From: Methanoplanus limicola DSM 2279
Lineage (GTDB): Archaea; Halobacteriota; Methanomicrobia; Methanomicrobiales; Methanomicrobiaceae
Reading direction: 5' to 3'
Length of the DNA: 64,000 nucleotides
Assembly (NCBI RefSeq): GCF_000243255.1
Contig: NZ_CM001436.1
Span: forward strand, 1,576,957-1,640,956
Made by a program: the position numbers and the translations under genes
In this document: in pieces, positions 1-64,000 of the stretch
How the letters are laid out: each line of letters begins with the position of its first letter
Numbering within the stretch: the stretch's first letter is position 1
Notes under the pieces: generated by a model
Told to the model about the DNA's origin: nothing
What the model saw: only the letters and a program-made list of their open reading frames with translations
Database searches by the model: none

Positions 1-47
1 TTTCTCTGTTATTTTCATTTATTTGAGATATTTCCCGGAAGAAATAT

Positions 48-524
48 ATGTTGTCAGGATCAACGCCTCTCTCCATGACAGAAGAGTCTGCCTATGCAAA
101 AATGGGTGATACCGTAAGGATTCATTATACGGGAAAACTTGAAGACGGTACAGTTTTTGATTCATCTCAGGGAAAAGAGCCAATTGAGTTTGTTATTGGG
201 GGAGGAATGGTTATTTCCGGCTTTGAGAATGCAGTTTTAGGCATGAAGCCCGGAGAAGAGAAGACCAATGAGATTCCGGTTGAGGAAGGCTACGGTCAGA
301 GGAATGAGCAGCTGGTTCTGGAGATTGAAAGGAGCTCACTTCCTGAAGAATGTGTACCTGAACTTGGCATGCAGCTGCACATCCAACAGTCGGAAGGTGC
401 TGTTCTTCCTGTTGTGATTACAGATGTCACTGAGGAAAATGTAACTATTGATGCCAATCACCCTCTTGCAGGTCTTTCTCTTACATTTGATATAGAGCTT
501 GTTGAGATCGTATCTGAAGAATAA
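48..524 (+). CDS. FKBP-type (SlyD-like) peptidyl-prolyl cis-trans isomerase
   Basis: Prolyl isomerase and folding helper, expected in the cytoplasm. The core motif GDTVRIHYTGKLEDGTVFD begins near residue 20 and is the classic FKBP opening. A flap insert of about 50 residues (about 85-135) followed by NHPLAGLSLTFDIELVEI is the SlyD/archaeal short-FKBP arrangement, where the insert gives chaperone activity. At 158 aa the length fits the short archaeal class. The start at 48 has GGAAG upstream; ATG codons at 75 and 102 are alternatives, and the extra N-terminal 18 residues are not part of the fold. It has no metal-binding His-rich tail. It is a single gene with no evident operon partner on the plus strand. 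The assignment to the family is sure; the exact start is not. Confidence 0.92.
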   Translation: MLSGSTPLSMTEESAYAKMGDTVRIHYTGKLEDGTVFDSSQGKEPIEFVIGGGMVISGFENAVLGMKPGEEKTNEIPVEEGYGQRNEQLVLEIERSSLPEECVPELGMQLHIQQSEGAVLPVVITDVTEENVTIDANHPLAGLSLTFDIELVEIVSEE

Positions 525-940
525 ATTTTCTTAATCTAAAACATTTTTTTAAGCCTTTTATGGCCAAAATATTATCTGAATATGCAGAATTAAGGTTCTT
601 TGGTCTCTTTCCTTTAATTTCGGAAAATTCTGTATTTACTGATAACCAGCATTTCTGAAGTAATGATTCTCTGAAGGTCTTTTTTCCTGAAGCATTGTGA
701 TATTTTACTGCGTGTTTACTTATTTTCAGGGACGAATTTGTCAATTGCTGCTTTAATGTTGATGTAATATTTATAGGGTTCCGGTTTTCTCCGGAGGTAT
801 ATCGACAGGATTTTATAGTGTGTGTGACGACATTATGATGCAGTTTTGACTGCGCCAGTGACTTAGCCGGCATAGAGCGTCCTTGGTAAGGATTTATGCT
901 TTCTGACTACTTCCTGGGAGTTAAGACATTTATTCAGAGC
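525..940. other. Intergenic stretch without a confident gene
   Basis: No supported protein gene lies between the FKBP gene and tRNA-Thr. A minus-strand frame of 130 codons covers most of it, but it has no recognisable domain, overlaps the FKBP gene and has a composition typical of chance frames in AT-rich DNA. The only structure seen is a partial copy of the neighbouring tRNA-Thr anticodon arm near 869-891, listed separately. Confidence 0.6.
869..891 (+). pseudogene. Relic of tRNA-Thr (D-arm and anticodon-arm fragment)
   Basis: Two blocks match the intact tRNA-Thr 80-90 bases downstream exactly: GGCATAG (869-875; 949-955 in the tRNA) and CCTTGGTAAGG (881-891; 969-979 in the tRNA), in the same order. 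The spacing between them is 8 bases shorter here. No T-arm (GTTCGA) follows and the acceptor stem is not present, so it cannot be a working tRNA. It may be the remains of a tandem tRNA duplication or of an old integration event at the tRNA. An 11-base match next to the parent gene is unlikely to be chance, but the fragment is short. Confidence 0.45.
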
Positions 941-1012
941 GCCTCTGTGGCATAGCGGTATTGCGCCACCTTGGTAAGGTGGAGGCCGCGGGTTCGATTC
1001 CCGCCAGAGGCT
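941..1012 (+). tRNA. tRNA-Thr (anticodon GGT)
   Basis: A 72-base cloverleaf. The acceptor stem pairs GCCTCTG (941-947) with CAGAGGC (1005-1011), and T is the discriminator. The anticodon stem CCACC/GGTGG encloses the loop TTGGTAA with anticodon GGT, which reads ACC and ACU. The T-arm is CGCGGGTTCGATTCCCGC-like with the standard GTTCGA loop. CCA is not encoded. A T-rich tract follows directly and may end transcription. Confidence 0.95.
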
Positions 1013-1330
1013 TAATTTTTATTTATTATATGTTGCATTAATTATCTTTATTATCTGCTCTGCTGCAGGCGGAACTAAGTTTTATTGATTAATCAGATAT
1101 TCTCAATCTGTCATAAAAAAACAGCTGAATATCTTTATATCTGGTTTATCTCAATTCATACCCGAAATATTTAACGGGCGCATCCTTAAATCAAATATTA
1201 ATTTTCTGTGCATCAGAAAGTTGCCGGATAATTATTTTGCTTTGTTCTGCCCGTGCTATAATTATAATTAATTATCTGAATATTTAGTGATTTTTTGGGA
1301 AAATAAATATTTGATATATGGTCGTGTGTT
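1013..1330. other. Intergenic region with a possible promoter for the RNase HIII gene
   Basis: No gene is seen here. AT-rich DNA contains a TATA-like element AAATAAATA at 1301-1309; an archaeal start site about 25 bases downstream would fall just before the ATG at 1331, giving a very short leader, which fits the lack of a good ribosome-binding site there. A second TATA-like string, CTTTATATC, lies near 1130. Both are weak calls in AT-rich DNA. Confidence 0.35.
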
Positions 1331-2392
1331 ATGGATACAAGGGATGATCTCACGGTATTATTCGATGAAATATGCCGTAGTATGAAAAAAAACAGCATTG
1401 TGGTTGATAAACTGAAGAAGATTAGCTATGGCATCCAGTTTAAGGTGAATATAAAAGGTAATCCGGAGATTATGAGAATTTATCAGAATGGGAAGGGGAT
1501 TATAAAATATGACTATTCACAGATAAAAAGAAGGGAATCCCTGGGAATGATAAAAAAAATCATTGAGGATGGTTATGAACCCTGTTCTGTTATAGAGAAA
1601 AGGAGGGGGAATGTCCAGTCAAATTTTGATAAATTCGCAGGTGCCAGCGAAAAATCCGGATATACTGATTCATCAGGAGAAATCAGGATTGCAGGATTTG
1701 GTCAGTATCAGCAGAGATATAAAAAAGGCAGTGCCGGATATGATCTTGGTTATCCGGTTATAGGTACAGATGAATCCGGCAAAGGTGATTATTTTGGTCC
1801 TCTTGTCACTGCCGGAGTTCTTGTGGATGAAGTATCAGCTCTTCAGCTGAAATATCTTGGCGTTAGAGACAGCAAGGAGATGAATGATTCCGATATAATG
1901 TTCATAGCCGGAAAGATACGTGAAGTCTGTAAAGGGCGGTATGCTGTTGCTGAAATAATGCCTGAGAGGTATAATGAACTGTATGTTCAGTTCAGAGCAA
2001 AGAATGAAAATTTGAATGATTTGCTTGCATGGTGCCATGCTGAGGTTATTGAGGAGATTTTATCCGGAAATATATGTAAAATGGCCCTTGTGGATAAATT
2101 TGCGGATGACAGGGTTATTCTGGAAAAGTTGCGGGAGAGGGGAAAGGAGGTTGAGATTATCCAGATGAACAGGGCTGAGCAGAACATTGCCGTTGCTGCG
2201 GCTTCCATTCTTGCAAGATCTGTATTTGTTGAAGGGATGGAGAGGCTGTCCCGGGAGTATGATGTCAGGTTGCCAAAGGGTGCATCGCCGGCCGTAATTG
2301 CTGCCGGTAAAAAATATGTTAATAAATATGGCAAAAAAGAACTTAATAAAGTGGCCAAGATTCATTTTAAGACCACTGGGCAGATTATTTGA
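1331..2392 (+). CDS. rnhC: Ribonuclease HIII-like protein
   Basis: Expected to cut the RNA strand of RNA-DNA hybrids. The C-terminal half has the RNase H type 2 fold with the motif GTDESGKGDYFGPL at residues 145-158, where D147 and E148 would bind metal, then VRDSKEM around 178-184 and a further acidic residue in ALVDKF (D255). The lysine and tyrosine in GKGDYFGPL mark RNase HIII rather than the RNase HII (DEAGRGPxxGP) usual in archaea. The first 90 residues would correspond to the N-terminal TBP-like substrate-binding domain of RNase HIII, and a linker of about 45 residues rich in Ser and Gly follows. At 353 aa it is a little longer than bacterial RNase HIII. The gene stands alone. A typical archaeal RNase HII is presumably elsewhere, so this may be a second enzyme. 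Confidence 0.85.
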   Translation: MDTRDDLTVLFDEICRSMKKNSIVVDKLKKISYGIQFKVNIKGNPEIMRIYQNGKGIIKYDYSQIKRRESLGMIKKIIEDGYEPCSVIEKRRGNVQSNFDKFAGASEKSGYTDSSGEIRIAGFGQYQQRYKKGSAGYDLGYPVIGTDESGKGDYFGPLVTAGVLVDEVSALQLKYLGVRDSKEMNDSDIMFIAGKIREVCKGRYAVAEIMPERYNELYVQFRAKNENLNDLLAWCHAEVIEEILSGNICKMALVDKFADDRVILEKLRERGKEVEIIQMNRAEQNIAVAAASILARSVFVEGMERLSREYDVRLPKGASPAVIAAGKKYVNKYGKKELNKVAKIHFKTTGQII

Positions 2393-2519
2393 CTGTGAAA
2401 TTTTTATACTTTCCGTGGATTAAATTTTGGATTATTTAAACAGTAAATCACAGGCATTGACTTACAGATTGTGGATCAAAAATAGAAGTTTTTCATAGGG
2501 TTAAGGGTTAGATATGAAT

Positions 2520-3503
2520 TTATCTTCGTCTTTTTACTGAATAGATTATAATTCCGGATGCCGCCACTATTGTCATTACGGGAGTCAGTATAATGGGGAA
2601 TTCAGGTACAGGTCTTGGATCTGTTGTTCTTATTGCAAGACTGTGAAGTCCTCCACCTTCAATTTCAATGAAATCGTTGCCTGTCGGTGCTTTGCACTGG
2701 CCATAATTATTTAATCCCCATGCTGCAATAGATCCATTCTCTCTCAGGGCCAGGTTGTGAAATCCGCCACATGAAATATCTGTAAAGTCATTTCCGGCAG
2801 GGACATTACACTGACCAAGGAAATTCTCACCCCATGCAACAAGGGAGCCGTTCTCTCTCAGGGCAAGGCTGTGATGAAATCCACATGATAATGCTGTAAA
2901 ATCATTTCCCGGTGGCACGTCACAGAGATTGTAACCTGTGTATCCCCATGCAATGAGTGAACCGTCTGATCTCAATGCGAGGCTGTGCCTGTCACCACAG
3001 GCAATGTCAACAAAATCATTTCCTGATGGCACATTGAGCAGGCCGTATATATTACGCCCCCATGAATCCAGTGAACCGTCAGATTTTATTGCAAGACTGT
3101 GGTAGTTTCCACAGGCTACTTTCTGATAATTATTGCCTGGTGGTGTTTCACATTGGTTGTACGTATTACACCCGCATGAAAGTACTGAACCATTGGTGAG
3201 TATCAAATGATTGTGTCTGTAGCCGGATGACACAGAATGGAATATATTTCCGGGTGGGATATTACATTGTCCATAGTTATTGGCCCCCCAGGCAAGAACC
3301 GAACCGTCAGATTTGTATCCCACACTGTGATATCCTCCTCCCCCCATGTCTTTATAGTCAGTAGATGGCGGTACATTACACTGCCCGTCGCCATTGCAGC
3401 CCCAGGCGACCAGTTCGGTGTTTCCGGCCATTGCCGGCATTGTTATGATTGATAATACAAAAATTGCTTCAACTATTGTCAATAATATGATTTGATTTTT
3501 CAT
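2520..3503 (-). CDS. Secreted RCC1-like repeat protein with PEF-CTERM anchor
   Basis: Surface protein of unknown role. The start at 3503 has a GGGGGG ribosome-binding site; a longer frame begins at 3521, inside that site. The N-terminus is a Sec signal peptide (about 25 residues, ending in AMAG). Seven or so repeats of about 38 residues follow, each with an AWGxNxYGQCNVPPGNDF-like core and HSLAxxxNGS, the pattern of RCC1-type beta-propeller repeats, with a conserved cysteine per repeat. The C-terminus reads PVPEFPIILTPV, a hydrophobic segment, then KRRR: the PEF-CTERM signal recognised by an archaeosortase, which would cleave it and attach the protein to the cell surface. It could bind carbohydrate or another surface partner; nothing here says which. 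Confidence 0.8.
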   Translation of the reverse strand: MKNQIILLTIVEAIFVLSIITMPAMAGNTELVAWGCNGDGQCNVPPSTDYKDMGGGGYHSVGYKSDGSVLAWGANNYGQCNIPPGNIFHSVSSGYRHNHLILTNGSVLSCGCNTYNQCETPPGNNYQKVACGNYHSLAIKSDGSLDSWGRNIYGLLNVPSGNDFVDIACGDRHSLALRSDGSLIAWGYTGYNLCDVPPGNDFTALSCGFHHSLALRENGSLVAWGENFLGQCNVPAGNDFTDISCGGFHNLALRENGSIAAWGLNNYGQCKAPTGNDFIEIEGGGLHSLAIRTTDPRPVPEFPIILTPVMTIVAASGIIIYSVKRRR

Positions 3504-3691
3504 TTCGCGAATTCCCCCCATTCATTATGGAACTAAATCGAAATGACCTCAGATTTATATTAATGGTTGCAGGGCAGACTTTAAAATCTTAAAATATAAT
3601 CATACCTGAAATTCAGATGCGAAATATTATTGTGATTTCAGGTATGCTTGGCAGATCCCGGTTAAATTACAAAAAAAGAGAGTTTGAGTTT

Positions 3692-3832
3692 TTACCCGGT
3701 TTTATATCCGTATTTTTTCCAGGCATCCATCATAACGTCATTTTTAAGCAGATATTCATCAAATATCCTTTTTTCAACGGTATTGAGCGGGCATGAGAAA
3801 TTGACACATCTGGAACAGTAGTAAACTTTCAT
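3692..3832 (-). CDS. Small cysteine-containing protein (46 aa)
   Basis: A 46-residue protein beginning MKVYYCSRCVNFSCPLN. The CxxCxxxxC spacing near the N-terminus could bind a metal; the rest is charged and likely helical, ending KKYGYKTG. It lies between the RCC1-like gene and a zinc-ribbon gene on the same strand, 76 bases from the latter. No strong ribosome-binding site is seen. The coherent composition and the cysteine motif favour a real gene. No function is assigned. Confidence 0.6.
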   Translation of the reverse strand: MKVYYCSRCVNFSCPLNTVEKRIFDEYLLKNDVMMDAWKKYGYKTG

Positions 3833-3908
3833 AATCTGATGGTTTTGATATGATCTTATGATAATTAAAAAAATGATATTTCCGGCTGTTATATGATACT
3901 GCCCGGAA

Positions 3909-4067
3909 TTATTTTCCCATCATTGTTGTTCCGCATTCAGGGCATTTTGCCTCCCTGCATGGAACTCCTCTTATTTTGTCTGTCTCATAACCACAATCCG
4001 GACAGATACATTTTGTCGGGGCATTCCCTCTTCTCTGCCTTCCATACTGCTGATTCTGATTTACCAT
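3909..4067 (-). CDS. Small zinc-ribbon protein (52 aa)
   Basis: Contains CPDCGYE near residue 23 and CPECG near residue 42, with a further PCREAKC between them: a rubredoxin/zinc-ribbon knuckle pair expected to hold one zinc ion. The first 15 residues are Gln- and Arg-rich. The start at 4067 is chosen because GGAGG lies 8 bases upstream; a longer frame from 4100 would bury that site. Such small zinc ribbons are common and mostly uncharacterised in methanogens. It may act as an electron or nucleic-acid binding accessory, but the sequence does not decide. Confidence 0.75.
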   Translation of the reverse strand: MVNQNQQYGRQRRGNAPTKCICPDCGYETDKIRGVPCREAKCPECGTTMMGK

Positions 4068-4311
4068 TTCAGTCGCCTCCACTGTGAATTGATTTTTCAT
4101 GCGATATATTTTTTGGTAGTTGATTGCGGCAGTTCCTTGATATTTTCAGTTCATTGTTATTTTACTACAAGGTAATATTCTATTGGTCTCAAATCTCACT
4201 ATAATATATTGGCTATATTATTTCAGATGCCTGATGAGTATATCCAGTATTTACTGAAAATTACAAATTAAAATCGTAATTATTTACTGTTTAAGGCATT
4301 AAATTTCATTT

Positions 4312-4722
4312 ATGAATGATCAGTCTAAAAAAGCCATAGAGGAATTCCTGACCGGCAAAGATGAGATAAGTGCTGAAATACTTGAAGAATCAAAGGAATT
4401 ATTCGGGAAAGTTCCTTTTATACTGGAGATTCTTAAGGAAAGACCTGAATCATTTGTATTTAACGCACTTGGTGATTTTGAGACCATAAGGCCAAAAAGT
4501 CTTGACGCTGCCACAGCAGAACTTATCTCTGTTGCATCTGCAACTGCACTTGGTGCAACCGCCTGCCTTAAGGTTCATATAGGTGCTGCCCTGAAAGCCG
4601 GTGCAACGATGGACCAGGTACTTGATGCAATTATGATTCCGGCTGCACTTGGACGGACTTCGATTCTTGCACCTTCCTTAAGGATTTTTAAAGAGTGCAG
4701 GGATAAAGATGTGCAGGAATAA
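4312..4722 (+). CDS. Carboxymuconolactone decarboxylase / AhpD-like protein
   Basis: All-helical CMD-family protein, 136 aa. The family core is visible as AELISVASATALGATACLKVHIGAALKAG in two parts (residues about 65-95) followed by MDQVLDAI. Family members with peroxidase or disulfide-reductase activity carry CxxCxxxH; here only the second cysteine and the histidine remain (CLKVH), with alanine or threonine in place of the first. It therefore probably lacks the AhpD-type dithiol and may be a binding or decarboxylase-type member. The start at 4312 gives a complete domain. The next gene starts 50 bases downstream on the same strand and may be co-transcribed. Confidence 0.8.
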   Translation: MNDQSKKAIEEFLTGKDEISAEILEESKELFGKVPFILEILKERPESFVFNALGDFETIRPKSLDAATAELISVASATALGATACLKVHIGAALKAGATMDQVLDAIMIPAALGRTSILAPSLRIFKECRDKDVQE

Positions 4723-4772
4723 TGCCGTCATAATTATTCAGTGTTGATAAAATATATTGTTAGTGATAATAT

Positions 4773-5489
4773 ATGGTATATGATTCTGTGATTTGCGGGA
4801 AGATAGAATCGGCGGTAAAAGGGAGTGAAATTTCCATATATGGATTCTCAGATCTCTCGGTTGTTGAGAACCTGCCATTTCCTAATCTTAAAACCGGAAT
4901 TACAATCGGAATTGCGCTTAATCCTTCTATTGTAAAATCACTGGTGTCCGGTCCTGACAGGGAATATGCGGCTGAATATTCTGAGGTGAACCGGAAACTT
5001 TCGGAGGTTGCAGATGATATAAAGTCATTTATTGCCGGGCTTGGGTATAGTGCCGGGATTATTCCGCCAACAATGCCCGTTAACAGTAAAGATGAACTTT
5101 ATTCTCCTTTTCCACATAAAACGGCAGCAACACTTGCCGGGCTTGGGTGGATCGGAAAGTCAGCACTTCTGATTACAAAAGAGTTCGGTGCTGCTCTCCG
5201 TATAACGACAATATTCACCGATGCACCCCTTAAAACCGGAATTCCGGTTGAAAAATCTTATTGCGGCGGATGCACGGAATGCCTGAAAAAATGTCCGGCC
5301 GGCGCAGTTTCCGGAAAAGAATGGTACCCCGGACTGTTGAGGGATGACTTCTGGGACGGGAAGGCATGTTTTGAATATAGCTCAAAAGCCGGAAAATCTG
5401 CGGGATCAAACCATCCGGTCTGCGGTATATGTATTGCAGTGTGTCCGTGGACACAGGGATATCTCAGAAGGTCCCTGAATGAATTATGA
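4773..5489 (+). CDS. QueG-like 4Fe-4S protein (epoxyqueuosine reductase homologue)
   Basis: A 238-aa protein with an N-terminal DUF1730-like domain (HKTAATLAGLGWIGKSALLIT, residues about 110-130 in pieces) and two C-terminal 4Fe-4S motifs: CGGCTECLKKCPAGAV and CGICIAVCPWTQG. This is the layout of epoxyqueuosine reductase and of its wider archaeal family. Archaea make archaeosine rather than queuosine, and the protein is shorter than QueG and has no HEAT repeats, so the reaction is open; a cobalamin- or iron-sulfur-dependent reductase role is a reasonable guess. Two short frames on the other strand at its 3' end are shadows. Confidence 0.75.
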   Translation: MVYDSVICGKIESAVKGSEISIYGFSDLSVVENLPFPNLKTGITIGIALNPSIVKSLVSGPDREYAAEYSEVNRKLSEVADDIKSFIAGLGYSAGIIPPTMPVNSKDELYSPFPHKTAATLAGLGWIGKSALLITKEFGAALRITTIFTDAPLKTGIPVEKSYCGGCTECLKKCPAGAVSGKEWYPGLLRDDFWDGKACFEYSSKAGKSAGSNHPVCGICIAVCPWTQGYLRRSLNEL

Positions 5490-5556
5490 ATAATTTTGGT
5501 TCTGGTTTTAGGAAGAATCCGGCCATATTTGAACGGATGCGTATTTGCATCGTCAT

Positions 5557-7308
5557 TTATTTTAATTCTCTCCAGTTTCTTTCCGGAACTGTGATTTCAA
5601 AACGCACTCCTTTTCCCGGAATACCGTTTTCAGTTATTGTTATGCCGGATATATCAAGAATCTCTCTTGTGAGGAATAGACCCAGACCGGTATTTTCTCC
5701 AAAACCCCGGTCAAATATTTCATCTTTTATCTCTTCAGGAATTCCTCTGCCATCGTCTTCTACAATTATTTTCCCTTTTCCATAATTATCTGTAAAACAT
5801 GAAACCCGTATTTCAGTGATGTTGCCACCGTGCCTGAATGAGTTTTCAAAGAGATTATAAAATATTTTTTCAAGCATAGCATCTGCCAGAATTTCAAAAC
5901 TGTTCCTGCATGGGATAAAGTCAATATTTTCATAGCCAAGAAGACTGAATGATTTGCATGATATTTCTCTGACATTCTGCCACACAGGTTCTTTAAGACC
6001 TAAATTCTGGTAATCTTTGGTAAATTCAATCTGTTCCTGGATTTTTTCCACTGCTGAAAATATTATGTCCAGATTTTCGGCTGCCCTGCTGTTTTCCTGG
6101 CATTCATCTCTTAACAGTTCCAGAAACAGGGTTGCTCCGGTGATCTGGTTCAGTATATCATGTCTTGTAATTCCGGAGAGAAGATTTAATTTTTTGTTTG
6201 CGGTTTTTAGGGCCTCCTGATCTCTTTTCCTCTCCGTAATGTCCATAATTATGCCAATTATTCTTAATGGTCTGCCACTCTCCCATTTAACGATTTTACC
6301 TATTATATGTACCCAGATAAGATGTCCCTCTTTTGTGATATTGCGGAATTCAGCTTCGTAATAGTCACTTTTTTTACTGAGATGCTTCAGGAATGATTTA
6401 TTTAGTAATTCCTTATCTTCCGGGAATATATTTTTCCTCAGCAGTTCCGGGTCATTATTTATCTCTTCAGGAGTATATCCATATATTTTTGAATACTGGT
6501 CATTAATTTCTATATTTCCGGTGGAGTAATTCCAGTCCCATACTCCAAGATTTGTACTTTTAAGTGCAAGATTAAATCTTTCTTCTGATTCAGCGAGTTT
6601 AATCTCGGTATTTTTGAGTTCAGTGACATCATTAAAGGTGATCACAATCTCGCCGGATGATAATTTATAAATGTAGTAGTCACGCCAGCCTGGATTTTTG
6701 ATGTTATTATAATACCCTACTGGAATTTTCAGGGGTTTTTCCGAGATGAAGACTGAATTTATTTCCGGAATGAGGTGTGAAAAAGAGTATTTTGTTTTCA
6801 ATTCTGCTATTGTTTTTCCTTCTGCTTCCTCCGTGAGAAAACCTTCGATCTGCCCTGCTGATAAGTTTGTCTTGTCTATTATGTACTCAGAATCTTTTTT
6901 CCCTTTTTTTAATATACAGACTCCGCTGCTTATGTTGGTCATTAGTTCACGGAATCTGGAATCGCTTTTAGATACTGTGGTCAATAATTCTGCTTCTTTT
7001 CCGGCCAGGATTACTACAACCAGTGATATTCCTATGAATACGCAATATCTGATCAGTGCATGTATAAACATTTCATTGTAGTATGTTGTGTAACTGAAGA
7101 CAGATATGAGGTAAATGGTGCTCAGAATTAACGAATAAAACAAACCTTTTTTTAAGTACCAGTAGGATGAAAGAATAATTGGTATGTAATAGAGATGCGG
7201 GAAGACTGCAAAGAGATTTTCATTTAAGAATATGAAACTGACTGAAATACATAGTAATGATGATGCTATTATTGTTGCTATTTTTAGTATTTCAACCGGA
7301 TTTTTCAT
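5557..7308 (-). CDS. Membrane PAS-domain sensor histidine kinase
   Basis: Sensor kinase of 583 aa. About four or five hydrophobic segments fill residues 5-105, two PAS domains follow (roughly 112-235 and 240-360, the second ending RIIGIIMDITERKRDQEA with the PAC signature), then the phospho-acceptor helix with RHDILNQI (about 385) and an HATPase domain with NLFENSFRHGG (N box), VEDDGRGIP (G1) and GENTGLGLFL (G2). The RHDILNQ H-box is typical of methanogen kinases. It lies 50 bases downstream of moaB on the same strand. A stand-alone receiver protein (8085-8477) is divergent and about 0.8 kb away, a plausible partner. The ligand is unknown. Confidence 0.9.
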   Translation of the reverse strand: MKNPVEILKIATIIASSLLCISVSFIFLNENLFAVFPHLYYIPIILSSYWYLKKGLFYSLILSTIYLISVFSYTTYYNEMFIHALIRYCVFIGISLVVVILAGKEAELLTTVSKSDSRFRELMTNISSGVCILKKGKKDSEYIIDKTNLSAGQIEGFLTEEAEGKTIAELKTKYSFSHLIPEINSVFISEKPLKIPVGYYNNIKNPGWRDYYIYKLSSGEIVITFNDVTELKNTEIKLAESEERFNLALKSTNLGVWDWNYSTGNIEINDQYSKIYGYTPEEINNDPELLRKNIFPEDKELLNKSFLKHLSKKSDYYEAEFRNITKEGHLIWVHIIGKIVKWESGRPLRIIGIIMDITERKRDQEALKTANKKLNLLSGITRHDILNQITGATLFLELLRDECQENSRAAENLDIIFSAVEKIQEQIEFTKDYQNLGLKEPVWQNVREISCKSFSLLGYENIDFIPCRNSFEILADAMLEKIFYNLFENSFRHGGNITEIRVSCFTDNYGKGKIIVEDDGRGIPEEIKDEIFDRGFGENTGLGLFLTREILDISGITITENGIPGKGVRFEITVPERNWRELK

Positions 7309-7358
7309 GTATTAGTCCTTTATTTATTTTTTGCAGTTGTTCCGGGAATTTCATAAGT

Positions 7359-7862
7359 TTATTTATTTTTTAATGATTTTCCTGCATGTGTAATAATATG
7401 AGATGCTTCTTTCAGGATTATTTTTTCCATCGCAAGTTTTACTGCCGCATTGGACCCCGGAATACAGAAAACTGCTTTTTTCTCTATTATTCCTGCAATT
7501 GCCCTTGACAGTATGGCTCTTGTACCTACATCATCAAAACTTTTAAGCCTGAAATATTCTCCGAATCCATCAATTTTTTTCTGAAGAAGTGGTTCAATGG
7601 CTTCTATTGTACAGTCATCCGGTGTTATTCCTGTTCCTCCGTTAAATACGATATAATTGGAGGATTCTAATGCTTTATTGAGTGATTTTATGATTTCTTC
7701 TTCTATGTCGGGGACTATTTCATAATAATTTACATTTATATTGTGAAGTTTAAAGAGGTCACAGATTATTTTTCCACTTGTGTCTGTATCTTTATCTCTT
7801 GTTGTTGATACGGTTATTACGCCTGCATTTATTGTAACTTTGGTAATATGTGATGGATCCAT
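7359..7862 (-). CDS. moaB: MoaB/MogA family molybdopterin adenylyltransferase
   Basis: Activates molybdopterin by adenylation before metal insertion in molybdenum/tungsten cofactor synthesis. The MPT-binding motif FNGGTGITPDDCTIEAI lies near residues 88-104, preceded by a conserved acidic stretch; the C-terminus FCIPGSNAAVKLAME matches the family. At 167 aa the length is typical. Methanogens need the cofactor for formylmethanofuran and formate dehydrogenases. It is the first gene of a possible two-gene unit with the histidine kinase downstream, which is probably chance. Confidence 0.9.
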   Translation of the reverse strand: MDPSHITKVTINAGVITVSTTRDKDTDTSGKIICDLFKLHNINVNYYEIVPDIEEEIIKSLNKALESSNYIVFNGGTGITPDDCTIEAIEPLLQKKIDGFGEYFRLKSFDDVGTRAILSRAIAGIIEKKAVFCIPGSNAAVKLAMEKIILKEASHIITHAGKSLKNK

Positions 7863-8084
7863 AGTATCACTATTAGTTTTTTGCTATAATTACTTTTTTT
7901 AGTTGGTAGTTATGTATTATGTATATCATTTATGAGAATCATTTCATTTGATTTTTTGGTATTTTCACGTAAATTATCTTTTATTTGACAATATGTGTCA
8001 ATTATGTCGATTATTTTTTATTTGTGTTTATGGTTAGGTATAAGTAATATGTTGTTGATATATGGGTGTGCAGGGATTGTAGAT

Positions 8085-8477
8085 ATGGTTTGTTCTGAAA
8101 TGCTGTCAAATAAAAAAATACTTATTGCAGAAGATGAGGCAATTGTTGCCATGGGGATACAGGATACCCTGAAATCTTTTGGTTATGGCATTTCCGGGAT
8201 TGTACAGAGTGGTGAGGAAGTTTTTCGTCATCTGGCTAAGGAAAAACCTGACCTTTTAATTATGGATATTAATCTTAAGGGTGATCTTAATGGTATTGAA
8301 ACGGCCGAGAAGATAAAGTCCGAATTTGATATTCCTGTTATTTTTCTGACGGCTTATTCAAAGGATGAAATATTCAGAAAATTTGCAAAAAATGAACCTT
8401 TCAGATATCTCAATAAGCCATGCAGGCCGTCTGATCTCTTTAACGAGGTCGAGTCTGCCATAGCAGATTCCGGGTAG
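8085..8477 (+). CDS. Stand-alone response regulator receiver protein
   Basis: A single receiver domain of about 125 residues. Visible landmarks are the acidic pair in IAEDEA, the phosphorylated aspartate in LLIMDINLKG, the threonine in IFLTAYS and the lysine in LNKPC. No output domain is attached, so it would act by protein contact or as a phosphate relay. The long frame from 7995 adds a hydrophobic N-terminus without homology; the ATG at 8085 has AGGG nine bases upstream and begins where the domain begins, so it is preferred. ATG at 8100 is possible. The kinase at 5557-7308 is a candidate partner. Confidence 0.85.
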   Translation: MVCSEMLSNKKILIAEDEAIVAMGIQDTLKSFGYGISGIVQSGEEVFRHLAKEKPDLLIMDINLKGDLNGIETAEKIKSEFDIPVIFLTAYSKDEIFRKFAKNEPFRYLNKPCRPSDLFNEVESAIADSG

Positions 8478-8556
8478 TCATTAACAAAACTTTGTTTTAG
8501 AGGCTGTTTTTGAATGTACAATCTTTTTATATCTGGCTGACATAAAAAATGATAAT

Positions 8557-9216
8557 ATGGTTGGTCGGAATTTTTATTTTATTGTTCTTGTTGTATTTTC
8601 TGTTATGGTAACTTGCGGCTGTACTGAACTTCCTGAAGAGATTGAGGAAACTTTTACGGCGCCTCCCCCGACAAGTACAGTTACTCCTTCTCCGACCACT
8701 TCCGGATATATTTCTGAGTATGTGAATTATTCAACGCCGGTTCCAACACCTACTCCTGAAGCAAGGCCGACATATACTAACCCTCCGGATGATATGAGCA
8801 GTCAGGTGAATTATTCCCTCATTTATGAAGATAAGCACTATTTTAAAGGGGATGTTGTCTCTTTTGATTATAATCTCATCTATCCCCCTATGATAATTGA
8901 CTATGAGGCTACGACAAAGAGTGTATCTGATACAAAGAGTGGCAGCAGTCAGTTTGGTGACAAAAGCAGTTATTCTGTGACTACAGCAAGTCCGAATCCT
9001 GCTGCATTTTATTATGTGAGTGTATATGATGACTGTTCGGGTGAACTGCTGAAAAAAACCGGTATTGATCAGTTTGCAAAACTCAGTCAGAAAGGGGAAC
9101 TGAAAATATTTTCACCCGGAAGGATGCATATTGAATTATATGGTGCTCTTGCAGATGTCAAAACAAGGATCAGGGTCGCGCCCGATAACATAAATGCGAC
9201 ATCAGCATCCTGTTGA
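8557..9216 (+). CDS. Predicted lipoprotein of unknown function
   Basis: A 219-aa secreted protein. It has an N-terminal hydrophobic segment ending VTCGC (lipobox-like, lipidation expected at C22), then a Thr/Pro/Ser-rich linker (about residues 33-75) typical of archaeal cell-surface proteins, then a globular domain of about 140 residues with many Tyr and Ser. I recognise no family for the globular part. It starts 80 bases after the response regulator stop, behind a TATA-like CTTTTTATATC near 8522-8532, so it probably has its own promoter. It is the last gene before tRNA-Arg and the integrated element. Confidence 0.7.
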   Translation: MVGRNFYFIVLVVFSVMVTCGCTELPEEIEETFTAPPPTSTVTPSPTTSGYISEYVNYSTPVPTPTPEARPTYTNPPDDMSSQVNYSLIYEDKHYFKGDVVSFDYNLIYPPMIIDYEATTKSVSDTKSGSSQFGDKSSYSVTTASPNPAAFYYVSVYDDCSGELLKKTGIDQFAKLSQKGELKIFSPGRMHIELYGALADVKTRIRVAPDNINATSASC

Positions 9217-9371
9217 TCTTATGAAATTTAATTCTTATTAATAATATCTAAGTTCATTTCTTATTTTAATTCTTAAATGGGTTCTTTATTGCCGTTTTGT
9301 GTCATCGAATTTAATTTCGGCAGACATATATGTGAGATGATCTAATGTATGTAGGCAACTCTAATGTGAGT

Positions 9372-9443
9372 GTCCCGATAGGGTAGTGGATATCCTAGAA
9401 GCTTGCGGAGCTTTTGACCCGGGTTCGAGTCCCGGTCGGGGCG
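9372..9443 (+). tRNA. tRNA-Arg (anticodon GCG); integration site
   Basis: A 72-base cloverleaf. The acceptor stem pairs GTCCCGA (9372-9378) with TCGGGGC (9436-9442); discriminator G. The anticodon stem GAAGC/GCTTT encloses loop TTGCGGA with anticodon GCG, reading CGC and CGU. The T-arm CCGGGTTCGAGTCCCGG is canonical. Its last 12 bases plus one downstream are repeated at 16906-16918, which marks this gene as the attachment site of the element that follows. The tRNA itself is intact. Confidence 0.95.
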
Positions 9444-9444
9444 T
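9432..9444 (+). repeat. attL: left copy of 13-bp attachment core
   Basis: CCGGTCGGGGCGT, the end of the T-arm and acceptor stem of tRNA-Arg plus one base. The identical string occurs at 16906-16918, right behind the integrase and its small upstream gene. Use of a tRNA 3' end as attachment site is standard for archaeal tyrosine recombinases. Confidence 0.8.
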
Positions 9445-9472
9445 CTTAACGGATAGTATGTACTTCCTCACT

Positions 9473-9495
9473 GCCTCAACTATTATTATTGAGGC
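9473..9495. terminator. Hairpin downstream of tRNA-Arg
   Basis: Perfect 7-bp inverted repeat GCCTCAA (9473-9479) / TTGAGGC (9489-9495) with a 9-base AT loop. It is 30 bases inside the element from attL, so it could be a transcript end or an arm site for the integrase rather than part of the host tRNA unit. Confidence 0.35.
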
Positions 9496-9657
9496 TATAG
9501 GATATATACTTTTTCCAAATTCTGAGAATTTTATATAATCAATTTGTAGCTATTTTACAGGCATGTTTTTTCACAGGATGTTTACCATTACCTAACCGGA
9601 GATAATACCTTGTGTGCCTTCTGTGTGGATGTTTTTCTATAGGATTAAAAAAAAGAG

Positions 9658-9855
9658 TTATGATCTTTGGTATCTGTGATTGTCCGGCAGGATAATTACA
9701 CTTGTTCCTTCATCCACAGCCCGATCATAGTTCCCCTGGTCTTCCTGCTTAATGCTGCCATCCGGATCGGTAATGAATACATATTGAAATATTTCCTTCC
9801 CGGATTCTTTCACCAACTGATCGATCTGCCGGTGTAACTGACTTATAGTTTTCAT
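9658..9855 (-). CDS. Small hypothetical protein of the element (65 aa)
   Basis: Last gene of the element's small-gene chain. Residues 1-20 look helical and amphipathic (ISQLHRQIDQLVKES), then YVFITDPDGSIKQ suggests a short beta hairpin. No family is recognised. The start at 9855 is chosen because its ATG overlaps the upstream stop as TGATG; a longer frame from 9864 has no supporting site. The stop is followed closely by an A-rich run in the transcript sense. The role is unknown. Confidence 0.6.
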   Translation of the reverse strand: MKTISQLHRQIDQLVKESGKEIFQYVFITDPDGSIKQEDQGNYDRAVDEGTSVIILPDNHRYQRS

Positions 9856-10133
9856 CAAACACACTCCCGGATCTTTTCCTTCTGCTGTTTGGTCTCAAGT
9901 TCTTTAATGCGATCTTCTAACTCTTCGATCTCAGAATCTTTAAGAATTTTATTTGTGACATCAACAAATGATGAAAGTGCTCTGATGGTCTGCAAGTAAA
10001 GTGCTTCATTCTCATTCGGTCGATAACGTCCGGATATTTTTTTATCCAATTTTTGAAGGATTTTAGCGCATAGCGCTAATAATTCCTTCCTGTTCATTAT
10101 TTCCGGCTCAATCTGGCTTTTATCTGACATCAT
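9855..10133 (-). CDS. Small coiled-coil hypothetical protein (92 aa)
   Basis: Starts at ATGATG overlapping the upstream stop (ATGA), so it is translationally coupled; the longer frame from 10157 is not needed. The N-terminal half is helical (NRKELLALCAKILQKLDKKI) and the C-terminal third (SEIEELEDRIKELETKQQKEK) is a clear coiled coil with heptad spacing. This suggests an oligomerising protein or a partner for the other small proteins in the chain. No known family is recognised. Confidence 0.65.
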   Translation of the reverse strand: MMSDKSQIEPEIMNRKELLALCAKILQKLDKKISGRYRPNENEALYLQTIRALSSFVDVTNKILKDSEIEELEDRIKELETKQQKEKIRECV

Positions 10134-10405
10134 AGTTTCTTCTCTGCTGCTTCGCATGCCTTAAAAAAAGGATCGTTCCTGATATGGTTTGCCCGTGCCG
10201 CTCTCATCCGCTCTTTTTTCGCCTGCTCTGCCGAATAAGCCTTATAATACTGGCTGTTTTTGTCCTGAAGTTCTGCCTGTCGTGCAACCTCTAACACTTC
10301 TTTTAAATTGTCTGTTGCTGGGGTGTGTGGATTTGGAACACGCCTTAAGAAGTAATTCCTCCACAATTCAGCAGGAATCACAAACGGCCCCATAATACCT
10401 GACAT
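10130..10405 (-). CDS. Small hypothetical protein (91 aa)
   Basis: Starts at the ATG of a TAATG overlap with the upstream gene. The N-terminus (GPFVIPAELWRNYFLRR) is partly hydrophobic; the rest is Ala-, Lys- and Arg-rich and probably helical (AEQAKKERMRAARANH). Nothing identifies a function. Short basic helical proteins of this type in mobile elements are often nucleic-acid binding, but that is a guess. Confidence 0.6.
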   Translation of the reverse strand: MSGIMGPFVIPAELWRNYFLRRVPNPHTPATDNLKEVLEVARQAELQDKNSQYYKAYSAEQAKKERMRAARANHIRNDPFFKACEAAEKKL

Positions 10406-10665
10406 TAGAACCACCTCCCAAGCCTGTAAACTGGCTTCGGCTTTGCTGCATCCCGGATTTTACCTTCTGCACTGTTCTTTGCTACTCGTTCCTTAGTTGC
10501 GATCTGTCTTCTCAGTTTGGACTTTGGATCTTTCTTCTCTACTGCCTCGGCGATCTTTATCGCTTCAAGTGCAGAATCAGCTATGCTTTTTCCGGATGAT
10601 CTCATCCGGAGATAGTCGCATAGTTCATCTGATAACCTGATCTGGTTGAATACAACCGGCTGCAT
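10405..10665 (-). CDS. Small basic hypothetical protein (86 aa)
   Basis: Start and stop both overlap neighbours through TAATG, the hallmark of this coupled chain. The N-terminal 45 residues (IRLSDELCDYLRMRSSGKSI) resemble the helix arrangement of small DNA-binding or antitoxin-like folds; the C-terminal 40 residues are strongly basic. No family is recognised. It lies between two other uncharacterised small genes. Confidence 0.6.
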   Translation of the reverse strand: MQPVVFNQIRLSDELCDYLRMRSSGKSIADSALEAIKIAEAVEKKDPKSKLRRQIATKERVAKNSAEGKIRDAAKPKPVYRLGRWF

Positions 10666-11006
10666 TAGATCGCCCCCGTTTCACGTCTTAAAAAGTCGAT
10701 CATATCGCTAATTACATCATCTTCAGACAAAACAGAATTTTCTGCCATTCTGTGATTAATCTTTTCTGTGATTTCCGGAGATAGATCAATATATGATTTA
10801 TTTGTCCTGGTCGCCCTTTCTTGAAGGATGTACCCGGTCCGGACATTTTCCGGAATCCTGCTTTCCTTTAAGAGAACAGTTTTGTCCTGCCGTAACTCAA
10901 AAGCAACTTCTAATAGCTGTTCAAGCGCTTCATCAAATGATAATCCGTGTTTCTCTGCTTTACGTGCGATATATATCGCCTGTTCTGGCTGTAATTTTAC
11001 TAACAT
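10665..11006 (-). CDS. Hypothetical helical protein (113 aa)
   Basis: A 113-aa protein with a strong ribosome-binding site (AAGGAG a few bases before the ATG) placed in the 3' end of the small gene upstream. Helical N-terminus (LQPEQAIYIARKAEKHG), then LSFDEALEQLLEVAFEL. The C-terminal section LSPEITEKINHRMAEN... resembles a ribbon-helix-helix or short antitoxin-like segment. It is the largest of the distal small genes. No function is assigned. Confidence 0.65.
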   Translation of the reverse strand: MLVKLQPEQAIYIARKAEKHGLSFDEALEQLLEVAFELRQDKTVLLKESRIPENVRTGYILQERATRTNKSYIDLSPEITEKINHRMAENSVLSEDDVISDMIDFLRRETGAI

Positions 11007-11008
11007 AA

Positions 11009-11143
11009 TTATTTCTCCTTTTTTATTTTTTCTGCTTTTTTTACCTGCTTTTTCTGAAATTTGGCTGTCTGCCTGGCTAAATGCTGGGCGTGTGTTTTGT
11101 AATTTTGTAGCTGTGAATGTTGAACTATAGATCCCATTTTCAT
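11009..11143 (-). CDS. Very small basic protein (44 aa)
   Basis: A 44-residue frame beginning MKMGSIVQHSQL and ending KKAEKIKKEK. Its ATG overlaps the upstream stop (ATGA), it ends 2 bases before the next ATG, and its last codons hold the AAGGAG site for that next gene. This placement strongly suggests a translated link in the chain. Almost half its C-terminal half is lysine. It may bind nucleic acid or simply couple translation. Confidence 0.55.
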   Translation of the reverse strand: MKMGSIVQHSQLQNYKTHAQHLARQTAKFQKKQVKKAEKIKKEK

Positions 11144-11397
11144 AAACTCCCTTTTATTCTTTCATTCTGTAGCCTCGCCAATTCATCAACCGGGAATTTA
11201 TCTGTCTTAAATTCCACAAAATTAACGGATAAATGCGAAATGTTCTGTCTTCTATACCGATATTGTCCGCCCCGAATATCTTCGAGGTCAATATCTCTTC
11301 GTATTGCTTTATACGGACAAATAAAAGCTACTTTAAGTCCATTTGGTGAAATGTAGCCTATTACGTCCTTTATTTGTGGATCAAACCAGTATGTCAT
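11140..11397 (-). CDS. First gene of the element's distal operon, hypothetical (85 aa)
   Basis: Start chosen at 11397 because GGAGG lies 8 bases upstream; the frame from 11415 would include that site. Residues 1-60 look like a small beta-rich domain (WFDPQIKDVIGYISPNGLKV, AFICPYKAIRRDIDLEDI). No family is recognised. It is immediately downstream of the iteron region 11534-11630, from which the minus-strand operon down to 9658 is presumably transcribed. Confidence 0.65.
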   Translation of the reverse strand: MTYWFDPQIKDVIGYISPNGLKVAFICPYKAIRRDIDLEDIRGGQYRYRRQNISHLSVNFVEFKTDKFPVDELARLQNERIKGSL

Positions 11398-11533
11398 AAT
11401 GTGTGCCTCCTGCATGGTGTCGGCTGCGGTGGTCTTCCTGGATATTTTCCACAGTGCACAAAATACCCGGACTTTACAACATGTGCAAAGTTCCCAAATG
11501 TCCCATTATGAAAATCAGATCTATCTAATGGGG

Positions 11534-11630
11534 AATTATGATAATTATGATAATTATGTAAATTATGATAATATAGAGAAATATCTCTATAATTACTCTG
11601 GGGAATTTTGTTAATTATGTAAATTATGTT
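11534..11630. repeat. Iteron-like 9-bp repeats in two clusters
   Basis: Four tandem 9-mers at 11534-11569 (AATTATGAT, AATTATGAT, AATTATGTA, AATTATGAT) and two more at 11613-11630 (AATTATGTA, AATTATGTT). Each cluster is preceded by GGGGAATT (11530-11537 and 11600-11607), and a perfect palindrome lies between them. Tandem iterons beside a replication-protein gene are the usual build of a plasmid origin; they could also be operator sites for the ribbon-helix-helix protein. This 253-base gap holds no protein gene. Confidence 0.6.
11572..11591. promoter_or_regulatory. Perfect palindrome between iteron clusters
   Basis: TATAGAGA (11572-11579) and TCTCTATA (11584-11591) with a 4-base AATA spacer. 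It is centred between the two iteron groups, 60 bases downstream of the primase stop and 175 bases upstream of the next operon start. It could be a dimer-binding operator or an origin hairpin. Confidence 0.5.
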
Positions 11631-11650
11631 CTTTTTGATAATATTGTGAA

Positions 11651-13915
11651 TTAGTTTAATACATACCATCTTTCTAACCTCCCTTTGTCGCTTTTTGCTT
11701 CTGTCTCGTACAACTCATTAGATTCTATCAGAGTGCCGATTTCCGGATTTATATCTGATGCTTTTCTGTGGATATATTTAAGAAGAGCGCTCCGGGTGCT
11801 TTTTCCGCCTTTGCGCTTCAGAAATGCAATGATCTTATCCTGCAAGTTTTTAGAGTCCTGCCGATTCACCCGCTCTGCTACTTCACAGAATATAGGTATA
11901 AAATACTGTTCGACTTGAGAACATGCGATCTTAAGTTCTCTCTGTTCAATTGTCCATATGCTGCTACTGTGTGGGTGTTCGTTAAATGCCGGGTCCCCTA
12001 CTGCAAGGCACATTGCAATCTTAATCACATTGTCTGCAAGTCGGCCAAATGCCGATAATTTGATCTCATCCCCTTCTTCCGATAGTGCGATCTCAATCCG
12101 GCGCTGCCAGTTTTGATAATGCCGGAGTGCATCCTGTGATAAGACAAACTCAAAGTTATGAGTTTCAAATATTTTCCGGACTTTGTTAAAGCCTGAAATA
12201 ATATCCTGGTATTCACGATCTAAAGTATGATCTGCCGGCTCAAATGCCAAATAGTCTTTTTGGTATTCCGGAAGAGTGAACATAAATCTGAGTAGCCATC
12301 CGGACTGAAGATCAAGCGTGCTGCTATGCCTGCATAGTGTATCTGGTACAGTTGCACTAAGGATCGTAAAATATGGCTTCTCAATTTTGAAATCTGTTTT
12401 TTCATCTTTATTCTTTTTCGATCTCAGTTTCCGGGTGTAATCGCTGCGGTCGTAAATATTGCAAAAAATATCCCGCATGTTTGCCATATACGCCTTTTGC
12501 ATATCGGCTAATAACTGCCCGCACTCATCAAGAATAAGATACTGTGTGCTGTGTTCTGCCATCGACTCTATAAAAGCCTCTGGGCTGAATGAGTTCTCAC
12601 ACCTGTGAGGTGCTTCGAGGTCTATAAGTGTGCCTGAATTCTGCAATACAGCACTGAGTAAAGAATTTATCTTTTTTACTGCTGTTGTCTTTCTTGAGAC
12701 TGTGGATAAACCCAAGTTCATTATCCACAAGTTGCTATGTATATCCCCGTGCCGGAATCTAACAACTGCATTTCCTCTCATAAGTGTGGAAATGGTGAAT
12801 AGTGCCCCGGCGTATTGATACTCAGAGTAACTATCTGATCGCTTTGCCATATGCTGGGCATATTGCATTATCAGATTATCGGCTGGAATATCTGAAAGAT
12901 CAAGCTTTAGTTTGTTGGCTTTATATCCGGACTGAAGGTCTTTAGCGTCCGGTGGTTGCTCTTTACTGGTAAATATGCCGTCTGCAAGTGCTTTGCCTTG
13001 TGCGATCTCTTTCTGACAATAATAGTTAGGATCATATGTGTCTTTCAAGTCTGCAAGTGCCTTATCGATCTGATCTTTGCCCCAAGTGCTGTTCCCGCGG
13101 GCTTCATCCCATTTTGGGCGCATCAGTCCGGAAGACCTGAATATACTGTCGATCTGCCCGGCGTCCTGCGTATAGAATGCAAGATAATTACAAAGTCCTA
13201 ATGTTGCCTCTGATATGGAATTATACCCTGCTGTATTGCCGTCATAAAGCGCCTGGGATTTAGAATTATTCCGGATGTGTTCCATTACCTGATCATCACT
13301 TAACGCGGTCTGTGTGACTCTGGTACGCCTTGCAGGCGCTCTGAAAGGATTAACTACTGGTGGTCTGAGTCTGTGACAGATCTTTAAGATTGTGTCCTGG
13401 TCAACCTGCCGGATCTCAGAAGGATAGTCACGGTAAATATTACCTGTTACAGCAAAGAATCTCCCTGTAAAATAGATCTCTCCTTTTTTGGTATGGATTC
13501 CTTTAGCCTTCAAAGAATCCGGACAGTCATCTGTTTTTAGTAGTGTGTGCAGACCTTCCCCGGACTGACTAAACTCGGTGTAAGAATCTAAATTGGTGAT
13601 CTCCTCTGCTATGTCAGGATCGGTTATGTCCTGGTTCACATCAAGAACATGATCGTAATCCACACCAACATAAGGATCATCCTGCCGGAAGGAATACCCC
13701 AAGCCTGCATGAATTTTATGATTATACTCTGCTGCTGCTTCCTTACAAGACCTATTAAATGATTGGTGTGCTACGCTTATCCCGTAAGCATCACATGGTA
13801 TTTTATCCGTTTTGCCATTTGGCATAACTTCAGATTTCCACAAGCCCCATTGCTCCCGCTCTCGCAGTTCCTCCGGAATGTTTAAATAATGTAAGGTCTT
13901 ATTACTGTCTGGCAT
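11651..13915 (-). CDS. Primase / DUF3987-type replication protein of the element
   Basis: A 754-aa protein, the likely replication initiator of the element. The N-terminal 200 residues have the NrS-1-like primase-polymerase pattern: GLGYSFRQDDPYVGVDYD with metal-binding aspartates, then YTEFSQSGEGLHTL. The C-terminal 400 residues match DUF3987, a degenerate helicase-like ATPase: a Walker A-like GLSTVSRKTTAVKK and a Walker B-like QYLILDECGQLL. The extreme C-terminus (KRKGGKSTRSALLKYIHR) looks like a winged helix. The start at 13915 has AAGGAG with good spacing; the longer frame from 13951 overlaps the gene upstream. The iteron region follows its stop. Confidence 0.8.
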   Translation of the reverse strand: MPDSNKTLHYLNIPEELREREQWGLWKSEVMPNGKTDKIPCDAYGISVAHQSFNRSCKEAAAEYNHKIHAGLGYSFRQDDPYVGVDYDHVLDVNQDITDPDIAEEITNLDSYTEFSQSGEGLHTLLKTDDCPDSLKAKGIHTKKGEIYFTGRFFAVTGNIYRDYPSEIRQVDQDTILKICHRLRPPVVNPFRAPARRTRVTQTALSDDQVMEHIRNNSKSQALYDGNTAGYNSISEATLGLCNYLAFYTQDAGQIDSIFRSSGLMRPKWDEARGNSTWGKDQIDKALADLKDTYDPNYYCQKEIAQGKALADGIFTSKEQPPDAKDLQSGYKANKLKLDLSDIPADNLIMQYAQHMAKRSDSYSEYQYAGALFTISTLMRGNAVVRFRHGDIHSNLWIMNLGLSTVSRKTTAVKKINSLLSAVLQNSGTLIDLEAPHRCENSFSPEAFIESMAEHSTQYLILDECGQLLADMQKAYMANMRDIFCNIYDRSDYTRKLRSKKNKDEKTDFKIEKPYFTILSATVPDTLCRHSSTLDLQSGWLLRFMFTLPEYQKDYLAFEPADHTLDREYQDIISGFNKVRKIFETHNFEFVLSQDALRHYQNWQRRIEIALSEEGDEIKLSAFGRLADNVIKIAMCLAVGDPAFNEHPHSSSIWTIEQRELKIACSQVEQYFIPIFCEVAERVNRQDSKNLQDKIIAFLKRKGGKSTRSALLKYIHRKASDINPEIGTLIESNELYETEAKSDKGRLERWYVLN

Positions 13916-13929
13916 AAAGTCTCCTTTTT

Positions 13930-14139
13930 TTATTCCGCTCTGATTATCCATCTGCCTTCGTTAACGAATTTCTGGCAGATAAGAGCTTCTAACGGGTCCA
14001 ATTTCTGGATTAGTTCCGGATCAATAACTCGCGCGGCAGACTGTTTAATACTGTTGCAAGGCATAACATTTGATGAAGCATAGTTGTTTTTTGCTGCTGG
14101 AGTTATTGGCGTAACTCTGGCATTTTCTTTTAATGTCAT
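13930..14139 (-). CDS. Small hypothetical protein (69 aa)
   Basis: Its ATG overlaps the stop of the ribbon-helix-helix gene (ATGA), and it ends 14 bases before the replication protein start. The N-terminal 35 residues are polar; LIQKLDPLEALICQKFVNEGRWIIR is likely helical. It may be the partner of the upstream ribbon-helix-helix protein in a toxin-antitoxin-like or copy-control pair, which rests on position only. Confidence 0.55.
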   Translation of the reverse strand: MTLKENARVTPITPAAKNNYASSNVMPCNSIKQSAARVIDPELIQKLDPLEALICQKFVNEGRWIIRAE

Positions 14140-14309
14140 TTCTTTAAGCCCTCTTCATATTCTGTAAGAACTCTCTCAAGTCCTGCCCTGCATAATGCGG
14201 AAATATTTAGCCCGTAATCATGCGCTTTTAATCTCATATCTACGGGCAGTCTAACATTTACGTTACACATCGGCCTAAATTCCGATTTTTGAAGGTTGAT
14301 TTTATCCAT
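14136..14309 (-). CDS. Ribbon-helix-helix (CopG/CcdA-like) DNA-binding protein
   Basis: A 57-aa protein whose second half, VNVRLPVDMRLKAHDYG, NISALCRAGLERVL, is the beta strand plus two helices of a ribbon-helix-helix fold. The start at 14309 has GGAGGT 8 bases upstream, so the longer frame from 14360 is rejected. It is the first gene of the replication operon and is divergent from 14527; the spacer holds an inverted repeat (14457-14485). A copy-control repressor or antitoxin role is the natural reading. Confidence 0.75.
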   Translation of the reverse strand: MDKINLQKSEFRPMCNVNVRLPVDMRLKAHDYGLNISALCRAGLERVLTEYEEGLKK

Positions 14310-14456
14310 AATTTTATACCTCCGGCAGTGCGCGATCTGAAGTATGCGCGCCTGCCTCAATACATTATATGTTCTAATCCTTTATAAAGCTGCGCGCCGA
14401 TAAAAGCTATATTTCCTAAAAATACGGTTGAATTATACTTCTACTTCTTCGTTTTA

Positions 14457-14485
14457 CCTCTTCTTCTCATCTCTCATTGAAGAGG
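14457..14485. promoter_or_regulatory. Inverted repeat in divergent promoter region (possible operator)
   Basis: CCTCTTC (14457-14463) and GAAGAGG (14479-14485), a perfect 7-bp inverted repeat with a 15-base spacer, surrounded by further CTTCTTC / GAAGAA strings. It lies between the divergent ribbon-helix-helix gene and the zinc-finger gene, just upstream of a TATA-like box, and is a good candidate binding site for the ribbon-helix-helix protein. Confidence 0.45.
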
Positions 14486-14490
14486 AAATC

Positions 14491-14498
14491 TTTAAAAA
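14491..14498 (+). promoter_or_regulatory. TATA-like box for the zinc-finger gene
   Basis: TTTAAAAA about 30 bases before the ATG at 14527. With the usual archaeal spacing the transcript would start within a few bases of the start codon, so the message would have almost no leader, which agrees with the absence of a ribosome-binding site. Confidence 0.5.
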
Positions 14499-14526
14499 CC
14501 ATTAAAGAAGAAAGTAAAATACCGGC

Positions 14527-15186
14527 ATGAATGCAAGTATATTTAAAAAGGCTAAATTTGCGCGGCTAATTAAGAAATATTATATAGATTTTAACGGCGC
14601 CCCTCAAGGTGTGCCCGGCTGCATTGTGGTCTATGAAGGTCTTTATCAGGTATTTCATACTGAAGAGATTAGGCAAAAAGCCCGCCCTGCTGGTGTTCCT
14701 CTTCAGTTCTCACCGGAATTATGGAATATTTACCCGGATCGGCAGTTCACTAATAATGTTTATGTCCCGGATAAGTCCGGGGAGTTCCTTTCAGATGCCC
14801 ACAAGGAAGAAATCATCAGCCATTATTCAGCCCTGGGTTATGCTGTAGATGATCTCTATCCTGTCCGGCGGTGCCTCTGGTGTGATGCCCCTATTTCCGG
14901 CAGGAATGATAAAACATTCTGCTCTAAAAAATGTGCTGCTGCCTTCCGTGAATTATGCCGGACTGATGAATTCAGAACTTACAATGATCTGATCGCTTTG
15001 GGTACATCTGCTGAAATTGAAGAGGCATGTATTCACCTGGATAAACTTAAGGATCGGATTGATAATAAAACAGTTCTCAAATATTGCTTAAACTGTGGTA
15101 ATCCTGTCACGCGGTCAAATGCTAAATATTGTTGTGATAAGTGCCGGAATGAATACAACAATAAAAAAAAGAATTCAGGAAAATAA
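14527..15186 (+). CDS. Hypothetical protein with two zinc fingers
   Basis: A 219-aa protein, the only plus-strand gene of the element. Two C-terminal treble-clef-like fingers are clear: RRCLWCDAPISG...FCSKKC around residues 117-138 and KYCLNCGNPVTRSNAKYCCDKC around 185-206, both CxxC-x13-15-CxxxC. The N-terminal 110 residues have no recognised domain. A nucleic-acid binding role is likely. It converges with the integrase gene, overlapping its 3' end by 12 bases. Confidence 0.7.
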   Translation: MNASIFKKAKFARLIKKYYIDFNGAPQGVPGCIVVYEGLYQVFHTEEIRQKARPAGVPLQFSPELWNIYPDRQFTNNVYVPDKSGEFLSDAHKEEIISHYSALGYAVDDLYPVRRCLWCDAPISGRNDKTFCSKKCAAAFRELCRTDEFRTYNDLIALGTSAEIEEACIHLDKLKDRIDNKTVLKYCLNCGNPVTRSNAKYCCDKCRNEYNNKKKNSGK

Positions 15187-16647
15187 TTTTAGTTGTTCCT
15201 CGGCCTTTGCCTTCAATTGCAGGAATGCCGGATCGGCGTGTATTTCATCTTTCATGCTCTGAAGGTCTGCTGCAACATCTGCCGTTAAAGGTGCCCCACA
15301 GGTGCCACAAAAGCGTGCTGTTGGCTCATTCAATGAATAACACCTTGTGCACTGCCTCGGCTTTAATACGTCCTCCTGTGCCTCTTCTGGTGGTGCCTGA
15401 ATGCCGTTCTGCTGCCTGGAATAGTTCAATATGTCCTTACCGCTCAAATGCGTGTAAGTCTCAAACTCACGGGCGTTAACGTGCCCCCATGCGACTTGTT
15501 GAACCATTGCATCAGACCAACCGGCTTTAACCTTTTGAGTTATGCCGGAGTGCCGGAAATCATGAAGTTTAATGTGTCGCTTAATGCCGGCTTTTGCTGC
15601 AATAATCCTGACCTGTTTTTTCAGTGCTGGATAAGTCAAACTTTGCCCAAATTGATTAACAAATACCGGACTGTCTGCTTTTATCTCTGCTGGATAATGG
15701 TTCATCCACGTTAATAAATATGGTCTGCTGGTGTGTACCGGGATCGTGCGTTCAAACTCGGTCTTACATCTCACCCTGACAACTGCAAAGTGCGGATCGG
15801 AGAAATCAACATCTGACCACTTCATCAGCCCGATCTCCATGCTGCGGAGGCATGCTTCATACATCAGGATAATGATCGCTTTGTCCCGTGTGCTGCTGGC
15901 GGCCTCAATCATGTCCATGATCTCCTGTTCGGTAAATACGTCTTCAGTGGTCTTTGTCTTTGAGTCTGCCGGGACTGCCTTCACTTTTTGGAGTTTGTCC
16001 TGTGGTATGTCTGAATAACCTTCTGCAACCATCCACAGGAATAACCTTTTCATGAATCGTTGATAGTCGCGGATCGTGTTCGGCTTCAGTTGCTGCTTTG
16101 TATCTATAGTGTGCCATTCTCCATCCGTGCCCTTAATTTTCTTGTGTTTGGTGCCGGTCTCTATTTTCTCCATAAAGCCGTAAAAATCAAAGATTGTGCA
16201 TTCTTTGAAGGGTGTTTTTATGTATCTGGTTGCATTGCAGAGAGCATTCATAATTTTAAACTCTCGTGCTGCCCCTATTCTGTTCTCTTGCTTCGTCTGC
16301 CGGACAAACTGCTTTATCATTTGTGCGTCTGCCTCGGTAATCCGGCCTTCATCTATAGCGTATTGTAACCCCAAATCCCCATATTTTTTGAACTCTTCCG
16401 GGGATCTATGAAAGGGGAGTTTATCGCCCCCTTCCAATAATGTTATGCTGCCGTCTGCATGATCTGAGTTGTTCCCATTTTCATAAATGAAAACCTGCCC
16501 CTGGCTTTTGATGGTTGTAGCCATTCCATAAAGATCGGCGTTCGGCTCGGCATAGAAATTATTGTTCTTCAGCCATTTTTTAACGGCTTTGACTGAAGAT
16601 ATTTCCACAGTTCGATCATCACTTGCAAGATGAATTTTATAGATCAT
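15175..16647 (-). CDS. Tyrosine recombinase (integrase) with C-terminal zinc ribbon
   Basis: Site-specific integrase of the element, 490 aa. The catalytic domain shows EACLRSMEIGLMKWSD (first catalytic Arg), KLHDFRHSG (HxxR), a histidine in AWGHVNAREFETYTHLS and the nucleophile tyrosine there. An N-terminal arm/SAM-like domain precedes it. After the catalytic domain comes CTRCYSLNEPTARFCGTCG, a zinc ribbon of the kind seen in several euryarchaeal integrases. The ATG at 16647 overlaps the stop of the small gene upstream (ATGA); the track's longer frame starts with GTG at 16662. It lies 260 bases from attR. Confidence 0.9.
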   Translation of the reverse strand: MIYKIHLASDDRTVEISSVKAVKKWLKNNNFYAEPNADLYGMATTIKSQGQVFIYENGNNSDHADGSITLLEGGDKLPFHRSPEEFKKYGDLGLQYAIDEGRITEADAQMIKQFVRQTKQENRIGAAREFKIMNALCNATRYIKTPFKECTIFDFYGFMEKIETGTKHKKIKGTDGEWHTIDTKQQLKPNTIRDYQRFMKRLFLWMVAEGYSDIPQDKLQKVKAVPADSKTKTTEDVFTEQEIMDMIEAASSTRDKAIIILMYEACLRSMEIGLMKWSDVDFSDPHFAVVRVRCKTEFERTIPVHTSRPYLLTWMNHYPAEIKADSPVFVNQFGQSLTYPALKKQVRIIAAKAGIKRHIKLHDFRHSGITQKVKAGWSDAMVQQVAWGHVNAREFETYTHLSGKDILNYSRQQNGIQAPPEEAQEDVLKPRQCTRCYSLNEPTARFCGTCGAPLTADVAADLQSMKDEIHADPAFLQLKAKAEEQLKLFS

Positions 16648-16805
16648 TCCTTCCGCCCCCACAGGATGATCTCTTCTTGTTCTGCCTCCTTTACCAACCG
16701 GATAAACTCATCCATAGTTGGGGCTTCATCAAACTGTCGTACCTTTTCAGCTTCCCACCGCTGCCTTTCAGGGGATTTTTTAAAACTGGTTTTTGTCTGC
16801 TTCAT
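16644..16805 (-). CDS. Small charged protein coupled to the integrase (53 aa), possible excisionase
   Basis: A 53-residue frame beginning MKQTKTSFKKSPERQRW and ending EEIILWGRKE, stop overlapping the integrase start as ATGA. GGAG and AGGAC lie just upstream of its ATG. Basic N-terminus, acidic C-terminal helix. It sits between attR and int, the usual place of a recombination directionality factor, but no winged-helix motif is evident, so that role is inference from position. Confidence 0.55.
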   Translation of the reverse strand: MKQTKTSFKKSPERQRWEAEKVRQFDEAPTMDEFIRLVKEAEQEEIILWGRKE

Positions 16806-16905
16806 GTCCTCACATCTCCATTAATATTTTAATGGACTTATAGTGAGACAGTTTTTCAGTAACGGCACAAATCCGCGTAAGCGTAAGAACTGACCTTCCG
16901 TACGT

Positions 16906-16918
16906 CCGGTCGGGGCGT
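16906..16918 (+). repeat. attR: right copy of 13-bp attachment core
   Basis: CCGGTCGGGGCGT, identical to 9432-9444 in tRNA-Arg. With the base pattern GTCCGG here against GTCCCGG in the tRNA, the match can be extended to 16 bases with one missing C. Confidence 0.8.
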
Positions 16919-16926
16919 TAAAATAC

Positions 16927-16948
16927 AGGGTTCAACGCCCTTCTTTTT
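16927..16948 (+). terminator. Possible original terminator of tRNA-Arg, displaced by the element
   Basis: Short stem AGGG (16927-16930) / CCCT (16938-16941) followed by a T-rich run. It lies 9 bases after attR, where the sequence downstream of the tRNA would have been before the element integrated. Confidence 0.35.
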
Positions 16949-17119
16949 TATTTTGTAATTATATTATTTCTGTAATCATTCTGAAATATCATCTATATTC
17001 CAATCGTTAATTGACTTTGATTCAGATTATATCTGGCTGAATTGCCCTGCAATTAAATACCAAACCCGGATTAATTATAATGCCTGAGCAACATATTTCT
17101 CATAAACAGGTGCGCTTAC

Positions 17120-17392
17120 ATGACTGCATTTAAGAAAGCTTCAGAAATTGAAGAAAATAAAAATGGTATTCAGAGGTCATCTCCTCCGGAAATAAAGACT
17201 ATAATCCTGAAACATCTAAAGAGTTTTAACAATCCCGTGACTGTAACAAGTACTCTCATTGAGCTGAACAGAAACGGCCTTAACCCTTCAAGAGGCACAG
17301 TCCGGAGATATCTGGATAAAATGGCTGAATCGGGATTTGTTAGAGTTCATATGGCAGGAAATATCTGCGAATTTGAACTGATAAAGAGATAG
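17120..17392 (+). CDS. Winged-helix DNA-binding protein
   Basis: A 90-aa protein. Residues about 25-85 (IKTIILKHLKSFNNPVTV, TVRRYLDKMAESGFVRVHM) form a helix-turn-helix with a recognition helix and a wing, like MarR/ArsR-type archaeal regulators. It is the only plus-strand gene beside the BREX locus, converging with brxL with a 52-base gap, and begins 200 bases outside attR. It could regulate the defence genes, but convergent orientation gives no direct support. It could equally be an orphan left by earlier insertions at this tRNA. Confidence 0.7.
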   Translation: MTAFKKASEIEENKNGIQRSSPPEIKTIILKHLKSFNNPVTVTSTLIELNRNGLNPSRGTVRRYLDKMAESGFVRVHMAGNICEFELIKR

Positions 17393-17444
17393 GAGGCATC
17401 ATTTCAGATAAGTTCATGACATGAATTGAGGGAATATTTTTTCT

Positions 17445-19487
17445 TCAGTTCAGCACAAGTGCCTTATAAACGGCGTCAACCGGATCTTCATAGAAAGAAA
17501 TCTGGAATTTGCTGAAGAGTTCCGGCGGAACGGCAGATATCTTTCTGGCAGATGATATGGGTATCAGCACCTTCTTTGCTCCGGCATCAAGGCAGACCTG
17601 AAGAAGGTCAGAGAGGTTATCAATCGAACTGACTGAACCTCCGATTGTGAAGCTTCCAAGAACTGCTGTCTGCTCATGTACCGGCTTTTCAAGTGCACCT
17701 GAGCAGAGGCTGATAAAGGCTGCCAGTGCAAGTCCGTCAGTCATGCCGGCACCGTTCAGGTCCTGCACATGAAGCTGATAATCCTTCTCCTTTGTGGATA
17801 TGCTCTGACTTACTGATTTTGCATTGGCTTTGAAATAACTGAATGCTGTCTGAACTGCCTCTTTTGCCTTTGAATCTGAGCCAAGCCCTGATTTTTCATA
17901 TCTGCCTGTTCCCGGAACAACCTGAAGCTCCATCCTGTAAACCCCGATTTTGCCGGAGTCGTTTCTGTTCACTGCAAAAACCTGTCCGGGCCTGCCCATC
18001 CCTTCCGGAATTAATTTGCTGCCACCGCTTTCAGGAACAGTTACAAAATGTTCAGAGTTCTCTTCAAGGTCGATATATGAGAAATTGACATCATAAAACT
18101 CAATGCCGCCGATCTTTTTAAGCTGCTCCTTAACTCTTCTTCTTCCTGTAAGGGCATATTCAAGTATCTCACGTGCTTCTTCTTTTGTGATGCTGCCATC
18201 CGGATATATGAGCTTCATGAGTCCGGAGTAGGTCTTTCTTACTGCTATTACATCCCTCTGGTTGAGATTATTCCCAAGTCTGAAATAGTTCCCGATATGA
18301 TCGGCAAATGATCTCTTTCTCATCTCTCTCAGGTACTCGGCAAGATAATCCACTATGAATCCGTAACCGTCAGTGAAATGCTCCGGTCTGAATTTCGGCA
18401 CCTCCCATCCGGGCAGGTAATAATGAATCCTGTCAAAGAATGCGCTGTCGCTGTTTATCGCATCCGGAAACGGTGCAAAGAGATGAGCGGTCTTTAGCAG
18501 TGATGGTATGCTCTGGTTTACGTTTCCGACAAAGACAATTGAGGCGTTTGCATTGATCTGATCCTTTCCCCTGGCAAAAGATCCGGATGCCATATAGTCT
18601 TTGAGGATCTGAATGCCGTCTTTGTCCTTGAATCTTATTCCGGCGACCTCATCAAAGGCTACAACATCCCAGAGTCCTACAAGGCCAACCTGTCTGGAGC
18701 TGAGGTTGTAAAAGAGGTTTGCAACGGTTGTCTGCCCTCCTGATATGAGAATTGTATTTGGTGAAATTTCCTTGTAGATATGTGATTTGCCTGTGCTTCT
18801 CGGCCCTAATTCACAGAGGTTATAGTTGTTTTCAGCAAGCGGAACAAGCCTCTCAAGGAGATGCCATTTGGCAGGATATTTTAATTTTGACGGTTCTATT
18901 CCGGTTGTTCTGAGAAGTATGTCTATCCATTCATCCTTTGTGAACTCTTTTCTTCTCCCGATGATCTCGTTTATATCCATATTTGGGATCTGAATGGGTT
19001 TTAAGCCGGAGATGACAAAGGGGGTTCTTGGTGAGGATTCCGGCATGTACTCCATCTTGACTATGCACCAGATGCCGCCGCCGAGAAGTTTGTCATATTT
19101 TTTAACAGTCTCGGAGTCGATCTCAATCTCTCTTATTCCAAGTGATGAGAATTCGGCTTCGTATATGTCCCTTCTCTCATTGAGCCTGACTGTTATTTTG
19201 TCTATTATTGTATAGTATCCGGTCTCTTTTATCCTTGATTTGATGAGTTCGGCTTCATCGGGGCGTACATAATTGTCTGAGAGTATCTTTTTTACTCTGC
19301 TTACACCCTTTTTAATGAGTTCTTCGTCATCGGTAGCACAGTTTGAACCAAGCAGGTATTCAAGAACATATACAGGAACGTTGTCACTGCCTTTCAGCTT
19401 CTTTGTAAGGTCTTTTCTGACTACTCTTCCGGAGAAATATTTATTCAGTTTGTTGTCTGTTTCCTTTGTTGATTCTGGCCCGGTCAT
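17445..19487 (-). CDS. brxL: BREX protein BrxL (Lon-like AAA+ ATPase)
   Basis: Type 1 BREX effector, a DNA-associated AAA+ protein needed for phage restriction in studied systems. Of 680 aa, the N-terminal 200 residues are the BrxL-specific domain (LNKYFSGRVVRKDL near the start), Walker A is GPRSTGKSH at about 228-236 and Walker B VVAFDEVA at about 275-282. The C-terminal 200 residues resemble the Lon protease domain, but the usual GPSAG serine motif is not visible; the matching place reads NGAGMTDGLALAA, so protease activity is doubtful. The start at 19487 has GAGGTG upstream; the longer frame begins with GTG. It is 16 bases after pglZ and is the last gene of the locus. Confidence 0.92.
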   Translation of the reverse strand: MTGPESTKETDNKLNKYFSGRVVRKDLTKKLKGSDNVPVYVLEYLLGSNCATDDEELIKKGVSRVKKILSDNYVRPDEAELIKSRIKETGYYTIIDKITVRLNERRDIYEAEFSSLGIREIEIDSETVKKYDKLLGGGIWCIVKMEYMPESSPRTPFVISGLKPIQIPNMDINEIIGRRKEFTKDEWIDILLRTTGIEPSKLKYPAKWHLLERLVPLAENNYNLCELGPRSTGKSHIYKEISPNTILISGGQTTVANLFYNLSSRQVGLVGLWDVVAFDEVAGIRFKDKDGIQILKDYMASGSFARGKDQINANASIVFVGNVNQSIPSLLKTAHLFAPFPDAINSDSAFFDRIHYYLPGWEVPKFRPEHFTDGYGFIVDYLAEYLREMRKRSFADHIGNYFRLGNNLNQRDVIAVRKTYSGLMKLIYPDGSITKEEAREILEYALTGRRRVKEQLKKIGGIEFYDVNFSYIDLEENSEHFVTVPESGGSKLIPEGMGRPGQVFAVNRNDSGKIGVYRMELQVVPGTGRYEKSGLGSDSKAKEAVQTAFSYFKANAKSVSQSISTKEKDYQLHVQDLNGAGMTDGLALAAFISLCSGALEKPVHEQTAVLGSFTIGGSVSSIDNLSDLLQVCLDAGAKKVLIPISSARKISAVPPELFSKFQISFYEDPVDAVYKALVLN

Positions 19488-19503
19488 TTGTTGCACCTCA
19501 GCT

Positions 19504-22125
19504 TTAAAAGTCGTCTGTTATCAGAAGATCTACCTCTACAGGGATGTCAAAGACATCGCCGTATAATTCATTTTTATCCTCTTTGAATGCCTTTAAATGA
19601 TATATTCCGTTTTCAGTTGAGCTGCTCATTGTCAGTATCACCTCTGATATTCTCTCGTTTGGTTCATCTGAGCTTTTATCTGCTATCACTGTTTTTTCGT
19701 CACTGACTCTGTTTCCGGAATTATCGTACAGCCCTATTCTGCATGTTAATGGTTCACGCTTATCAGTCACATTTTCGGTCTGGAAGAGTCTGATCCTGAA
19801 AGGGTTGCCTGTGATCTTTCTGTTTTGTTCGATAACTGTAATTCCGACTGTTCCGTATTCAATTCCTTTTCTGTCAAGGTCTGATAACGATTTATTGTGG
19901 TTGTACAGCAGGACCGGAATTACAATCTCCTGGAGTGCAGCACCGCCGTGAACGAAGTTTCTGCCGCCTCCTGACAGTCTGAAACGCAGATCGGCATAGG
20001 GTGTGTAGATGTACAGCGGTTTTTCATGCCCGGAATTTATGGTCAGACTGAATCTGTGGGTGTTTGGCAGGTCTGTCTTCTCGCTGCTGATTATGAATCT
20101 CTTATTGGATGTGATCCATTTGTCCCTGTCAAAGGTGTCTGTATTGACAATGTCGGCACTCTCAAGCGAATCCCTGCTGTAGATGAAGCCGTGATCTGCT
20201 GTTATGATAATGTTGTTTATGTTTAAGTTCCGGCTGAGGCGGTTTACCATAGCGTCAATATCATTTATTGCCGATTCTGCGGCAGTGAAGACATCGTCCT
20301 GTGATGAGTGTTTATCTCCGGTTTCGTCTATGCTGTTGTGATAGATGTAAATAATTCTCTTTCCTCTGAGCTGTTCCCTTGCTTCATCGGTCTTCAGTTT
20401 CCAGAGGTCCCTGAAGCTGAAGGCGATGGATTCTCTCTCTTCTGCGAGCAGAATTTTTTCCCGGTTTGAGAGGCCGTCTGTGTTTATTCCGTCTGCGAAT
20501 ATCAGCTCGTCTCTGTACTCCAGATTGCTGTGGGGAAGCAGTGATGCCATTCCGAGTTTTGTATATGACGGGAGGCATCCGGCCATTGCACTCATCTCTA
20601 TTGTGCCGTTTGTGCTGGTGTTTAGGACCTCTTTTAGTTCGGCTGCGACTTCGTATCTCAGCGCATCCGAAATTATGACTGCTGCTTTGTCTCTCTCGTT
20701 TCTGCTGATGATCTTTGATACGTGGTCTGTGAAGAAGTCGCTCTGGTTGTCAATGAGTTCTATGCCCCATTTTCCGTTCATCTCTGACTCTGTCAGGTCA
20801 CTCCATTTCATCAGGATTTTTTCGTTTATGCGGCGGTATTCTCTCTCTATTATCTCGCGTATGCCGTTTCTGAGTATCTCTTTGTCACTATCCCTGTCAT
20901 AGTGGAGATAGAATTTCCGGTAATAAAGATCATGAAGGTAATAGTTTTTTCTGTATTCTGTGAAGAGTCCGTTGAGGTTTTCCTGGTGTATTCCCTTCTT
21001 TTCTGTCTCTTCTGAGAGGCTGAGAAGCATTATTCCGTATTTTAAGGCGGAGTATATGTCATGGAATTTCTGATAGTAGTGTTTTGTCTTCCGTTCTTCT
21101 ATCCAGCTTAAGTATCTGCTGTAGTCCCTGCCGCCTTCTGTGATTGTGCCGACTATGTTGCGGATGATGGTTTTATCAATAATGTCGGGTGATTCTGCAC
21201 TGATGTAGCTTTCAGTCTTTGATTTTTTCAGTTCTGATGTGAGTGCCGCTTCAAGTCTGCTGTTATCTTCACGGAGAAGGTTTGTGCAGTATTCATCAAA
21301 GCGCCATGAGTCTTTTGAATTGTTCATCCAGCCGGAGATGAAGATCTCGCATTCATTGCTCTGTCTGTTGTGGTTGATGTAATTTTTAAGGGTTTTTAGG
21401 GGCAGTTCTGTATTGAGGTCTATGTGGGTTATCAGGAAGCTTAAGAAGAGTTTTTTCAGTGTTGGGTGTTCTGAATAATATCCGTAATGCCGCCCTGTTC
21501 TCTCCCAGAATTTATCTGAGAGGTTGTAGCGGAGGATCTCCTGCCAGACTGTGTTTTCATCTTCGTTTAGTGAATTCATCAGGAGGGTTCTGATGTTTTC
21601 ATTCTCGTCTATGACGTTTGATCCTGTGAGTACGGCGAAAATTCCGGATATGAAATCCTCTTCATTCCATGTATTCCGGTAGAATTTTTTGAAGGCTGCG
21701 ACTCTTCTTTTGTTTGCAAAGAATTTTTTCTGCTCTTCAAGGAAGCTGTCATGCCTGTATCCTTCGATTCCGATCTCTGTTTTCAGGTCGGAGATCCGGC
21801 TGTTTTCAAACCGGCCGGAGTAGAGCTGTATATCCAGAAGCCAGTTCTCTTTGTATGGTCTTTCTGCCTGTGGGGAGTATATCAGGAAGTCTGATTTTAG
21901 ATCGTCATGTTCGAGGAGTTTTTTTGTTTCGTAGAAGTTGTTCTTAAGTATGTGCAGTTTTATCTTCTTCTGCCGGAGGGCCTCTGTTATGTATTCAAGA
22001 TCTTTTTCTCCGGCTGTTGTGTCCCTGTCGTACCAGAATACTATTCTTCTTATCCCGTAGTCTGACGGTCTGCTGAACTTCTCAAGTATTGCGTCTGTTG
22101 TCTTTTCCAGGCTGAATATCGGCAT
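19504..22125 (-). CDS. pglZ: BREX protein PglZ (alkaline-phosphatase superfamily)
   Basis: Core BREX component of 873 aa. The PglZ domain shows AVIISDALRYE with the metal-binding aspartate at 487 and IIITADHGFIYSR with D644 and H645, as in the alkaline phosphatase superfamily. The N-terminal region (IRRIVFWYDRDTTAGEKDLE) and the C-terminal beta-rich domain match the type A PglZ of BREX type 1. Studied PglZ proteins act as nucleases or phosphodiesterases and bind PglX. It is followed closely by brxL. Upstream is a 274-base gap with imperfect tandem repeats, so pglZ-brxL may have their own promoter. Confidence 0.92.
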   Translation of the reverse strand: MPIFSLEKTTDAILEKFSRPSDYGIRRIVFWYDRDTTAGEKDLEYITEALRQKKIKLHILKNNFYETKKLLEHDDLKSDFLIYSPQAERPYKENWLLDIQLYSGRFENSRISDLKTEIGIEGYRHDSFLEEQKKFFANKRRVAAFKKFYRNTWNEEDFISGIFAVLTGSNVIDENENIRTLLMNSLNEDENTVWQEILRYNLSDKFWERTGRHYGYYSEHPTLKKLFLSFLITHIDLNTELPLKTLKNYINHNRQSNECEIFISGWMNNSKDSWRFDEYCTNLLREDNSRLEAALTSELKKSKTESYISAESPDIIDKTIIRNIVGTITEGGRDYSRYLSWIEERKTKHYYQKFHDIYSALKYGIMLLSLSEETEKKGIHQENLNGLFTEYRKNYYLHDLYYRKFYLHYDRDSDKEILRNGIREIIEREYRRINEKILMKWSDLTESEMNGKWGIELIDNQSDFFTDHVSKIISRNERDKAAVIISDALRYEVAAELKEVLNTSTNGTIEMSAMAGCLPSYTKLGMASLLPHSNLEYRDELIFADGINTDGLSNREKILLAEERESIAFSFRDLWKLKTDEAREQLRGKRIIYIYHNSIDETGDKHSSQDDVFTAAESAINDIDAMVNRLSRNLNINNIIITADHGFIYSRDSLESADIVNTDTFDRDKWITSNKRFIISSEKTDLPNTHRFSLTINSGHEKPLYIYTPYADLRFRLSGGGRNFVHGGAALQEIVIPVLLYNHNKSLSDLDRKGIEYGTVGITVIEQNRKITGNPFRIRLFQTENVTDKREPLTCRIGLYDNSGNRVSDEKTVIADKSSDEPNERISEVILTMSSSTENGIYHLKAFKEDKNELYGDVFDIPVEVDLLITDDF

Positions 22126-22399
22126 GTTTTTTCTCTTCCCCTGACTGATATTTTTATATATTCATATATTCATATATTCTGATTCTGATTGTGCTTGTAA
22201 TTCCGGTTCATATATTCTGATTTTGTCTGTTTCCCTGACTGATGTTTATATATTCTGATTCTGCTTGTTATTCTGATTCATATGTTCTGATTCTGTCTGT
22301 TTCCCCGATTGATGTTTTTATATATTCATATATTCTGATTTTGTTTATTTTCCTTATTCAGCGGAATTATATTTTTGTCCTGAATTTTCCGCCGGACGT
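22126..22399. repeat. Imperfect tandem repeats between pglX C-part and pglZ
   Basis: Three units begin TTCCC(C/T)GA(C/T)TGAT at 22136, 22231 and 22301. Each contains TATATATTC and one or more ATTCTGATT strings, giving lengths of 95, 70 and about 43 bases. A sub-repeat TTCTGATTCTG occurs inside them. No protein is encoded. Such a gap is unusual in an otherwise tightly packed operon; the TATA-like strings may form a second promoter for pglZ and brxL. Confidence 0.65.
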
Positions 22400-24166
22400 T
22401 CAGATCTTCTGTACCAGTCCTTCAAATCCGGCGTAGTTTACTGCAACCCCGTCATCAAGGTCAATTTCAATCATTGCCAGTGCCCTGTTGTTCAGGAGTT
22501 CGTCATATTCTTTTATTTCAGCAATCTGTTTATTTATCTTATCTATTCTCTTCTTATTGCCTGCTGAAGTATCTGAAAGCATTCCTCTCTCTGAAATCAG
22601 TTTTGATTCAAGTTCAAGGAGATAGTCTGTCCTCATCTTTGCCAGAGTGGATTTATCATATCTGTGCATGTAAATGAGGGCATTGAATCCCTGACTCTTT
22701 CCGGATGAGAACATCCAGTATATCGGCCTCTTTTTGTATCTTTTGAGATGGTCTCTGTAAAAGTCTTTGATGAAGTAATTCCGGATAACACTCTCAGATG
22801 ATGCTGATCCTGAACCGGAGCCATGAGCCTGATTAAGACTGCCCTTTCCGGACAGTCCTCCGGCAATGAAATCAAAATTCTGTGACAGATTTTCCGGTCC
22901 GAATGCAACTTTTAAGAATTCCTTAAACCTTGTCACAATGTCATCTGTGAAGTATTCATCATCCAGAACAGGGATGATATTGTCATCATCCGGCATGAAT
23001 GACGGCACAGGGACTTTTTCAAGATAATCCTTTATGGCCTCTCCCTGATTTGCAAGAATAAGGCCCGGCTTATCGACAGAATACCGCCCGAACATGCACC
23101 CGACTGCATATGATATGAGTTCCTTCATCGTATCAGCAAGCAGCAGTGCCTCAAGTTCTTCTTCAGACTTATCTCCTTTGTACCTGTAGTATGGATTGCA
23201 GGTTAACGTAATCTCAGACAGAGGAACATCCGGAGTCAGTTCATCCTCAAGACCATATGCCTCAATAAAAATCCTGTTATTCTCCTCCTCAAGTTTCTGC
23301 ATCTCATCAGTCATCTCCTGCCAGTGTGCACGAACCCGCGAATAAGATTCCTCAACAGTCAGACACTTAAATTCCGCTCTGAGCAAAGGCAAATTTTCAA
23401 AGTCCCATGACGTTTCATAGGAGTCCCAGTCGTTTTTTGCATAACAAATTAAGGATTGGGCATTTTCTTCAATTTTGCTATTTTCAATAAACGCTGATGG
23501 TAGAGAATTAAAGTTACCTGCTCCAAAACTAATTGTAGGATTTATAATTTTGATGATATGATTTGTGAATTTACAATTACCTAATACTAATATTTGCTCA
23601 ATTGTACATTTTAAGTCAGGAAATGCACACATGCCTTTAATATTGAAAGTAAAACCATTGGGGTAATATCTAAAAGCTGTACTACTTGAGGTTATTTCTG
23701 ACCAAGATACTGCTGGTTTGAAATATAATTTTTCAGAAGGTAAGTGGTTACCAATTCTTTTTAAAAGGTCTCTGCTTTTTTTATCATATGACAATAAATA
23801 TTCTTGGTTGCCTGACCATTTACGAAATTGCCCTCCTTTATTATGTGGAACCCACTTTTTTTTACTTCTAAATACCTCTTCTTTATTTAGTGCATTAAAA
23901 CAGATTGAATTTAAGGTGACTTCCCAAAAAAATCTCATGAATTTGTCATTATCCGAAGTCATCAGACCTACCCTTGTTGGAACGATATTCCCTAATGGTG
24001 GTTTTGCACAAAAAATATTTCTAATATTATTGCTCAAAGAGTATGCAATGGGACTCCCGGGAATTTTCCTGAAATCCTCGGCAGAGGCCCGGTAGAAGTT
24101 CGGGACAGGGTTGCTGGATCTGGATTTGGATTCCGATTCTGCTATTATTTTATTTTCAGATGTCAT
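22400..24166 (-). CDS. pglX: PglX C-terminal part: target recognition and C-terminal domain
   Basis: The second half of a split BREX methyltransferase, 588 aa. It opens with 24 linker residues and then NFYRASAEDFRKIPGSPIAY, the conserved boundary that follows the methyltransferase core in intact PglX. GLMTSDNDKFMRFFWEV, HNKGGQFRKWSG and SWSEITSSSTAFRYY are further PglX landmarks (about residues 65-170). No methyltransferase motifs are present. The ATG at 24166 has GGAG nine bases upstream, so it can be translated on its own. The part from about 23400 to 24050 is visibly more AT-rich than its flanks, as expected of an exchangeable target-recognition domain. It would need the N-terminal half to methylate DNA. 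Confidence 0.88.
   Translation of the reverse strand: MTSENKIIAESESKSRSSNPVPNFYRASAEDFRKIPGSPIAYSLSNNIRNIFCAKPPLGNIVPTRVGLMTSDNDKFMRFFWEVTLNSICFNALNKEEVFRSKKKWVPHNKGGQFRKWSGNQEYLLSYDKKSRDLLKRIGNHLPSEKLYFKPAVSWSEITSSSTAFRYYPNGFTFNIKGMCAFPDLKCTIEQILVLGNCKFTNHIIKIINPTISFGAGNFNSLPSAFIENSKIEENAQSLICYAKNDWDSYETSWDFENLPLLRAEFKCLTVEESYSRVRAHWQEMTDEMQKLEEENNRIFIEAYGLEDELTPDVPLSEITLTCNPYYRYKGDKSEEELEALLLADTMKELISYAVGCMFGRYSVDKPGLILANQGEAIKDYLEKVPVPSFMPDDDNIIPVLDDEYFTDDIVTRFKEFLKVAFGPENLSQNFDFIAGGLSGKGSLNQAHGSGSGSASSESVIRNYFIKDFYRDHLKRYKKRPIYWMFSSGKSQGFNALIYMHRYDKSTLAKMRTDYLLELESKLISERGMLSDTSAGNKKRIDKINKQIAEIKEYDELLNNRALAMIEIDLDDGVAVNYAGFEGLVQKI
24144..24151. repeat. 8-bp direct repeat at left seam of the pglX cassette
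   Basis: ATTATTTT (AAAATAAT in the coding sense), codons 6-8 of the pglX C-part (Lys-Ile-Ile). The same string occurs at 26595-26602 in the last codons of the pglX N-part, also as Lys-Ile-Ile and in the same codon phase. Confidence 0.65.
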
Positions 24167-24248
24167 GATTGATTTCTCCGGCTGGCTTTATTTTATTCAT
24201 ATTTCCTTTGATTCTTTTTTCCTTGGATTCACTTTTTTCTTTGCCTGG

Positions 24249-25592
24249 TTATTCTTCGTTTGGTCCGTTTTCGTTTAATCTATCCTCAATCATCCGGCGC
24301 TTTCTCAGAATTTCGGCTGCAAGCTCTTCTTCTGTCGGGAGATAGAGCATATATTTTGAGGCAAAGATCTGTTTTCTCTCGCTCAGGACTGAGTACCTGG
24401 CTACTGCATCGTTTTTGCCGGTGCAGAGAATAAGGCCGATTGTTGGGTTGTCATCTTCTGCTATGCAGAGATCGTCAAACATCCTCACATAACCGTCCAT
24501 CTGCCCGACATCCCTGTATGAGATATCTCCCATCTTGAGATCAATTAACAGGTAGCACTTCAGGATGCAGTTGTAAAAGACGAGATCGACATAGAGATCA
24601 GTATCATCAAACCTCATTCTCTTCTGTCTTCCGACAAATGCAAAACCTTTGCCAAGTTCCATTAAAAAAGACTGAAGGTGTGTAATGATTGCAGATTCCA
24701 GATGACTTTCACGGAGGTCCGGAGTTTCCGGCAGATCAAGAAATTCCAGGACATATGGATCTTTTAATGAATCTATGGCTATTGCTGTGGATATGGGCAT
24801 AACTTCTGAGCTAAGTGCTGAAGATGCTCTGGATTTTGCTGTTGATTTTGAGATTTCACAGCCGGAATTACGCATATCTTCCTGCATCTTTTCCGGATGC
24901 TGACTTTTCAGCATACGCTCGTAATATTGTGAGTGAATATGCCGTTCCAGTGTTCGCTTATCCCAGGTACACTCTGCGGCTTCCTGTTTATAGAAGAGTC
25001 GTGCTTCAGGTTTTTTTACCCGCATTAATGCCCGGTAATGCGACCATCCAAGTTGTGGATTAAAACCCACATTTGAAGTATTTTTTTCTGTTTTGTCCTT
25101 ATTTAATGGACTATCTGAATTCGCTACCCGTTGGGTAGCAAATTCATATGATTTAAATTTGTCGGTCCCATCATCTTCATCAGAATTACTAATTGAGGTT
25201 GTGGCAGAACTTTTGGAAGAAGATGCCAGGTTATTTTCATAATCATCATATTCCGGGTTATCCGGCATACGATCAGGATATGTCATATAGAACTGCCTGA
25301 ATAACCTGAGATTTGCTTTTGAAAATCCTTTTCCGTACTGTCTGTTCAGGTTGTCTGAAAGTTCTTCAAGTACCTGTCTGCCGTATTCGGCCCTCTCCTT
25401 TCCTTCCTGTACCTCTTCGACAATCTCCCTGCCGATAAACCAGTAACAAAGAACCATATTGGAATTGACGGCCCGGACTGTGTTTGTTCTTGCCTGCTCA
25501 ATTATGGAGGCAACACGGGAAAATAAAGTATTACTGCTGTTATTGTTCTCTTCAGAAGAGTTATCCCTGTTATTTCCTTCATACAAAGTCAT
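24249..25592 (-). CDS. DUF1016/YhcG-type PDDEXK nuclease
   Basis: A 447-aa protein of the YhcG family, a predicted PD-(D/E)XK nuclease often linked to restriction loci. The N-terminal helical domain (LFSRVASIIEQARTNTVRAV, GREIVEEVQEG) and GWSHYRALMRV plus YKQEAAECTWDKRTLERHI are family signatures. The nuclease core is seen as DLYVDLVFYN and YLLIDLKMGDIS at about 335-365, with QMDGYVRMFDD after it. Residues about 110-175 are an acidic/Ser-rich low-complexity insert (ASSSKSSATTSISNSDEDD) not expected in the family. Its ATG overlaps the upstream repeat gene by 14 bases. It is probably a restriction accessory. Confidence 0.88.
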   Translation of the reverse strand: MTLYEGNNRDNSSEENNNSSNTLFSRVASIIEQARTNTVRAVNSNMVLCYWFIGREIVEEVQEGKERAEYGRQVLEELSDNLNRQYGKGFSKANLRLFRQFYMTYPDRMPDNPEYDDYENNLASSSKSSATTSISNSDEDDGTDKFKSYEFATQRVANSDSPLNKDKTEKNTSNVGFNPQLGWSHYRALMRVKKPEARLFYKQEAAECTWDKRTLERHIHSQYYERMLKSQHPEKMQEDMRNSGCEISKSTAKSRASSALSSEVMPISTAIAIDSLKDPYVLEFLDLPETPDLRESHLESAIITHLQSFLMELGKGFAFVGRQKRMRFDDTDLYVDLVFYNCILKCYLLIDLKMGDISYRDVGQMDGYVRMFDDLCIAEDDNPTIGLILCTGKNDAVARYSVLSERKQIFASKYMLYLPTEEELAAEILRKRRMIEDRLNENGPNEE

Positions 25593-26208
25593 TTGATCTT
25601 ATCCCCTGTTTCTTCAGGTAATCATACATAAATGTAGGGCGGTGGTTCAGTCCAGGACAGCCCATTGCATCTTTAACGCTCGGTGATTTTTCCCTGAGGC
25701 AGATCATAAGCCTTCTTACTTGTTCGGTTACTTGTTCGGTTACTTGTTCGGTTACTTGTTCGGTTACTTGTTCGGTTACTTGTTCGGTTACTTGTTCGGT
25801 TACTTGTTCGGTTACTTGTTCGGTTACTTGTTCGGTTACTTGTTCGGTTACTTGTTCGGTTACTTGTTCGGTTACTTGTTCTTGTGACTCTGGCTGTGAC
25901 TCTGGCCGTAACTCTGGCTGTGTCATCTCAACAAAACCACCTTTTATTGCCGGTTTCAGATAATCGTACATAAATGTAGGGCGGTGGTTCAGTCCAGGAC
26001 AGTCCATTGCATCTTTTACACTCAGAGGTTTTTCATCAAGGCAGATCATAAGCCTTCTTACTTGTTCGGTAACCGAGTCGGTGACTGGGTCGGTAACCGA
26101 GTCGGTGACTGGGTCGGTGACTGGGTCGGTGACTGGGTCGGTGACTGGGTCGGTAACTGGGTCGAAATTAGTTTTGTATTGTCCAAATGTCTGGTTATAG
26201 GGTTTCAT
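25579..26208 (-). CDS. Winged-helix protein with two modules and VTDP/VTEQ repeat arrays
   Basis: A 209-aa protein made of two similar halves. Each is a tetrapeptide array (about 9 units of VTDP/VTDS near residues 17-50; 13-14 units of VTEQ near 108-162) followed by VRRLMICLxEKxxSVKDAM and CPGLNHRPTFMYDYLK. The second element resembles the winged-helix found at the C-terminus of Fic-type and related regulators. The second module is cut short after YDYLKK by the overlap with the nuclease gene. Its ATG overlaps the truncated rhuM stop (ATGA). Because the unit is 12 bases, copy-number change would alter spacer length without breaking the frame. It may be a regulator of the cassette. Confidence 0.7.
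   Translation of the reverse strand: MKPYNQTFGQYKTNFDPVTDPVTDPVTDPVTDPVTDSVTDPVTDSVTEQVRRLMICLDEKPLSVKDAMDCPGLNHRPTFMYDYLKPAIKGGFVEMTQPELRPESQPESQEQVTEQVTEQVTEQVTEQVTEQVTEQVTEQVTEQVTEQVTEQVTEQVTEQVTEQVRRLMICLREKSPSVKDAMGCPGLNHRPTFMYDYLKKQGIRSNDFV
25626..26069. repeat. Direct duplication of a ~100-bp winged-helix coding module
   Basis: The segment 25626-25727 recurs at 25968-26069, offset 342 bases, with long identical runs (for example ACATAAATGTAGGGCGGTGG, and AGATCATAAGCCTTCTTACT). Differences are few and mostly in the middle. This shows a recent tandem duplication inside the gene at 25579-26208. Confidence 0.85.
25716..25881. repeat. 12-bp minisatellite, 13 identical units plus a partial one
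   Basis: Plus-strand unit TTACTTGTTCGG repeated without change from 25716 to 25871, then a partial unit to 25881. It encodes the VTEQ array on the minus strand. The perfect identity of 13 units points to recent expansion by slippage or unequal exchange. Confidence 0.95.
26058..26164. repeat. Second 12-bp minisatellite, about 9 diverged units
   Basis: Units of the types TTACTTGTTCGG, TAACCGAGTCGG and TGACTGGGTCGG run from 26058 to 26164, encoding VTEQ, VTDS and VTDP. The first unit equals the unit of the other array, so both arrays share an origin; this one carries more substitutions and is presumably older. Confidence 0.9.
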
Positions 26209-26510
26209 TCTTCCGGCAGTTTTGTCTCTTTCAGCATCCGGTCAGAGTCACTCTCATACAGCCTGTCCTGAACTATTCGGAATTTCCTAATAGTTGCCTC
26301 ATGTTTCAGTTCCCCGCTCCGGTAGATATTTTTCAGGTGTTTATTTATTGTCGGAGTTGTCACATCAAAGAGTACAGCCATCATCTTCTGGCTGAGCCAT
26401 ATTGTTTCATCCTCATACCTGACCTCAATCGATTCTTCGCCACTCTCTGAAGTGAAGATCAGAAATTCGGCTTTGCTGTTTCTGATCGGTTTTCTGTCAG
26501 TATTGCTCAT
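26205..26510 (-). pseudogene. Truncated RhuM-family gene
   Basis: Encodes 101 aa. Residues 15-80 match the N-terminal part of the RhuM family (virulence RhuM, usually about 330 aa): EEDESIEVRY-like start, ETIWLSQKMMAVLFDVTT and INKHLKNIYRSGEL. The conserved continuation after RIVQ is missing and the sequence runs into YESDSDRMLKETKLPEE and a stop that overlaps the next start. Only the N-terminal DNA-binding-like domain would be made. It may be a decayed remnant, or a trimmed regulator kept for its helix-turn-helix. The start has GAGCAATATG-type weak context. Confidence 0.7.
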
Positions 26511-26590
26511 ATTTCTGCCCCATATAATTCCGGGTGACAGAATCGGAGTTTGCAGAATGATTCCTGATAAGTCATAAGATCACCATATCT

Positions 26591-28426
26591 CTAAATTATT
26601 TTCCCGGACTGAACAACTGCCTCACGAAGAGATCTTTTTTTCTCGTCTTCATTTCTGCCATCAACAAGCCGTATGTATGCACCTTTATAATCCGGCTTAT
26701 GATTATTCTCAATGACAAATGCAGTTGTTGAAACTACTTCTCCGCCAATACTGTCAAAAGCTCTCGGACCGAGATGCGCCATAGTAAGGATAGTTTCATT
26801 GTCTAAAATTCTGTCCCGCAGTTTTTCATATGACGATAAAAACATCCAGCTCTGCATGGTAATCATAGCAATAAGCCCTTTCTTCACGGAGAGATCAAGA
26901 TTCCGTTCAATAAACATGGCAAAGAGATCTGATTTGCTCTCCGGATAATTGTCCTTTGCAAACTTTTTTAGGTCGCTATTCATGCCCTTATTGCCCATAT
27001 ATGGCGGATTGGCAACAACCACATGATACTTCCGGCTCAGATAATCAGCCTGCTCAAGTGCTCTTTTGACCTTTTTATGGGTGGCAAACAGAGTAAGAGA
27101 GGATGAGAGATTCTTCTCCTTAAGCATCCGGAGTGTTTCAGAGGGATCTGTTCCCGTTGCAGCCGGGCGGATGAGTGATCCGAAATTGTCAGTCTCCTTA
27201 AACTGAAGAAGAGTCTCTTTTAGTCCGGTGGAGAAGAGATTGTTTCCCACTGAAGCCATATAATCTTTAAGCTCTTCATCATCAAACTCAATATTTTCAA
27301 GGACACAGATATTTGGCTGAACCGGGCTGTCAAAGAACTTCTTATTCCTCTTCCTTGCCTTCATAACCAGGGCAAAAGCCGCAAGAGAACCTGCACGCCC
27401 GTCAATCTCAATGCCATAGAGATTATTCTTCAGGATAATCTCCGGAATTTCAGACTCTGAGTAACCCTCCTCCTCATATATGGAGCAGAGAAGATCAAAG
27501 GCATACACCAGCATATGCCCCGAACCACAGGCCGGATCACAGACCTTAATCTCCTCCGGAGAAAAGATCCGGAGAAAATCCTTCTCCTTCTCCTCCGGAA
27601 TAATATAATACTCCATCTCTTCACAAAGCCCTGAATCCGGACGGTTAAGCATCCAGAGGCGGCCAAGCGAATTCTCAACCAGGTACTGCACAATCCACTT
27701 CGGAGTAAAAAGCTGTGTCACAGCCGGAATCTGATTCGGTGCATAAGCCTTCTTCGCCTTCATCAGCTCATCCTTCTTATCAGCAATATAATCCTGATAA
27801 ATCCAGCCGATGATCTCAGCCTCCCTCCAGTCATCCTCACTGATGATATCATTCAGGCAGCCAAGCAGGGAATCGGTATGAAGCAGCCTTTCAGGAAACA
27901 GAAGCTCAGAATAATCCTCAATATTCTCAAACATAAAGGGCATTGTAATATGCAGGTAATTACACAGCCTCATTATCAGATACCTGTATAACTCCTCATC
28001 CTCACCTTCAGACTTCAGATCCAGCACATAATCCCGGTCAAGGTGCAGAAATTTAAGATTGAGGGCCTTCGTTAAAATTTCCGGTTCATTCCTCCCCTCA
28101 TCCTTTGAAGAAAAAACCCTGACAGGCATATACCCGTTCGCCTCCATAAACCGGATGGCAACAAAACGGTTAAACCAGATATAAGTGATCTCCTCAATAA
28201 CCTGCATATAGCCCTTCTGCCTGATCTCCCTGACTAAAACTTCCCTCTGCTTTTTAATCTTTACACTGAAGATCTTCCCGCCGATTATAACCGAATCCTC
28301 AAACTCCCTCTCAACCTCTAACGTCTCACCCGGAAAAATGCCAAAATGGGCGGCACGCTTCTTAGTCTCCTCTAAAAGACTATTCCGGAGTGTTCCGGAA
28401 AATGCCAGTACCTTAGCTTTATCCAT
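26591..28426 (-). CDS. pglX: PglX N-terminal part: BREX adenine-specific DNA methyltransferase
   Basis: The catalytic half of a split BREX methyltransferase, 611 aa. Motif I is CDPACGSGHM (DPACGSG at 297-303) and motif IV is VVANPPYMG (NPPY at 473-476), so it is an N6-adenine methyltransferase with an intact active site. The N-terminal 230 residues hold the helical PglX leader, with FTPKWIVQYLVENSLG just before the core. It ends REAVVQSGKII and stops with TAG at the linker that in intact PglX leads into the target-recognition domain. It starts 2 bases after brxC. It would have to pair with the product of 22400-24166, like HsdM with HsdS. Confidence 0.9.
   Translation of the reverse strand: MDKAKVLAFSGTLRNSLLEETKKRAAHFGIFPGETLEVEREFEDSVIIGGKIFSVKIKKQREVLVREIRQKGYMQVIEEITYIWFNRFVAIRFMEANGYMPVRVFSSKDEGRNEPEILTKALNLKFLHLDRDYVLDLKSEGEDEELYRYLIMRLCNYLHITMPFMFENIEDYSELLFPERLLHTDSLLGCLNDIISEDDWREAEIIGWIYQDYIADKKDELMKAKKAYAPNQIPAVTQLFTPKWIVQYLVENSLGRLWMLNRPDSGLCEEMEYYIIPEEKEKDFLRIFSPEEIKVCDPACGSGHMLVYAFDLLCSIYEEEGYSESEIPEIILKNNLYGIEIDGRAGSLAAFALVMKARKRNKKFFDSPVQPNICVLENIEFDDEELKDYMASVGNNLFSTGLKETLLQFKETDNFGSLIRPAATGTDPSETLRMLKEKNLSSSLTLFATHKKVKRALEQADYLSRKYHVVVANPPYMGNKGMNSDLKKFAKDNYPESKSDLFAMFIERNLDLSVKKGLIAMITMQSWMFLSSYEKLRDRILDNETILTMAHLGPRAFDSIGGEVVSTTAFVIENNHKPDYKGAYIRLVDGRNEDEKKRSLREAVVQSGKII
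26595..26602. repeat. 8-bp direct repeat at right seam of the pglX cassette
   Basis: ATTATTTT, identical to 24144-24151. It covers the Lys-Ile-Ile codons just before the TAG stop of the pglX N-part. Confidence 0.65.
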
Positions 28427-28428
28427 GC

Positions 28429-31400
28429 TCAGATCACCTGAATGCTGTTCTTCTTCAGAATTTCCTTTAACTTACTCCGGACAGCAGAGAGATAATCTTC
28501 AAGGTCACCCTCAGTCTCAATTATCTTCTCAGTCCTGAAAACTGAAGTCTTATTAATGATCTCAACATCTCTCTTCTCAGACTCATATGTGAAATCCTCC
28601 TGCACAGATTTCAGACTCTTCCTCTTCTCCTCAGTCTCCCTGAAAGCCTTTTTATACAGTTCTGCAAGCCTTCCGGTTTCAAGCTTAATCAGAGAGCAGT
28701 CATCTGATCCCTCAACCTTATTCTGTGAATAAGAGAAGGCATCATTTACCGGATTACTGCCGCGGTCCGGATAATCCTCATATGTAAACTCCCCGTTCAG
28801 CTTACTCTTATAGGATTCAAGCTCTTCCCTGAATTCCTCTTTCAGATTCTCAACCGATTCAGCAAGCGATGATTCAATCCGGGCCTCAAGACCTGAAAGC
28901 CTCTTTATCTCCGGATAAGGCTCATCGAGAGATAATATCCTCTCCGTCTCTGAGAGGCTTCTTCTGGCATCCTCATCCAGAAACTGCTCATTCCTCCGGT
29001 AATTTTCATACTTCCCAAGAATTCTCCCGAATATTTCTGACTGCTTCCCCTCAAAAAACCGGATGACAGGCCCTGCTCTGCTATGCAGCTCCTCAATCTC
29101 ACCCATCTCATCAGAAACTTTTCGCAGAAAGGTCTGCGGATCAGACACCCCGGAAAGTGAAGATAACAGATTGTTATAATCCTCAATCGCCTTTCTGCCC
29201 GGATATCTCTCTTCCACAGAATATTTCCCCATTATCTGTGACAACAGCCCCCTCTGCTCATCAAAGATCTCCTTTGCGGATTCAAAGAGATCATTTTCCT
29301 TATCCGAAACCACAGCTTTATCAAAGACATCCATCAGAACAGATTTAACATTGCTGACAGTCTCAGCTCCGGTCTTCTTCCGGATTTCCAGAATCACTTT
29401 GTCAGAGTACTCTTTTCTTGCAAGATATTTTGTCATCTCCGCAGTATCGGATGCGAGATATCTCTTCTGATGCCTCAGTTTGATATCCTCACTCATGAAA
29501 AGCACTGCAAGAAGTCCGGAGACAGTCATACTGCTCCAGCCGTACGGCTTTTTCATGAAATATTCCTTCAACTCACTCAGAAGGACAGAATTTTTCTTCT
29601 CATACTTTACGGCAATATAATTCAGCACCTCTTCAAGGGCAAGTTTATTTGTATCTGACCTCCCTGCACCGTACCGCTCAAGGTCATCAGACCGGAGAAG
29701 ACTGAGGATTTCGTTCTCAGACTCAAAATTCCGTGTGACATAATCCGACTTGCTGTACACATTCTCAACAAGCTTCTCATAACCCTCTTTAATCATCTCC
29801 TTAGGATTTTTGGATTCAATGGTGGTTACTTCCCTGCCGTCAATAAAGATTCGTGACTCTCTCACACCGTCAGATATCCCGGTAAGAGACAGCTCTTTAA
29901 GTCTCTCTGCCTCGCGCCTCTTTGCAAAGAGAATCTCCTGAATCTGTTCGTCATCCCTGGTGGAGCTGCTCTGCTTTAAGTATTTCTGAATCTGAAGGTA
30001 ACTTTCAATATGTGATATAAATCTGCTATCTTCCGGAAAAACAAAGAGCAGAGTATCCTTTGAATCAATATTGCTTAAATTTGAACCGTCAAGCGTATGC
30101 TGTCCGCTGCCCCTTGAAATTTCATCAGAGAGCGGAGTTAAGAATTTAACAGTCAGATCAGCCCCGGAAATATTTTTGACAATATCGTCCACAGTCCTGC
30201 TGAATTTATAATCGCCAATGGCTTTTGGGCATATATTTCCGGAACTGAAAATCTCTTCATAAATCTCATTGGTAATCTTGCGTTCCTCAATATGCACATC
30301 CTTTATCTCACGGCTTATCTCCTGCTCTTCATTTGTCAGAAAATGGAAAGTATCCCCGGATTTGCTTATCAGGGTCTCTCTTTCAAGCCGGTTGAGGGAC
30401 TGCGCAACCTTCTCCCTCAGCTCTAATTTATCCTCATCAATATCTGTGAGTGAGAGCACCACTATATTGTCCAGATTCGGCTGCAATTCCTTAACATGCC
30501 GGATCATAAAGAGGGTCTTGATTATCCGGCAGTCAAACTCCTCAAGATTATCGTTCTCATCCGCCTGCCTGACCGTTTTTATAATAATCGGATCAAGAAA
30601 ACTCTCTATGGTATCATAGAATGAATAAAAAGGAATCAGCGTTCCGACAGAATTGCTGCCGTATTTCTCAGCCGATTCTTTGTATGCGTTGAGCATTGAG
30701 CGCTCGCCCTTTGCAAGATGCTTGCCGGTAAAACCGGTGGTGCGTATCTTTTCAAATACCTTCTGCAGGACGCTGAACTGGTAGGGGACAAACGGGTACA
30801 CTGAAATGAAGTCTTCTGCCTGCCTGTAATTTTTCATCTCAGCACTGCCCTGCGAGAAGGAGATCAGGTTTTTCAGGATTATCTTCTTCTCTTCATAATA
30901 CAGGGAGAGCATCTCCTCATCTCCGGCCTTCTTCTTCAGAATCCTCTTCTTAATCACTTCATCGACATTTGCACTGGACAGGCTGAGCCGGGTATCAAAA
31001 CGGGCCTGAATTTTTGAAAAGTCCTGCTTTTTGTCATTATCCTTTACTCTTTTAATAGTGGCTTCAATATTTACCTGGGATGTGACAATTATCCAGGCAC
31101 GCCCTTTTAATATTGTTCCGAATTCCTCAGCAACGGACTGAAGATTGAGCATAAGCTGGCTGTCATCTCCGATATACTGCCCGATTTCATCAATGAGAAA
31201 TATTATCTTATGATCTCTTCCTTTTGATTTACAGTATCTCTCAATATCCTTTGCAAAAGATTCCGGAGTAATCCTGTAATTCTGCCCGTCAGATTCAAAC
31301 ATTCTCTCACAGGCTTCCCTGCTCTGAAAACCGCAGTTTGTGAGTGCCTCAATAATATCGTCCTGTTCAAAGGCGTAACTTTTCCGTATCTCTTCCCAGC

Positions 31401-31971
31401 AATTCCCGTTAATTTTCAGAATTTCCTCTTTAAAGTTACCAAAAAGGCCTTTTTTGTCGAGATCTTCCTCAAGTTCCGCAATCCAGAATACATCTCCGAA
31501 ATAACCCCTCTTTTCATTGAAGACTCTCATCATAATGTCAACAATTCTCTCAGAGGTCTCCCCGGATTTTGAATCAATATTGAATAATATTACATCTTTT
31601 GTTCCGGAATTTACAGCTTTATCAATTGTATTCAGTATCTCCGGGTCAGAAATTTTATCTTCAAAGAATTCAGGTGCGCTTTTACCTCGGACTGTCTTAT
31701 TTTCAAGCAGGTAAGATAATGTCTTCAGAAAATGGGATTTTCCTGAACCAAAATCTCCGGAGATCCATGTCCCGATTTTGTCAGTCGGAGTTGTGACTGA
31801 CTTTAAAAATCTATCAAAAAAGGTGTCAATATGTTTTAGTGACTCCTTTGTTACAACATACTCATTAAGTTCAGTATATACATTCTCTTCATCATCCTGA
31901 TCAACCTTGATTACTCCGTTAATCTCCCTTTTAATATCGTTATAGAATAAATCCTCTATTTTTGTATCCAT
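28429..31971 (-). CDS. brxC: BREX protein BrxC (P-loop ATPase)
   Basis: Large BREX ATPase, 1,180 aa. Walker A SGDFGSGKSHFL lies at 71-82 and Walker B KIIFLIDEIGQY at 255-266. The long C-terminal part is helical and charged with several likely coiled coils (for example around 960-1150). The length is close to the usual 1,200 aa of BrxC/PglY. It is needed for both methylation and restriction in studied systems. It lies 17 bases downstream of brxB and 2 bases upstream of pglX, clearly in one operon. Confidence 0.92.
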   Translation of the reverse strand: MDTKIEDLFYNDIKREINGVIKVDQDDEENVYTELNEYVVTKESLKHIDTFFDRFLKSVTTPTDKIGTWISGDFGSGKSHFLKTLSYLLENKTVRGKSAPEFFEDKISDPEILNTIDKAVNSGTKDVILFNIDSKSGETSERIVDIMMRVFNEKRGYFGDVFWIAELEEDLDKKGLFGNFKEEILKINGNCWEEIRKSYAFEQDDIIEALTNCGFQSREACERMFESDGQNYRITPESFAKDIERYCKSKGRDHKIIFLIDEIGQYIGDDSQLMLNLQSVAEEFGTILKGRAWIIVTSQVNIEATIKRVKDNDKKQDFSKIQARFDTRLSLSSANVDEVIKKRILKKKAGDEEMLSLYYEEKKIILKNLISFSQGSAEMKNYRQAEDFISVYPFVPYQFSVLQKVFEKIRTTGFTGKHLAKGERSMLNAYKESAEKYGSNSVGTLIPFYSFYDTIESFLDPIIIKTVRQADENDNLEEFDCRIIKTLFMIRHVKELQPNLDNIVVLSLTDIDEDKLELREKVAQSLNRLERETLISKSGDTFHFLTNEEQEISREIKDVHIEERKITNEIYEEIFSSGNICPKAIGDYKFSRTVDDIVKNISGADLTVKFLTPLSDEISRGSGQHTLDGSNLSNIDSKDTLLFVFPEDSRFISHIESYLQIQKYLKQSSSTRDDEQIQEILFAKRREAERLKELSLTGISDGVRESRIFIDGREVTTIESKNPKEMIKEGYEKLVENVYSKSDYVTRNFESENEILSLLRSDDLERYGAGRSDTNKLALEEVLNYIAVKYEKKNSVLLSELKEYFMKKPYGWSSMTVSGLLAVLFMSEDIKLRHQKRYLASDTAEMTKYLARKEYSDKVILEIRKKTGAETVSNVKSVLMDVFDKAVVSDKENDLFESAKEIFDEQRGLLSQIMGKYSVEERYPGRKAIEDYNNLLSSLSGVSDPQTFLRKVSDEMGEIEELHSRAGPVIRFFEGKQSEIFGRILGKYENYRRNEQFLDEDARRSLSETERILSLDEPYPEIKRLSGLEARIESSLAESVENLKEEFREELESYKSKLNGEFTYEDYPDRGSNPVNDAFSYSQNKVEGSDDCSLIKLETGRLAELYKKAFRETEEKRKSLKSVQEDFTYESEKRDVEIINKTSVFRTEKIIETEGDLEDYLSAVRSKLKEILKKNSIQVI

Positions 31972-31988
31972 GACTGTAATCCCCGCAA

Positions 31989-32567
31989 TCAGGCAGTATT
32001 TTCGTTTATCATTCTGAATGCCCGGTAGTAATTGGCATCCTTAAATCTTCCGAACAGGCTTAATTCATAATTTCTGTATTCCCCAGGATAAAATGCCACA
32101 AGAGGAATATTGCCTGTTACCGGCTGTAAGTTATTGAGAATTGAATGTGAACGTATCAGTGGCCAGGCCTTGCCGATTCCTGTCAGAAATATTATCTTCA
32201 CATTGCCGTCAGATTCAATTCTTTCTTTTAGAATCTGTTTGACGGTATCGGGTTTCAGAATAATTTTAAGTTTTTTAAGCAGTTCATCAGAACCTTTCTT
32301 TGCTTCAAAATCAATCAGTTTTTCCGGTCTGATCTTTTTGTTTATCGTCTCAAGGCACATCTCATAGAGATCAATCTCAATATAGCCAATGGAATTGTTA
32401 TCCAGTATATCTCCGATCTTCTCCATTGAATGCCGGATAAGCAGTTCACTCTCAGGCGGGTAATCAAAAATCCAGAAAGGAACTTCGTTGCCAAGTCCCC
32501 GCCCCTGTAGAAAATCATCCTTAATGATCTCTTTTTTCAGCAGTTCAATCCGGCTCTCAATATTCAT
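31989..32567 (-). CDS. brxB: BREX protein BrxB (DUF1788)
   Basis: A 192-aa protein of the BrxB/DUF1788 family: GRGLGNEVPFWIFDYPPESE near residues 22-41, IEIDLYEMCLE, and VKIIFLTGIGKAWPLIRSH with PLVAFYPGEY near the C-terminus. The start at 32567 begins MNIESRIELLKKEI, as family members do; the frame from 32660 adds 31 residues without homology across the promoter. It is the first gene of the locus. In type 1 BREX a brxA gene usually precedes it; none is found here. Confidence 0.88.
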   Translation of the reverse strand: MNIESRIELLKKEIIKDDFLQGRGLGNEVPFWIFDYPPESELLIRHSMEKIGDILDNNSIGYIEIDLYEMCLETINKKIRPEKLIDFEAKKGSDELLKKLKIILKPDTVKQILKERIESDGNVKIIFLTGIGKAWPLIRSHSILNNLQPVTGNIPLVAFYPGEYRNYELSLFGRFKDANYYRAFRMINENTA

Positions 32568-32620
32568 GTTATATATATCCTGATAAATGTGGTAATATAA
32601 TATTTTATTGAACGATCTAC

Positions 32621-32629
32621 ATTTAAAAA
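32621..32629 (-). promoter_or_regulatory. Probable TATA box of the BREX operon
   Basis: In the minus sense TTTTTAAAT preceded by purines, about 55 bases before the brxB ATG. A start site some 25 bases downstream would give a leader of about 30 bases containing the weak AGGAT ribosome-binding site. Confidence 0.4.
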
Positions 32630-32839
32630 GAATCGGTTTTGATCCGGAAATGTGGTACAACTGATTTCTCCATCCACTGGCCGGAGTTTTATACTATCAT
32701 GAAATTCCGGTAAAATTAATACCCGAATTACAGGTTCTGAAATCTGAAAATTCACAGAATACCTGCTGTTGGATTTTAGAAACTGTAAATCACAATTACA
32801 AAATAATTATATCAACCTTCCCGGAAAAACAGAATACTC

Positions 32840-33424
32840 ATGAAAGTACTTGGCATCAGTGGCAGTCCGAGAAAAGGTGGCAATACTGATATAATCCTGA
32901 AAGAGATCCTCCGCGGTGCAGAAAATTCCGGCATGGAAACTGAAATCCTGTTCCTGCGTGACTATACCCTAAATTCATGCATTGGGTGCGAAAAATGCAG
33001 AAAATCATTGACCTGCTCACAGTTCAATGACGGAATGAATCTGATCTACCCCAAAGTAGAGGAAGCAGACATATTAATCACCGGTTCTCCGGTGTACAAC
33101 TACAACATAACAAGCCTCATTAAGACATTTATTGACAGATTATATCCTTACTATACATTTCATGGCAAAAGGCCTGGCAGATACAGCTCACGGCTTCAGG
33201 ATAAAAAGAGGGAAGCACTCGTCTTTTCAGTCTGTGAACAGATTGATCCAAAAGAGAATGATTTTGCAATAGATGCCATGTCAAGGCCGCTTGAGGCCCT
33301 TGGATACAATATTACTGATAAAATGGCAATACGCGGCTATTTTGAAAAAGGATCAGTGCTCCGTGATGATGATCTCATCCGGAAGGTGCACTCTGCCGGA
33401 ATTAAGCTATCAGAGATGAAATGA
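32840..33424 (+). CDS. NADPH-dependent FMN reductase / iron-sulfur flavoprotein
   Basis: A 194-aa flavodoxin-fold protein. The FMN phosphate loop GISGSPRKGGNT is at residues 5-16; CIGCEKC with a further Cys (SLTC) at about 47-60 could hold an iron-sulfur cluster as in archaeal iron-sulfur flavoproteins; GSPVYNYNITSLIKTFIDR contacts the flavin. It is divergent from the BREX operon and marks the end of the accessory region. Its substrate is unknown; redox defence or electron transfer are common roles. Confidence 0.85.
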   Translation: MKVLGISGSPRKGGNTDIILKEILRGAENSGMETEILFLRDYTLNSCIGCEKCRKSLTCSQFNDGMNLIYPKVEEADILITGSPVYNYNITSLIKTFIDRLYPYYTFHGKRPGRYSSRLQDKKREALVFSVCEQIDPKENDFAIDAMSRPLEALGYNITDKMAIRGYFEKGSVLRDDDLIRKVHSAGIKLSEMK

Positions 33425-33531
33425 ATTCTCCGGATAAATACTTCTGATCGTTTAGAATACCCGGATCATCATATAAATTAATATAAACTGAATTAAAACT
33501 GAACTAATACAAAAAAACACGAGGATTAAAA

Positions 33532-34092
33532 ATGTTAGGACTAATTATCGGCGGAGTCATCATACTGGTTGTAATAGTGCTCATACTGTGGTCAGTAAGC
33601 ATCTACAACAGATACTTCAGCCTTAAAAACTCATCAGAGGCAACACTCGGACAGATCAAAGTCGCTATGAAAAAGCGTCTTGACATGATCTCACAGCTTC
33701 TCGGCTCAGTTAAAAGCTATGCAGAATTTGAGAAATCAACACTTGAATCTGTAACAAAGATGAGAAGCAGCGTAGGCAGCGCAGGTGCAGGAGATCTGAA
33801 CAAAATCGAGGCTGAATCAAGATCAGTTCTCGGCAGGCTCTTTGCAGTGATGGAAAATTACCCTGATCTCAAGACATCACAGACAGTGCAGGAACTTATG
33901 TCATCAATAAAGGATATTGAAGATGAGATTGCAAGGCAGAGATATACGTACAACAACATCTCACAGCAGTTCAACACCATGCTTGAGACAATCCCGTCAA
34001 ACATAATCGGAAACATGATCCACATGCAGAAGCTAGATTACCTTGAATTTGCGGACGAAAACCTTGAAAAAGCTCCGGAAATAAAATTCTGA
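33532..34092 (+). CDS. lemA: LemA family membrane protein
   Basis: A 186-aa protein with one N-terminal transmembrane segment (residues 3-22) and a long helical LemA domain (SIYNRYFSLKNSSEATLGQI, YNNISQQFNTMLETIPSNII). Strong GAGG upstream of the ATG. It is 14 bases from the DUF2207 gene downstream; LemA and DUF2207 proteins form a widespread conserved pair of unknown membrane function. Confidence 0.9.
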   Translation: MLGLIIGGVIILVVIVLILWSVSIYNRYFSLKNSSEATLGQIKVAMKKRLDMISQLLGSVKSYAEFEKSTLESVTKMRSSVGSAGAGDLNKIEAESRSVLGRLFAVMENYPDLKTSQTVQELMSSIKDIEDEIARQRYTYNNISQQFNTMLETIPSNIIGNMIHMQKLDYLEFADENLEKAPEIKF

Positions 34093-34106
34093 ATGGGTAA
34101 ACCATA

Positions 34107-35930
34107 ATGGATGAAAAGAAACAGATTGCAGTAATTATAACTGCAACCCTTTTAATCGGCCTATTTTCTATAATCATTGCAGGGGCATTCCAGTCACTGC
34201 CGGCAGACTTTGGAGGAGATCTCACAGCCGAATCCTATGAAGTCACCTGGAGTGAAGACGGTACCCTGACTGAAAAATATGTCTATAACGTACAGTCATC
34301 CGGAGAATACCGCATGCTGTACAGAGTCTGGGCAGCTCCGCTTACATGGTCAGAAAACCCGGATGAAATACAGAACAGCGGATATATAGAACTCACCGGA
34401 GTCAGAGCGCCGGATGGAACCGTTGGATATGTCAAAACAAAGTCCGGTGCAGTGTATATAATCGGCAAAGATTCTCAGGCAAAATCATTTGTAACAGACA
34501 AAGCGTACGAAAACGAGGCCGGAATCTTAAACCTCAATTACTTTGAGCCTGGAAAATATGAGGTTGAATATACATACAACATCTACCCTCCAATCGAATA
34601 TGACGATGAAGCAGTCCATGTAAACCTGATGTTTGCAAGTGAGCATATTCCCTATAAAAATGTAAAAATTGTTCTTGAATCGGATGACATAACCGAAGTA
34701 TTCACACATCCACCTTCATACAATATCGAAAAGGAAGATGGCAGGGTAGTCATCACCGGAAGTTCACCAGAGGATGAAATAATAGAGACTGAATTCCTGA
34801 TGAATCCGGAGGCATTACAGTCACTTAAAGGATACAAGAGGCAGATCTCCGGAGTAAAAGAGAAGACAGAATCTGCAAATGACAGTTACAGCATTGGATT
34901 TTTCCTTGCAGATATTTTACTGCTAATCGGAAAGATACTCGTTATCCTGACGCCGTTTTTATTTGTACTGCTCTACCTTAAATCGGGGCGGGAAAAAAAG
35001 TTTACAGTCCCGGAATACCTGAGCACAATTCCGAACAAAAAACTTACTCCCTGGCAGGTAAACCTCGTATTCAGCAAAGATGCCTTTGAATCTGACGAGA
35101 ACGGCTTTTATGCAACCCTACTCTCTCTCCATAAGCAGAAAAAACTCCGGATGAGTGAAAAGCCGGATAAGAAAGGCATCCTGATAGAACTTCTTGATCC
35201 TGAAAGTCCGGACAGATATGAACAGAATGTCTTAAACTTTGTCTCCCTTTATTCCGGAGATGACAATATTCTCGATACAGAATACTTTGAGAGCATTGCA
35301 AAGAGTGCAAAACATTCATCGGCCGATGAACATCTGGCCCTCGCAGTAAAGGAGAACCTCCAGTCACTCACCAGTGGTTCTGATCAGTCCATATCCGGAA
35401 AATATGCAACAGACGGAAGGGGCCTTCTTCTGCCCTTCATAATCGGAGGAATAATTTACATTCTGCTGGCAGTTGCCCTCTTTGTATTTGCCGAAGATGC
35501 GGCAGGAATGATCTTCATAGCAATATTCCTTGGAATAGTGATGATTGTCCAGGCAGTGGTGGCAATGGTATTTCCTTCCACAGTATTTGGAAACTGGAAA
35601 GAGGATTACTACAAAGAGAAGCTTGAATGGGACTCATTCAAAAATTTCCTCTCCGACTTAAGCCAGATAAAGAAATACAGTCCTGACGACATCAATATGT
35701 GGGGCGAATGGCTCATCTACGGCACTGCACTCGGCGCAGGCAAAAATGTCGAAAAGGCGATGAAGGAACTCAATATAAACATATCTGAGTCCGGGTACTT
35801 CTATCCCCACTATCTCTGGTATGCAGGATTTTACTCCATAAGCACATTCACGCCGCCTTCGCAGGGCGGAAGCGGAGGGGGATTTGGTGCCGGAGGAGGT
35901 TTTGGCGGTGGTGGCGCCGGCGGAAGATAA
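34107..35930 (+). CDS. DUF2207 membrane protein with glycine-rich tail
   Basis: A 607-aa membrane protein. An N-terminal transmembrane helix (about 9-28) is followed by an extracellular DUF2207 beta domain (about 40-240), a transmembrane helix near 255-290, a cytoplasmic region, two helices near 445-490, and a C-terminal tail of about 25 residues made almost only of Gly (GGSGGGFGAGGGFGGGG). The glycine tail is typical of the family. It is the second gene of the lemA unit. Confidence 0.88.
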   Translation: MDEKKQIAVIITATLLIGLFSIIIAGAFQSLPADFGGDLTAESYEVTWSEDGTLTEKYVYNVQSSGEYRMLYRVWAAPLTWSENPDEIQNSGYIELTGVRAPDGTVGYVKTKSGAVYIIGKDSQAKSFVTDKAYENEAGILNLNYFEPGKYEVEYTYNIYPPIEYDDEAVHVNLMFASEHIPYKNVKIVLESDDITEVFTHPPSYNIEKEDGRVVITGSSPEDEIIETEFLMNPEALQSLKGYKRQISGVKEKTESANDSYSIGFFLADILLLIGKILVILTPFLFVLLYLKSGREKKFTVPEYLSTIPNKKLTPWQVNLVFSKDAFESDENGFYATLLSLHKQKKLRMSEKPDKKGILIELLDPESPDRYEQNVLNFVSLYSGDDNILDTEYFESIAKSAKHSSADEHLALAVKENLQSLTSGSDQSISGKYATDGRGLLLPFIIGGIIYILLAVALFVFAEDAAGMIFIAIFLGIVMIVQAVVAMVFPSTVFGNWKEDYYKEKLEWDSFKNFLSDLSQIKKYSPDDINMWGEWLIYGTALGAGKNVEKAMKELNINISESGYFYPHYLWYAGFYSISTFTPPSQGGSGGGFGAGGGFGGGGAGGR

Positions 35931-36001
35931 TTATAATGTGTCTATTATATGAACTTCTGCGGGATTGACTAAAAATAATATTTTTAATCATATGTTTCTG
36001 C

Positions 36002-36379
36002 TCAGAATTTCTTTTTATTGAATACTATTTTTTTAATCCCGCCCGTAGGAAAGTCCGGTTTATCATAATAGCGAGGGATTATATGGATATGGCAGTGCAT
36101 AACTGTCTGCTCAGCAGCCTCACCGACATTTGTGACAATATTGTATCCTCCGGGTGAAAACTTCTCATCAAGAATTTCTTTTGCCTGAATTATCATCTCA
36201 GGAAGTTTTTTTATCTCAGCACCAGTCAGTACAAAATAATCCACACAATGACGTAAGGGAATGATCAGAAGATGCCCCGGACTTGCGGGATAATCATCCC
36301 ATCTTGCATACCACAGTGAATTTTTAAAAACAATATCTTTTTCTTCCGGTGAACAAAAAGGGCATATCAACTTACTCAT
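36002..36379 (-). CDS. HIT-family nucleotide hydrolase
   Basis: A 125-aa histidine triad protein. HCHIHIIP near residue 98 is the catalytic triad motif, with CPFC near the N-terminus. The frame from 36547 adds 56 residues without homology; the ATG at 36379 has GAGG eight bases upstream and starts at the domain, so it is used. HIT proteins cleave AMP from nucleoside derivatives; the natural substrate here is unknown. Confidence 0.85.
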   Translation of the reverse strand: MSKLICPFCSPEEKDIVFKNSLWYARWDDYPASPGHLLIIPLRHCVDYFVLTGAEIKKLPEMIIQAKEILDEKFSPGGYNIVTNVGEAAEQTVMHCHIHIIPRYYDKPDFPTGGIKKIVFNKKKF

Positions 36380-36591
36380 AAAGAATACCTCATCCGGATT
36401 TGGAACTTTCCGGTTAGAATTTATCTCTGATTCATAAAATTTAGGGAATAAATTAACAATACCAAATCCGATATTATTTATTGAGATTAAGGCAGGATAA
36501 TTATCACGATATTGTCTCATAAAGCAGTTCTCTGAATTAAGAATCAAATAAACAGAGATTATCTGAAAAAATAATAATTGCAGGCAGAAAT

Positions 36592-37863
36592 ATGGAGGAA
36601 GAAATTACCGGAAATTTAGACCGGAAAGCTGAGGACTCAATTGTCAGAAGGGTGGCATGGTATTCACTTATAGTCAATACAATGCTTGTAATTGTAAAAC
36701 TGTACCTCTCATGGGTATCAGGCAGCCTTGCACTTGAAGCAGATGCTATACATTCATTCATAGACGTTCTTGCTTCAATTGCACTTATTGCCGGTATCTG
36801 GCTCTCATGTCTCAAGAGAGAAAATTATCCGTACGGACTGTACAAAATTGAAAATCTGGTCTCTGTGATTATTGCCTTCCTCGTATTCCTGACAGCCTGG
36901 GAGATACTTACTGAGGCTGTATCCGGAGGAGATACTACTGTATCATTCAGCGGTTGGGTGCTCTTTGCAGTTGCTGCGCTGATCTCCGTTCCATATATTC
37001 TTGGCAGATATGAAGTCCGGATGGGTAGAAAATACAACTCTCCTGGTCTGATAGCAGACGGAAAACAGCATATCGTTGATGTACTCTCAACATCAGTGGT
37101 ATTCTCTGCACTCTTTGCCCAGTACTTTGGAATTCCGGTGGACAGCATTGCAGCTGCAATAGTGGCATTTTTCATTGCATATTCCGGGTGGGAGATACTA
37201 AAAGACAGTATGAGAACCCTGCTTGATGCGTCAATAGATTATGATACAAGGGACAGGATCAAATCTGCAATATTATCAGACCCAATGGTGACTGGAATAA
37301 AAGATCTAACTGCAAGAAATTCCGGGCGTTTCATCTTTGTTGAAGCAACTGTCAATATGAAGAGATTAGATCTTTCAGAGGCTCATAATGCAAGCGAAAG
37401 GATAGAATTAAAAATCAATGAAATTGTTCCAAATGTTGAGAGGGTTGTTATCCATTACGAACCAAAAGAGAAATTACACCTGAGATATGCCGTCCCGACA
37501 GAAAATCCGGAAGGGAAAATCTGTCCTCACTTTGGAGAAGCCCCGTATTTCACAATTCTGGAATTCAGTATCAAAGATGCAAAACTTATGCGAAAGGAGA
37601 CAATATCCAATCCTGTGGTCGGCCTGGAAAGACAGAAAGGGATCCGTTCTGCGGAATTTCTCTTAACCTGCAAGCCGGATGTCATATATTCAAAACAGCC
37701 GCTTGCAGGAAAATCGGCTGAATATGTATTTGAGTCTGCCGGAATTCTGGTGAAACTGACAGGAGCCGATCATACTGGAGATCTGATTAAAGAGATTAAG
37801 AGTGAACTAATGATGGATAAGGGGAGTGATCCTGCCGCCCTCACCGGAGATAAAACAGACTGA
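36592..37863 (+). CDS. Cation diffusion facilitator fused to a NifX-like domain
   Basis: A 423-aa membrane transporter. Residues 15-220 have six transmembrane helices with the metal-site motifs ALEADAIHSFIDV and DGKQHIVDVLST; residues 220-310 are the cytoplasmic CDF domain (GIKDLTARNSGRFIFVEA). A dinitrogenase iron-molybdenum cofactor (NifX/NafY)-like domain follows from about 325 to 410 (GKICPHFGEAPYFTILEF, SAEYVFESAGI). The pairing suggests export of a divalent metal coupled to binding of a metal or metal cluster. It starts 45 bases from the divergent HIT frame. Confidence 0.88.
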   Translation: MEEEITGNLDRKAEDSIVRRVAWYSLIVNTMLVIVKLYLSWVSGSLALEADAIHSFIDVLASIALIAGIWLSCLKRENYPYGLYKIENLVSVIIAFLVFLTAWEILTEAVSGGDTTVSFSGWVLFAVAALISVPYILGRYEVRMGRKYNSPGLIADGKQHIVDVLSTSVVFSALFAQYFGIPVDSIAAAIVAFFIAYSGWEILKDSMRTLLDASIDYDTRDRIKSAILSDPMVTGIKDLTARNSGRFIFVEATVNMKRLDLSEAHNASERIELKINEIVPNVERVVIHYEPKEKLHLRYAVPTENPEGKICPHFGEAPYFTILEFSIKDAKLMRKETISNPVVGLERQKGIRSAEFLLTCKPDVIYSKQPLAGKSAEYVFESAGILVKLTGADHTGDLIKEIKSELMMDKGSDPAALTGDKTD

Positions 37864-38074
37864 ATAATGGAGAATATATCTTATGAAAAATTACGCTCAT
37901 TACCTGAATATCATATATATCGTCTGTGTGCAGACAGACTGCTGTAAAATTAGTGAATGCCTGTTGCAATGAAGGTACACTTTCCAAAATTCTCTCAGTT
38001 ATACTCTGATAATTCCTGAAAGGGCGTCCGTGCATTAAAAGAATATGCTGTTTCGGTTCTTAATTGCAGGACTA

Positions 38075-38479
38075 TTATTCCACAATCAGATCTTCAGCGT
38101 ACCTGTTCTCATTTGCCAGGAGGAATTCATCTGACATATGCAGGCATTTTACCGGACATACATCATTGCACTGTCCGCAGAATATGCACTGAGTCACATA
38201 AATTCTGATGGTTCTTGTATCATCAATGAATTCTATTGCATGAGCGGGGCAGACTCTTGTGCATATTTTACAGCCTATGCAGATGTCATGGTCATATATA
38301 ATTTTACCCCTGTAGTTATCCGGAGTATTAACTGCCGGATTTATTCGTGCCTTCCCTTCGGATACATCTGATAAAAATCCGTTAACTGACTTTGGCAGAT
38401 ATTTTGCGGGGAAAAGGTTTGTTGCCGGCTTTTTGATAACCTGTCTTAACACCTCTGCAACCGTGGGCATAAATTTCAT
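38075..38479 (-). CDS. mbhN: Membrane-bound hydrogenase subunit MbhN (two 4Fe-4S ferredoxin)
   Basis: Electron-entry subunit, 134 aa, homologous to NuoI. Two full 4Fe-4S motifs are seen, CIGCKICTRVCPAHAI and CIFCGQCNDVCPVKCL, at about residues 67-110. It would pass electrons between ferredoxin and the cluster of MbhJ. It is the last gene of the 14-gene operon, 2 bases after mbhM, with GGAGGG upstream of its ATG. A gap of about 210 bases without a gene follows before the CDF gene. Confidence 0.92.
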   Translation of the reverse strand: MKFMPTVAEVLRQVIKKPATNLFPAKYLPKSVNGFLSDVSEGKARINPAVNTPDNYRGKIIYDHDICIGCKICTRVCPAHAIEFIDDTRTIRIYVTQCIFCGQCNDVCPVKCLHMSDEFLLANENRYAEDLIVE

Positions 38480-38481
38480 AC

Positions 38482-39504
38482 TTAAACACCCTCCAGAATA
38501 AAAGCATCAATTCCGACGAGGAACAGCGCAAAGAGACCGATTAGAGTGATGTATATCCAGTAAAACGAAACCAAATGGTTTATTCTGAATCTTGCCATGC
38601 TCACCCTGATTAAAGTTACTGAGAAAAAGAGAACCACAACCAGTTTTAGAAAGTAAAATAAAAGGTCAACAACCGGAGCAATCATCGTAGGCAGTGAAAT
38701 AAACCATGACAGATTCCAGGGCAGAAACACTGCTACAATAAGGGCCAGCATTGCTAATGTCTTAACGCCCCCGGCAAGATAAAATAATGCAAGGTTTCTC
38801 CCGGAATATTCAACCAAAAGCCCTCCACATAGTTCAGTTTCAGCTTCCGGAGTATCACAGGGCACTCTTGAAAGTTCGGCCGGAGTTACAAATACAAGAA
38901 TCAGCATAAAAAGTATACAGCCAACAATTCCCACAGGGCCGAGCACATCCCAGATTATAATTTTGGATGTTACTCCCGAAATCACACCCAGAGAGAAGGG
39001 ATCAGATAATCCGGCAGCCGAGAGCCTCCAGGCAACTGTAATGACTACAATTATCAGGGGAAGTTCATATGCAATCATAGTTATCATTTCCCGCTGTGCT
39101 CCGATTGTCGCATATGGAGAACCGGATGAGAACCCACCGGCAATCATTGCAAGAGCAGGCACATTAAGCAGGTACATAACAAGAATGATATCTCCGAATT
39201 TACCAAGCAGAGGTGCAGTACTCCCCACCGGAATATAAAGTAAAATGGTTATTGAGGATGCCAGAGCTATAACAGGTGCAACATTGAATATTGACGGGAC
39301 CGCACTCTCCGGGACGATGTTATCCTTGCAGAAAAGTTTTGCAACATCTATGAACGGTTGCCTTAATGGAGGGCCGACTCTTGCCTGCATGTGTGCGGCA
39401 AATTTTCTGTCAATTCCAAGGAGGAGCAGCCCGGCAACAATTCCAAAAACTGCAATGGCCACAGTGCCAAGAGCCGCAGTCAGGATTCCGGAGATAAAAC
39501 TCAT
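38482..39504 (-). CDS. mbhM: Membrane-bound hydrogenase subunit MbhM (NuoH-like)
   Basis: A 340-aa membrane protein with about eight hydrophobic segments, homologous to NuoH/EchB. MQARVGPPLRQPFIDVAKLF near residue 40 is the quinone-subunit signature shared with respiratory complex I, and DTPEAETELCGGLLVEYSG near 215 is the acidic loop typical of the family. It anchors the hydrogenase module to the membrane and links it to ion pumping. Start ATG overlaps the mbhL stop (ATGA). Confidence 0.93.
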   Translation of the reverse strand: MSFISGILTAALGTVAIAVFGIVAGLLLLGIDRKFAAHMQARVGPPLRQPFIDVAKLFCKDNIVPESAVPSIFNVAPVIALASSITILLYIPVGSTAPLLGKFGDIILVMYLLNVPALAMIAGGFSSGSPYATIGAQREMITMIAYELPLIIVVITVAWRLSAAGLSDPFSLGVISGVTSKIIIWDVLGPVGIVGCILFMLILVFVTPAELSRVPCDTPEAETELCGGLLVEYSGRNLALFYLAGGVKTLAMLALIVAVFLPWNLSWFISLPTMIAPVVDLLFYFLKLVVVLFFSVTLIRVSMARFRINHLVSFYWIYITLIGLFALFLVGIDAFILEGV

Positions 39505-40742
39505 CCCAAAATCCTCCGTGTCTTTTCAACAGACATTTTATGAAGTTCTGATTTGGTGAGCATTTTACTTCCCATACCACAATCTGTATTCCTGACAACC
39601 GTAATTCTGTCTGTGCATGACATGCAGGGATCAATTGAGGCAATTATTATTGGAATATCTGCAATCTGTTCGCCACGGAGAATCTCAAGCCATGACATCT
39701 GATTGGAGTACGTTGAAGCCTTGACCTTCCACGAATATGGTGCGTCAGCCTTCTGCATCCGTACATAATGCAGGCATTCTCCTCTGGGTGCTTCAACCCT
39801 TCCAACCGCTTCTCCTTCTGCTTTTTTGCAGGCCGCAAGCAGTTTTGGCATTTTTTCTTCCCACAAAACCGACCCGTCCTCCATCTGTGAGATGCACTGC
39901 CGGATAATCGAAACAGACTGACCGACCTCAAGCAGCCGGACAACAATTCTGTCATACACATCCCCGGTTATTTTATCAGTGTACACATCCGGCAGTATAA
40001 CATCAAATTTCACATCTCCATAGGCTGCATAAGGCGAATCGGCCCTGACATCCATACTGACACCGCTTGCACGGGCAGTCGGGCCTACGGTGCACAACTC
40101 AAGGGCTGCTTTGTATGTAAGAATCCCGCAGTGCCTGCACCTGACAGTGATAGACTTATCATGCAGAAATAATTTCAGCAGTTTGTCAAGCAGATTCTCA
40201 TAATATGAAAGTCCTTCTTCAATTCTTTGATATTTGTGCGGTTCAATGTCCCTTCTGACGCCTCCTACCTGAACAATCCCGTAATTGATCCTGTTTCCGG
40301 TGATGAGTTCCAGAAGGTCCATAGACTCCTCCCTCACACGCCATGCCAGATTGAAGAGTGTGTCAAAGCCAAGTTCATGTGCAGCAACTCCGGCCCAGAG
40401 TATATGTGACTGTATCCTCTCAAACTCGGCAAGGATAGTCCTGATATAATGTGCCCTCTCCGGAACTTCAATGCCAGCGATCTGCTCGACTGCCTTTGCA
40501 AAAGAGAGGGTGTGCGACACTCCGCAGATCCCGCATATCCTGTCAGTCAGGTGAACGATCTGAACCGGATTTCTGCGCATGCCCATCCATTCGATACCCC
40601 TGTGCACCTTACCCGGCTCAAAATCCAGATCTTCAATAACCTCACCGTTCATCTTAAATGTGAAATGAACCGGTTCTTTCAGTGATGGGTGTGTCGGGCC
40701 AATCGGGATATTATATGTGGGTCTTTTTGAAGGGTCACTCAT
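39501..40742 (-). CDS. mbhL: [NiFe] hydrogenase large subunit MbhL
   Basis: Catalytic subunit, 413 aa, homologous to NuoD. All four nickel-iron ligands are present: RICGIC (C70, C73) and DPCMSC (C373, C376). This separates it from the sulfane reductase Mbs and from complex I, which lack some of them, so H2 oxidation or production with ferredoxin is expected. The arginine and glutamate around the site (RGIEWMGM, FERIQSH) are kept. Its start overlaps mbhK by 8 bases. Confidence 0.94.
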   Translation of the reverse strand: MSDPSKRPTYNIPIGPTHPSLKEPVHFTFKMNGEVIEDLDFEPGKVHRGIEWMGMRRNPVQIVHLTDRICGICGVSHTLSFAKAVEQIAGIEVPERAHYIRTILAEFERIQSHILWAGVAAHELGFDTLFNLAWRVREESMDLLELITGNRINYGIVQVGGVRRDIEPHKYQRIEEGLSYYENLLDKLLKLFLHDKSITVRCRHCGILTYKAALELCTVGPTARASGVSMDVRADSPYAAYGDVKFDVILPDVYTDKITGDVYDRIVVRLLEVGQSVSIIRQCISQMEDGSVLWEEKMPKLLAACKKAEGEAVGRVEAPRGECLHYVRMQKADAPYSWKVKASTYSNQMSWLEILRGEQIADIPIIIASIDPCMSCTDRITVVRNTDCGMGSKMLTKSELHKMSVEKTRRILG

Positions 40743-41484
40743 TTTTGTTCACCTGCTGTCTTTCAGATGAGTTATTATTTTCTCCGGATTTCTCACCTGC
40801 CGGCTTTGAGCCTTCAGTTTCATCTGCTTTTAACGGGGAATCATTTTCCTTTCCGGAATTATTTCCATCTTTTCCATCTCTCGTAGAACCCGTTTTTTTC
40901 TTCTCCTTTGGCTTTACAGGAGGATTTGGCCTGCCTGTGGGTCTCTCTGATTTCCAGAGGTTTTTTATCATTGAATCAGGAATGCCACATTCATCCTTTC
41001 TCCAGGGATATACATCTTCAGGAAAATCAGGGGGGAGAAAGAGCCTGCGTCTGTCAGGAATACCTTCAACTGTAATCCCGATCATCTCCTGCTTCTCTCT
41101 TTCTGTATATACCGCCCCGGGAATGAGATCTGAGATTGTGGGGATGACCGGATCCTTTTTGGGTACCGGTACAGTAAAGTAAATCGCTTTTTCAGACCCG
41201 TAAAGACCAAAAAATATGTAGAAATGGTAGATCAGTTCTATCTCATCTCCGGCGTCAACAGCAGAGATCACTCCAAGATGGGGAAAGTCAATGTCAATTA
41301 CCTCTCTGACAGCATCATGTATTACTTCCCTTTCGATTTTCATCCAGAGGGATTCATTCCTCTTTCCTGCCCTTCCTTCGGCGTGAATCTTTACTTCAGA
41401 GGATATTACCTTTCTGCCAAGTGAACTCTTAAGTCTCTCTTCAACCTCTGAAATATCCAGAACTATCCTCTTAGCTGCAGTCAT
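40735..41484 (-). CDS. mbhK: Hydrogenase subunit MbhK (NuoC-like) with charged tail
   Basis: Residues 1-175 are NuoC/MbhK-like, ending with GIPDRRRLFLPPDFPEDVYPW, the conserved C-terminal signature of the family. A tail of about 60 residues follows, rich in Lys, Asn, Ser, Glu and Gly (KPKEKKKTGSTRDGKDG, ERQQVNKNE), of low complexity and surely disordered. MbhK of thermococci ends near residue 175, so the tail is an addition. Coupled by ATGA overlap to mbhJ. Confidence 0.88.
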   Translation of the reverse strand: MTAAKRIVLDISEVEERLKSSLGRKVISSEVKIHAEGRAGKRNESLWMKIEREVIHDAVREVIDIDFPHLGVISAVDAGDEIELIYHFYIFFGLYGSEKAIYFTVPVPKKDPVIPTISDLIPGAVYTEREKQEMIGITVEGIPDRRRLFLPPDFPEDVYPWRKDECGIPDSMIKNLWKSERPTGRPNPPVKPKEKKKTGSTRDGKDGNNSGKENDSPLKADETEGSKPAGEKSGENNNSSERQQVNKNE

Positions 41485-41915
41485 CTCTTCTCCCCCTCAA
41501 GCCTCTCAAGTTTTGATATCGCTTTCACAACACCGTCAATTATTGCTTCGGGCCGCGGTGCACATCCGGGCACATATATATCAACCGGAATAACATCACC
41601 GACAGGGCCGTCAAGGTTGTAGGAATCAAAAAAAACCCCTCCTGACTGCCCGCAGGAACCGATGCAGATTACAACCTTCGGATCAGCCATCTGAAGATAG
41701 ACTCTTCTGAGCCGGTCTGCCATTGCATGAACTACCGGCCCTGTAACAAGAAGGACATCGGCATGCCTTGGTGACCCTACAAGCTTCATTCCAAACCTCT
41801 CTGGGTCATATCTGGGCATCAGGGTTGCAATTATCTCAATATCACAACCATTGCACGATCCGGAATTGAAGTGAAATAACCACAGTGACCTGTTAAACGA
41901 TTCTGAAAGCCTCAT
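41481..41915 (-). CDS. mbhJ: [NiFe] hydrogenase small subunit MbhJ
   Basis: A 144-aa NuoB homologue carrying the proximal 4Fe-4S cluster: CNGC (C21, C24), CIGSC (C84/C88) and PGC (C118). It transfers electrons between MbhN and the catalytic subunit MbhL. ATGA overlaps at both ends place it in the operon between mbhI and mbhK. Confidence 0.93.
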   Translation of the reverse strand: MRLSESFNRSLWLFHFNSGSCNGCDIEIIATLMPRYDPERFGMKLVGSPRHADVLLVTGPVVHAMADRLRRVYLQMADPKVVICIGSCGQSGGVFFDSYNLDGPVGDVIPVDIYVPGCAPRPEAIIDGVVKAISKLERLEGEKR

Positions 41916-42265
41916 AACAGATCGCCTCCAAGAATAATTACCATTATAAGGGCCATAGCTCCGAGAAACCAGAGAATATAATCAGTCAAAATTCCGGTAT
42001 GAACCGGAATAAGAATATCATAATATCTTTTAAGTGCTTTTGTAAAACCCCAGTACATATTTCCGGCACGGATGTGTACATCACCTTTATCCGGTTCGGC
42101 ATTGCCTGACAGATATGGTTTTACCTGTTCTGTATAACTCTTGTAGTCTGATTCACCCATCAAAAGGAAAATCCAGGATATTATAAGCGCGACTATAAAT
42201 CCGATAATCCAGTATAACGGACTCCAGGCACCATATTCCGTATACAGTGTCTCGGGCAGGACCAT
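41912..42265 (-). CDS. mbhI: Membrane-bound hydrogenase subunit MbhI
   Basis: A 117-aa membrane protein with two hydrophobic segments (about 15-36 and 85-110) and a polar middle part. Position and size match MbhI, which in thermococci links the antiporter and hydrogenase modules. The ATG at 42265 has GGAGGT seven bases upstream, inside the last codons of mbhH; the frame from 42280 is therefore shortened. Confidence 0.85.
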   Translation of the reverse strand: MVLPETLYTEYGAWSPLYWIIGFIVALIISWIFLLMGESDYKSYTEQVKPYLSGNAEPDKGDVHIRAGNMYWGFTKALKRYYDILIPVHTGILTDYILWFLGAMALIMVIILGGDLL

Positions 42266-42266
42266 T

Positions 42267-43841
42267 TCAGCTACCTCCAAGAACTGCCGATATGTATCCG
42301 TCCTGATTTACAAGGGCATTTGTTGCGGGTGTAATCAGAACATCTACCACTGCCTGCGGATATACTCCAAAGAAAAATATAAGTAATGCAAGAATACCCA
42401 TTCCAATCAGCATAGGACGTGGAACTTCCCTGACATTTTCATACTCGGGAAGTTTAGGCCCCATAAAGATTGAATGAAATACCTTTACAAAGGACGCAAG
42501 TGTCAGAACCGACACTATCATTACAATTATAGATAGTACCGGATTAAACACGAAGATAGACTTATAAATCAGAAGTTTTGATGAAAAACCGTTTAAAGGC
42601 GGAATTCCGGCAATTGCCAGTGCACCTATAATAAAAAATAGCATGGTCCACTTCATATTGTGCCCAAGACCGCCGAGTTTATTCATATTTCTTGTCCTCG
42701 TCCTGTAAAAGACTGCACCTGCGGTTAGAAAGAGCAGACTCGCATAAATTGCATGGTTGATGATATGGAATATTCCTCCTTCTATAGCAGTTATCCCGAT
42801 ATTATTCATCATTATGTCATCACCAAGTACTGCAAGGCCAACACCAACTCCAAGGAGCATATATCCTGTTTGCGATACTGCATGGTAGGCCATAAGCCTC
42901 TTTACATCTTTCTGCGGGATAGCCATTGTGACACCTATAACCATTGATAAAATTCCGGTTATAATTATTATCCAGCCTAAAAGGGCCCAGTTGAGCGTTA
43001 TATTATATATAGTAAAGATAACCCTGAAGAGTCCGTAAAGGCTTGCCTGGCTTGCAACAACCAGAAATGCAGTTGCAGATGAAGGTGCCATAGAATAGCC
43101 GTCAGGTGTCCAGAAGTGCATAGGCACTGCACCGGATTTCATCGCAAGTGCAGCAACCATCAGCACAAGTGCAATTTTATCCAGCATCCCGTACTGTATA
43201 TTATCTGCAATTACTGCCATATTGAGTGCGTCATACTGCCCATAGAAAAGCCCGACAGCGAAGAGAATCATGAGGCAGCTCAGAGTTGATAATACTGCAT
43301 ATTTAAGTCCGGCCTCGACTGCAACCCCTTTATCAACCCTGCAGGCAACAAGGGCAGCTCCTGCAAGTGAGTTTATCTCCAGAAATACAAAGAAGTTAAA
43401 CAGATCTCCAGTACAGACCATGCCTAAAATTCCGGCCTGCATCAGAAGAATAAGTGCAAAATAGTTATCTTTTATGGAAAGTCCCGAATCTGATACTATT
43501 GAATACAGAGCAACGGTAAAACCAACTATAGATGCAGATACTGCCATAAAGGCACTCATTGCATCAACAGTAAAAATAATCCTGAATGGAATTCCGCCTG
43601 AATCCTGAGGAACTGTAAGGGAAGGGCTGGATGCACCAAATGTATAGACTACAGTTCCAAAGGAGAGAACCTCGTATGTCAGGAGTAATGCTACAGCAAG
43701 AGTTGCAAGACTTATCAGAATAAACCAGAGAGATCTTAAAGAATCACTGAACCTGCCTGCAATGGGTACTGTAAATGCGCCAATCAGAGGCACTGCAATA
43801 AGAAGTGCAGGGAGATTGTCCATAATCACTGCCGGAATCAT
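42267..43841 (-). CDS. mbhH: Antiporter-like subunit MbhH (MnhD/NuoN-like)
   Basis: A 524-aa protein with about 14 transmembrane helices. FVFLEINSLAGAALVA and KSGAVPMHFWTPDGYSMAPS contain the key glutamate and lysine of the proton/sodium-translocating family; LMAYHAVSQTGYMLLG is another signature. It is the large ion-translocating subunit. ATGA overlap with mbhG. Confidence 0.93.
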   Translation of the reverse strand: MIPAVIMDNLPALLIAVPLIGAFTVPIAGRFSDSLRSLWFILISLATLAVALLLTYEVLSFGTVVYTFGASSPSLTVPQDSGGIPFRIIFTVDAMSAFMAVSASIVGFTVALYSIVSDSGLSIKDNYFALILLMQAGILGMVCTGDLFNFFVFLEINSLAGAALVACRVDKGVAVEAGLKYAVLSTLSCLMILFAVGLFYGQYDALNMAVIADNIQYGMLDKIALVLMVAALAMKSGAVPMHFWTPDGYSMAPSSATAFLVVASQASLYGLFRVIFTIYNITLNWALLGWIIIITGILSMVIGVTMAIPQKDVKRLMAYHAVSQTGYMLLGVGVGLAVLGDDIMMNNIGITAIEGGIFHIINHAIYASLLFLTAGAVFYRTRTRNMNKLGGLGHNMKWTMLFFIIGALAIAGIPPLNGFSSKLLIYKSIFVFNPVLSIIVMIVSVLTLASFVKVFHSIFMGPKLPEYENVREVPRPMLIGMGILALLIFFFGVYPQAVVDVLITPATNALVNQDGYISAVLGGS

Positions 43842-44185
43842 CCCCGAAGCCTCCTTACCTCATCGACATCGGCAGTGCCGTATTTTTTGTATATTATTAT
43901 CACAAATGACAGAAGAAGAGCGGTTGTTGCAATCCCGATTACAATATTTGTAAGCGTCATCGCCTGGACAACCGGGTATGACATTGTGCCCGGTTCTGCA
44001 TTGGTAAATATAGGTGCAGAAGATCCGTATATGTATCCCGTTGAAACCAGAAACAGATTAACACCCGCTTCCGCCAGTGCCAGCCCCATAATAATTTTTA
44101 TCAGTTTTTTTTGAGTGACCATTATCACAATCCCGATAATGATAATAATTCCGGCTGCAAAATACGGAAAATTCTGAAGAATCAT
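43838..44185 (-). CDS. mbhG: Antiporter-like subunit MbhG (MnhC/NuoK-like)
   Basis: A 115-aa protein with three transmembrane helices, homologous to MnhC and NuoK (GLALAEAGVNLFLVS; ALTLTNIVIGIATTALLLS-like region VQAMTLTNIVIGIATTAL). It contains the buried glutamate expected for ion transfer. One base after mbhF, with GAGG upstream of the ATG. Confidence 0.92.
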   Translation of the reverse strand: MILQNFPYFAAGIIIIIGIVIMVTQKKLIKIIMGLALAEAGVNLFLVSTGYIYGSSAPIFTNAEPGTMSYPVVQAMTLTNIVIGIATTALLLSFVIIIYKKYGTADVDEVRRLRG

Positions 44186-44186
44186 A

Positions 44187-44651
44187 TCATGATTCCTCCT
44201 TAATCCCGTGAAGCATATAAAGAATAATCACACTCATAGCCCCAAAAACTTCAATACCTACTGCAATATTCATCACCGGAATGACACCCGCAGTATTCAG
44301 AAAACCAGGATTTGCCCCGTAAGTTACAGTATCTCCAAAAATTATCCCGCCATTGGCAAGCCAGTTGAAGAAGAATGCTGACCCTGAAAGGACTGCTGTG
44401 AATGCTGTGAATATGAAGAGCAGAAGGCCAAGATACTCTAAATTTTTCATCGTTTCAGACTTAAAAATCTCTGAAATTCTTTCGTACCGGTTTGCGGCAA
44501 TCATGAGTACAATTCCGGTTGCGACAACAGCCCCGCCCTGAAAACCTCCTCCGGGTGTCAGATGACCATGGATTATTATGTAAAACCCGAATACAAGAAT
44601 AAACGGCAGGATAATATTCGCCGATGTCCGGACAATTTTACTCATATTCAT
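44187..44651 (-). CDS. mbhF: Antiporter-like subunit MbhF (MnhB-like)
   Basis: A 154-aa membrane protein of the MnhB family: [20 protein letters not shown] is the family signature, with four transmembrane helices. The ATG at 44651 has GGAGGATG nine bases upstream, within mbhE; the frame from 44660 would have no room for that site. Confidence 0.9.
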
Positions 44652-44928
44652 ACTCTTCATCCTCCCCTCTTTTCCTGAAAATAAGAGTTACACCTATAAC
44701 AGCAGTAAAAAGGACAGTTGCCTCACCGAGAGTGTCAAATCCCCTGAAATCAAAGACAACACCTGATACGATATTATTTGCTCCGGCCATCTCCTGACCG
44801 TTTTCTATAATGTAACTGTCCATATCTCCGTTAGCCGGACTGCCGAATTCAAGGGTAGCAGCCGGGAGAATAAATGCTCCTGCAATAATTATGATTATGA
44901 CTGATGTCAGGATCTTTTTTGCATTCAT
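44638..44928 (-). CDS. mbhE: Antiporter-like subunit MbhE
   Basis: A 96-aa protein with two hydrophobic segments (residues 5-25 and 62-84) and the conserved [19 protein letters not shown], as in MbhE and the C-terminal part of MnhA. The tail is acidic ([10 protein letters not shown]). ATGA overlap with mbhD. Confidence 0.88.
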
Positions 44929-45197
44929 CTTAAGGCCTCCCTCTCTTCATCATCCGCATCTGTCCCGCGAATAGCAATGACAAAAATTGCTGTTGTAAGG
45001 CCTGCACCGATTCCGGCTTCAGCAATTGCAACATCAGGCGCCTGGAGCAGGTAAAATTCAAGTGAGAGGAGAAAACTGAAAACTCCGAATGCAATCGCTG
45101 CCGAAAGGAGATTTTTAAGGTGATATATTGCTAAGGCAGAGATAACAAGCCCTGTAAGCAGAATGGCATGGAATATAAGTACTGGATCAACTGTCAT
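44925..45197 (-). CDS. mbhD: Antiporter-like subunit MbhD (DUF4040)
   Basis: A 90-aa membrane protein with three helices and [20 protein letters not shown], the DUF4040 signature that corresponds to the NuoJ-like part of MnhA. GGAGG six bases before the ATG, within the end of mbhC. Confidence 0.9.
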
Positions 45198-45552
45198 CGG
45201 AAACCTCCGAAAGTCTGTCTACAACCGATGGATTGGGTTTCTGACCGGATTTATATGCAGCCCTTGCAATTGCATGTGACCCAACTGAATTTGTGAATGC
45301 AAGTGCTATAAGGACAATAATTATGTTCGCTGCAAGGTCAATAAACCGGTTGTCTGCCATAGTTAAGTATTCAGATATACAGTACACAATCCCTGCAAGG
45401 CAGATAAATATCGTTCCGAATGTGGTCATCTTTGTCTCTGCATGAAGCCTTGTATAGACATCCGGAAATCTCAGAATTCCGATTACCCCGAGTGCATTGA
45501 ATGCCAGTCCTATGGCCAGAAAAACCGGTATAAGAATGCCGGAAATGTTCAT
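45187..45552 (-). CDS. mbhC: Antiporter-like subunit MbhC (MnhG-like)
   Basis: A 121-aa MnhG-family protein: GVIGILRFPDVYTRLHAETK is the family signature, with three transmembrane helices and a polar C-terminus. Coupled to mbhB by ATGA and to mbhD by an 11-base overlap. Confidence 0.91.
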   Translation of the reverse strand: MNISGILIPVFLAIGLAFNALGVIGILRFPDVYTRLHAETKMTTFGTIFICLAGIVYCISEYLTMADNRFIDLAANIIIVLIALAFTNSVGSHAIARAAYKSGQKPNPSVVDRLSEVSDDS

Positions 45553-45806
45553 ATTTCTCCTCCAAGGTATTTGGATATGAACAAGGTCCCGACAAAGGAC
45601 AGGAGGGCATAGACTATCGCAACCTCAACGAAGAAGAGCTCCCCAAAGAATATGCCTAAGATTACCATCAGTGCAACGGTCAGGGTGTTTATTGAATCAA
45701 AGGCTACAACCCTGTCAGGTGATGTAGGGCCGGCAAAAAGCCTGACCATTGCCAGGAGGATCAGCATGACAAGGAAAATCGCCGGAATTATCCAGATTCC
45801 TTTCAT
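45549..45806 (-). CDS. mbhB: Antiporter-like subunit MbhB (MnhF-like)
   Basis: An 85-aa MnhF-family protein with three transmembrane helices and GPTSPDRVVAFDSINTLTV, the MnhF signature. The ATG at 45806 overlaps the mbhA stop (ATGA) and has GGAG nine bases upstream, so the longer frame from 45827 is rejected. Confidence 0.91.
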   Translation of the reverse strand: MKGIWIIPAIFLVMLILLAMVRLFAGPTSPDRVVAFDSINTLTVALMVILGIFFGELFFVEVAIVYALLSFVGTLFISKYLGGEI

Positions 45807-46333
45807 TCTGTAATTCTCCTGACCCACTCTTTAAGGTTAAAATAAGAGAAGAGGTATTTATCATCCGTTATTTTTCTGTCCTCCACACCCGTTGGGACAT
45901 TTATCATATGGATAAAGAGGTCTCCGGACTCTTCATCTGTATCAACGGTCAGGGTTCCGGGAGTGAGAGTTATTGAATTTGCCAGGATTGTAATGCCCAG
46001 GTCACTCTTAAGCCCCGGTGAAATTCTGACAATTCCAGGGCGTATATTTCCGGTAATCACTCTTGCGGCAACGTCCAGGTTTGCCCTTGTCATCTCTGTG
46101 AAGAAAGGAATTATGTAGGCAATCAGTAAAATCCATCTTGCGGGATTTGCCATGCGGTAATTTTTGCTACCGCAGAAGAACCTCCCGGATATTAGACCAG
46201 TCAGCCCTGCAACAATAATTCCGGCTACAATTTCCCCATAAGACCAAATACCAGGTACATCATTTCCGGACCCTGCGGTGAGGAAGAGGTACAGAAGGAA
46301 TGCAAACAGCGCAGTTATCAGAATAGGTCTCAT
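45803..46333 (-). CDS. mbhA: Antiporter-like subunit MbhA (MnhE-like)
   Basis: First gene of the mbh operon, 176 aa, MnhE family: N-terminal hydrophobic part, then a soluble domain with ANSITLTPGTLTVDTDEESG and LFIHMINVPTG, both family landmarks. The ATG at 46333 is preferred; the frame from 46363 begins with GTG and adds residues without homology. The operon promoter should lie in 46340-46500. Confidence 0.9.
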   Translation of the reverse strand: MRPILITALFAFLLYLFLTAGSGNDVPGIWSYGEIVAGIIVAGLTGLISGRFFCGSKNYRMANPARWILLIAYIIPFFTEMTRANLDVAARVITGNIRPGIVRISPGLKSDLGITILANSITLTPGTLTVDTDEESGDLFIHMINVPTGVEDRKITDDKYLFSYFNLKEWVRRITE

Positions 46334-46507
46334 ATTATCACCAGAGAAATCCGGATTAGTCACAAATTTTAAAAATCTGAAACTTACACAATCAGATATG
46401 TAAGAATATATATTATGATAATTAATTATGATTTCGGTGACATGAATAAAAAAAGGTACTGCAAAAAACGACCTCTTTTATCCGGTTAAAACCAGATATT
46501 AAGGATA

Positions 46508-47914
46508 ATGTCCAAAGCATTTCTTGGAAAACTTGTCCTGAACTGGTGCGATGCCTGTCATACTCCTGTTCTGGGGAAAAAATGCTCATGCGGTGCAGAG
46601 ACCAGACAGGTCTCTGTTACACCACCCGGCGACATCAGGCCGGCATTTGAGAAGGATATTGAGCATATCAATAAAATATATTCTGAATATTTCGGCACCA
46701 TACTCATTCCGGAAGGTCACCTTGTAATCCTCAATAAAGTTCCTGATAAGGATCGGATGGAGGAGGTTATCATGGGTGGAGCAGTCGTCTGTGCCATACG
46801 CTATCTTCCGGATGAGAAGAGATGGGAAGTTCTGCCGCGTGTCCATGCATCACAGTATTTCAGACCGGAGAAAGGCTATGTAATAGCTGACAATGGTGCA
46901 GTAGAACCTGTTAAATCCGGAACAAGTCTTTTAGCCCCCGGTCTTGTGAATATGCATCCGGATGTGAAAGCCGGAGATGAAGTATTCCTGGTTTCAAGAG
47001 ATATGGAAGCTATAGCTGTCGGAAGGTCGAAGGTCGGATATGAAGAATCAAAGGAGATGGAGAGAGGGCAGATTGTCAGGACCAGAAAGCCAAAACCCTC
47101 GGTGTGCGTACCCGGCGCTGCAACCTGGGATGATGCAGTAAATTCCAATAAATATATTATGGACAGTCATGAGTCCGAAGCAGTAAGATTTACAAATTCT
47201 GTAGTTGAAAAAAACCCGAATATGCCTGCAACTGTCTCGTATTCCGGCGGAAAGGACAGCCTTGCAACACTTCTGATTGTTCTGAAGGCAATCGGCAAAG
47301 TTCCGCTGATATTTTCAGATACAGGACTTGAATTTCCTGAGACCTACAAAAATATAACTGATGTTTCTGAAAAATACGGACTTGAGATTATAAATACAAG
47401 TGGCGCTGAAGAATTTATTAATAAATTTGAAATTCATGGCCCGCCTGCGGTGGATGTCAGATGGTGCTGCGCCGTATGCAAACTTAACCCTGTAAAGTCC
47501 ATCATCACCGAAAAATGGGGTGAATGCCTTTCATTTATCGGACAGAGAAAATATGAATCACTTGCAAGGATGAAAAGCCCCCGCATATGGCGTAATTTCA
47601 AGGTGCAGGTGCAGCTTTCTGCCGCACCGATACAGCACTGGACAGCAATGCATGTGTTTCTCTATCTCTTCAGGGAAGGGGCACCTTATAATGAACTTTA
47701 TGAAGAGAGGATAGACAGAATCGGGTGTTTCATGTGTCCGTCAAGTGACCTTGCAACATTTGAGATTATTAAGGAAAATTACCCTGAACTCTGGAGTACA
47801 TGGGAAGAGAAGCTGAATTCATGGAAGGAGAAGAACAATCTTTCTGAAGAATGGATTACAAAAGGAGAATGGAGAAAAAGAGGAGGACCGGATGACACAA
47901 GTAGCTATTCTTGA
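46508..47914 (+). CDS. PAPS-reductase-like sulfurtransferase with zinc ribbon and PUA domain
   Basis: A 468-aa archaeal protein with three parts: an N-terminal zinc ribbon (CDACH...CSCG, residues 14-28), a PUA-like RNA-binding domain (about 95-180, RWEVLPRVHASQYFRP), and an adenine-nucleotide alpha hydrolase domain with the PP-loop SYSGGKDSLATL at 244-255. Cysteines C320, C321, C324 (WCCAVC) and C407, C410 (GCFMC) are spaced like those that hold a 4Fe-4S cluster in APS reductases. The PUA domain argues for sulfur transfer to RNA rather than sulfate reduction. Its 3' end overlaps hisH by 23 bases. Confidence 0.85.
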   Translation: MSKAFLGKLVLNWCDACHTPVLGKKCSCGAETRQVSVTPPGDIRPAFEKDIEHINKIYSEYFGTILIPEGHLVILNKVPDKDRMEEVIMGGAVVCAIRYLPDEKRWEVLPRVHASQYFRPEKGYVIADNGAVEPVKSGTSLLAPGLVNMHPDVKAGDEVFLVSRDMEAIAVGRSKVGYEESKEMERGQIVRTRKPKPSVCVPGAATWDDAVNSNKYIMDSHESEAVRFTNSVVEKNPNMPATVSYSGGKDSLATLLIVLKAIGKVPLIFSDTGLEFPETYKNITDVSEKYGLEIINTSGAEEFINKFEIHGPPAVDVRWCCAVCKLNPVKSIITEKWGECLSFIGQRKYESLARMKSPRIWRNFKVQVQLSAAPIQHWTAMHVFLYLFREGAPYNELYEERIDRIGCFMCPSSDLATFEIIKENYPELWSTWEEKLNSWKEKNNLSEEWITKGEWRKRGGPDDTSSYS

Positions 47915-48497
47915 TTACGGGCTTGGGAATATAAGGAGTGTAAAGAAAGGCCTTGAAAAGGCCGGAGCAAAAGCTGTTATTACATCTGACTGTGAGGAGA
48001 TTATGGCATCTGACGGGGTTGTCCTTCCCGGAGTCGGGGCATTTTCGGAAGGGATGGAACAGTTGGATGATATGAAGGGCACTCTTTTTGAATTTGTTGA
48101 AAAACGCCCTGTTCTTGGCATATGTCTTGGAATGCAGATGCTTCTTGAAATAAGTGAGGAATATGGTATTCATGAGGGCCTTGGACTTGTACCCGGAAGA
48201 GTCAGGGGTTTTGAGAAGAAGGAGGGATTTAAAATTCCGCATATGGGCTGGAATAATCTGACTTTAACCGGCAGTGATCCTCTTTTTGAGGGCATAAAAG
48301 ATCAGACATATGTGTACTTTGTCCATTCATACTATGCAGATACAGCTCCGGAATATACAATCGCAGAAACTGATTATATCTGTCCTTTTTCATCAGCTGT
48401 CAGGAATAAGAATGCCTGGGGGACACAGTTCCACCCGGAAAAAAGCGGTGACGCCGGGCTTAAAATTCTTGAGAATTTTATCGCGATTGCTGACTGA
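47892..48497 (+). CDS. hisH: Imidazole glycerol phosphate synthase glutaminase subunit HisH
   Basis: Supplies ammonia to HisF in histidine synthesis. The 201-aa class I glutaminase shows ILDYGLGNIRSVKKGLE at the start, the nucleophile cysteine in LGICLGMQML (about residue 78) and the His-Glu pair in QFHPEKSGD (about 178-186). GAGGACCGG stands just before the ATG. Co-transcription with the unrelated sulfurtransferase gene upstream is likely because of the overlap; hisF is not in the window. Confidence 0.93.
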   Translation: MTQVAILDYGLGNIRSVKKGLEKAGAKAVITSDCEEIMASDGVVLPGVGAFSEGMEQLDDMKGTLFEFVEKRPVLGICLGMQMLLEISEEYGIHEGLGLVPGRVRGFEKKEGFKIPHMGWNNLTLTGSDPLFEGIKDQTYVYFVHSYYADTAPEYTIAETDYICPFSSAVRNKNAWGTQFHPEKSGDAGLKILENFIAIAD

Positions 48498-48708
48498 GGT
48501 CTATTTTAACCTGAATTTTTTCTTTTTTAAATTTTCAGGGCCGGCACAATTTGGGTTACATCCTAAAACCGGTTAATATATTATATTAGTAATATTGTTT
48601 TTTGGAAAATCATTGCATTGCCGGTATTGATTCCGGTCATTCCGGATTCTGCCGATATAAGTAATATCAAAAAAGTCACTCATGAGCCTGCGGGTTCACA
48701 GATGATGA

Positions 48709-48730
48709 ATGAAACAGTGCGCTGTTTCAT
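48709..48730. terminator. Perfect hairpin between converging genes
   Basis: ATGAAACAG (48709-48717) and CTGTTTCAT (48722-48730) pair perfectly over 9 bp with loop TGCG. It lies in the 270-base gap between the ends of hisH and the trmJ-like gene. No T-run follows on either side, so it may be a bidirectional terminator, an mRNA stability hairpin or a protein site. The rest of the gap (48498-48700) is AT-rich with no gene seen. Confidence 0.5.
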
Positions 48731-48767
48731 AGGATTATTTCAGAAAAATGGATAAGAACCTGAATTA

Positions 48768-49484
48768 TTAATACATAAGATCGTCTTCATCACCTGAGAT
48801 ATGCCATTCCGCACGCCTCAAAAGCCCGTGAAGGGTGGATACTTCCCTTGTTGTAAGTTTTGTCCGGCCGAATATCCTTCTGATCATAGTTGATGTATTT
48901 TCCATCTTGTGATCCGGATGACCGATCACATCCAGAAAATGATCAAAATGGTCATAAAATGAGTCCATCTCAATCCTTGTAGCGAGAGGAAATTCTTCTT
49001 TTTTTATTTCGGCAAGTTCATAGGCAATAATCCCGACAGCATGTGATATATTAACAATCGGATATTTATAGGAACTTGGAATTGTACAGATCACGTCACA
49101 GCGCCTGATCTCCTCATTTGAAAGGCCCTGATCCTCCCTGCCAAATATTATTGAGACCCTGCCTTTTACGTCACCGATAATATCCCTGATCTCATCCGGT
49201 GAATAATAAGGCATCCTCATCGGGTTGGAGACTGACTTTGAAAGACCGCCTGTTGTGGCAATAAGCATATTGCTCTTCTCAATAATCTCATCAAGGCTCT
49301 CAGCATACCTTGCGTTATCCAAAACATCCCTGGCATGAGATGATCTTGCAATAGCCTCATCACCAATAGGCGGAGGGTTTATGAGAGTGAGGTTTAAAAA
49401 CCCGAAATTTTTCATGACACGGGCTGCAAAGCCGATATTTCCCTCATATATCGGCTCTAAAAGAACAATCTCAATTTCCGGCAT
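48768..49484 (-). CDS. trmJ: TrmJ-like SPOUT tRNA/rRNA methyltransferase
   Basis: A 238-aa SPOUT methyltransferase. EPIYEGNIGFAARVMKNFG at the start, FGREDQGLSNEE and IPSSYKYPIVNISHAVGIIAY hold the three knot motifs. Archaeal TrmJ methylates the ribose of C32 in tRNA. The C-terminal 70 residues form a dimerisation extension. It is the last gene of the cluster that begins with mdh, 5 bases after the GGGP synthase gene. Confidence 0.88.
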   Translation of the reverse strand: MPEIEIVLLEPIYEGNIGFAARVMKNFGFLNLTLINPPPIGDEAIARSSHARDVLDNARYAESLDEIIEKSNMLIATTGGLSKSVSNPMRMPYYSPDEIRDIIGDVKGRVSIIFGREDQGLSNEEIRRCDVICTIPSSYKYPIVNISHAVGIIAYELAEIKKEEFPLATRIEMDSFYDHFDHFLDVIGHPDHKMENTSTMIRRIFGRTKLTTREVSTLHGLLRRAEWHISGDEDDLMY

Positions 49485-49489
49485 AAAAA

Positions 49490-50176
49490 TTATTTGACAG
49501 CCTTAACTGTCTCAATAAGTGCCTTTGCACCCTCGTCATATACTGCATTTCCGACAACTATTGTATCGGCAAATTCTCCCATTTCAGCCGCTTTTTCACC
49601 ACAGTTGATACCGCCGCCATAGTATAGTACTGAGTATTCCATAACTTCAGATACTGCCTTAACTACTTCGGGATTTCCGTATGTGCCGGAATATTCGATA
49701 TATACAATTGGGAACTTAAAATAGCGGTCAGCAACAGTTGCATATGCGACAACCTCGTCAATGGAAATATTGCAGAGTGCCTTTGTAACTTTTCCTACTG
49801 AAGAGTCTGGATTTAATACAATATATGCCTCCGGAACAACCATATCCCAGTTAATATTTCGGTTTTTCTTTACCCAGTACTGGTGCTTGCCTACAACCCA
49901 GGTGATATCCGGAGTATTCAGAACACTTGGTACAAAAAGGCCCTGAATACCCTCGTACAGAACAGCTGAAGGATCAGCAGGTTCAACAACCATCGGTACA
50001 CCATATTCCCTGACCTGCTCTCTCAGTAATGTCAGGTTTTCCTCTGTAATATTCAGTGTCCCTGAGAGCATCAGCGCGTCAGTGCCGCTTGTTGCAATAT
50101 CTTCAATATCGGCCGGATTGAGGATCTTGTCAGGATCAAGTTTTGTGATATGTCTCCACTTCTTCCAGTCAATCAT
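49490..50176 (-). CDS. Geranylgeranylglyceryl phosphate synthase
   Basis: Makes the first ether bond of archaeal membrane lipids from sn-glycerol-1-phosphate and geranylgeranyl diphosphate. The 228-aa TIM barrel shows WRHITKLDPDK at the start, SGTLNITEEN, EYSGTYGNPE and LYYGGGINCGEKA, all family motifs for phosphate and Mg binding. ATG at 50176 is used; the longer frame starts with GTG. It starts 5 bases after topA and its product identifies the organism as archaeal. Confidence 0.92.
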   Translation of the reverse strand: MIDWKKWRHITKLDPDKILNPADIEDIATSGTDALMLSGTLNITEENLTLLREQVREYGVPMVVEPADPSAVLYEGIQGLFVPSVLNTPDITWVVGKHQYWVKKNRNINWDMVVPEAYIVLNPDSSVGKVTKALCNISIDEVVAYATVADRYFKFPIVYIEYSGTYGNPEVVKAVSEVMEYSVLYYGGGINCGEKAAEMGEFADTIVVGNAVYDEGAKALIETVKAVK

Positions 50177-50181
50177 TGTTC

Positions 50182-52989
50182 TCACTTATTATTCTCCGCC
50201 TCTTTTTTAAAGTCCATAATTTTTTTCCTGGTAATTCCGGTAATCTTTGCAAGTCTGTCTGCATCTGCTTCAATAAGAGTCTTAAAGTTCAGCACTCCTG
50301 CATAATACATTTTTTCAAGCATCTCCTCTTCAAAGCTTTTCAGTGACATAAGTTCAGTTCTGCCTTTTTCAAAGGTCTTACGTGACATCCCTGCTGGCGG
50401 AGCTATACCGTTATTCTCACAGATAATGCTTACGTGCTTGTGAACAGTATCAATATTGATTCCGGACTTATAGCTTAAATACGCCGGATGAGTTGTAGAT
50501 AAGTCATTAGGACCTATAAATCCGGCTTTGAAATACTTATTAACGCTGATCGCGGGAATTCCCACCTCCTTAAAAATTCCTTTGTTATGGATCAGTTTTG
50601 CCTCAAAGATTAATTTCTCTGCTTCTTCGTCATTTAATTTCAGGGACTTCAGTGAATCCTTATTGGCACAGCTGAGTCTTCCAAGATCAGTTATACCCAG
50701 AGAAAACAGCCCGTTTGAAACTTTGGAGTGGCTCCTTCCCTTCTTTGGAGGGATGGTTTTTCTGACAAATTTCTTAACCTCAGACCTCTTTCTCAGTTCT
50801 TCCAGAACGCCTTCTGCTTCTTTTTTAAATTCAAAAGCCTGTTTATCAGAAAAGTTCATTTTGGATGCAATTTCTGCAACAGGCAGCTTTGAGATCTCAA
50901 AAACAGAGTATATGTGATTTTCATGCATTCTTCTGATAATCTCGGGACTGACTGAATCCATCATCTCAAGAGCTTCAATGTTTGATCTTATGTGGTTGCA
51001 GAGCGGACATCCTATCTCCCATGGCCTTGCACCAGCCCTTATGAGCTTTACATGGTGCAGGTTGTGCTGATCACAGATGTTGTCATCGTCACGTATTGCC
51101 TTGCCCCACTGTACAGAAGGAAGATTCAGGTTGAATGAACAGTCAGGATAATTGGTACAGCCAACAAACTGTGCCATTCCCTTTGTGGTTCTAATCATGA
51201 GATTTGAGTTGCAGACCGGACATTTGCCGACAATCCTCTCCTCAGCAGTGCGGTCCATGATCTCCTCACCGATAGCCTCCTCATTCTTCTCAAGGTCATC
51301 GAAGATCTGGTTGAGCATACCTCTGGATTCATTCACCGCTTCCTCTTTAGAGCGGCTTGATCTCTTGATCTCCTCCATATGGTCTTCAATAGTTTTTGTC
51401 ATGTCGGGCTTTGTAATCAGGGTCGCATGCTTTTCAAGTGACTCTGTGACTGCCATACCCACCTGGGTGGGTTTTAAGGGATTGTCCTCAACATAACGTC
51501 TTGAAATAAGTTTTCCGATTACTTCGTGCCTTGTTGATTTTGTACCAAGACCGAGTTCTTCCATCTGCTGGATTAATTTGCTTTGTGAATACCTGGGCGG
51601 AGGCTGTGTTTCCTTCTCCTCAAGTACTGTATCTACAAGCGGGAGTTTTTCACCTTCTGATAAATCGGGCAGCACCTGTTCTTTGGCCTGGCTGTAGGGG
51701 TACACCATTCTGTAGCCCTCATATTCAAGCCTCTGCCCGGTGGATGTGTACTCTTCCCCCCCGGCATTTAACAGATATTTTAGTGTCTTCCATCTTGCGT
51801 CAGGAGAGAGTGTTGCCAGAAATCTCCTGACAATTAATTCATAAACCTTCCATGATTTTTCATCAAGATCAGCGGGTTTTGCTGCTCCTGTCGGGTGAAT
51901 TGGCGGGTGGTCAGTACTTGTCTTCTTGCCTTTTGTTGGGGTATCCCTTATATTGGCAATGACCCATTCCGTATCACGTCTGAAAGATTTCTTAATTTCA
52001 TTTAAAATTCCTTTTATGTCAAGTGAGTCCGGATATACGGTATTGTCCGTTCTTGGATATGATATATATCCGTTCATATAGAGGTCTTCTGCAACCCTCA
52101 TTGCATTTGATGCACTAAGGCCAAGCCTTGATGCTGCAACGATATATCCTGTGGTATCGAAAGGTGCAGGTGCCTTGTCGGTTCTTGAACCTTCCTTCTT
52201 TTCTGTGACCTCCACCGGCTCTTTTGTACCTGAGAGTGCGCTTTCGGCCTCTTCTTTCAGGTCGAATCTCCCATGTGTATGTCTTGCCTCAAACTGCTCT
52301 TTATCCTTTTCAGAGATGATACTGAGCATCCAGTATGGTACAGGTACAAATTCTCCAATCTCTTTCTCCCTGTCAACGATCATTGCCAGAGTAGGACTCT
52401 GCACCCTTCCTACAGAGAGAATATTTTTACCTCCCCTCTTTGCAGCTATCGATATAAACCGTGTAAGTGATGCCCCCCAGACGAGATCAATCTCCTGTCT
52501 GGCTTCACCGGCTGCGGCAAGGTCAAAATCGATCTCTGCCGGATTATCAAATGCGGCTGATATCTCCTGTTTTGTAATGGCTGAAAATCTTGCTCTGTTC
52601 ACAGGAACTTTTTTATTGGCTTCCCGTACGATCTCATATGCCTCTTTACCGATCAACTCCCCCTCACGGTCATAATCAGTAGCTATTGTTACAAGATCTG
52701 CCTTTTTTGAGAGTTTTTTAATCAGTGCAACAATCTTCTTCTCGGTGGGTTTTCTTATAATTCCTGCATCGATGAGTGTTCTTGGTGTGTGTGTCTCGCT
52801 TCGCCAGTTTTTGTACCCTTCCTCAAAGTCTACTTCCACCACATGGCCGCGAAGCCCAAGAGCAACTTTATCATCGAATCTGTAAATACTGACATTATTG
52901 TCTTTCTCAGTTTTTGGTTTCCCGCTGCTGCTTAAAAAGCCTGCAATTCTCTGTGCTGCTATGTTTTTCTCTGCGATGATAAGATGCAT
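50182..52989 (-). CDS. topA: DNA topoisomerase I (type IA)
   Basis: Relaxes negative supercoils. Of 935 aa, residues 1-150 form the Toprim domain (HLIIAEKNIAAQRIAGFLS; TIATDYDREGELIG with the metal-binding acidic residues), and the catalytic tyrosine is in YISYPRTDNTVYP near residue 325. Zinc fingers follow at about 605-680 (CPVCNSNL...CTNYPDC; CPLCNH), then a long C-terminal region with repeated helix-hairpin-helix elements (ADRLAKITGITRKKIMDF at the end). ATG at 52989 is preferred to the TTG at 53016. It starts 10 bases after gatB. Confidence 0.93.
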   Translation of the reverse strand: MHLIIAEKNIAAQRIAGFLSSSGKPKTEKDNNVSIYRFDDKVALGLRGHVVEVDFEEGYKNWRSETHTPRTLIDAGIIRKPTEKKIVALIKKLSKKADLVTIATDYDREGELIGKEAYEIVREANKKVPVNRARFSAITKQEISAAFDNPAEIDFDLAAAGEARQEIDLVWGASLTRFISIAAKRGGKNILSVGRVQSPTLAMIVDREKEIGEFVPVPYWMLSIISEKDKEQFEARHTHGRFDLKEEAESALSGTKEPVEVTEKKEGSRTDKAPAPFDTTGYIVAASRLGLSASNAMRVAEDLYMNGYISYPRTDNTVYPDSLDIKGILNEIKKSFRRDTEWVIANIRDTPTKGKKTSTDHPPIHPTGAAKPADLDEKSWKVYELIVRRFLATLSPDARWKTLKYLLNAGGEEYTSTGQRLEYEGYRMVYPYSQAKEQVLPDLSEGEKLPLVDTVLEEKETQPPPRYSQSKLIQQMEELGLGTKSTRHEVIGKLISRRYVEDNPLKPTQVGMAVTESLEKHATLITKPDMTKTIEDHMEEIKRSSRSKEEAVNESRGMLNQIFDDLEKNEEAIGEEIMDRTAEERIVGKCPVCNSNLMIRTTKGMAQFVGCTNYPDCSFNLNLPSVQWGKAIRDDDNICDQHNLHHVKLIRAGARPWEIGCPLCNHIRSNIEALEMMDSVSPEIIRRMHENHIYSVFEISKLPVAEIASKMNFSDKQAFEFKKEAEGVLEELRKRSEVKKFVRKTIPPKKGRSHSKVSNGLFSLGITDLGRLSCANKDSLKSLKLNDEEAEKLIFEAKLIHNKGIFKEVGIPAISVNKYFKAGFIGPNDLSTTHPAYLSYKSGINIDTVHKHVSIICENNGIAPPAGMSRKTFEKGRTELMSLKSFEEEMLEKMYYAGVLNFKTLIEADADRLAKITGITRKKIMDFKKEAENNK

Positions 52990-52999
52990 ATTAGGATTT

Positions 53000-54478
53000 T
53001 CACTCCTTTGGGGCAATCTTTTCTGCCATTATTTTATTGAGAGCCTTCGGGTCTGCACGCCCTCTCGTCTCTTTCATAACCTGCCCGACAAGGAAATTCA
53101 GGGCATTCTGCTTACCTTCGTGATAGTCGGCGACAGCCTGTGGATTTGCATCTACGATTCTGGCGATAATGTCATCAAATTCATTGTCTCCGGCTTTACC
53201 AAGTGAAAGCCTCTGCACAATATCAGATGGCATCTCTGCTTCCTTTCCTTCTTTTACTTCGTCAAGCATTATCCGGAGAACATCGACCCCAACTCTGTCG
53301 GTGATCTCATTCTGCTTCAGGAGAGCAATAAGGTCAACAAAGTTTTCAACCGGAACTGAGTCTATCTTCATCTCCCTGTAGTAAAGTTCTCCAAGGAGTG
53401 TATCTGCAACCCAGGTTGCTGCAAGGCCAGGATCACATCCTGGTTTTACAATTTCCTCATAGAAATCTGCAACCTTAATGTCACCGATGAGGGTTTTGGA
53501 ATGGTTTGGAGAGAGGCTGTACTGGTCAATGAACCTCTGGCGGCGTGCGTCAGGCAGTTCGGGCAGTTCTATATCTGCAACCCATGAACTGACCCTCAGT
53601 GGTCTTAGGTCCGGTTCCGGGAAGTAACGGTAATCGCTCTCCTCCTCTTTGCTTCTTGAACCCTGGGTAATACCTCTTGCCTCCATGAAATGACGGGTCT
53701 CCATGGTTATCTCCTGCCCTCTTCTGATCATATTTCTCTGTCTTGTGATCTCAAAGTTGAGGGCTTTTTCCACACCTTTGTAGGAAGAGATGTTCTTGCA
53801 CTCCACACGGCTGTGCCCTTCAAGTGATATATTTGCATCCACTCTGATCGAACCCTCGCGCTCACCGTCAAATACATCAAGATATTCGAGTGTTGATCTC
53901 AGTTTATTTAAGAAGCGGCGTGCCTCTTTTGGCGATGATATGTCCGGTTCGGTGACTATCTCAATGAGTGGTATTGAACTCCTGTTGTAATCTACAAGTG
54001 AGTAGCCTGCCCTGTCCCTCCCGGTCTTGTGAACCAGCCTTCCGGGATCTTCTTCCAGGTGAATTCTTGTTATTCTAATTGGTTTTTCATGACCCTCGTC
54101 ATCTTCGACTGTGAGAATACCTCTTTCCGCAACCGGTTTGTCGTACTGGCTTACCTGATATCCCTTTGGAAGGTCGGGGTAGAAGTAGTTCTTCCTTGAA
54201 AACTCGGAATATTCCGGAATCTCAAGGTTGAGTGCCTTGGCAACTTTAAGTGCATATATTACTGCCTGTCTGTTCAGTTTTGGCAGGGCACCTGGGAGTC
54301 CGAGGCATATGGGACATACATGGGTGTTTGGTTCATCATCACGGTAGTCGGTTGAACATCCGCAGAAGAGTTTGGTTTTTGTGTTCAACTGGCAGTGGAT
54401 CTCAAGACCAATAATGATTTTAAGATCTTTTGGATCCTTTTTCATCTCCGGAGATTTGACTGAATCTGCTTCAGACAT
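53000..54478 (-). CDS. gatB: Asp/Glu-tRNA amidotransferase subunit GatB
   Basis: Kinase subunit of GatCAB, which converts Asp-tRNA(Asn) to Asn-tRNA(Asn) in archaea. The 492-aa protein starts near MSEADS with IIGLEIHCQLNTKTKLFCGC, includes zinc cysteines (CPICLGLPG) and FPEPDLRPLRVS, and ends with the YqeY/tail domain (GQVMKETRGRADPKALNKI). GGAGGTGG lies upstream of the ATG at 54478; the frame from 54547 overlaps gatA without reason. Two bases after gatA. Confidence 0.94.
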   Translation of the reverse strand: MSEADSVKSPEMKKDPKDLKIIIGLEIHCQLNTKTKLFCGCSTDYRDDEPNTHVCPICLGLPGALPKLNRQAVIYALKVAKALNLEIPEYSEFSRKNYFYPDLPKGYQVSQYDKPVAERGILTVEDDEGHEKPIRITRIHLEEDPGRLVHKTGRDRAGYSLVDYNRSSIPLIEIVTEPDISSPKEARRFLNKLRSTLEYLDVFDGEREGSIRVDANISLEGHSRVECKNISSYKGVEKALNFEITRQRNMIRRGQEITMETRHFMEARGITQGSRSKEEESDYRYFPEPDLRPLRVSSWVADIELPELPDARRQRFIDQYSLSPNHSKTLIGDIKVADFYEEIVKPGCDPGLAATWVADTLLGELYYREMKIDSVPVENFVDLIALLKQNEITDRVGVDVLRIMLDEVKEGKEAEMPSDIVQRLSLGKAGDNEFDDIIARIVDANPQAVADYHEGKQNALNFLVGQVMKETRGRADPKALNKIMAEKIAPKE

Positions 54479-54479
54479 T

Positions 54480-55775
54480 TTATGCCACCTCCTCTTCAAA
54501 GGCATATGCAGCATCAACCACACCCTCTTCATTGAAGTGTGTTCCAATTAACTGAAGCCCTACAGGCATTCCGGTAACTTTTCCACATGGCACTGATATA
54601 GCAGGCACTCCGGCAAGGTTTGCAGGGACTGTCAGAATGTCACTTAAGTACATCTCAAGCGGATCCTCAAGCTCTCCAATCTTTGGTGCTATATTGGGCA
54701 TTGTCGGCCCCGCTATGAGATCTACATCTTTTAATACTCTTAGGAAGTCATTTTTGATATTGGCCCTTGCAGTGCATGCCTTTGCGTAGTATTTGCCGTA
54801 ATATCCGGCCGAGAGTGCAAATGTTCCGAGCATGATCCTTCTCTGTACTTCCTCTCCGAACTTTTCGCCGCGTAAATCCCTGTATTCGGCATGCCACTGT
54901 TTCTTCTTTTCAACCCGTGGACCAAACCTTACGCCGTCAAATCTTGATAGGTTGGATGATGCCTCGCTTGTGCATGTGACATAGTAGGCTGCAAGTGCAT
55001 ATTCCATTGATGGTATCGTGCATTCAACAGTTTCAGCGCCGAGTGATTCAAGAACTGATATTGCATCCCTGACTGTCTCTGCAACTTTTTCGTTGACGCC
55101 TTCTCCGAAGTATTCCTTTGGAATCCCGATCTTTTTGCCTTTTATATCGGCATTAGGTGTGTGACTGTAAGGGCGATCATATGCAGTTGAATCCCTTCTG
55201 TCATATCCGGCAATAACACCCATGAGCTTTGAGACATCGGATACATTTTCTGCCATGGGGCCGATCTGCTCAAGTGAATTTGAGTATGCTATAAGACCAT
55301 ATCTTGATACACGCCCAAATGACGGTTTAAGTCCGACTATTCCGCAGTACGATGCAGGGCACCTGATTGAACCTCCTGTGTCTGTTCCAAGAGCCATTGG
55401 AACCATTCCGGATGCGACTGCCGCAGCACTTCCGCCTGACGATCCGCCGGGTACACGTTCGGGATCTATTGGATTTAATGTAGGTCCGAATGCTGAACTT
55501 TCCGTTGTTGTACCCATGCCGAATTCATCCATATTTGTCTTTCCGATAATTGCGGCACCGGCTTTTTTCAGGAGTGTAACTACGTGAGCGTCGTATGGCG
55601 ATGTAAATCCCTTCAGTATTGCTGATCCTGCGGTTGTCTCTATCCCTCTTGTACATATATTGTCCTTTACCGCAACCGGAATTCCGGATAAGACTCCTTC
55701 TCCGTATTCTGCTTCATCAATTCTTGTGATAAATGCATTATACCTGTCCTCTTCCGTAAATGAAAAACTCTGCAT
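54480..55775 (-). CDS. gatA: Asp/Glu-tRNA amidotransferase subunit GatA
   Basis: Amidase subunit, 431 aa, releases ammonia from glutamine or asparagine. The Ser-cisSer-Lys triad is visible: AVKDNICTRG (Lys), PGGSSGGSAAAV and DTGGSIRCPASYCG (Ser). The N-terminus is about 40 residues shorter than in bacterial GatA, a common archaeal form. Its ATG overlaps the gatC stop (TAATG). Confidence 0.94.
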   Translation of the reverse strand: MQSFSFTEEDRYNAFITRIDEAEYGEGVLSGIPVAVKDNICTRGIETTAGSAILKGFTSPYDAHVVTLLKKAGAAIIGKTNMDEFGMGTTTESSAFGPTLNPIDPERVPGGSSGGSAAAVASGMVPMALGTDTGGSIRCPASYCGIVGLKPSFGRVSRYGLIAYSNSLEQIGPMAENVSDVSKLMGVIAGYDRRDSTAYDRPYSHTPNADIKGKKIGIPKEYFGEGVNEKVAETVRDAISVLESLGAETVECTIPSMEYALAAYYVTCTSEASSNLSRFDGVRFGPRVEKKKQWHAEYRDLRGEKFGEEVQRRIMLGTFALSAGYYGKYYAKACTARANIKNDFLRVLKDVDLIAGPTMPNIAPKIGELEDPLEMYLSDILTVPANLAGVPAISVPCGKVTGMPVGLQLIGTHFNEEGVVDAAYAFEEEVA

Positions 55776-56044
55776 TACATCACCTTTGGCGCTTTGATAT
55801 AGCCGTCTTCGGTCTCACCGGCGTTTAATAGTGCCTCTTCCTGTGTTAATGACTCTTCAACTATATCATCCCTGAATACATTTTCAAGGTCAAAGCCTGT
55901 GTTTTCTTTCATCTCTACACGGTCCAGTATGTCAAAATATTCCAGAATATCATTGAAGCGTGTTGTGAACTGCTTCAGTTTATCTTTATCAATTGTTATG
56001 TCAGCAAGATTTGCTATGCTTTCAACTTCGTTATCAGAAACCAT
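55775..56044 (-). CDS. gatC: Asp/Glu-tRNA amidotransferase subunit GatC
   Basis: An 89-aa structural subunit that holds GatA and GatB together. LADITIDKDKLKQFTTRFNDI and ILEYFDILDRV are family features, as is the C-terminal GETEDGYIKAPKVM. First of the gatCAB genes, 22 bases after the asparagine-synthase-like gene. Confidence 0.92.
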   Translation of the reverse strand: MVSDNEVESIANLADITIDKDKLKQFTTRFNDILEYFDILDRVEMKENTGFDLENVFRDDIVEESLTQEEALLNAGETEDGYIKAPKVM

Positions 56045-56066
56045 TATTCAAAGACCCTCTTTTATG

Positions 56067-57101
56067 TTATACTATTAAATGTTCCAGGTACTGTTGTACC
56101 GAATTTTTATAACCATATTGACGTGCCTGCCTTTGTATGTCTTTCCAGATGCCACTGCCATACTGCATCGCTTTTTTAGCGTAGAATGCGGCTTCTTTTG
56201 GCATATGGGCGGATGCAGTGACTCTCAGGGGATATTTCCGTATACCATTCACAATCAGTGTTTCAGGCGGCAGGGACTGTGCAGCGCGCACGACTCTCAT
56301 ATCCAGATATGGGCATGAGAGGTATGTACCGTTCATCTCAGCAACCGACTGATCACGCATCCCCTGCCGGGAAAGGCTTTTAAAATCCTGTTTTAGTGTT
56401 TCTCTGATGTCATCCGTTTCCAGGTACCTTGCGTACCCTCCGAAAAGTTCATCCGCGCCCTGTCCGGCAAGCACCCTCTCGTACCCGTTTTCGCCCGCCC
56501 ATTTAGTTACGAAGTACATTGTTGCTGCGATAGATGCCTCAACAGGTGTCTTCTCCGGAATTACACCAAGTACCTTATGTAGTGCGGGTTTAATCTCATT
56601 TTTGTCAATCTCAATAAATTCGACATCTGAAATACCTGCCATGCAGGCAACCTCTTCAGCATGCTTCAGGTCATGTGAACCTTTAAGTCCGACTGTTACG
56701 CACGGCAGTCCGGCAAGCTTTGCAATCAGAGCGGAGTCAACGCCTCCTGAAAATGCCACAACAGCCTTTTTTCCGGGTGGGAGGCATTCTGCTCTCAGCC
56801 TGACAGATTCTGTGACCGCTTCTTCAACGGAAAGTTGAGGCAGATCAGGAACAATTCTTCTGTTTTCAGACTCATTGCAGAAAATTATTCCGGCATCTCC
56901 TCTGCCCGGAATGATACCCATATAATCCCTTGCATGGCACCCGTTCCATTCCAGATAAAACTCCCCGCCGCAGTCTGAGAGCCATTCCGGCACAACTTCG
57001 GGACAGTCCCGGATTAATTTCGCGAGGTCATCCCTGAAGAAAACTCTGCCTCCCTTCTCAATCCAGCCCCTTAATTTAATTTCATTATTTTCCCGGTTCA
57101 T
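56067..57101 (-). CDS. Asparagine-synthase-like ATP-pyrophosphatase (no glutaminase domain)
   Basis: A 344-aa protein matching the C-terminal synthetase domain of AsnB. The PP-loop AFSGGVDSALIA is at about 115-126, with AGQGADELFGGYARY at about 215-229. The N-terminal 100 residues do not start with the catalytic cysteine of glutaminase domains and look like a decayed version (WNGCHARDYMGI). Such short archaeal AsnB-like proteins have uncertain substrates. Its place before gatCAB is notable but does not prove a role in Asn metabolism. The N-terminal nucleotides lie 4 bases from polB. Confidence 0.82.
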   Translation of the reverse strand: MNRENNEIKLRGWIEKGGRVFFRDDLAKLIRDCPEVVPEWLSDCGGEFYLEWNGCHARDYMGIIPGRGDAGIIFCNESENRRIVPDLPQLSVEEAVTESVRLRAECLPPGKKAVVAFSGGVDSALIAKLAGLPCVTVGLKGSHDLKHAEEVACMAGISDVEFIEIDKNEIKPALHKVLGVIPEKTPVEASIAATMYFVTKWAGENGYERVLAGQGADELFGGYARYLETDDIRETLKQDFKSLSRQGMRDQSVAEMNGTYLSCPYLDMRVVRAAQSLPPETLIVNGIRKYPLRVTASAHMPKEAAFYAKKAMQYGSGIWKDIQRQARQYGYKNSVQQYLEHLIV

Positions 57102-57105
57102 TTAA

Positions 57106-59637
57106 TCACATTCCGAAATCAAAGAGAGTTGTTCTTGAAGGATCAACTTCGTCCCATGGAATCCCTATGGCTTCAATAATTCTTGATATCGGCTGTTTGA
57201 TTGTTTTATCCAGCATCGTCTCCCAGTCAATTATAAATTCATTGGGTACCTGATCAGCATACTCAAAGCAGAGAACGTCGGTCTTTTGATATTTTGCAGT
57301 AACAGTTTTTATATAGACTCTTTTTGGCTTGCTGCCGCGTTTAAAGTCAGTACCGAGATTCTCATTTGAATAGATTGCACCTCTTATGTGTGCATCCTTA
57401 TTTTCATAACTTAATAGTTCTTTTCCGATGCCACCGGGAATTCCGACATCGTCAAGAGTATATCCACCTTTTCTGTAGGTTTTAATTACAGCCCCCAGAT
57501 AATTTTTAAGCTCTGATTTATCAGCTCCCTTAAGGATCAGGTCCATGACCTTCAGCTGAACTTCCTTCGTAATGTGGGGTGAGTCGCTTCTTTTCATCTC
57601 AAAACCGACAATATCAATCTGATCGACTTCTTTTCCCTCTTTCCAGACGAGATATCCGGCATATCTCTTCTTCTTTCCGGCCTGGAAGAACCTCTCATAG
57701 ATCTTTTCAAATTTTATCGAGAAGTAGTGGCTTTCTGCATTAAGAACGTCTTGTGAAAATTCTGAATAACTCTCATTAAGGCGTTCTTCAATTTTACGGG
57801 CAGTTTTTATCGTCTCCTCTCTCTCCATTACAGGAAGGTTTACCATACAGGAATCGGTATCTCCATATATTACGGCATATCCCATCCCCTCAATTATTTT
57901 CCTTGTATGTTCAATTATGGCACGTCCTACTGATGTGACAGCTGATCCGATATCACGGTCATAGAGCCTGAACCGTGCATATCCGCTTACTCCGTAGTAA
58001 GTGTTCATGATGACTTTTAAGACATTCTGCTGTATGTCATATAGTTCGTATTCCGGACTGCCGTAGTCATAATTATTCCTCTCTGCCTTTCTCTCATCCC
58101 TCTCCTTTAAAAGATCGCTGATAATGCTTCTTGTAAGGCCATCAGGCTCTTTTCTGAACCGGATACCGTTGGGTGCCCTTAGCTCGCCGTTCTTATCTTT
58201 TGTTTCAGGTGAGGCATTAATAGTCATCATGCACATAGGATAGAGTGATTTTAAGTCAAGGACAATGACATTCTCCTTTACGCCCTTTGAAGGGTCAAAG
58301 ACTGTTGCTCCCTCAAATTCCTCGGCATCTGCATAGCCTTTTGACGGAAGTATGTATTTGCCATAGGCTTTCCGGAGCACAAAAATATCAATTACATTTG
58401 AAGAGTTAAGCGTCCGGTCTAAAGGACAGCCGACATATCTTGCAATCTCTCTGTAAAATTCAACAATTTTATTTTTATTGTTTATGCCTACGCAGAGTTC
58501 AACGTCTTTTACATTGTACTCGATAAGCTTATTCGGGTCGTATTTCCAGAGATCAGATACTGTTCCTGTGTAGCGTATCTTGCCTTCGCCTATCTCCTCT
58601 TCGGCAATTGCATCAAGGCGGTATGACTCTTTTCTCCCGCCCTGCATCTTCTTATATCCGGTCAGAAGGTCAAAGACTGCCCTACCTCGGACAGGGTTTC
58701 TTGCTGACGGTCCTCCGGGCAGTCTTGAGAGTCCTTCGTCACTCACCCCAAGGACTTCTATTCTCTTCTGGATATAGGGCATATCAAAATCGGTGAAGTT
58801 CCACCCGGAGAGAACATCGGGATCCTTTTCTGCAATATATGCAATAAACCGTTTCAGGAGATCCTTCTCATTCCCACAGATTACAACTTTGTGGCAGTTG
58901 TTGCATGTTGAAACAGTCTCTGGCCCGTTTTCGTTTATAAGCCATACAAATGTCTGATATTCATTGTCATAGGAGTCCCAGCAGGTTATGCAGTTGATCC
59001 TCTCGCGGTTTGCATCCGGAAATCCTCTCTCATCCTCACACTCTATGTCGATTATGCAGACTCTTGCCGGAGAGTTTACTTCTGATGAAGTGATCTCTCT
59101 GTAATCTGTAATCTCAGTTTTTACAGAGACTCCTCCTGTAAGTCCGTTGTCTATCATAAACCTGGTTGCAAAGGGTATATCCGCCTCAAAATGTTTAAAG
59201 CCCTCACGGAATTCCCTGACATCTCCGGGTTTTGCGGTAATTATTCTTCCAAGTTTTTCACCCTGAATTGAGATGTAGTTCCCGGATAAATCCCGGTCAT
59301 ATCCTCCGGGAAGCCAGGCCTCCTGCACTGCCTCTTTGGGTGCATAAAAGTAGGGCCGAAAACCTGTAACCTGAATATGTCGGGCTTTACCTGATTCTTC
59401 CCTGCCAAATATATGGACGACAGATCCGTTAAATTCGTTTGAGTATTCAACCTGGTTTATAGCTATATTTATCTCATCCGGATTTTTCACTCCGGCATCT
59501 TCTGCTGTAAATTTTGGATTGTCGTTATTTAAGCCTTTTATTTCCTTTTTGTTTTCCGGACGGCTGTTGCTCCGGCCGTCCCTGTTTACGTCATTCTGTA
59601 TTCTCTCTTCTATGCTGGTAAATAGGCTCTGCTGCAT
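57106..59637 (-). CDS. polB: Family B DNA polymerase
   Basis: Replicative or repair polymerase with proofreading, 843 aa. The 3'-5' exonuclease motifs are VCIIDIECED (Exo I, about 190) and GWNFTDFDMPYI (Exo II); the polymerase motifs are DLKSLYPMCM (A), KVIMNTYYGVSGY (B) and YGDTDSC (C). No intein is seen at motifs A to C, where such insertions are common. The C-terminus ends RTTLFDFGM. Preceded by mdh with a 3-base gap. Confidence 0.95.
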   Translation of the reverse strand: MQQSLFTSIEERIQNDVNRDGRSNSRPENKKEIKGLNNDNPKFTAEDAGVKNPDEINIAINQVEYSNEFNGSVVHIFGREESGKARHIQVTGFRPYFYAPKEAVQEAWLPGGYDRDLSGNYISIQGEKLGRIITAKPGDVREFREGFKHFEADIPFATRFMIDNGLTGGVSVKTEITDYREITSSEVNSPARVCIIDIECEDERGFPDANRERINCITCWDSYDNEYQTFVWLINENGPETVSTCNNCHKVVICGNEKDLLKRFIAYIAEKDPDVLSGWNFTDFDMPYIQKRIEVLGVSDEGLSRLPGGPSARNPVRGRAVFDLLTGYKKMQGGRKESYRLDAIAEEEIGEGKIRYTGTVSDLWKYDPNKLIEYNVKDVELCVGINNKNKIVEFYREIARYVGCPLDRTLNSSNVIDIFVLRKAYGKYILPSKGYADAEEFEGATVFDPSKGVKENVIVLDLKSLYPMCMMTINASPETKDKNGELRAPNGIRFRKEPDGLTRSIISDLLKERDERKAERNNYDYGSPEYELYDIQQNVLKVIMNTYYGVSGYARFRLYDRDIGSAVTSVGRAIIEHTRKIIEGMGYAVIYGDTDSCMVNLPVMEREETIKTARKIEERLNESYSEFSQDVLNAESHYFSIKFEKIYERFFQAGKKKRYAGYLVWKEGKEVDQIDIVGFEMKRSDSPHITKEVQLKVMDLILKGADKSELKNYLGAVIKTYRKGGYTLDDVGIPGGIGKELLSYENKDAHIRGAIYSNENLGTDFKRGSKPKRVYIKTVTAKYQKTDVLCFEYADQVPNEFIIDWETMLDKTIKQPISRIIEAIGIPWDEVDPSRTTLFDFGM

Positions 59638-59640
59638 ATT

Positions 59641-60510
59641 TCAGACCTTCCTGCACAGGCAGTTTAAGTGTTCTGAAGCCATTTTTATCTTTTCATATTC
59701 CCACTCGTCAAGTTCCCACTCGATTATTTCAATAATACCTTCACGACCGATTCTTGCCGGAACGCCCATCGAGCAGTCTTTAAGGCCATATTCACCGTCA
59801 AGCACTACCGAACAGGGCATTATCTCACGCCTGTCGGATATCACTACATCAAGTAATGATGATATGTGGTACGCCGGGCCGAAGACTGTTCCCCCTTTGC
59901 CTGATATAACCGGCATACTGGCCCTTTGCATCTCCGAGAGAATCTCTTCCCTTGTTATTACGTCAATTTTGCGGCCTGCCCCGTCTGTTTTTGAGAACAG
60001 CGGTACCTGGTGCTCACCATGCTCCCCGATAACAAATGCATCTCCGGCAAATCCCCTTTCTTTGAGGTACAGTGAAAAGCGTGCCGAGTCGAGCTGTCCG
60101 CCAAAACCGATGCACTGCTCTCTTTTCAGTCCAAGCGCCTTTTTGAAGAAGTAGTTGTTGGCATCCATCGGGTTTGTGACTGTGATCAGAATTCCGGAAA
60201 AACCTTTAAGATACTGTGCGCATTCACCTGCAACAGCAAGGTTTGCCTCAAGCAGGTCTGCTCTTGTTTTTATTGCAGGTGTCCTCGGAATTCCGGCTGC
60301 GAAAACTGCAATGTCAGAGTCCTTTATCTTCTCCGGATCTGTTGATATTTCAGTTTTAATTCCGGTATGGAGGAGATCCAGTTTCTGGGCATTTAAAAAG
60401 TCAGGTATATTGTCATAAAGAATTATCTCATCTGCGAGACCTCTTACAGCTGAAAGGAATGCCACTTCACTTCCAACTTTACCTGCACCGATTACTGAGA
60501 GGACTGTCAT
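59641..60510 (-). CDS. mdh: Malate/lactate dehydrogenase
   Basis: A 289-aa NAD(P)-dependent dehydrogenase. GAGKVGSEVAF is the Rossmann loop, RTPAIKTRADLLEAN the mobile loop and substrate Arg, TVTNPMDANNYF and GFGGQLDSARF the substrate site, GEHGEHQVPLFS the catalytic His. Methanogens use it in the reductive branch to fumarate. ATG at 60510 is preferred over a GTG at 60522. First gene of the cluster down to 48768 and divergent from pyrD, with 62 bases between the starts. Confidence 0.9.
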   Translation of the reverse strand: MTVLSVIGAGKVGSEVAFLSAVRGLADEIILYDNIPDFLNAQKLDLLHTGIKTEISTDPEKIKDSDIAVFAAGIPRTPAIKTRADLLEANLAVAGECAQYLKGFSGILITVTNPMDANNYFFKKALGLKREQCIGFGGQLDSARFSLYLKERGFAGDAFVIGEHGEHQVPLFSKTDGAGRKIDVITREEILSEMQRASMPVISGKGGTVFGPAYHISSLLDVVISDRREIMPCSVVLDGEYGLKDCSMGVPARIGREGIIEIIEWELDEWEYEKIKMASEHLNCLCRKV

Positions 60511-60572
60511 TAGTGTGTACACATTTTAAACACAATAATAATAAAATAACTCCAAATACTATCTCAGTTGTT

Positions 60573-61469
60573 ATGGTGTCATTGTTAAAAGAGGAAAATA
60601 TTGCTGTCGGTGGTGTCAGTCTTGACAACCACCTAATTCTTGCCGCAGGTGTGCTCGGTACTACAGGTGCTTCACTTAAGAGGATGCTCTCACTTGGTGC
60701 AGGCGGGGTTGTGACAAAATCAATAGGTCCTTATCCAAAAGGAGGACACAAAGGACCATGCGTTCAGGTATATGACGGTGCTGTAATGAATGCAATGGGG
60801 CTTCCAAACCCTTCTGAGGATTTTAAGGTTGAATTGTCGGGGCTTGAGGGCAGGCCGGTTATTGTCAGCATATTTGGAGGAGATCCGGATGAATTCTCTA
60901 AGGTTGCGTCCTGGTTTTCAGGTATGGCTTCGGTTCGAGGTTTTGAGCTGAATGTTTCATGCCCGCATGCTGAAGGTTATGGCGCACAGATCGGCAGTAA
61001 TCCTGAACTTGTGCAGGAGTGCACAGAGGCTGTTGTGAAAACCGGAATTCCGGTATGGGTTAAACTCACTCCGAATGTTACTGATATAACTGAGTCAGGT
61101 CTTGCGGCAGAGGAGGGCGGTGCTTCTGCCGTAGTTGCAGTGAACACAGTCCGTGCGATGAGGATTTCCACTGCTATGAGACGGCCTGTGCTTGGAAACG
61201 GGTCAGGTGGCCTTTCAGGGCCGGCCATATTTCCGGTTGCCGTTAAATGCGTCTATGATCTGTATGAAGCATGCAGAATTCCGGTTGTCGGCTGCGGCGG
61301 CATATCGGATGCAGACAATGTCATTGAGATGATTATGGCAGGCGCATCTGCGGTTGAGATCGGCAGTGGGGTTCTGGATAATGTCGGGATCTTTTCTGAG
61401 ATATGCGGCGATCTGTACTCTGAAGAAGGCGAAAATATTGAGGATTTAAGAGGTTGTGCACATGCATGA
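60573..61469 (+). CDS. pyrD: Dihydroorotate dehydrogenase, class 1B catalytic subunit
   Basis: Oxidises dihydroorotate to orotate in pyrimidine synthesis. The 298-aa protein shows NHLILAAGVLGTTG, KSIGPYPKGGHKGP, ELNVSCPHAEGYG with the catalytic cysteine, and GNGSGGLSGPAIFPVA and GCGGISDADNV in the FMN phosphate site. The start at 60573 matches family N-termini; the frame from 60459 runs back over mdh. It overlaps pyrK by 8 bases, and the cysteine base plus PyrK marks class 1B. Confidence 0.93.
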   Translation: MVSLLKEENIAVGGVSLDNHLILAAGVLGTTGASLKRMLSLGAGGVVTKSIGPYPKGGHKGPCVQVYDGAVMNAMGLPNPSEDFKVELSGLEGRPVIVSIFGGDPDEFSKVASWFSGMASVRGFELNVSCPHAEGYGAQIGSNPELVQECTEAVVKTGIPVWVKLTPNVTDITESGLAAEEGGASAVVAVNTVRAMRISTAMRRPVLGNGSGGLSGPAIFPVAVKCVYDLYEACRIPVVGCGGISDADNVIEMIMAGASAVEIGSGVLDNVGIFSEICGDLYSEEGENIEDLRGCAHA

Positions 61470-62259
61470 GATAGCATCGGTTCCGGTAAAAATTACTGAA
61501 ATCAGGGATGAGACACCAACTATAAAGACGTTTGAATTTGACGGATGCTTCAGTTCAAAGGCAGGGCAGTTCTGTATGGTCTGGATTCCGGGCGTTGATG
61601 AGGTGCCAATGGGATTTTCATCACCTTCGTCAATTACTGTTCAGAAAGTCGGAGAGGCAACGGAGGCGCTATTCTCCCTTAATGTCGGGGATACAATCGG
61701 CATAAAAGGACCGCTTGGAAACGGATATACTCCAGAGGGGCGTGTTCTTGTGATTGCCGGAGGGGTTGGCGCTGCACCACTGCGCCCGCTTGCTCTTGAA
61801 GGTCTTGCAGATACTTTCATTCTTGGTGCAAGGACTGCTGATGAGATTGTTTATAAGGATGAACTTGGCAGTCTAACAGATCTTCGTATATCGACAGATG
61901 ACGGAAGTTATGGTCATCATGGTTTTGTAACTGATCTTCTGGCAGGTGCCGGTCGGGGTGGATCCGGGGTTGATCCGGAAGACTACGATACAATCTGTGT
62001 CTGCGGTCCGGAGATCATGATGAAGAATGTCCTCAGGATTCTTAATGAGAAGGATCTCTCTGACCGGGCGCAGTTCTCGCTTGTGAGATACATGAAGTGC
62101 GGAGTCGGCATCTGCGGTTCATGCTGCCTTGATGACGCCGGGCTTCGGGTATGCAGGGACGGCCCTGTATTCAGTGGTACTGACCTCCTGAAAAGTTTTG
62201 AGTTTGGTAATTATTCCAGGGATGCCACAGGAAGAAGAGTGTCGGGTGGCGGGCACTGA
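61462..62259 (+). CDS. pyrK: Dihydroorotate dehydrogenase electron transfer subunit PyrK
   Basis: Carries electrons from PyrD to NAD, 265 aa, with an FAD domain (residues 1-95, MGFSSPSSIT), an NAD domain (AGGVGAAPLRPLA) and a 2Fe-2S site with CGVGICGSCCLDDAGLRVC near the C-terminus. ATG at 61462 has GAGGT eight bases upstream and is preferred to GTG at 61456. Confidence 0.93.
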   Translation: MHEIASVPVKITEIRDETPTIKTFEFDGCFSSKAGQFCMVWIPGVDEVPMGFSSPSSITVQKVGEATEALFSLNVGDTIGIKGPLGNGYTPEGRVLVIAGGVGAAPLRPLALEGLADTFILGARTADEIVYKDELGSLTDLRISTDDGSYGHHGFVTDLLAGAGRGGSGVDPEDYDTICVCGPEIMMKNVLRILNEKDLSDRAQFSLVRYMKCGVGICGSCCLDDAGLRVCRDGPVFSGTDLLKSFEFGNYSRDATGRRVSGGGH

Positions 62260-62271
62260 AATTAATATAGT

Positions 62272-62310
62272 AAATTTTTGATTCTGATTCGAGCCCCAAT
62301 CAAAATTTTA
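62272..62310 (+). terminator. Long inverted repeat after pyrK
   Basis: AAATTTTTGATT (62272-62283) pairs with AATCAAAATTTT (62298-62309) at 11 of 12 positions, loop of 14 bases including CGAGCCCC, ending in a T-containing run. It is 12 bases after the pyrK stop, so it is probably a transcription end or RNA-stability structure. A second perfect hairpin, AACTTTCC/GGAAAGTT at 62421-62428 and 62439-62446, is near the 3' end of rlmH. Confidence 0.5.
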
Positions 62311-62462
62311 ACTGTTTTTTCCAGGTTTTATAGTGCACTGCATAATGTTTTGCGATAATCGGAGTGTGACGGAGATTATTCCAAACCATGCACTTATACC
62401 GCACTTCATAGTAATAAGCAAACTTTCCGGACTATTCTGGAAAGTTCTGCATTATACTATAA

Positions 62463-62948
62463 TTACCTGTGATATTTCTCTTTTCGTGATATTTTAAAAG
62501 CCCTGTATATCTGCTCTACAATAAGCAGCCGGACGAACTGGTGCGGGAATGTGAGGCTGGAGAGTTTCCATCTGATATCTGCACGGCTTTTTAGTGCATC
62601 CGATACCCCAAGGCTGCCCCCTATGCAGAATATAATTTTTCCACGGCAGGAGAGTTCCTGTTCACTGATTATCTCTGCAATGTTTTCAGAAGAGTACTCC
62701 TTTCCCCAAAGGTCAAGAAGGATTACAAAGTCTTCACAGCCTATATATTTTAAGACCTTATCTCCTTCCTTATTGAGAATAGATTTTTCTGTTGCAGGCG
62801 ATGCTTTTTCCGGAATGCTCTCATCGGGCACCTGCATAATTTCAGTTCCGGCGTATGGTCGAAGCCTCTTTAAATATTCTTCAATGCCTTCACTGATATA
62901 TCTCTCTTTTATTTTTCCTATTGCAATGATACGGACCTGTGCGGGCAT
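62463..62948 (-). CDS. rlmH: 23S rRNA pseudouridine-1915 N3-methyltransferase RlmH
   Basis: SPOUT methyltransferase of the ribosome large subunit, 161 aa. AIGKIKERYISEGIEEYLKR at the start, IFCIGGSLGVSDALK (SAM knot) and SLTFPHQFVRLLIVEQIYRA at the end are family signatures. Common in bacteria and in several euryarchaea. It follows mobA by one base, so the two are co-transcribed. Confidence 0.92.
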   Translation of the reverse strand: MPAQVRIIAIGKIKERYISEGIEEYLKRLRPYAGTEIMQVPDESIPEKASPATEKSILNKEGDKVLKYIGCEDFVILLDLWGKEYSSENIAEIISEQELSCRGKIIFCIGGSLGVSDALKSRADIRWKLSSLTFPHQFVRLLIVEQIYRAFKISRKEKYHR

Positions 62949-62949
62949 G

Positions 62950-63579
62950 TCAGTGTATTTTATTTACTTCTTCAAGTTTTTCAAGTTCTTCCAATTTATT
63001 GATATTTGTGAATGTCCTGAGATTTGGATCAACATCTCTGAACTCTTCAACGCTGATGAATTTTGAGTTCAGTTCACGAATCATGGCCCTAAGGGAGAGT
63101 GATTTATGGGTTTTAAGATATTTCACAAGGGCGTCACGCCTGTAAATAGCGTGAAGCGGTTCTATCTTATCTTCATCCCATGCCGGAATTATGGCATCAT
63201 GATCATTTATATGCTCAAAAAGCCAGTTAACGGCATCAGGATTTAAAAAAGGCATATCACAGGCAGATACAAATATTACTTCTCCTTTTGCTTCAGGTAC
63301 ACCTGCCTGAAGTCCTCCTATCGGCCCTCTCCCCTTAACGATATCACTTACAATATGGACGTTTTCAATACCATAAAAATGACTGCATTTCTCTTCGTTT
63401 TTGGCAACGATTATTATTTCATCAACGACATTTTCAAGACTTTCAATCAGCCTTTTTATAAATGTCTCTCCCCTGTAAGAAAAAAAGTATTTATCCCTGC
63501 CCCCGGCTCTTTTTCCCTCTCCGCCTGCAAGAATTATTGCTGTCCGGAATGCCGGTTTTGCAGGAGTTTTGTCAGGCAT
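62950..63579 (-). CDS. mobA: Molybdenum cofactor guanylyltransferase MobA-like
   Basis: Nucleotidyltransferase that attaches GMP to molybdopterin, 209 aa. The nucleotide loop AIILAGGEGKRAGGRDKY is at residues 14-31, GRGPIGGLQAG and SACDMPFLNPD (metal-binding Asp) follow. A C-terminal stretch of Leu/Glu/Lys (KLEELEKLEEVNKIH) is a short coiled helix. It overlaps the panE-like gene upstream by 8 bases. Confidence 0.88.
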   Translation of the reverse strand: MPDKTPAKPAFRTAIILAGGEGKRAGGRDKYFFSYRGETFIKRLIESLENVVDEIIIVAKNEEKCSHFYGIENVHIVSDIVKGRGPIGGLQAGVPEAKGEVIFVSACDMPFLNPDAVNWLFEHINDHDAIIPAWDEDKIEPLHAIYRRDALVKYLKTHKSLSLRAMIRELNSKFISVEEFRDVDPNLRTFTNINKLEELEKLEEVNKIH

Positions 63580-64000
63580 TTTTCAGATTTTCCCTGAATT
63601 TTATCAGATTTACAATTGTTCTGTTTACAGGTGTATCTATATTGTGTTTATTGCCAAGATCAGTTATTGCACCGTTGATAAAATCAATCTCGGTCTTTTT
63701 GCCCATTGATATATCCTGGTACATTGAAGAATGATGATCAGCAGTATCCGGAATCTGCTTTTCTTTAAGGTATTTCAGGTAGCTTTCTGCATTATCCCAG
63801 CCCGGATTAATGCCTTCTTCTTTAAGAACCAGAAAAGCTTCGTTTATGATCTCTTTTATGATATTAAATGCATTTTTATCCAGAAGTTCTTTGTAGGGCA
63901 CCATCATAACTGCTCCAAGTGGATTTAGTGCAGAGTTGTACAGGGTTTTTCCCCACAGAGACCCCCTGACATTATCATCAGCAAGAGCGTTTATTCCGGA
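63572..64000 (-). CDS. panE: 2-Dehydropantoate 2-reductase, C-terminal part (cut by window edge)
   Basis: The frame stays open from 63572 to the end of the window, so the N-terminal NADPH domain lies outside. The visible 142 residues match the C-terminal ketopantoate reductase domain: GSLWGKTLYNSALNPLGAV and HHSSMYQDISMGKKTEIDF with NGAITDLGNKH after it. Ketopantoate reduction serves coenzyme A synthesis. ATG at 63907 is internal, not the start. Confidence 0.85.
   Translation of the reverse strand, partial: SGINALADDNVRGSLWGKTLYNSALNPLGAVMMVPYKELLDKNAFNIIKEIINEAFLVLKEEGINPGWDNAESYLKYLKEKQIPDTADHHSSMYQDISMGKKTEIDFINGAITDLGNKHNIDTPVNRTIVNLIKFRENLKNA

Follow-up and report, generated by a model that had tools for sequence, protein, structure and literature searches.

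The question raised by this locus is what a row of 9-bp repeats, set directly behind the primase gene of a small integrated element, is there to do. The DNA analysed (the window, 64,000 nucleotides, in whose numbering all positions are given) is part of a 3.20-Mb single-contig archaeal genome with kin in the Methanomicrobiaceae, Methanomicrobiales. By far the best reading, and a probable one, is that 11488–11653 is a putative replication origin of a 7.47-kb methanogen element.

The element and its repeats

Limits of the element: the 3' end of a tRNA-Arg (gcg) gene (9371–9445, + strand; ARAGORN, Rfam tRNA) is the integration site; the 13-bp direct repeat CCGGTCGGGGCGT lies there as attL (9432–9444, + strand) and again as attR (16906–16918, + strand), which adjoins the gene of the element's tyrosine integrase (15175–16662, − strand; Pfam PF00589, E 1.4e-24; PHROGs). 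A genome of the same genus, G001, is collinear with the window over 8513–9444 and diverges from there on. From the att repeats at the tRNA-Arg end, the integrase and this divergence the element was delimited as 9432–16918, about 7.47 kb; with att repeats at a tRNA gene and an integrase both present, it is a tRNA-integrated integrative element. An empty integration site was sought in G001; the left flank aligned to the tRNA end and the right flank weakly. The content is plasmid-like (small proteins, primase, integrase), and at the Rfam gathering thresholds the tRNA was the sole RNA family found at 9000–17500.

The small-gene operon occupies 9855–11415, its first gene after the putative origin being at 11140–11415 (− strand); the arrays adjoin it on its upstream side and share its strand. 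The small-gene leader (about 11395–11440; CCACCRCAGCCGACACCA.GCAGGAGGC) is conserved in an otherwise different element of G001 (L080), where it also stands beside an array. A small ribbon-helix-helix-like protein of 74 aa (14136–14360, − strand; CcdA, E 0.0035, below the Pfam cut-off), or of 57 aa if read from an internal ATG (14136–14309), is encoded upstream of the primase gene.

Iteron array A consists of six 9-bp units that run straight from the primase stop codon (11600–11653, − strand; in order TAATTCACA ATATTATCA AAAAGAACA TAATTTACA TAATTAACA AAATTCCCC, the third, at 11627, degenerate). Iteron array B has five 9-bp units oriented as those of array A (11530–11574, − strand), and an inverted iteron arm (11488–11505, + strand) is made up of a strong unit, AAGTTCCCA (11488–11496), and a barely scoring one, AATGTCCCA (11497–11505). 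The order on the primase strand is thus array A, a palindrome-bearing spacer, array B, a 24-bp gap and the inverted unit. The 9-mers AATTATGAT, AATTATGAT, AATTATGTA and AATTATGAT were found at 11534–11569, TRF called 11534–11572 (period 9, 4.3 copies), and GGGGAATT is present at 11530 and 11600. Arrays B and A are held in a 70-bp tandem duplication (11529–11666; copies 11529–11596 and 11599–11666, 51/68 identical), and the clusters look like copies made by it; the presence of GGGGAATT in duplicate is thereby explained. The 9-mers, the palindrome at 11572–11591 and GGGGAATT ahead of each cluster, all reported in the preliminary description, were found again; its number of 9-mers (four, then two) was too low, there being six in array A, five in array B and the inverted unit at 11488 in addition.

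Rarity of the repeats: the 3.2-Mb genome has no other place with three tandem units (up to 3 mismatches), and a match to the array 25-mer (up to 3 mismatches) was contained in 0 of 100 shuffles of the window. The identity at lag 9 was 30/40 at 11534 and 27/40 at 11603, which are the two top peaks of the 64 kb (next: 25/40); 0 of 300 Markov simulations gave a lag-9 value as high as that found in the 600 nt behind the gene. With a matrix made from the units of two relatives alone (L031 and L029), 10 of the 11 direct units were in the top 25 of 14,958 places of the element, the inverted unit at 11488 took rank 2 and its neighbour at 11497 rank 166. The matrix consensus of the element's own units is AAATTCACA, with units such as TAATTATCA. 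The inverted score of this element, which has one strong inverted unit, was equalled in 18 of 40 simulations; in the predicted single-strand fold the arm at 11488–11505 is base-paired to the inner end of array A. Within the element, the iteron matrix scores highest at AAATTCTCA (9523, primase strand), a lone site near attL that lies outside the arrays.

Beyond attR, the window contains the BREX defence genes BrxL (17445–19496) and PglZ (19504–22125); tandem repeats upstream of pglZ (22148–22323; a 70-bp unit twice and ATATATTC four times); and perfect 12-bp repeats at 25716–26164 (13.8 copies, 100% identical) within a 209-aa ORF (25579–26208) that has further 12-bp repeats and adjoins a DUF1016/YhcG nuclease gene (24249–25592). 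The chaining score (total) also rises in unrelated repeats: when 627 other 600-nt stretches of the window were scored, 6 had at least 8, of which five overlap or adjoin the repeats at 22148–22323 and one is at 44001; the 12 best window places by the lag-9 measure include 44211 and 44385 (22/40 each) and exclude the repeats at 22148–22323.

The palindrome (TATAGAGA-AATA-TCTCTATA, 11572–11591; 8-bp arms, 4-nt loop) is mildly unusual: when a 300-nt region was simulated 60 times, 4 runs equalled it. Its role as the site's core was ruled out, since the best palindrome arms in the two closest relatives, L031 and L029, are of 6 only and simulations reach 8-bp arms; it is probably incidental. Palindromes between or in arrays were also seen in L032 (arm 9) and in L080 and L100 (arm 8). 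The iteron–palindrome–iteron symmetry described earlier is not conserved: the symmetry of the relatives is that of two oppositely oriented iteron arrays.

The proposed initiator and its known counterparts

The initiator gene (11651–13951, − strand; Pfam, PDB sequence searches, AlphaFold2, fold searches) encodes 766 aa with the following predicted domains: PrimPol and helix bundle, aa about 20–312; MCM-like AAA+ helicase/DUF3987, about 356–690; winged helix, about 698–766. The first is an NrS-1-type PrimPol with helix bundle (Pfam PF22763, E 2.9e-25; PDB 6a9w, E 4.5e-25); the N-terminal part also matches, in the PDB sequence search, the 797-aa 'DNA primase' 7ola (E 4.9e-23), which we take to be SaPI5 PriRep1. 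The codons of the C-terminal winged helix, the proposed reader of the iterons, are at 11654–11860 (− strand; profile match, secondary structure in the AlphaFold2 models), and positions 344–400 of the 415 in the C-terminal-half profile match winged-helix chains (best E 0.0039).

The AlphaFold2 model of the whole protein had a mean pLDDT of 83 and a pTM of 0.56, that of the C-terminal half alone 91 and 0.89. Comparison with archaeal MCM 6mii_A gave Z 18.8, rmsd 3.6 Å, 273 aligned (whole-protein model) and Z 18.4, rmsd 3.6 Å, 275 aligned (C-terminal half); some of the fold-match alignments reach the C-terminus, at high rmsd. All 50 matches listed by VIA-align for the C-terminal half were MCM proteins or complexes holding them; with Foldseek the first RuvB match was 23rd (whole protein) or 10th (half), amid MCM matches whose query-normalised TM-scores are modest (0.36–0.42). 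The curated MCM sequence family gave no match, and Pfam up to E 0.1 returned PF22763 and DUF3987 only. An MCM-type AAA+ fold of the helicase is thus predicted from the models. Solved SaPI or SCC helicases were absent from the matches listed in the fold searches, an absence that excludes nothing. DUF3987 is a predicted helicase family, as stated in the cited passage (PMC5862659).

SaPI and SCC: in SaPI Rep, according to the cited part of PMC7581432, the iterons are directly downstream of the initiator gene and are read by the C-terminal domain of the helicase; the self-loading initiator, by the corresponding part of PMC9894130, loads two head-to-head hexamers on oppositely oriented repeats. The element is like SaPI and SCCmec Cch2 in that array A starts at the stop codon (11653), directly behind the initiator gene, and like SaPI/SCC in having multiple short tandem iterons (here 11 direct 9-bp units, one of them degenerate). 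It differs from them in being archaeal, in its weak facing arm and in the putative origins that some relatives have in the reading frame; against the two opposed iteron sets of SaPI/SCC stands one strong inverted unit here, with inverted sets in 14 of the 28 loci surveyed below. The helicase is of the DUF3987 family, whereas those of SaPI/SCC are given in the same part of PMC7581432 as DUF927 (Cch, related to SaPIbov1 Rep) or Primase_Cterm/D5 (Cch2, SaPI5 Rep).

Phage P4: the alpha protein has primase, helicase and winged-helix origin binder in one chain, and its primase, described in the cited section (PMC4234260) as bacterial in type, differs from the NrS-1-type PrimPol of the element. P4 crr, annotated as required in cis for replication, is directly 3' of the alpha gene and gave with the same scorer a total of 8 and an inverted score of 4, similar to the methanogen arrays; it is composed of 8-bp type 1 repeats such as TGTTCACC, some of them 9 bp apart, in both orientations. 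A P4-like word occurs in some methanogen arrays (e.g., AGTTCACC in L087); the element itself, with its consensus AAATTCACA, lacks the type 1 iteron TGTTCACC. P4 has a second site, ori1, in addition to crr. Homology of the helicase profile to P4 alpha was considered and rejected (hhalign probability 0.3%, no signal).

Plasmid pRN1 and phage NrS-1: ORF904 of pRN1 is an archaeal PrimPol–helicase–winged-helix initiator with an essential cis region 3' of its gene, and the pRN1 origin is described in the cited section as being without iteron structure (PMC4234260). The pRN1-type stem-loop downstream of the initiator (about 100 nt, 21-nt stem) was not found here; in the predicted fold (z −2.1) the palindrome forms a hairpin, and the outer stem, of 4 and 5 pairs, is interrupted. 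The initiator has the same PrimPol and helix-bundle domains as NrS-1 polymerase. The NrS-1 priming site is the 8-nt TTTGGTTA or GTG according to the cited part of PMC8718748; as a motif of this element it was discarded, TTTGGTTA being absent from it. Among the best matches listed in the open-access literature, none dealt with an iteron origin of a DUF3987 initiator in archaea.

Arrays behind homologous genes

Survey: protein and profile searches covered 199, 232, 392 and 185 genomes (overlapping sets) as well as genome and viral contig collections. The sample comprised 28 non-redundant loci with a helicase–winged-helix region and DNA behind it, one per place, picked by protein homology; the target was the 600 nt after the winged helix, the controls were in-gene and further-downstream regions (n = 26 each), and the lag-9 p was obtained from 300 simulations per locus. 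Left out of the 28 were repeats of the same place (L001–L007, L010, L017, L021, L027, L028, L034, L054–L057, L063, L079, L096, L109, L110), loci with too little DNA behind the gene (L008, L058, L098), those with a profile match short of the winged helix (L093, L103, L106) and broken or fragmentary genes (L095, L107, L112).

A lag-9 p of 0.01 or less was obtained for 17 of 28 targets vs 1/26 in-gene and 1/26 downstream controls, in a survey that was not blind, because the scoring rules were fixed after the flanks of many loci had been read. Lag 9 was the best lag in 19/28 targets vs 3/26 and 3/26 controls; the mean best 36-nt identity at lag 9 was 23.0 in the target, 16.8 in the gene and 17.8 further downstream, and the remaining lags from 5 to 15 gave mean identities of 16.2–18.6 in the target. 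Inverted chained 7-mers (at least 3 per side) were present in 14/28 targets vs 0/26 and 1/26 controls; relatedness (L087/L101, L102/L111, L097/L108, where L108, from genome G642, is a near relative of L097) inflates these counts and the covariation test described below. Seven of the 28 loci (the window, L031, L029, L032, L033, L080, L097) had been examined before the profile was built; among the 21 found with the finished profile, 12 reached a lag-9 p of 0.01 or less and 11 had inverted words at 3 or more per side. The lag-9 threshold was missed by 11/28 (L080, L082, L083, L084, L090, L091, L094, L097, L099, L104, L108); L080 has inverted repeats at about 10 bp despite the miss.

Architecture: the words differ among loci, and position and spacing persist. 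The absence of the repeats from relatives sharing the primase had been named in the preliminary description as telling against its reading; the nearest relatives found, L031 and L029, both have them, an outcome that favours the reading. In these two and in the window, six 9-mers run from the primase stop codon in the same register (read by eye), and the winged helices are 58–66% identical. A circular form of the L031 element was considered and rejected, contig L132 being without a terminal repeat. Five units at 9-9-9-8 bp, the inner pair turned round, and a mirrored array were found in L085, L086, L100 and L102; two arrays facing each other in L087 and L089; in L081 and L105 each side has four or five units plus a turned pair. 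The spacing of 140 neighbouring same-strand units was 9 bp in 100 cases, 8 bp in 27, 10 bp in 8, 11 bp in 4 and 7 bp in 1; the count accepts 7–12 bp only and leaves out six weak maps (L084, L091, L092, L094, L099, L108).

The arrays of L081, L085, L086, L088, L100, L102 and L105 are inside the reading frame, past the winged helix and before the frame ends; all seven loci belong to family f8, which includes Methanosarcina, and L083 and L097 may be weaker in-frame cases. The in-frame arrays of L085, for instance, encode the peptides SQNSPISHISH and VKNVKNVKSVK, one per side; that the two inverted arrays give different peptides implies that selection acts on the DNA.

Three further loci: L101 has another 9-bp array, 800–1400 nt past the end of the winged helix, that includes inverted words (lag-9 p 1/301, inverted 4). 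The viral contig L030 has inverted GCACAGG-type arrays at about 9 bp (5800–5950, by eye) before, not after, the PrimPol-helicase gene. A Methanosarcina PrimPol–DUF3987–winged-helix protein (L034, 1103–5517; same place as L097) has a long extension and repeat-like words inside its reading frame; we take the extension to look like an exonuclease domain and the next ORF to be polymerase-like.

Association with the winged helix: in 22 of 23 PrimPol-homologue controls the match to the full-length profile is confined to positions 1–343, and none of these 22 genes is followed by convincing arrays; the inverted score of 3 in L043 comes from a GC palindrome only and was equalled by the L043 simulations. 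In the remaining control, L130, the match extends into the helicase region and arrays are present. Arrays are also present at frames too short for a fused PrimPol (L080, L087, L101, L105). Winged-helix identity and repeat-word similarity were correlated (Spearman 0.38, n = 20, Mantel p 0.003), descent being uncorrected and four of the word/iteron sets picked by eye. No inverted arrays were seen after the gene in the Septimatrevirus phages L137, L138 and L140 (match: PrimPol and much of the helicase) or in phages L141 and L142 (match: helicase and winged helix); the array rule is not universal, since these five bacterial phages with related primase-helicases are without them. Weakly inverted repeats of the GGGAA type lie about 80–180 nt 3' of the primase/helicase gene of Vibrio phage 033B (L139; total 5, inverted 2).

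Alternative readings and the proposed mechanism

The alternative offered in the preliminary description was a cooperative operator for the small-gene operon (9855–11415). In the form considered here, the array would repress or activate that operon, bound by a regulator of the element such as the ribbon-helix-helix protein, and would have no part in replication. This proposal agrees with the location of the array upstream of the operon on the same strand, with the operon leader conserved beside an array in the G001 element, and with six promoter-like matches in 11300–11800 against a shuffle mean of 2.0, counted with a bacterial consensus in an AT-rich region. However, the arrays of L081, L085, L086, L088, L100, L102 and L105 are within the initiator's own frame and not before the next gene, which this proposal leaves unexplained, and arrays accompany the helicase–winged-helix protein even where it has no fused PrimPol. 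An operator without a replication role is the main rival of the origin reading and is improbable; origin and operator roles could coexist. The 57-aa ribbon-helix-helix protein, named earlier as a candidate binder, found no support in this role; its gene is upstream of the primase gene. Bacterial terminators and promoters were considered and set aside: 0 terminators were found, and promoter matches are uninformative in AT-rich archaeal DNA.

Plasmid centromeres are typically tandem short repeats bound by small DNA-binding proteins, and the array might on that ground be taken for a partition (centromere-like) site; this is very unlikely, as the Pfam scan of the 10 element proteins gave no match to a partition ATPase family and in other elements the arrays keep their place where the winged-helix codons of the initiator end. 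Least credible is a functionless AT-rich tandem duplication: the arrays do look like products of the 70-bp duplication in an AT-rich region, but distant elements show the same position and spacing with unrelated words, and tandem duplication cannot yield the inverted arrangement.

The origin reading starts from what is directly seen: the repeats, their recurrent place and spacing, the predicted domains and the integrated element. The earlier suggestion of a replication origin with initiator sites gains from the survey, where homologous initiator genes have the layout at their 3' side too, with other words and similar spacing. By analogy with SaPI Rep and P4 alpha, the site is best read as an iteron origin that the helicase would recognise through its own winged helix. 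This C-terminal domain of the primase-helicase would bind the 9-bp iterons immediately 3' of the gene; several protomers, placed at steps of about 9 bp, would together form a closed MCM-like ring on the DNA; next to the arrays the duplex would open; and the PrimPol part of the same protein would lay the first primer or strand. In many relatives, two facing arrays could load two opposite rings and so give bidirectional replication. In this element the facing arm is short, which may let one direction dominate, and weak, which makes symmetric double loading less certain than in the relatives. With a helical repeat of 10.5 bp, each successive site would be rotated backwards by 51 degrees if the step is 9 bp and by 86 if it is 8 bp, values near the 60 degrees that separate neighbours in a hexamer; this is a calculation and not evidence.

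A broader reading, held tentatively and with slightly less than even confidence, joins these points. Archaeal mobile elements would use a self-contained initiator–origin cassette, whose MCM-like helicase, unlike the MCM of the cell, would need no ORC/Cdc6, since its own winged helix would read the 9-bp row behind the gene. With its 8–9 bp step (about five sixths of a helical turn, roughly one hexamer position) the DNA itself would serve as template for the ring, and rows that face each other would place a pair of opposed rings; the geometry would be constant and the words would change with the winged helix. The family with Methanosarcina would have shifted its entire origin into the reading frame, as permitted by the 9-bp step.

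The putative origin would be an archaeal form of the known downstream iteron origin of a self-loading primase-helicase; it is unlike pRN1, an archaeal PrimPol-helicase initiator with a mapped origin, described without iterons in the cited section (PMC4234260). If the reading is true, one rule (9-bp steps behind the winged-helix codons) would locate origins in many methanogen elements; the loci would be candidate minimal replicons for vectors and would offer a one-protein system for the assembly of an MCM-like ring on duplex DNA without a loader.
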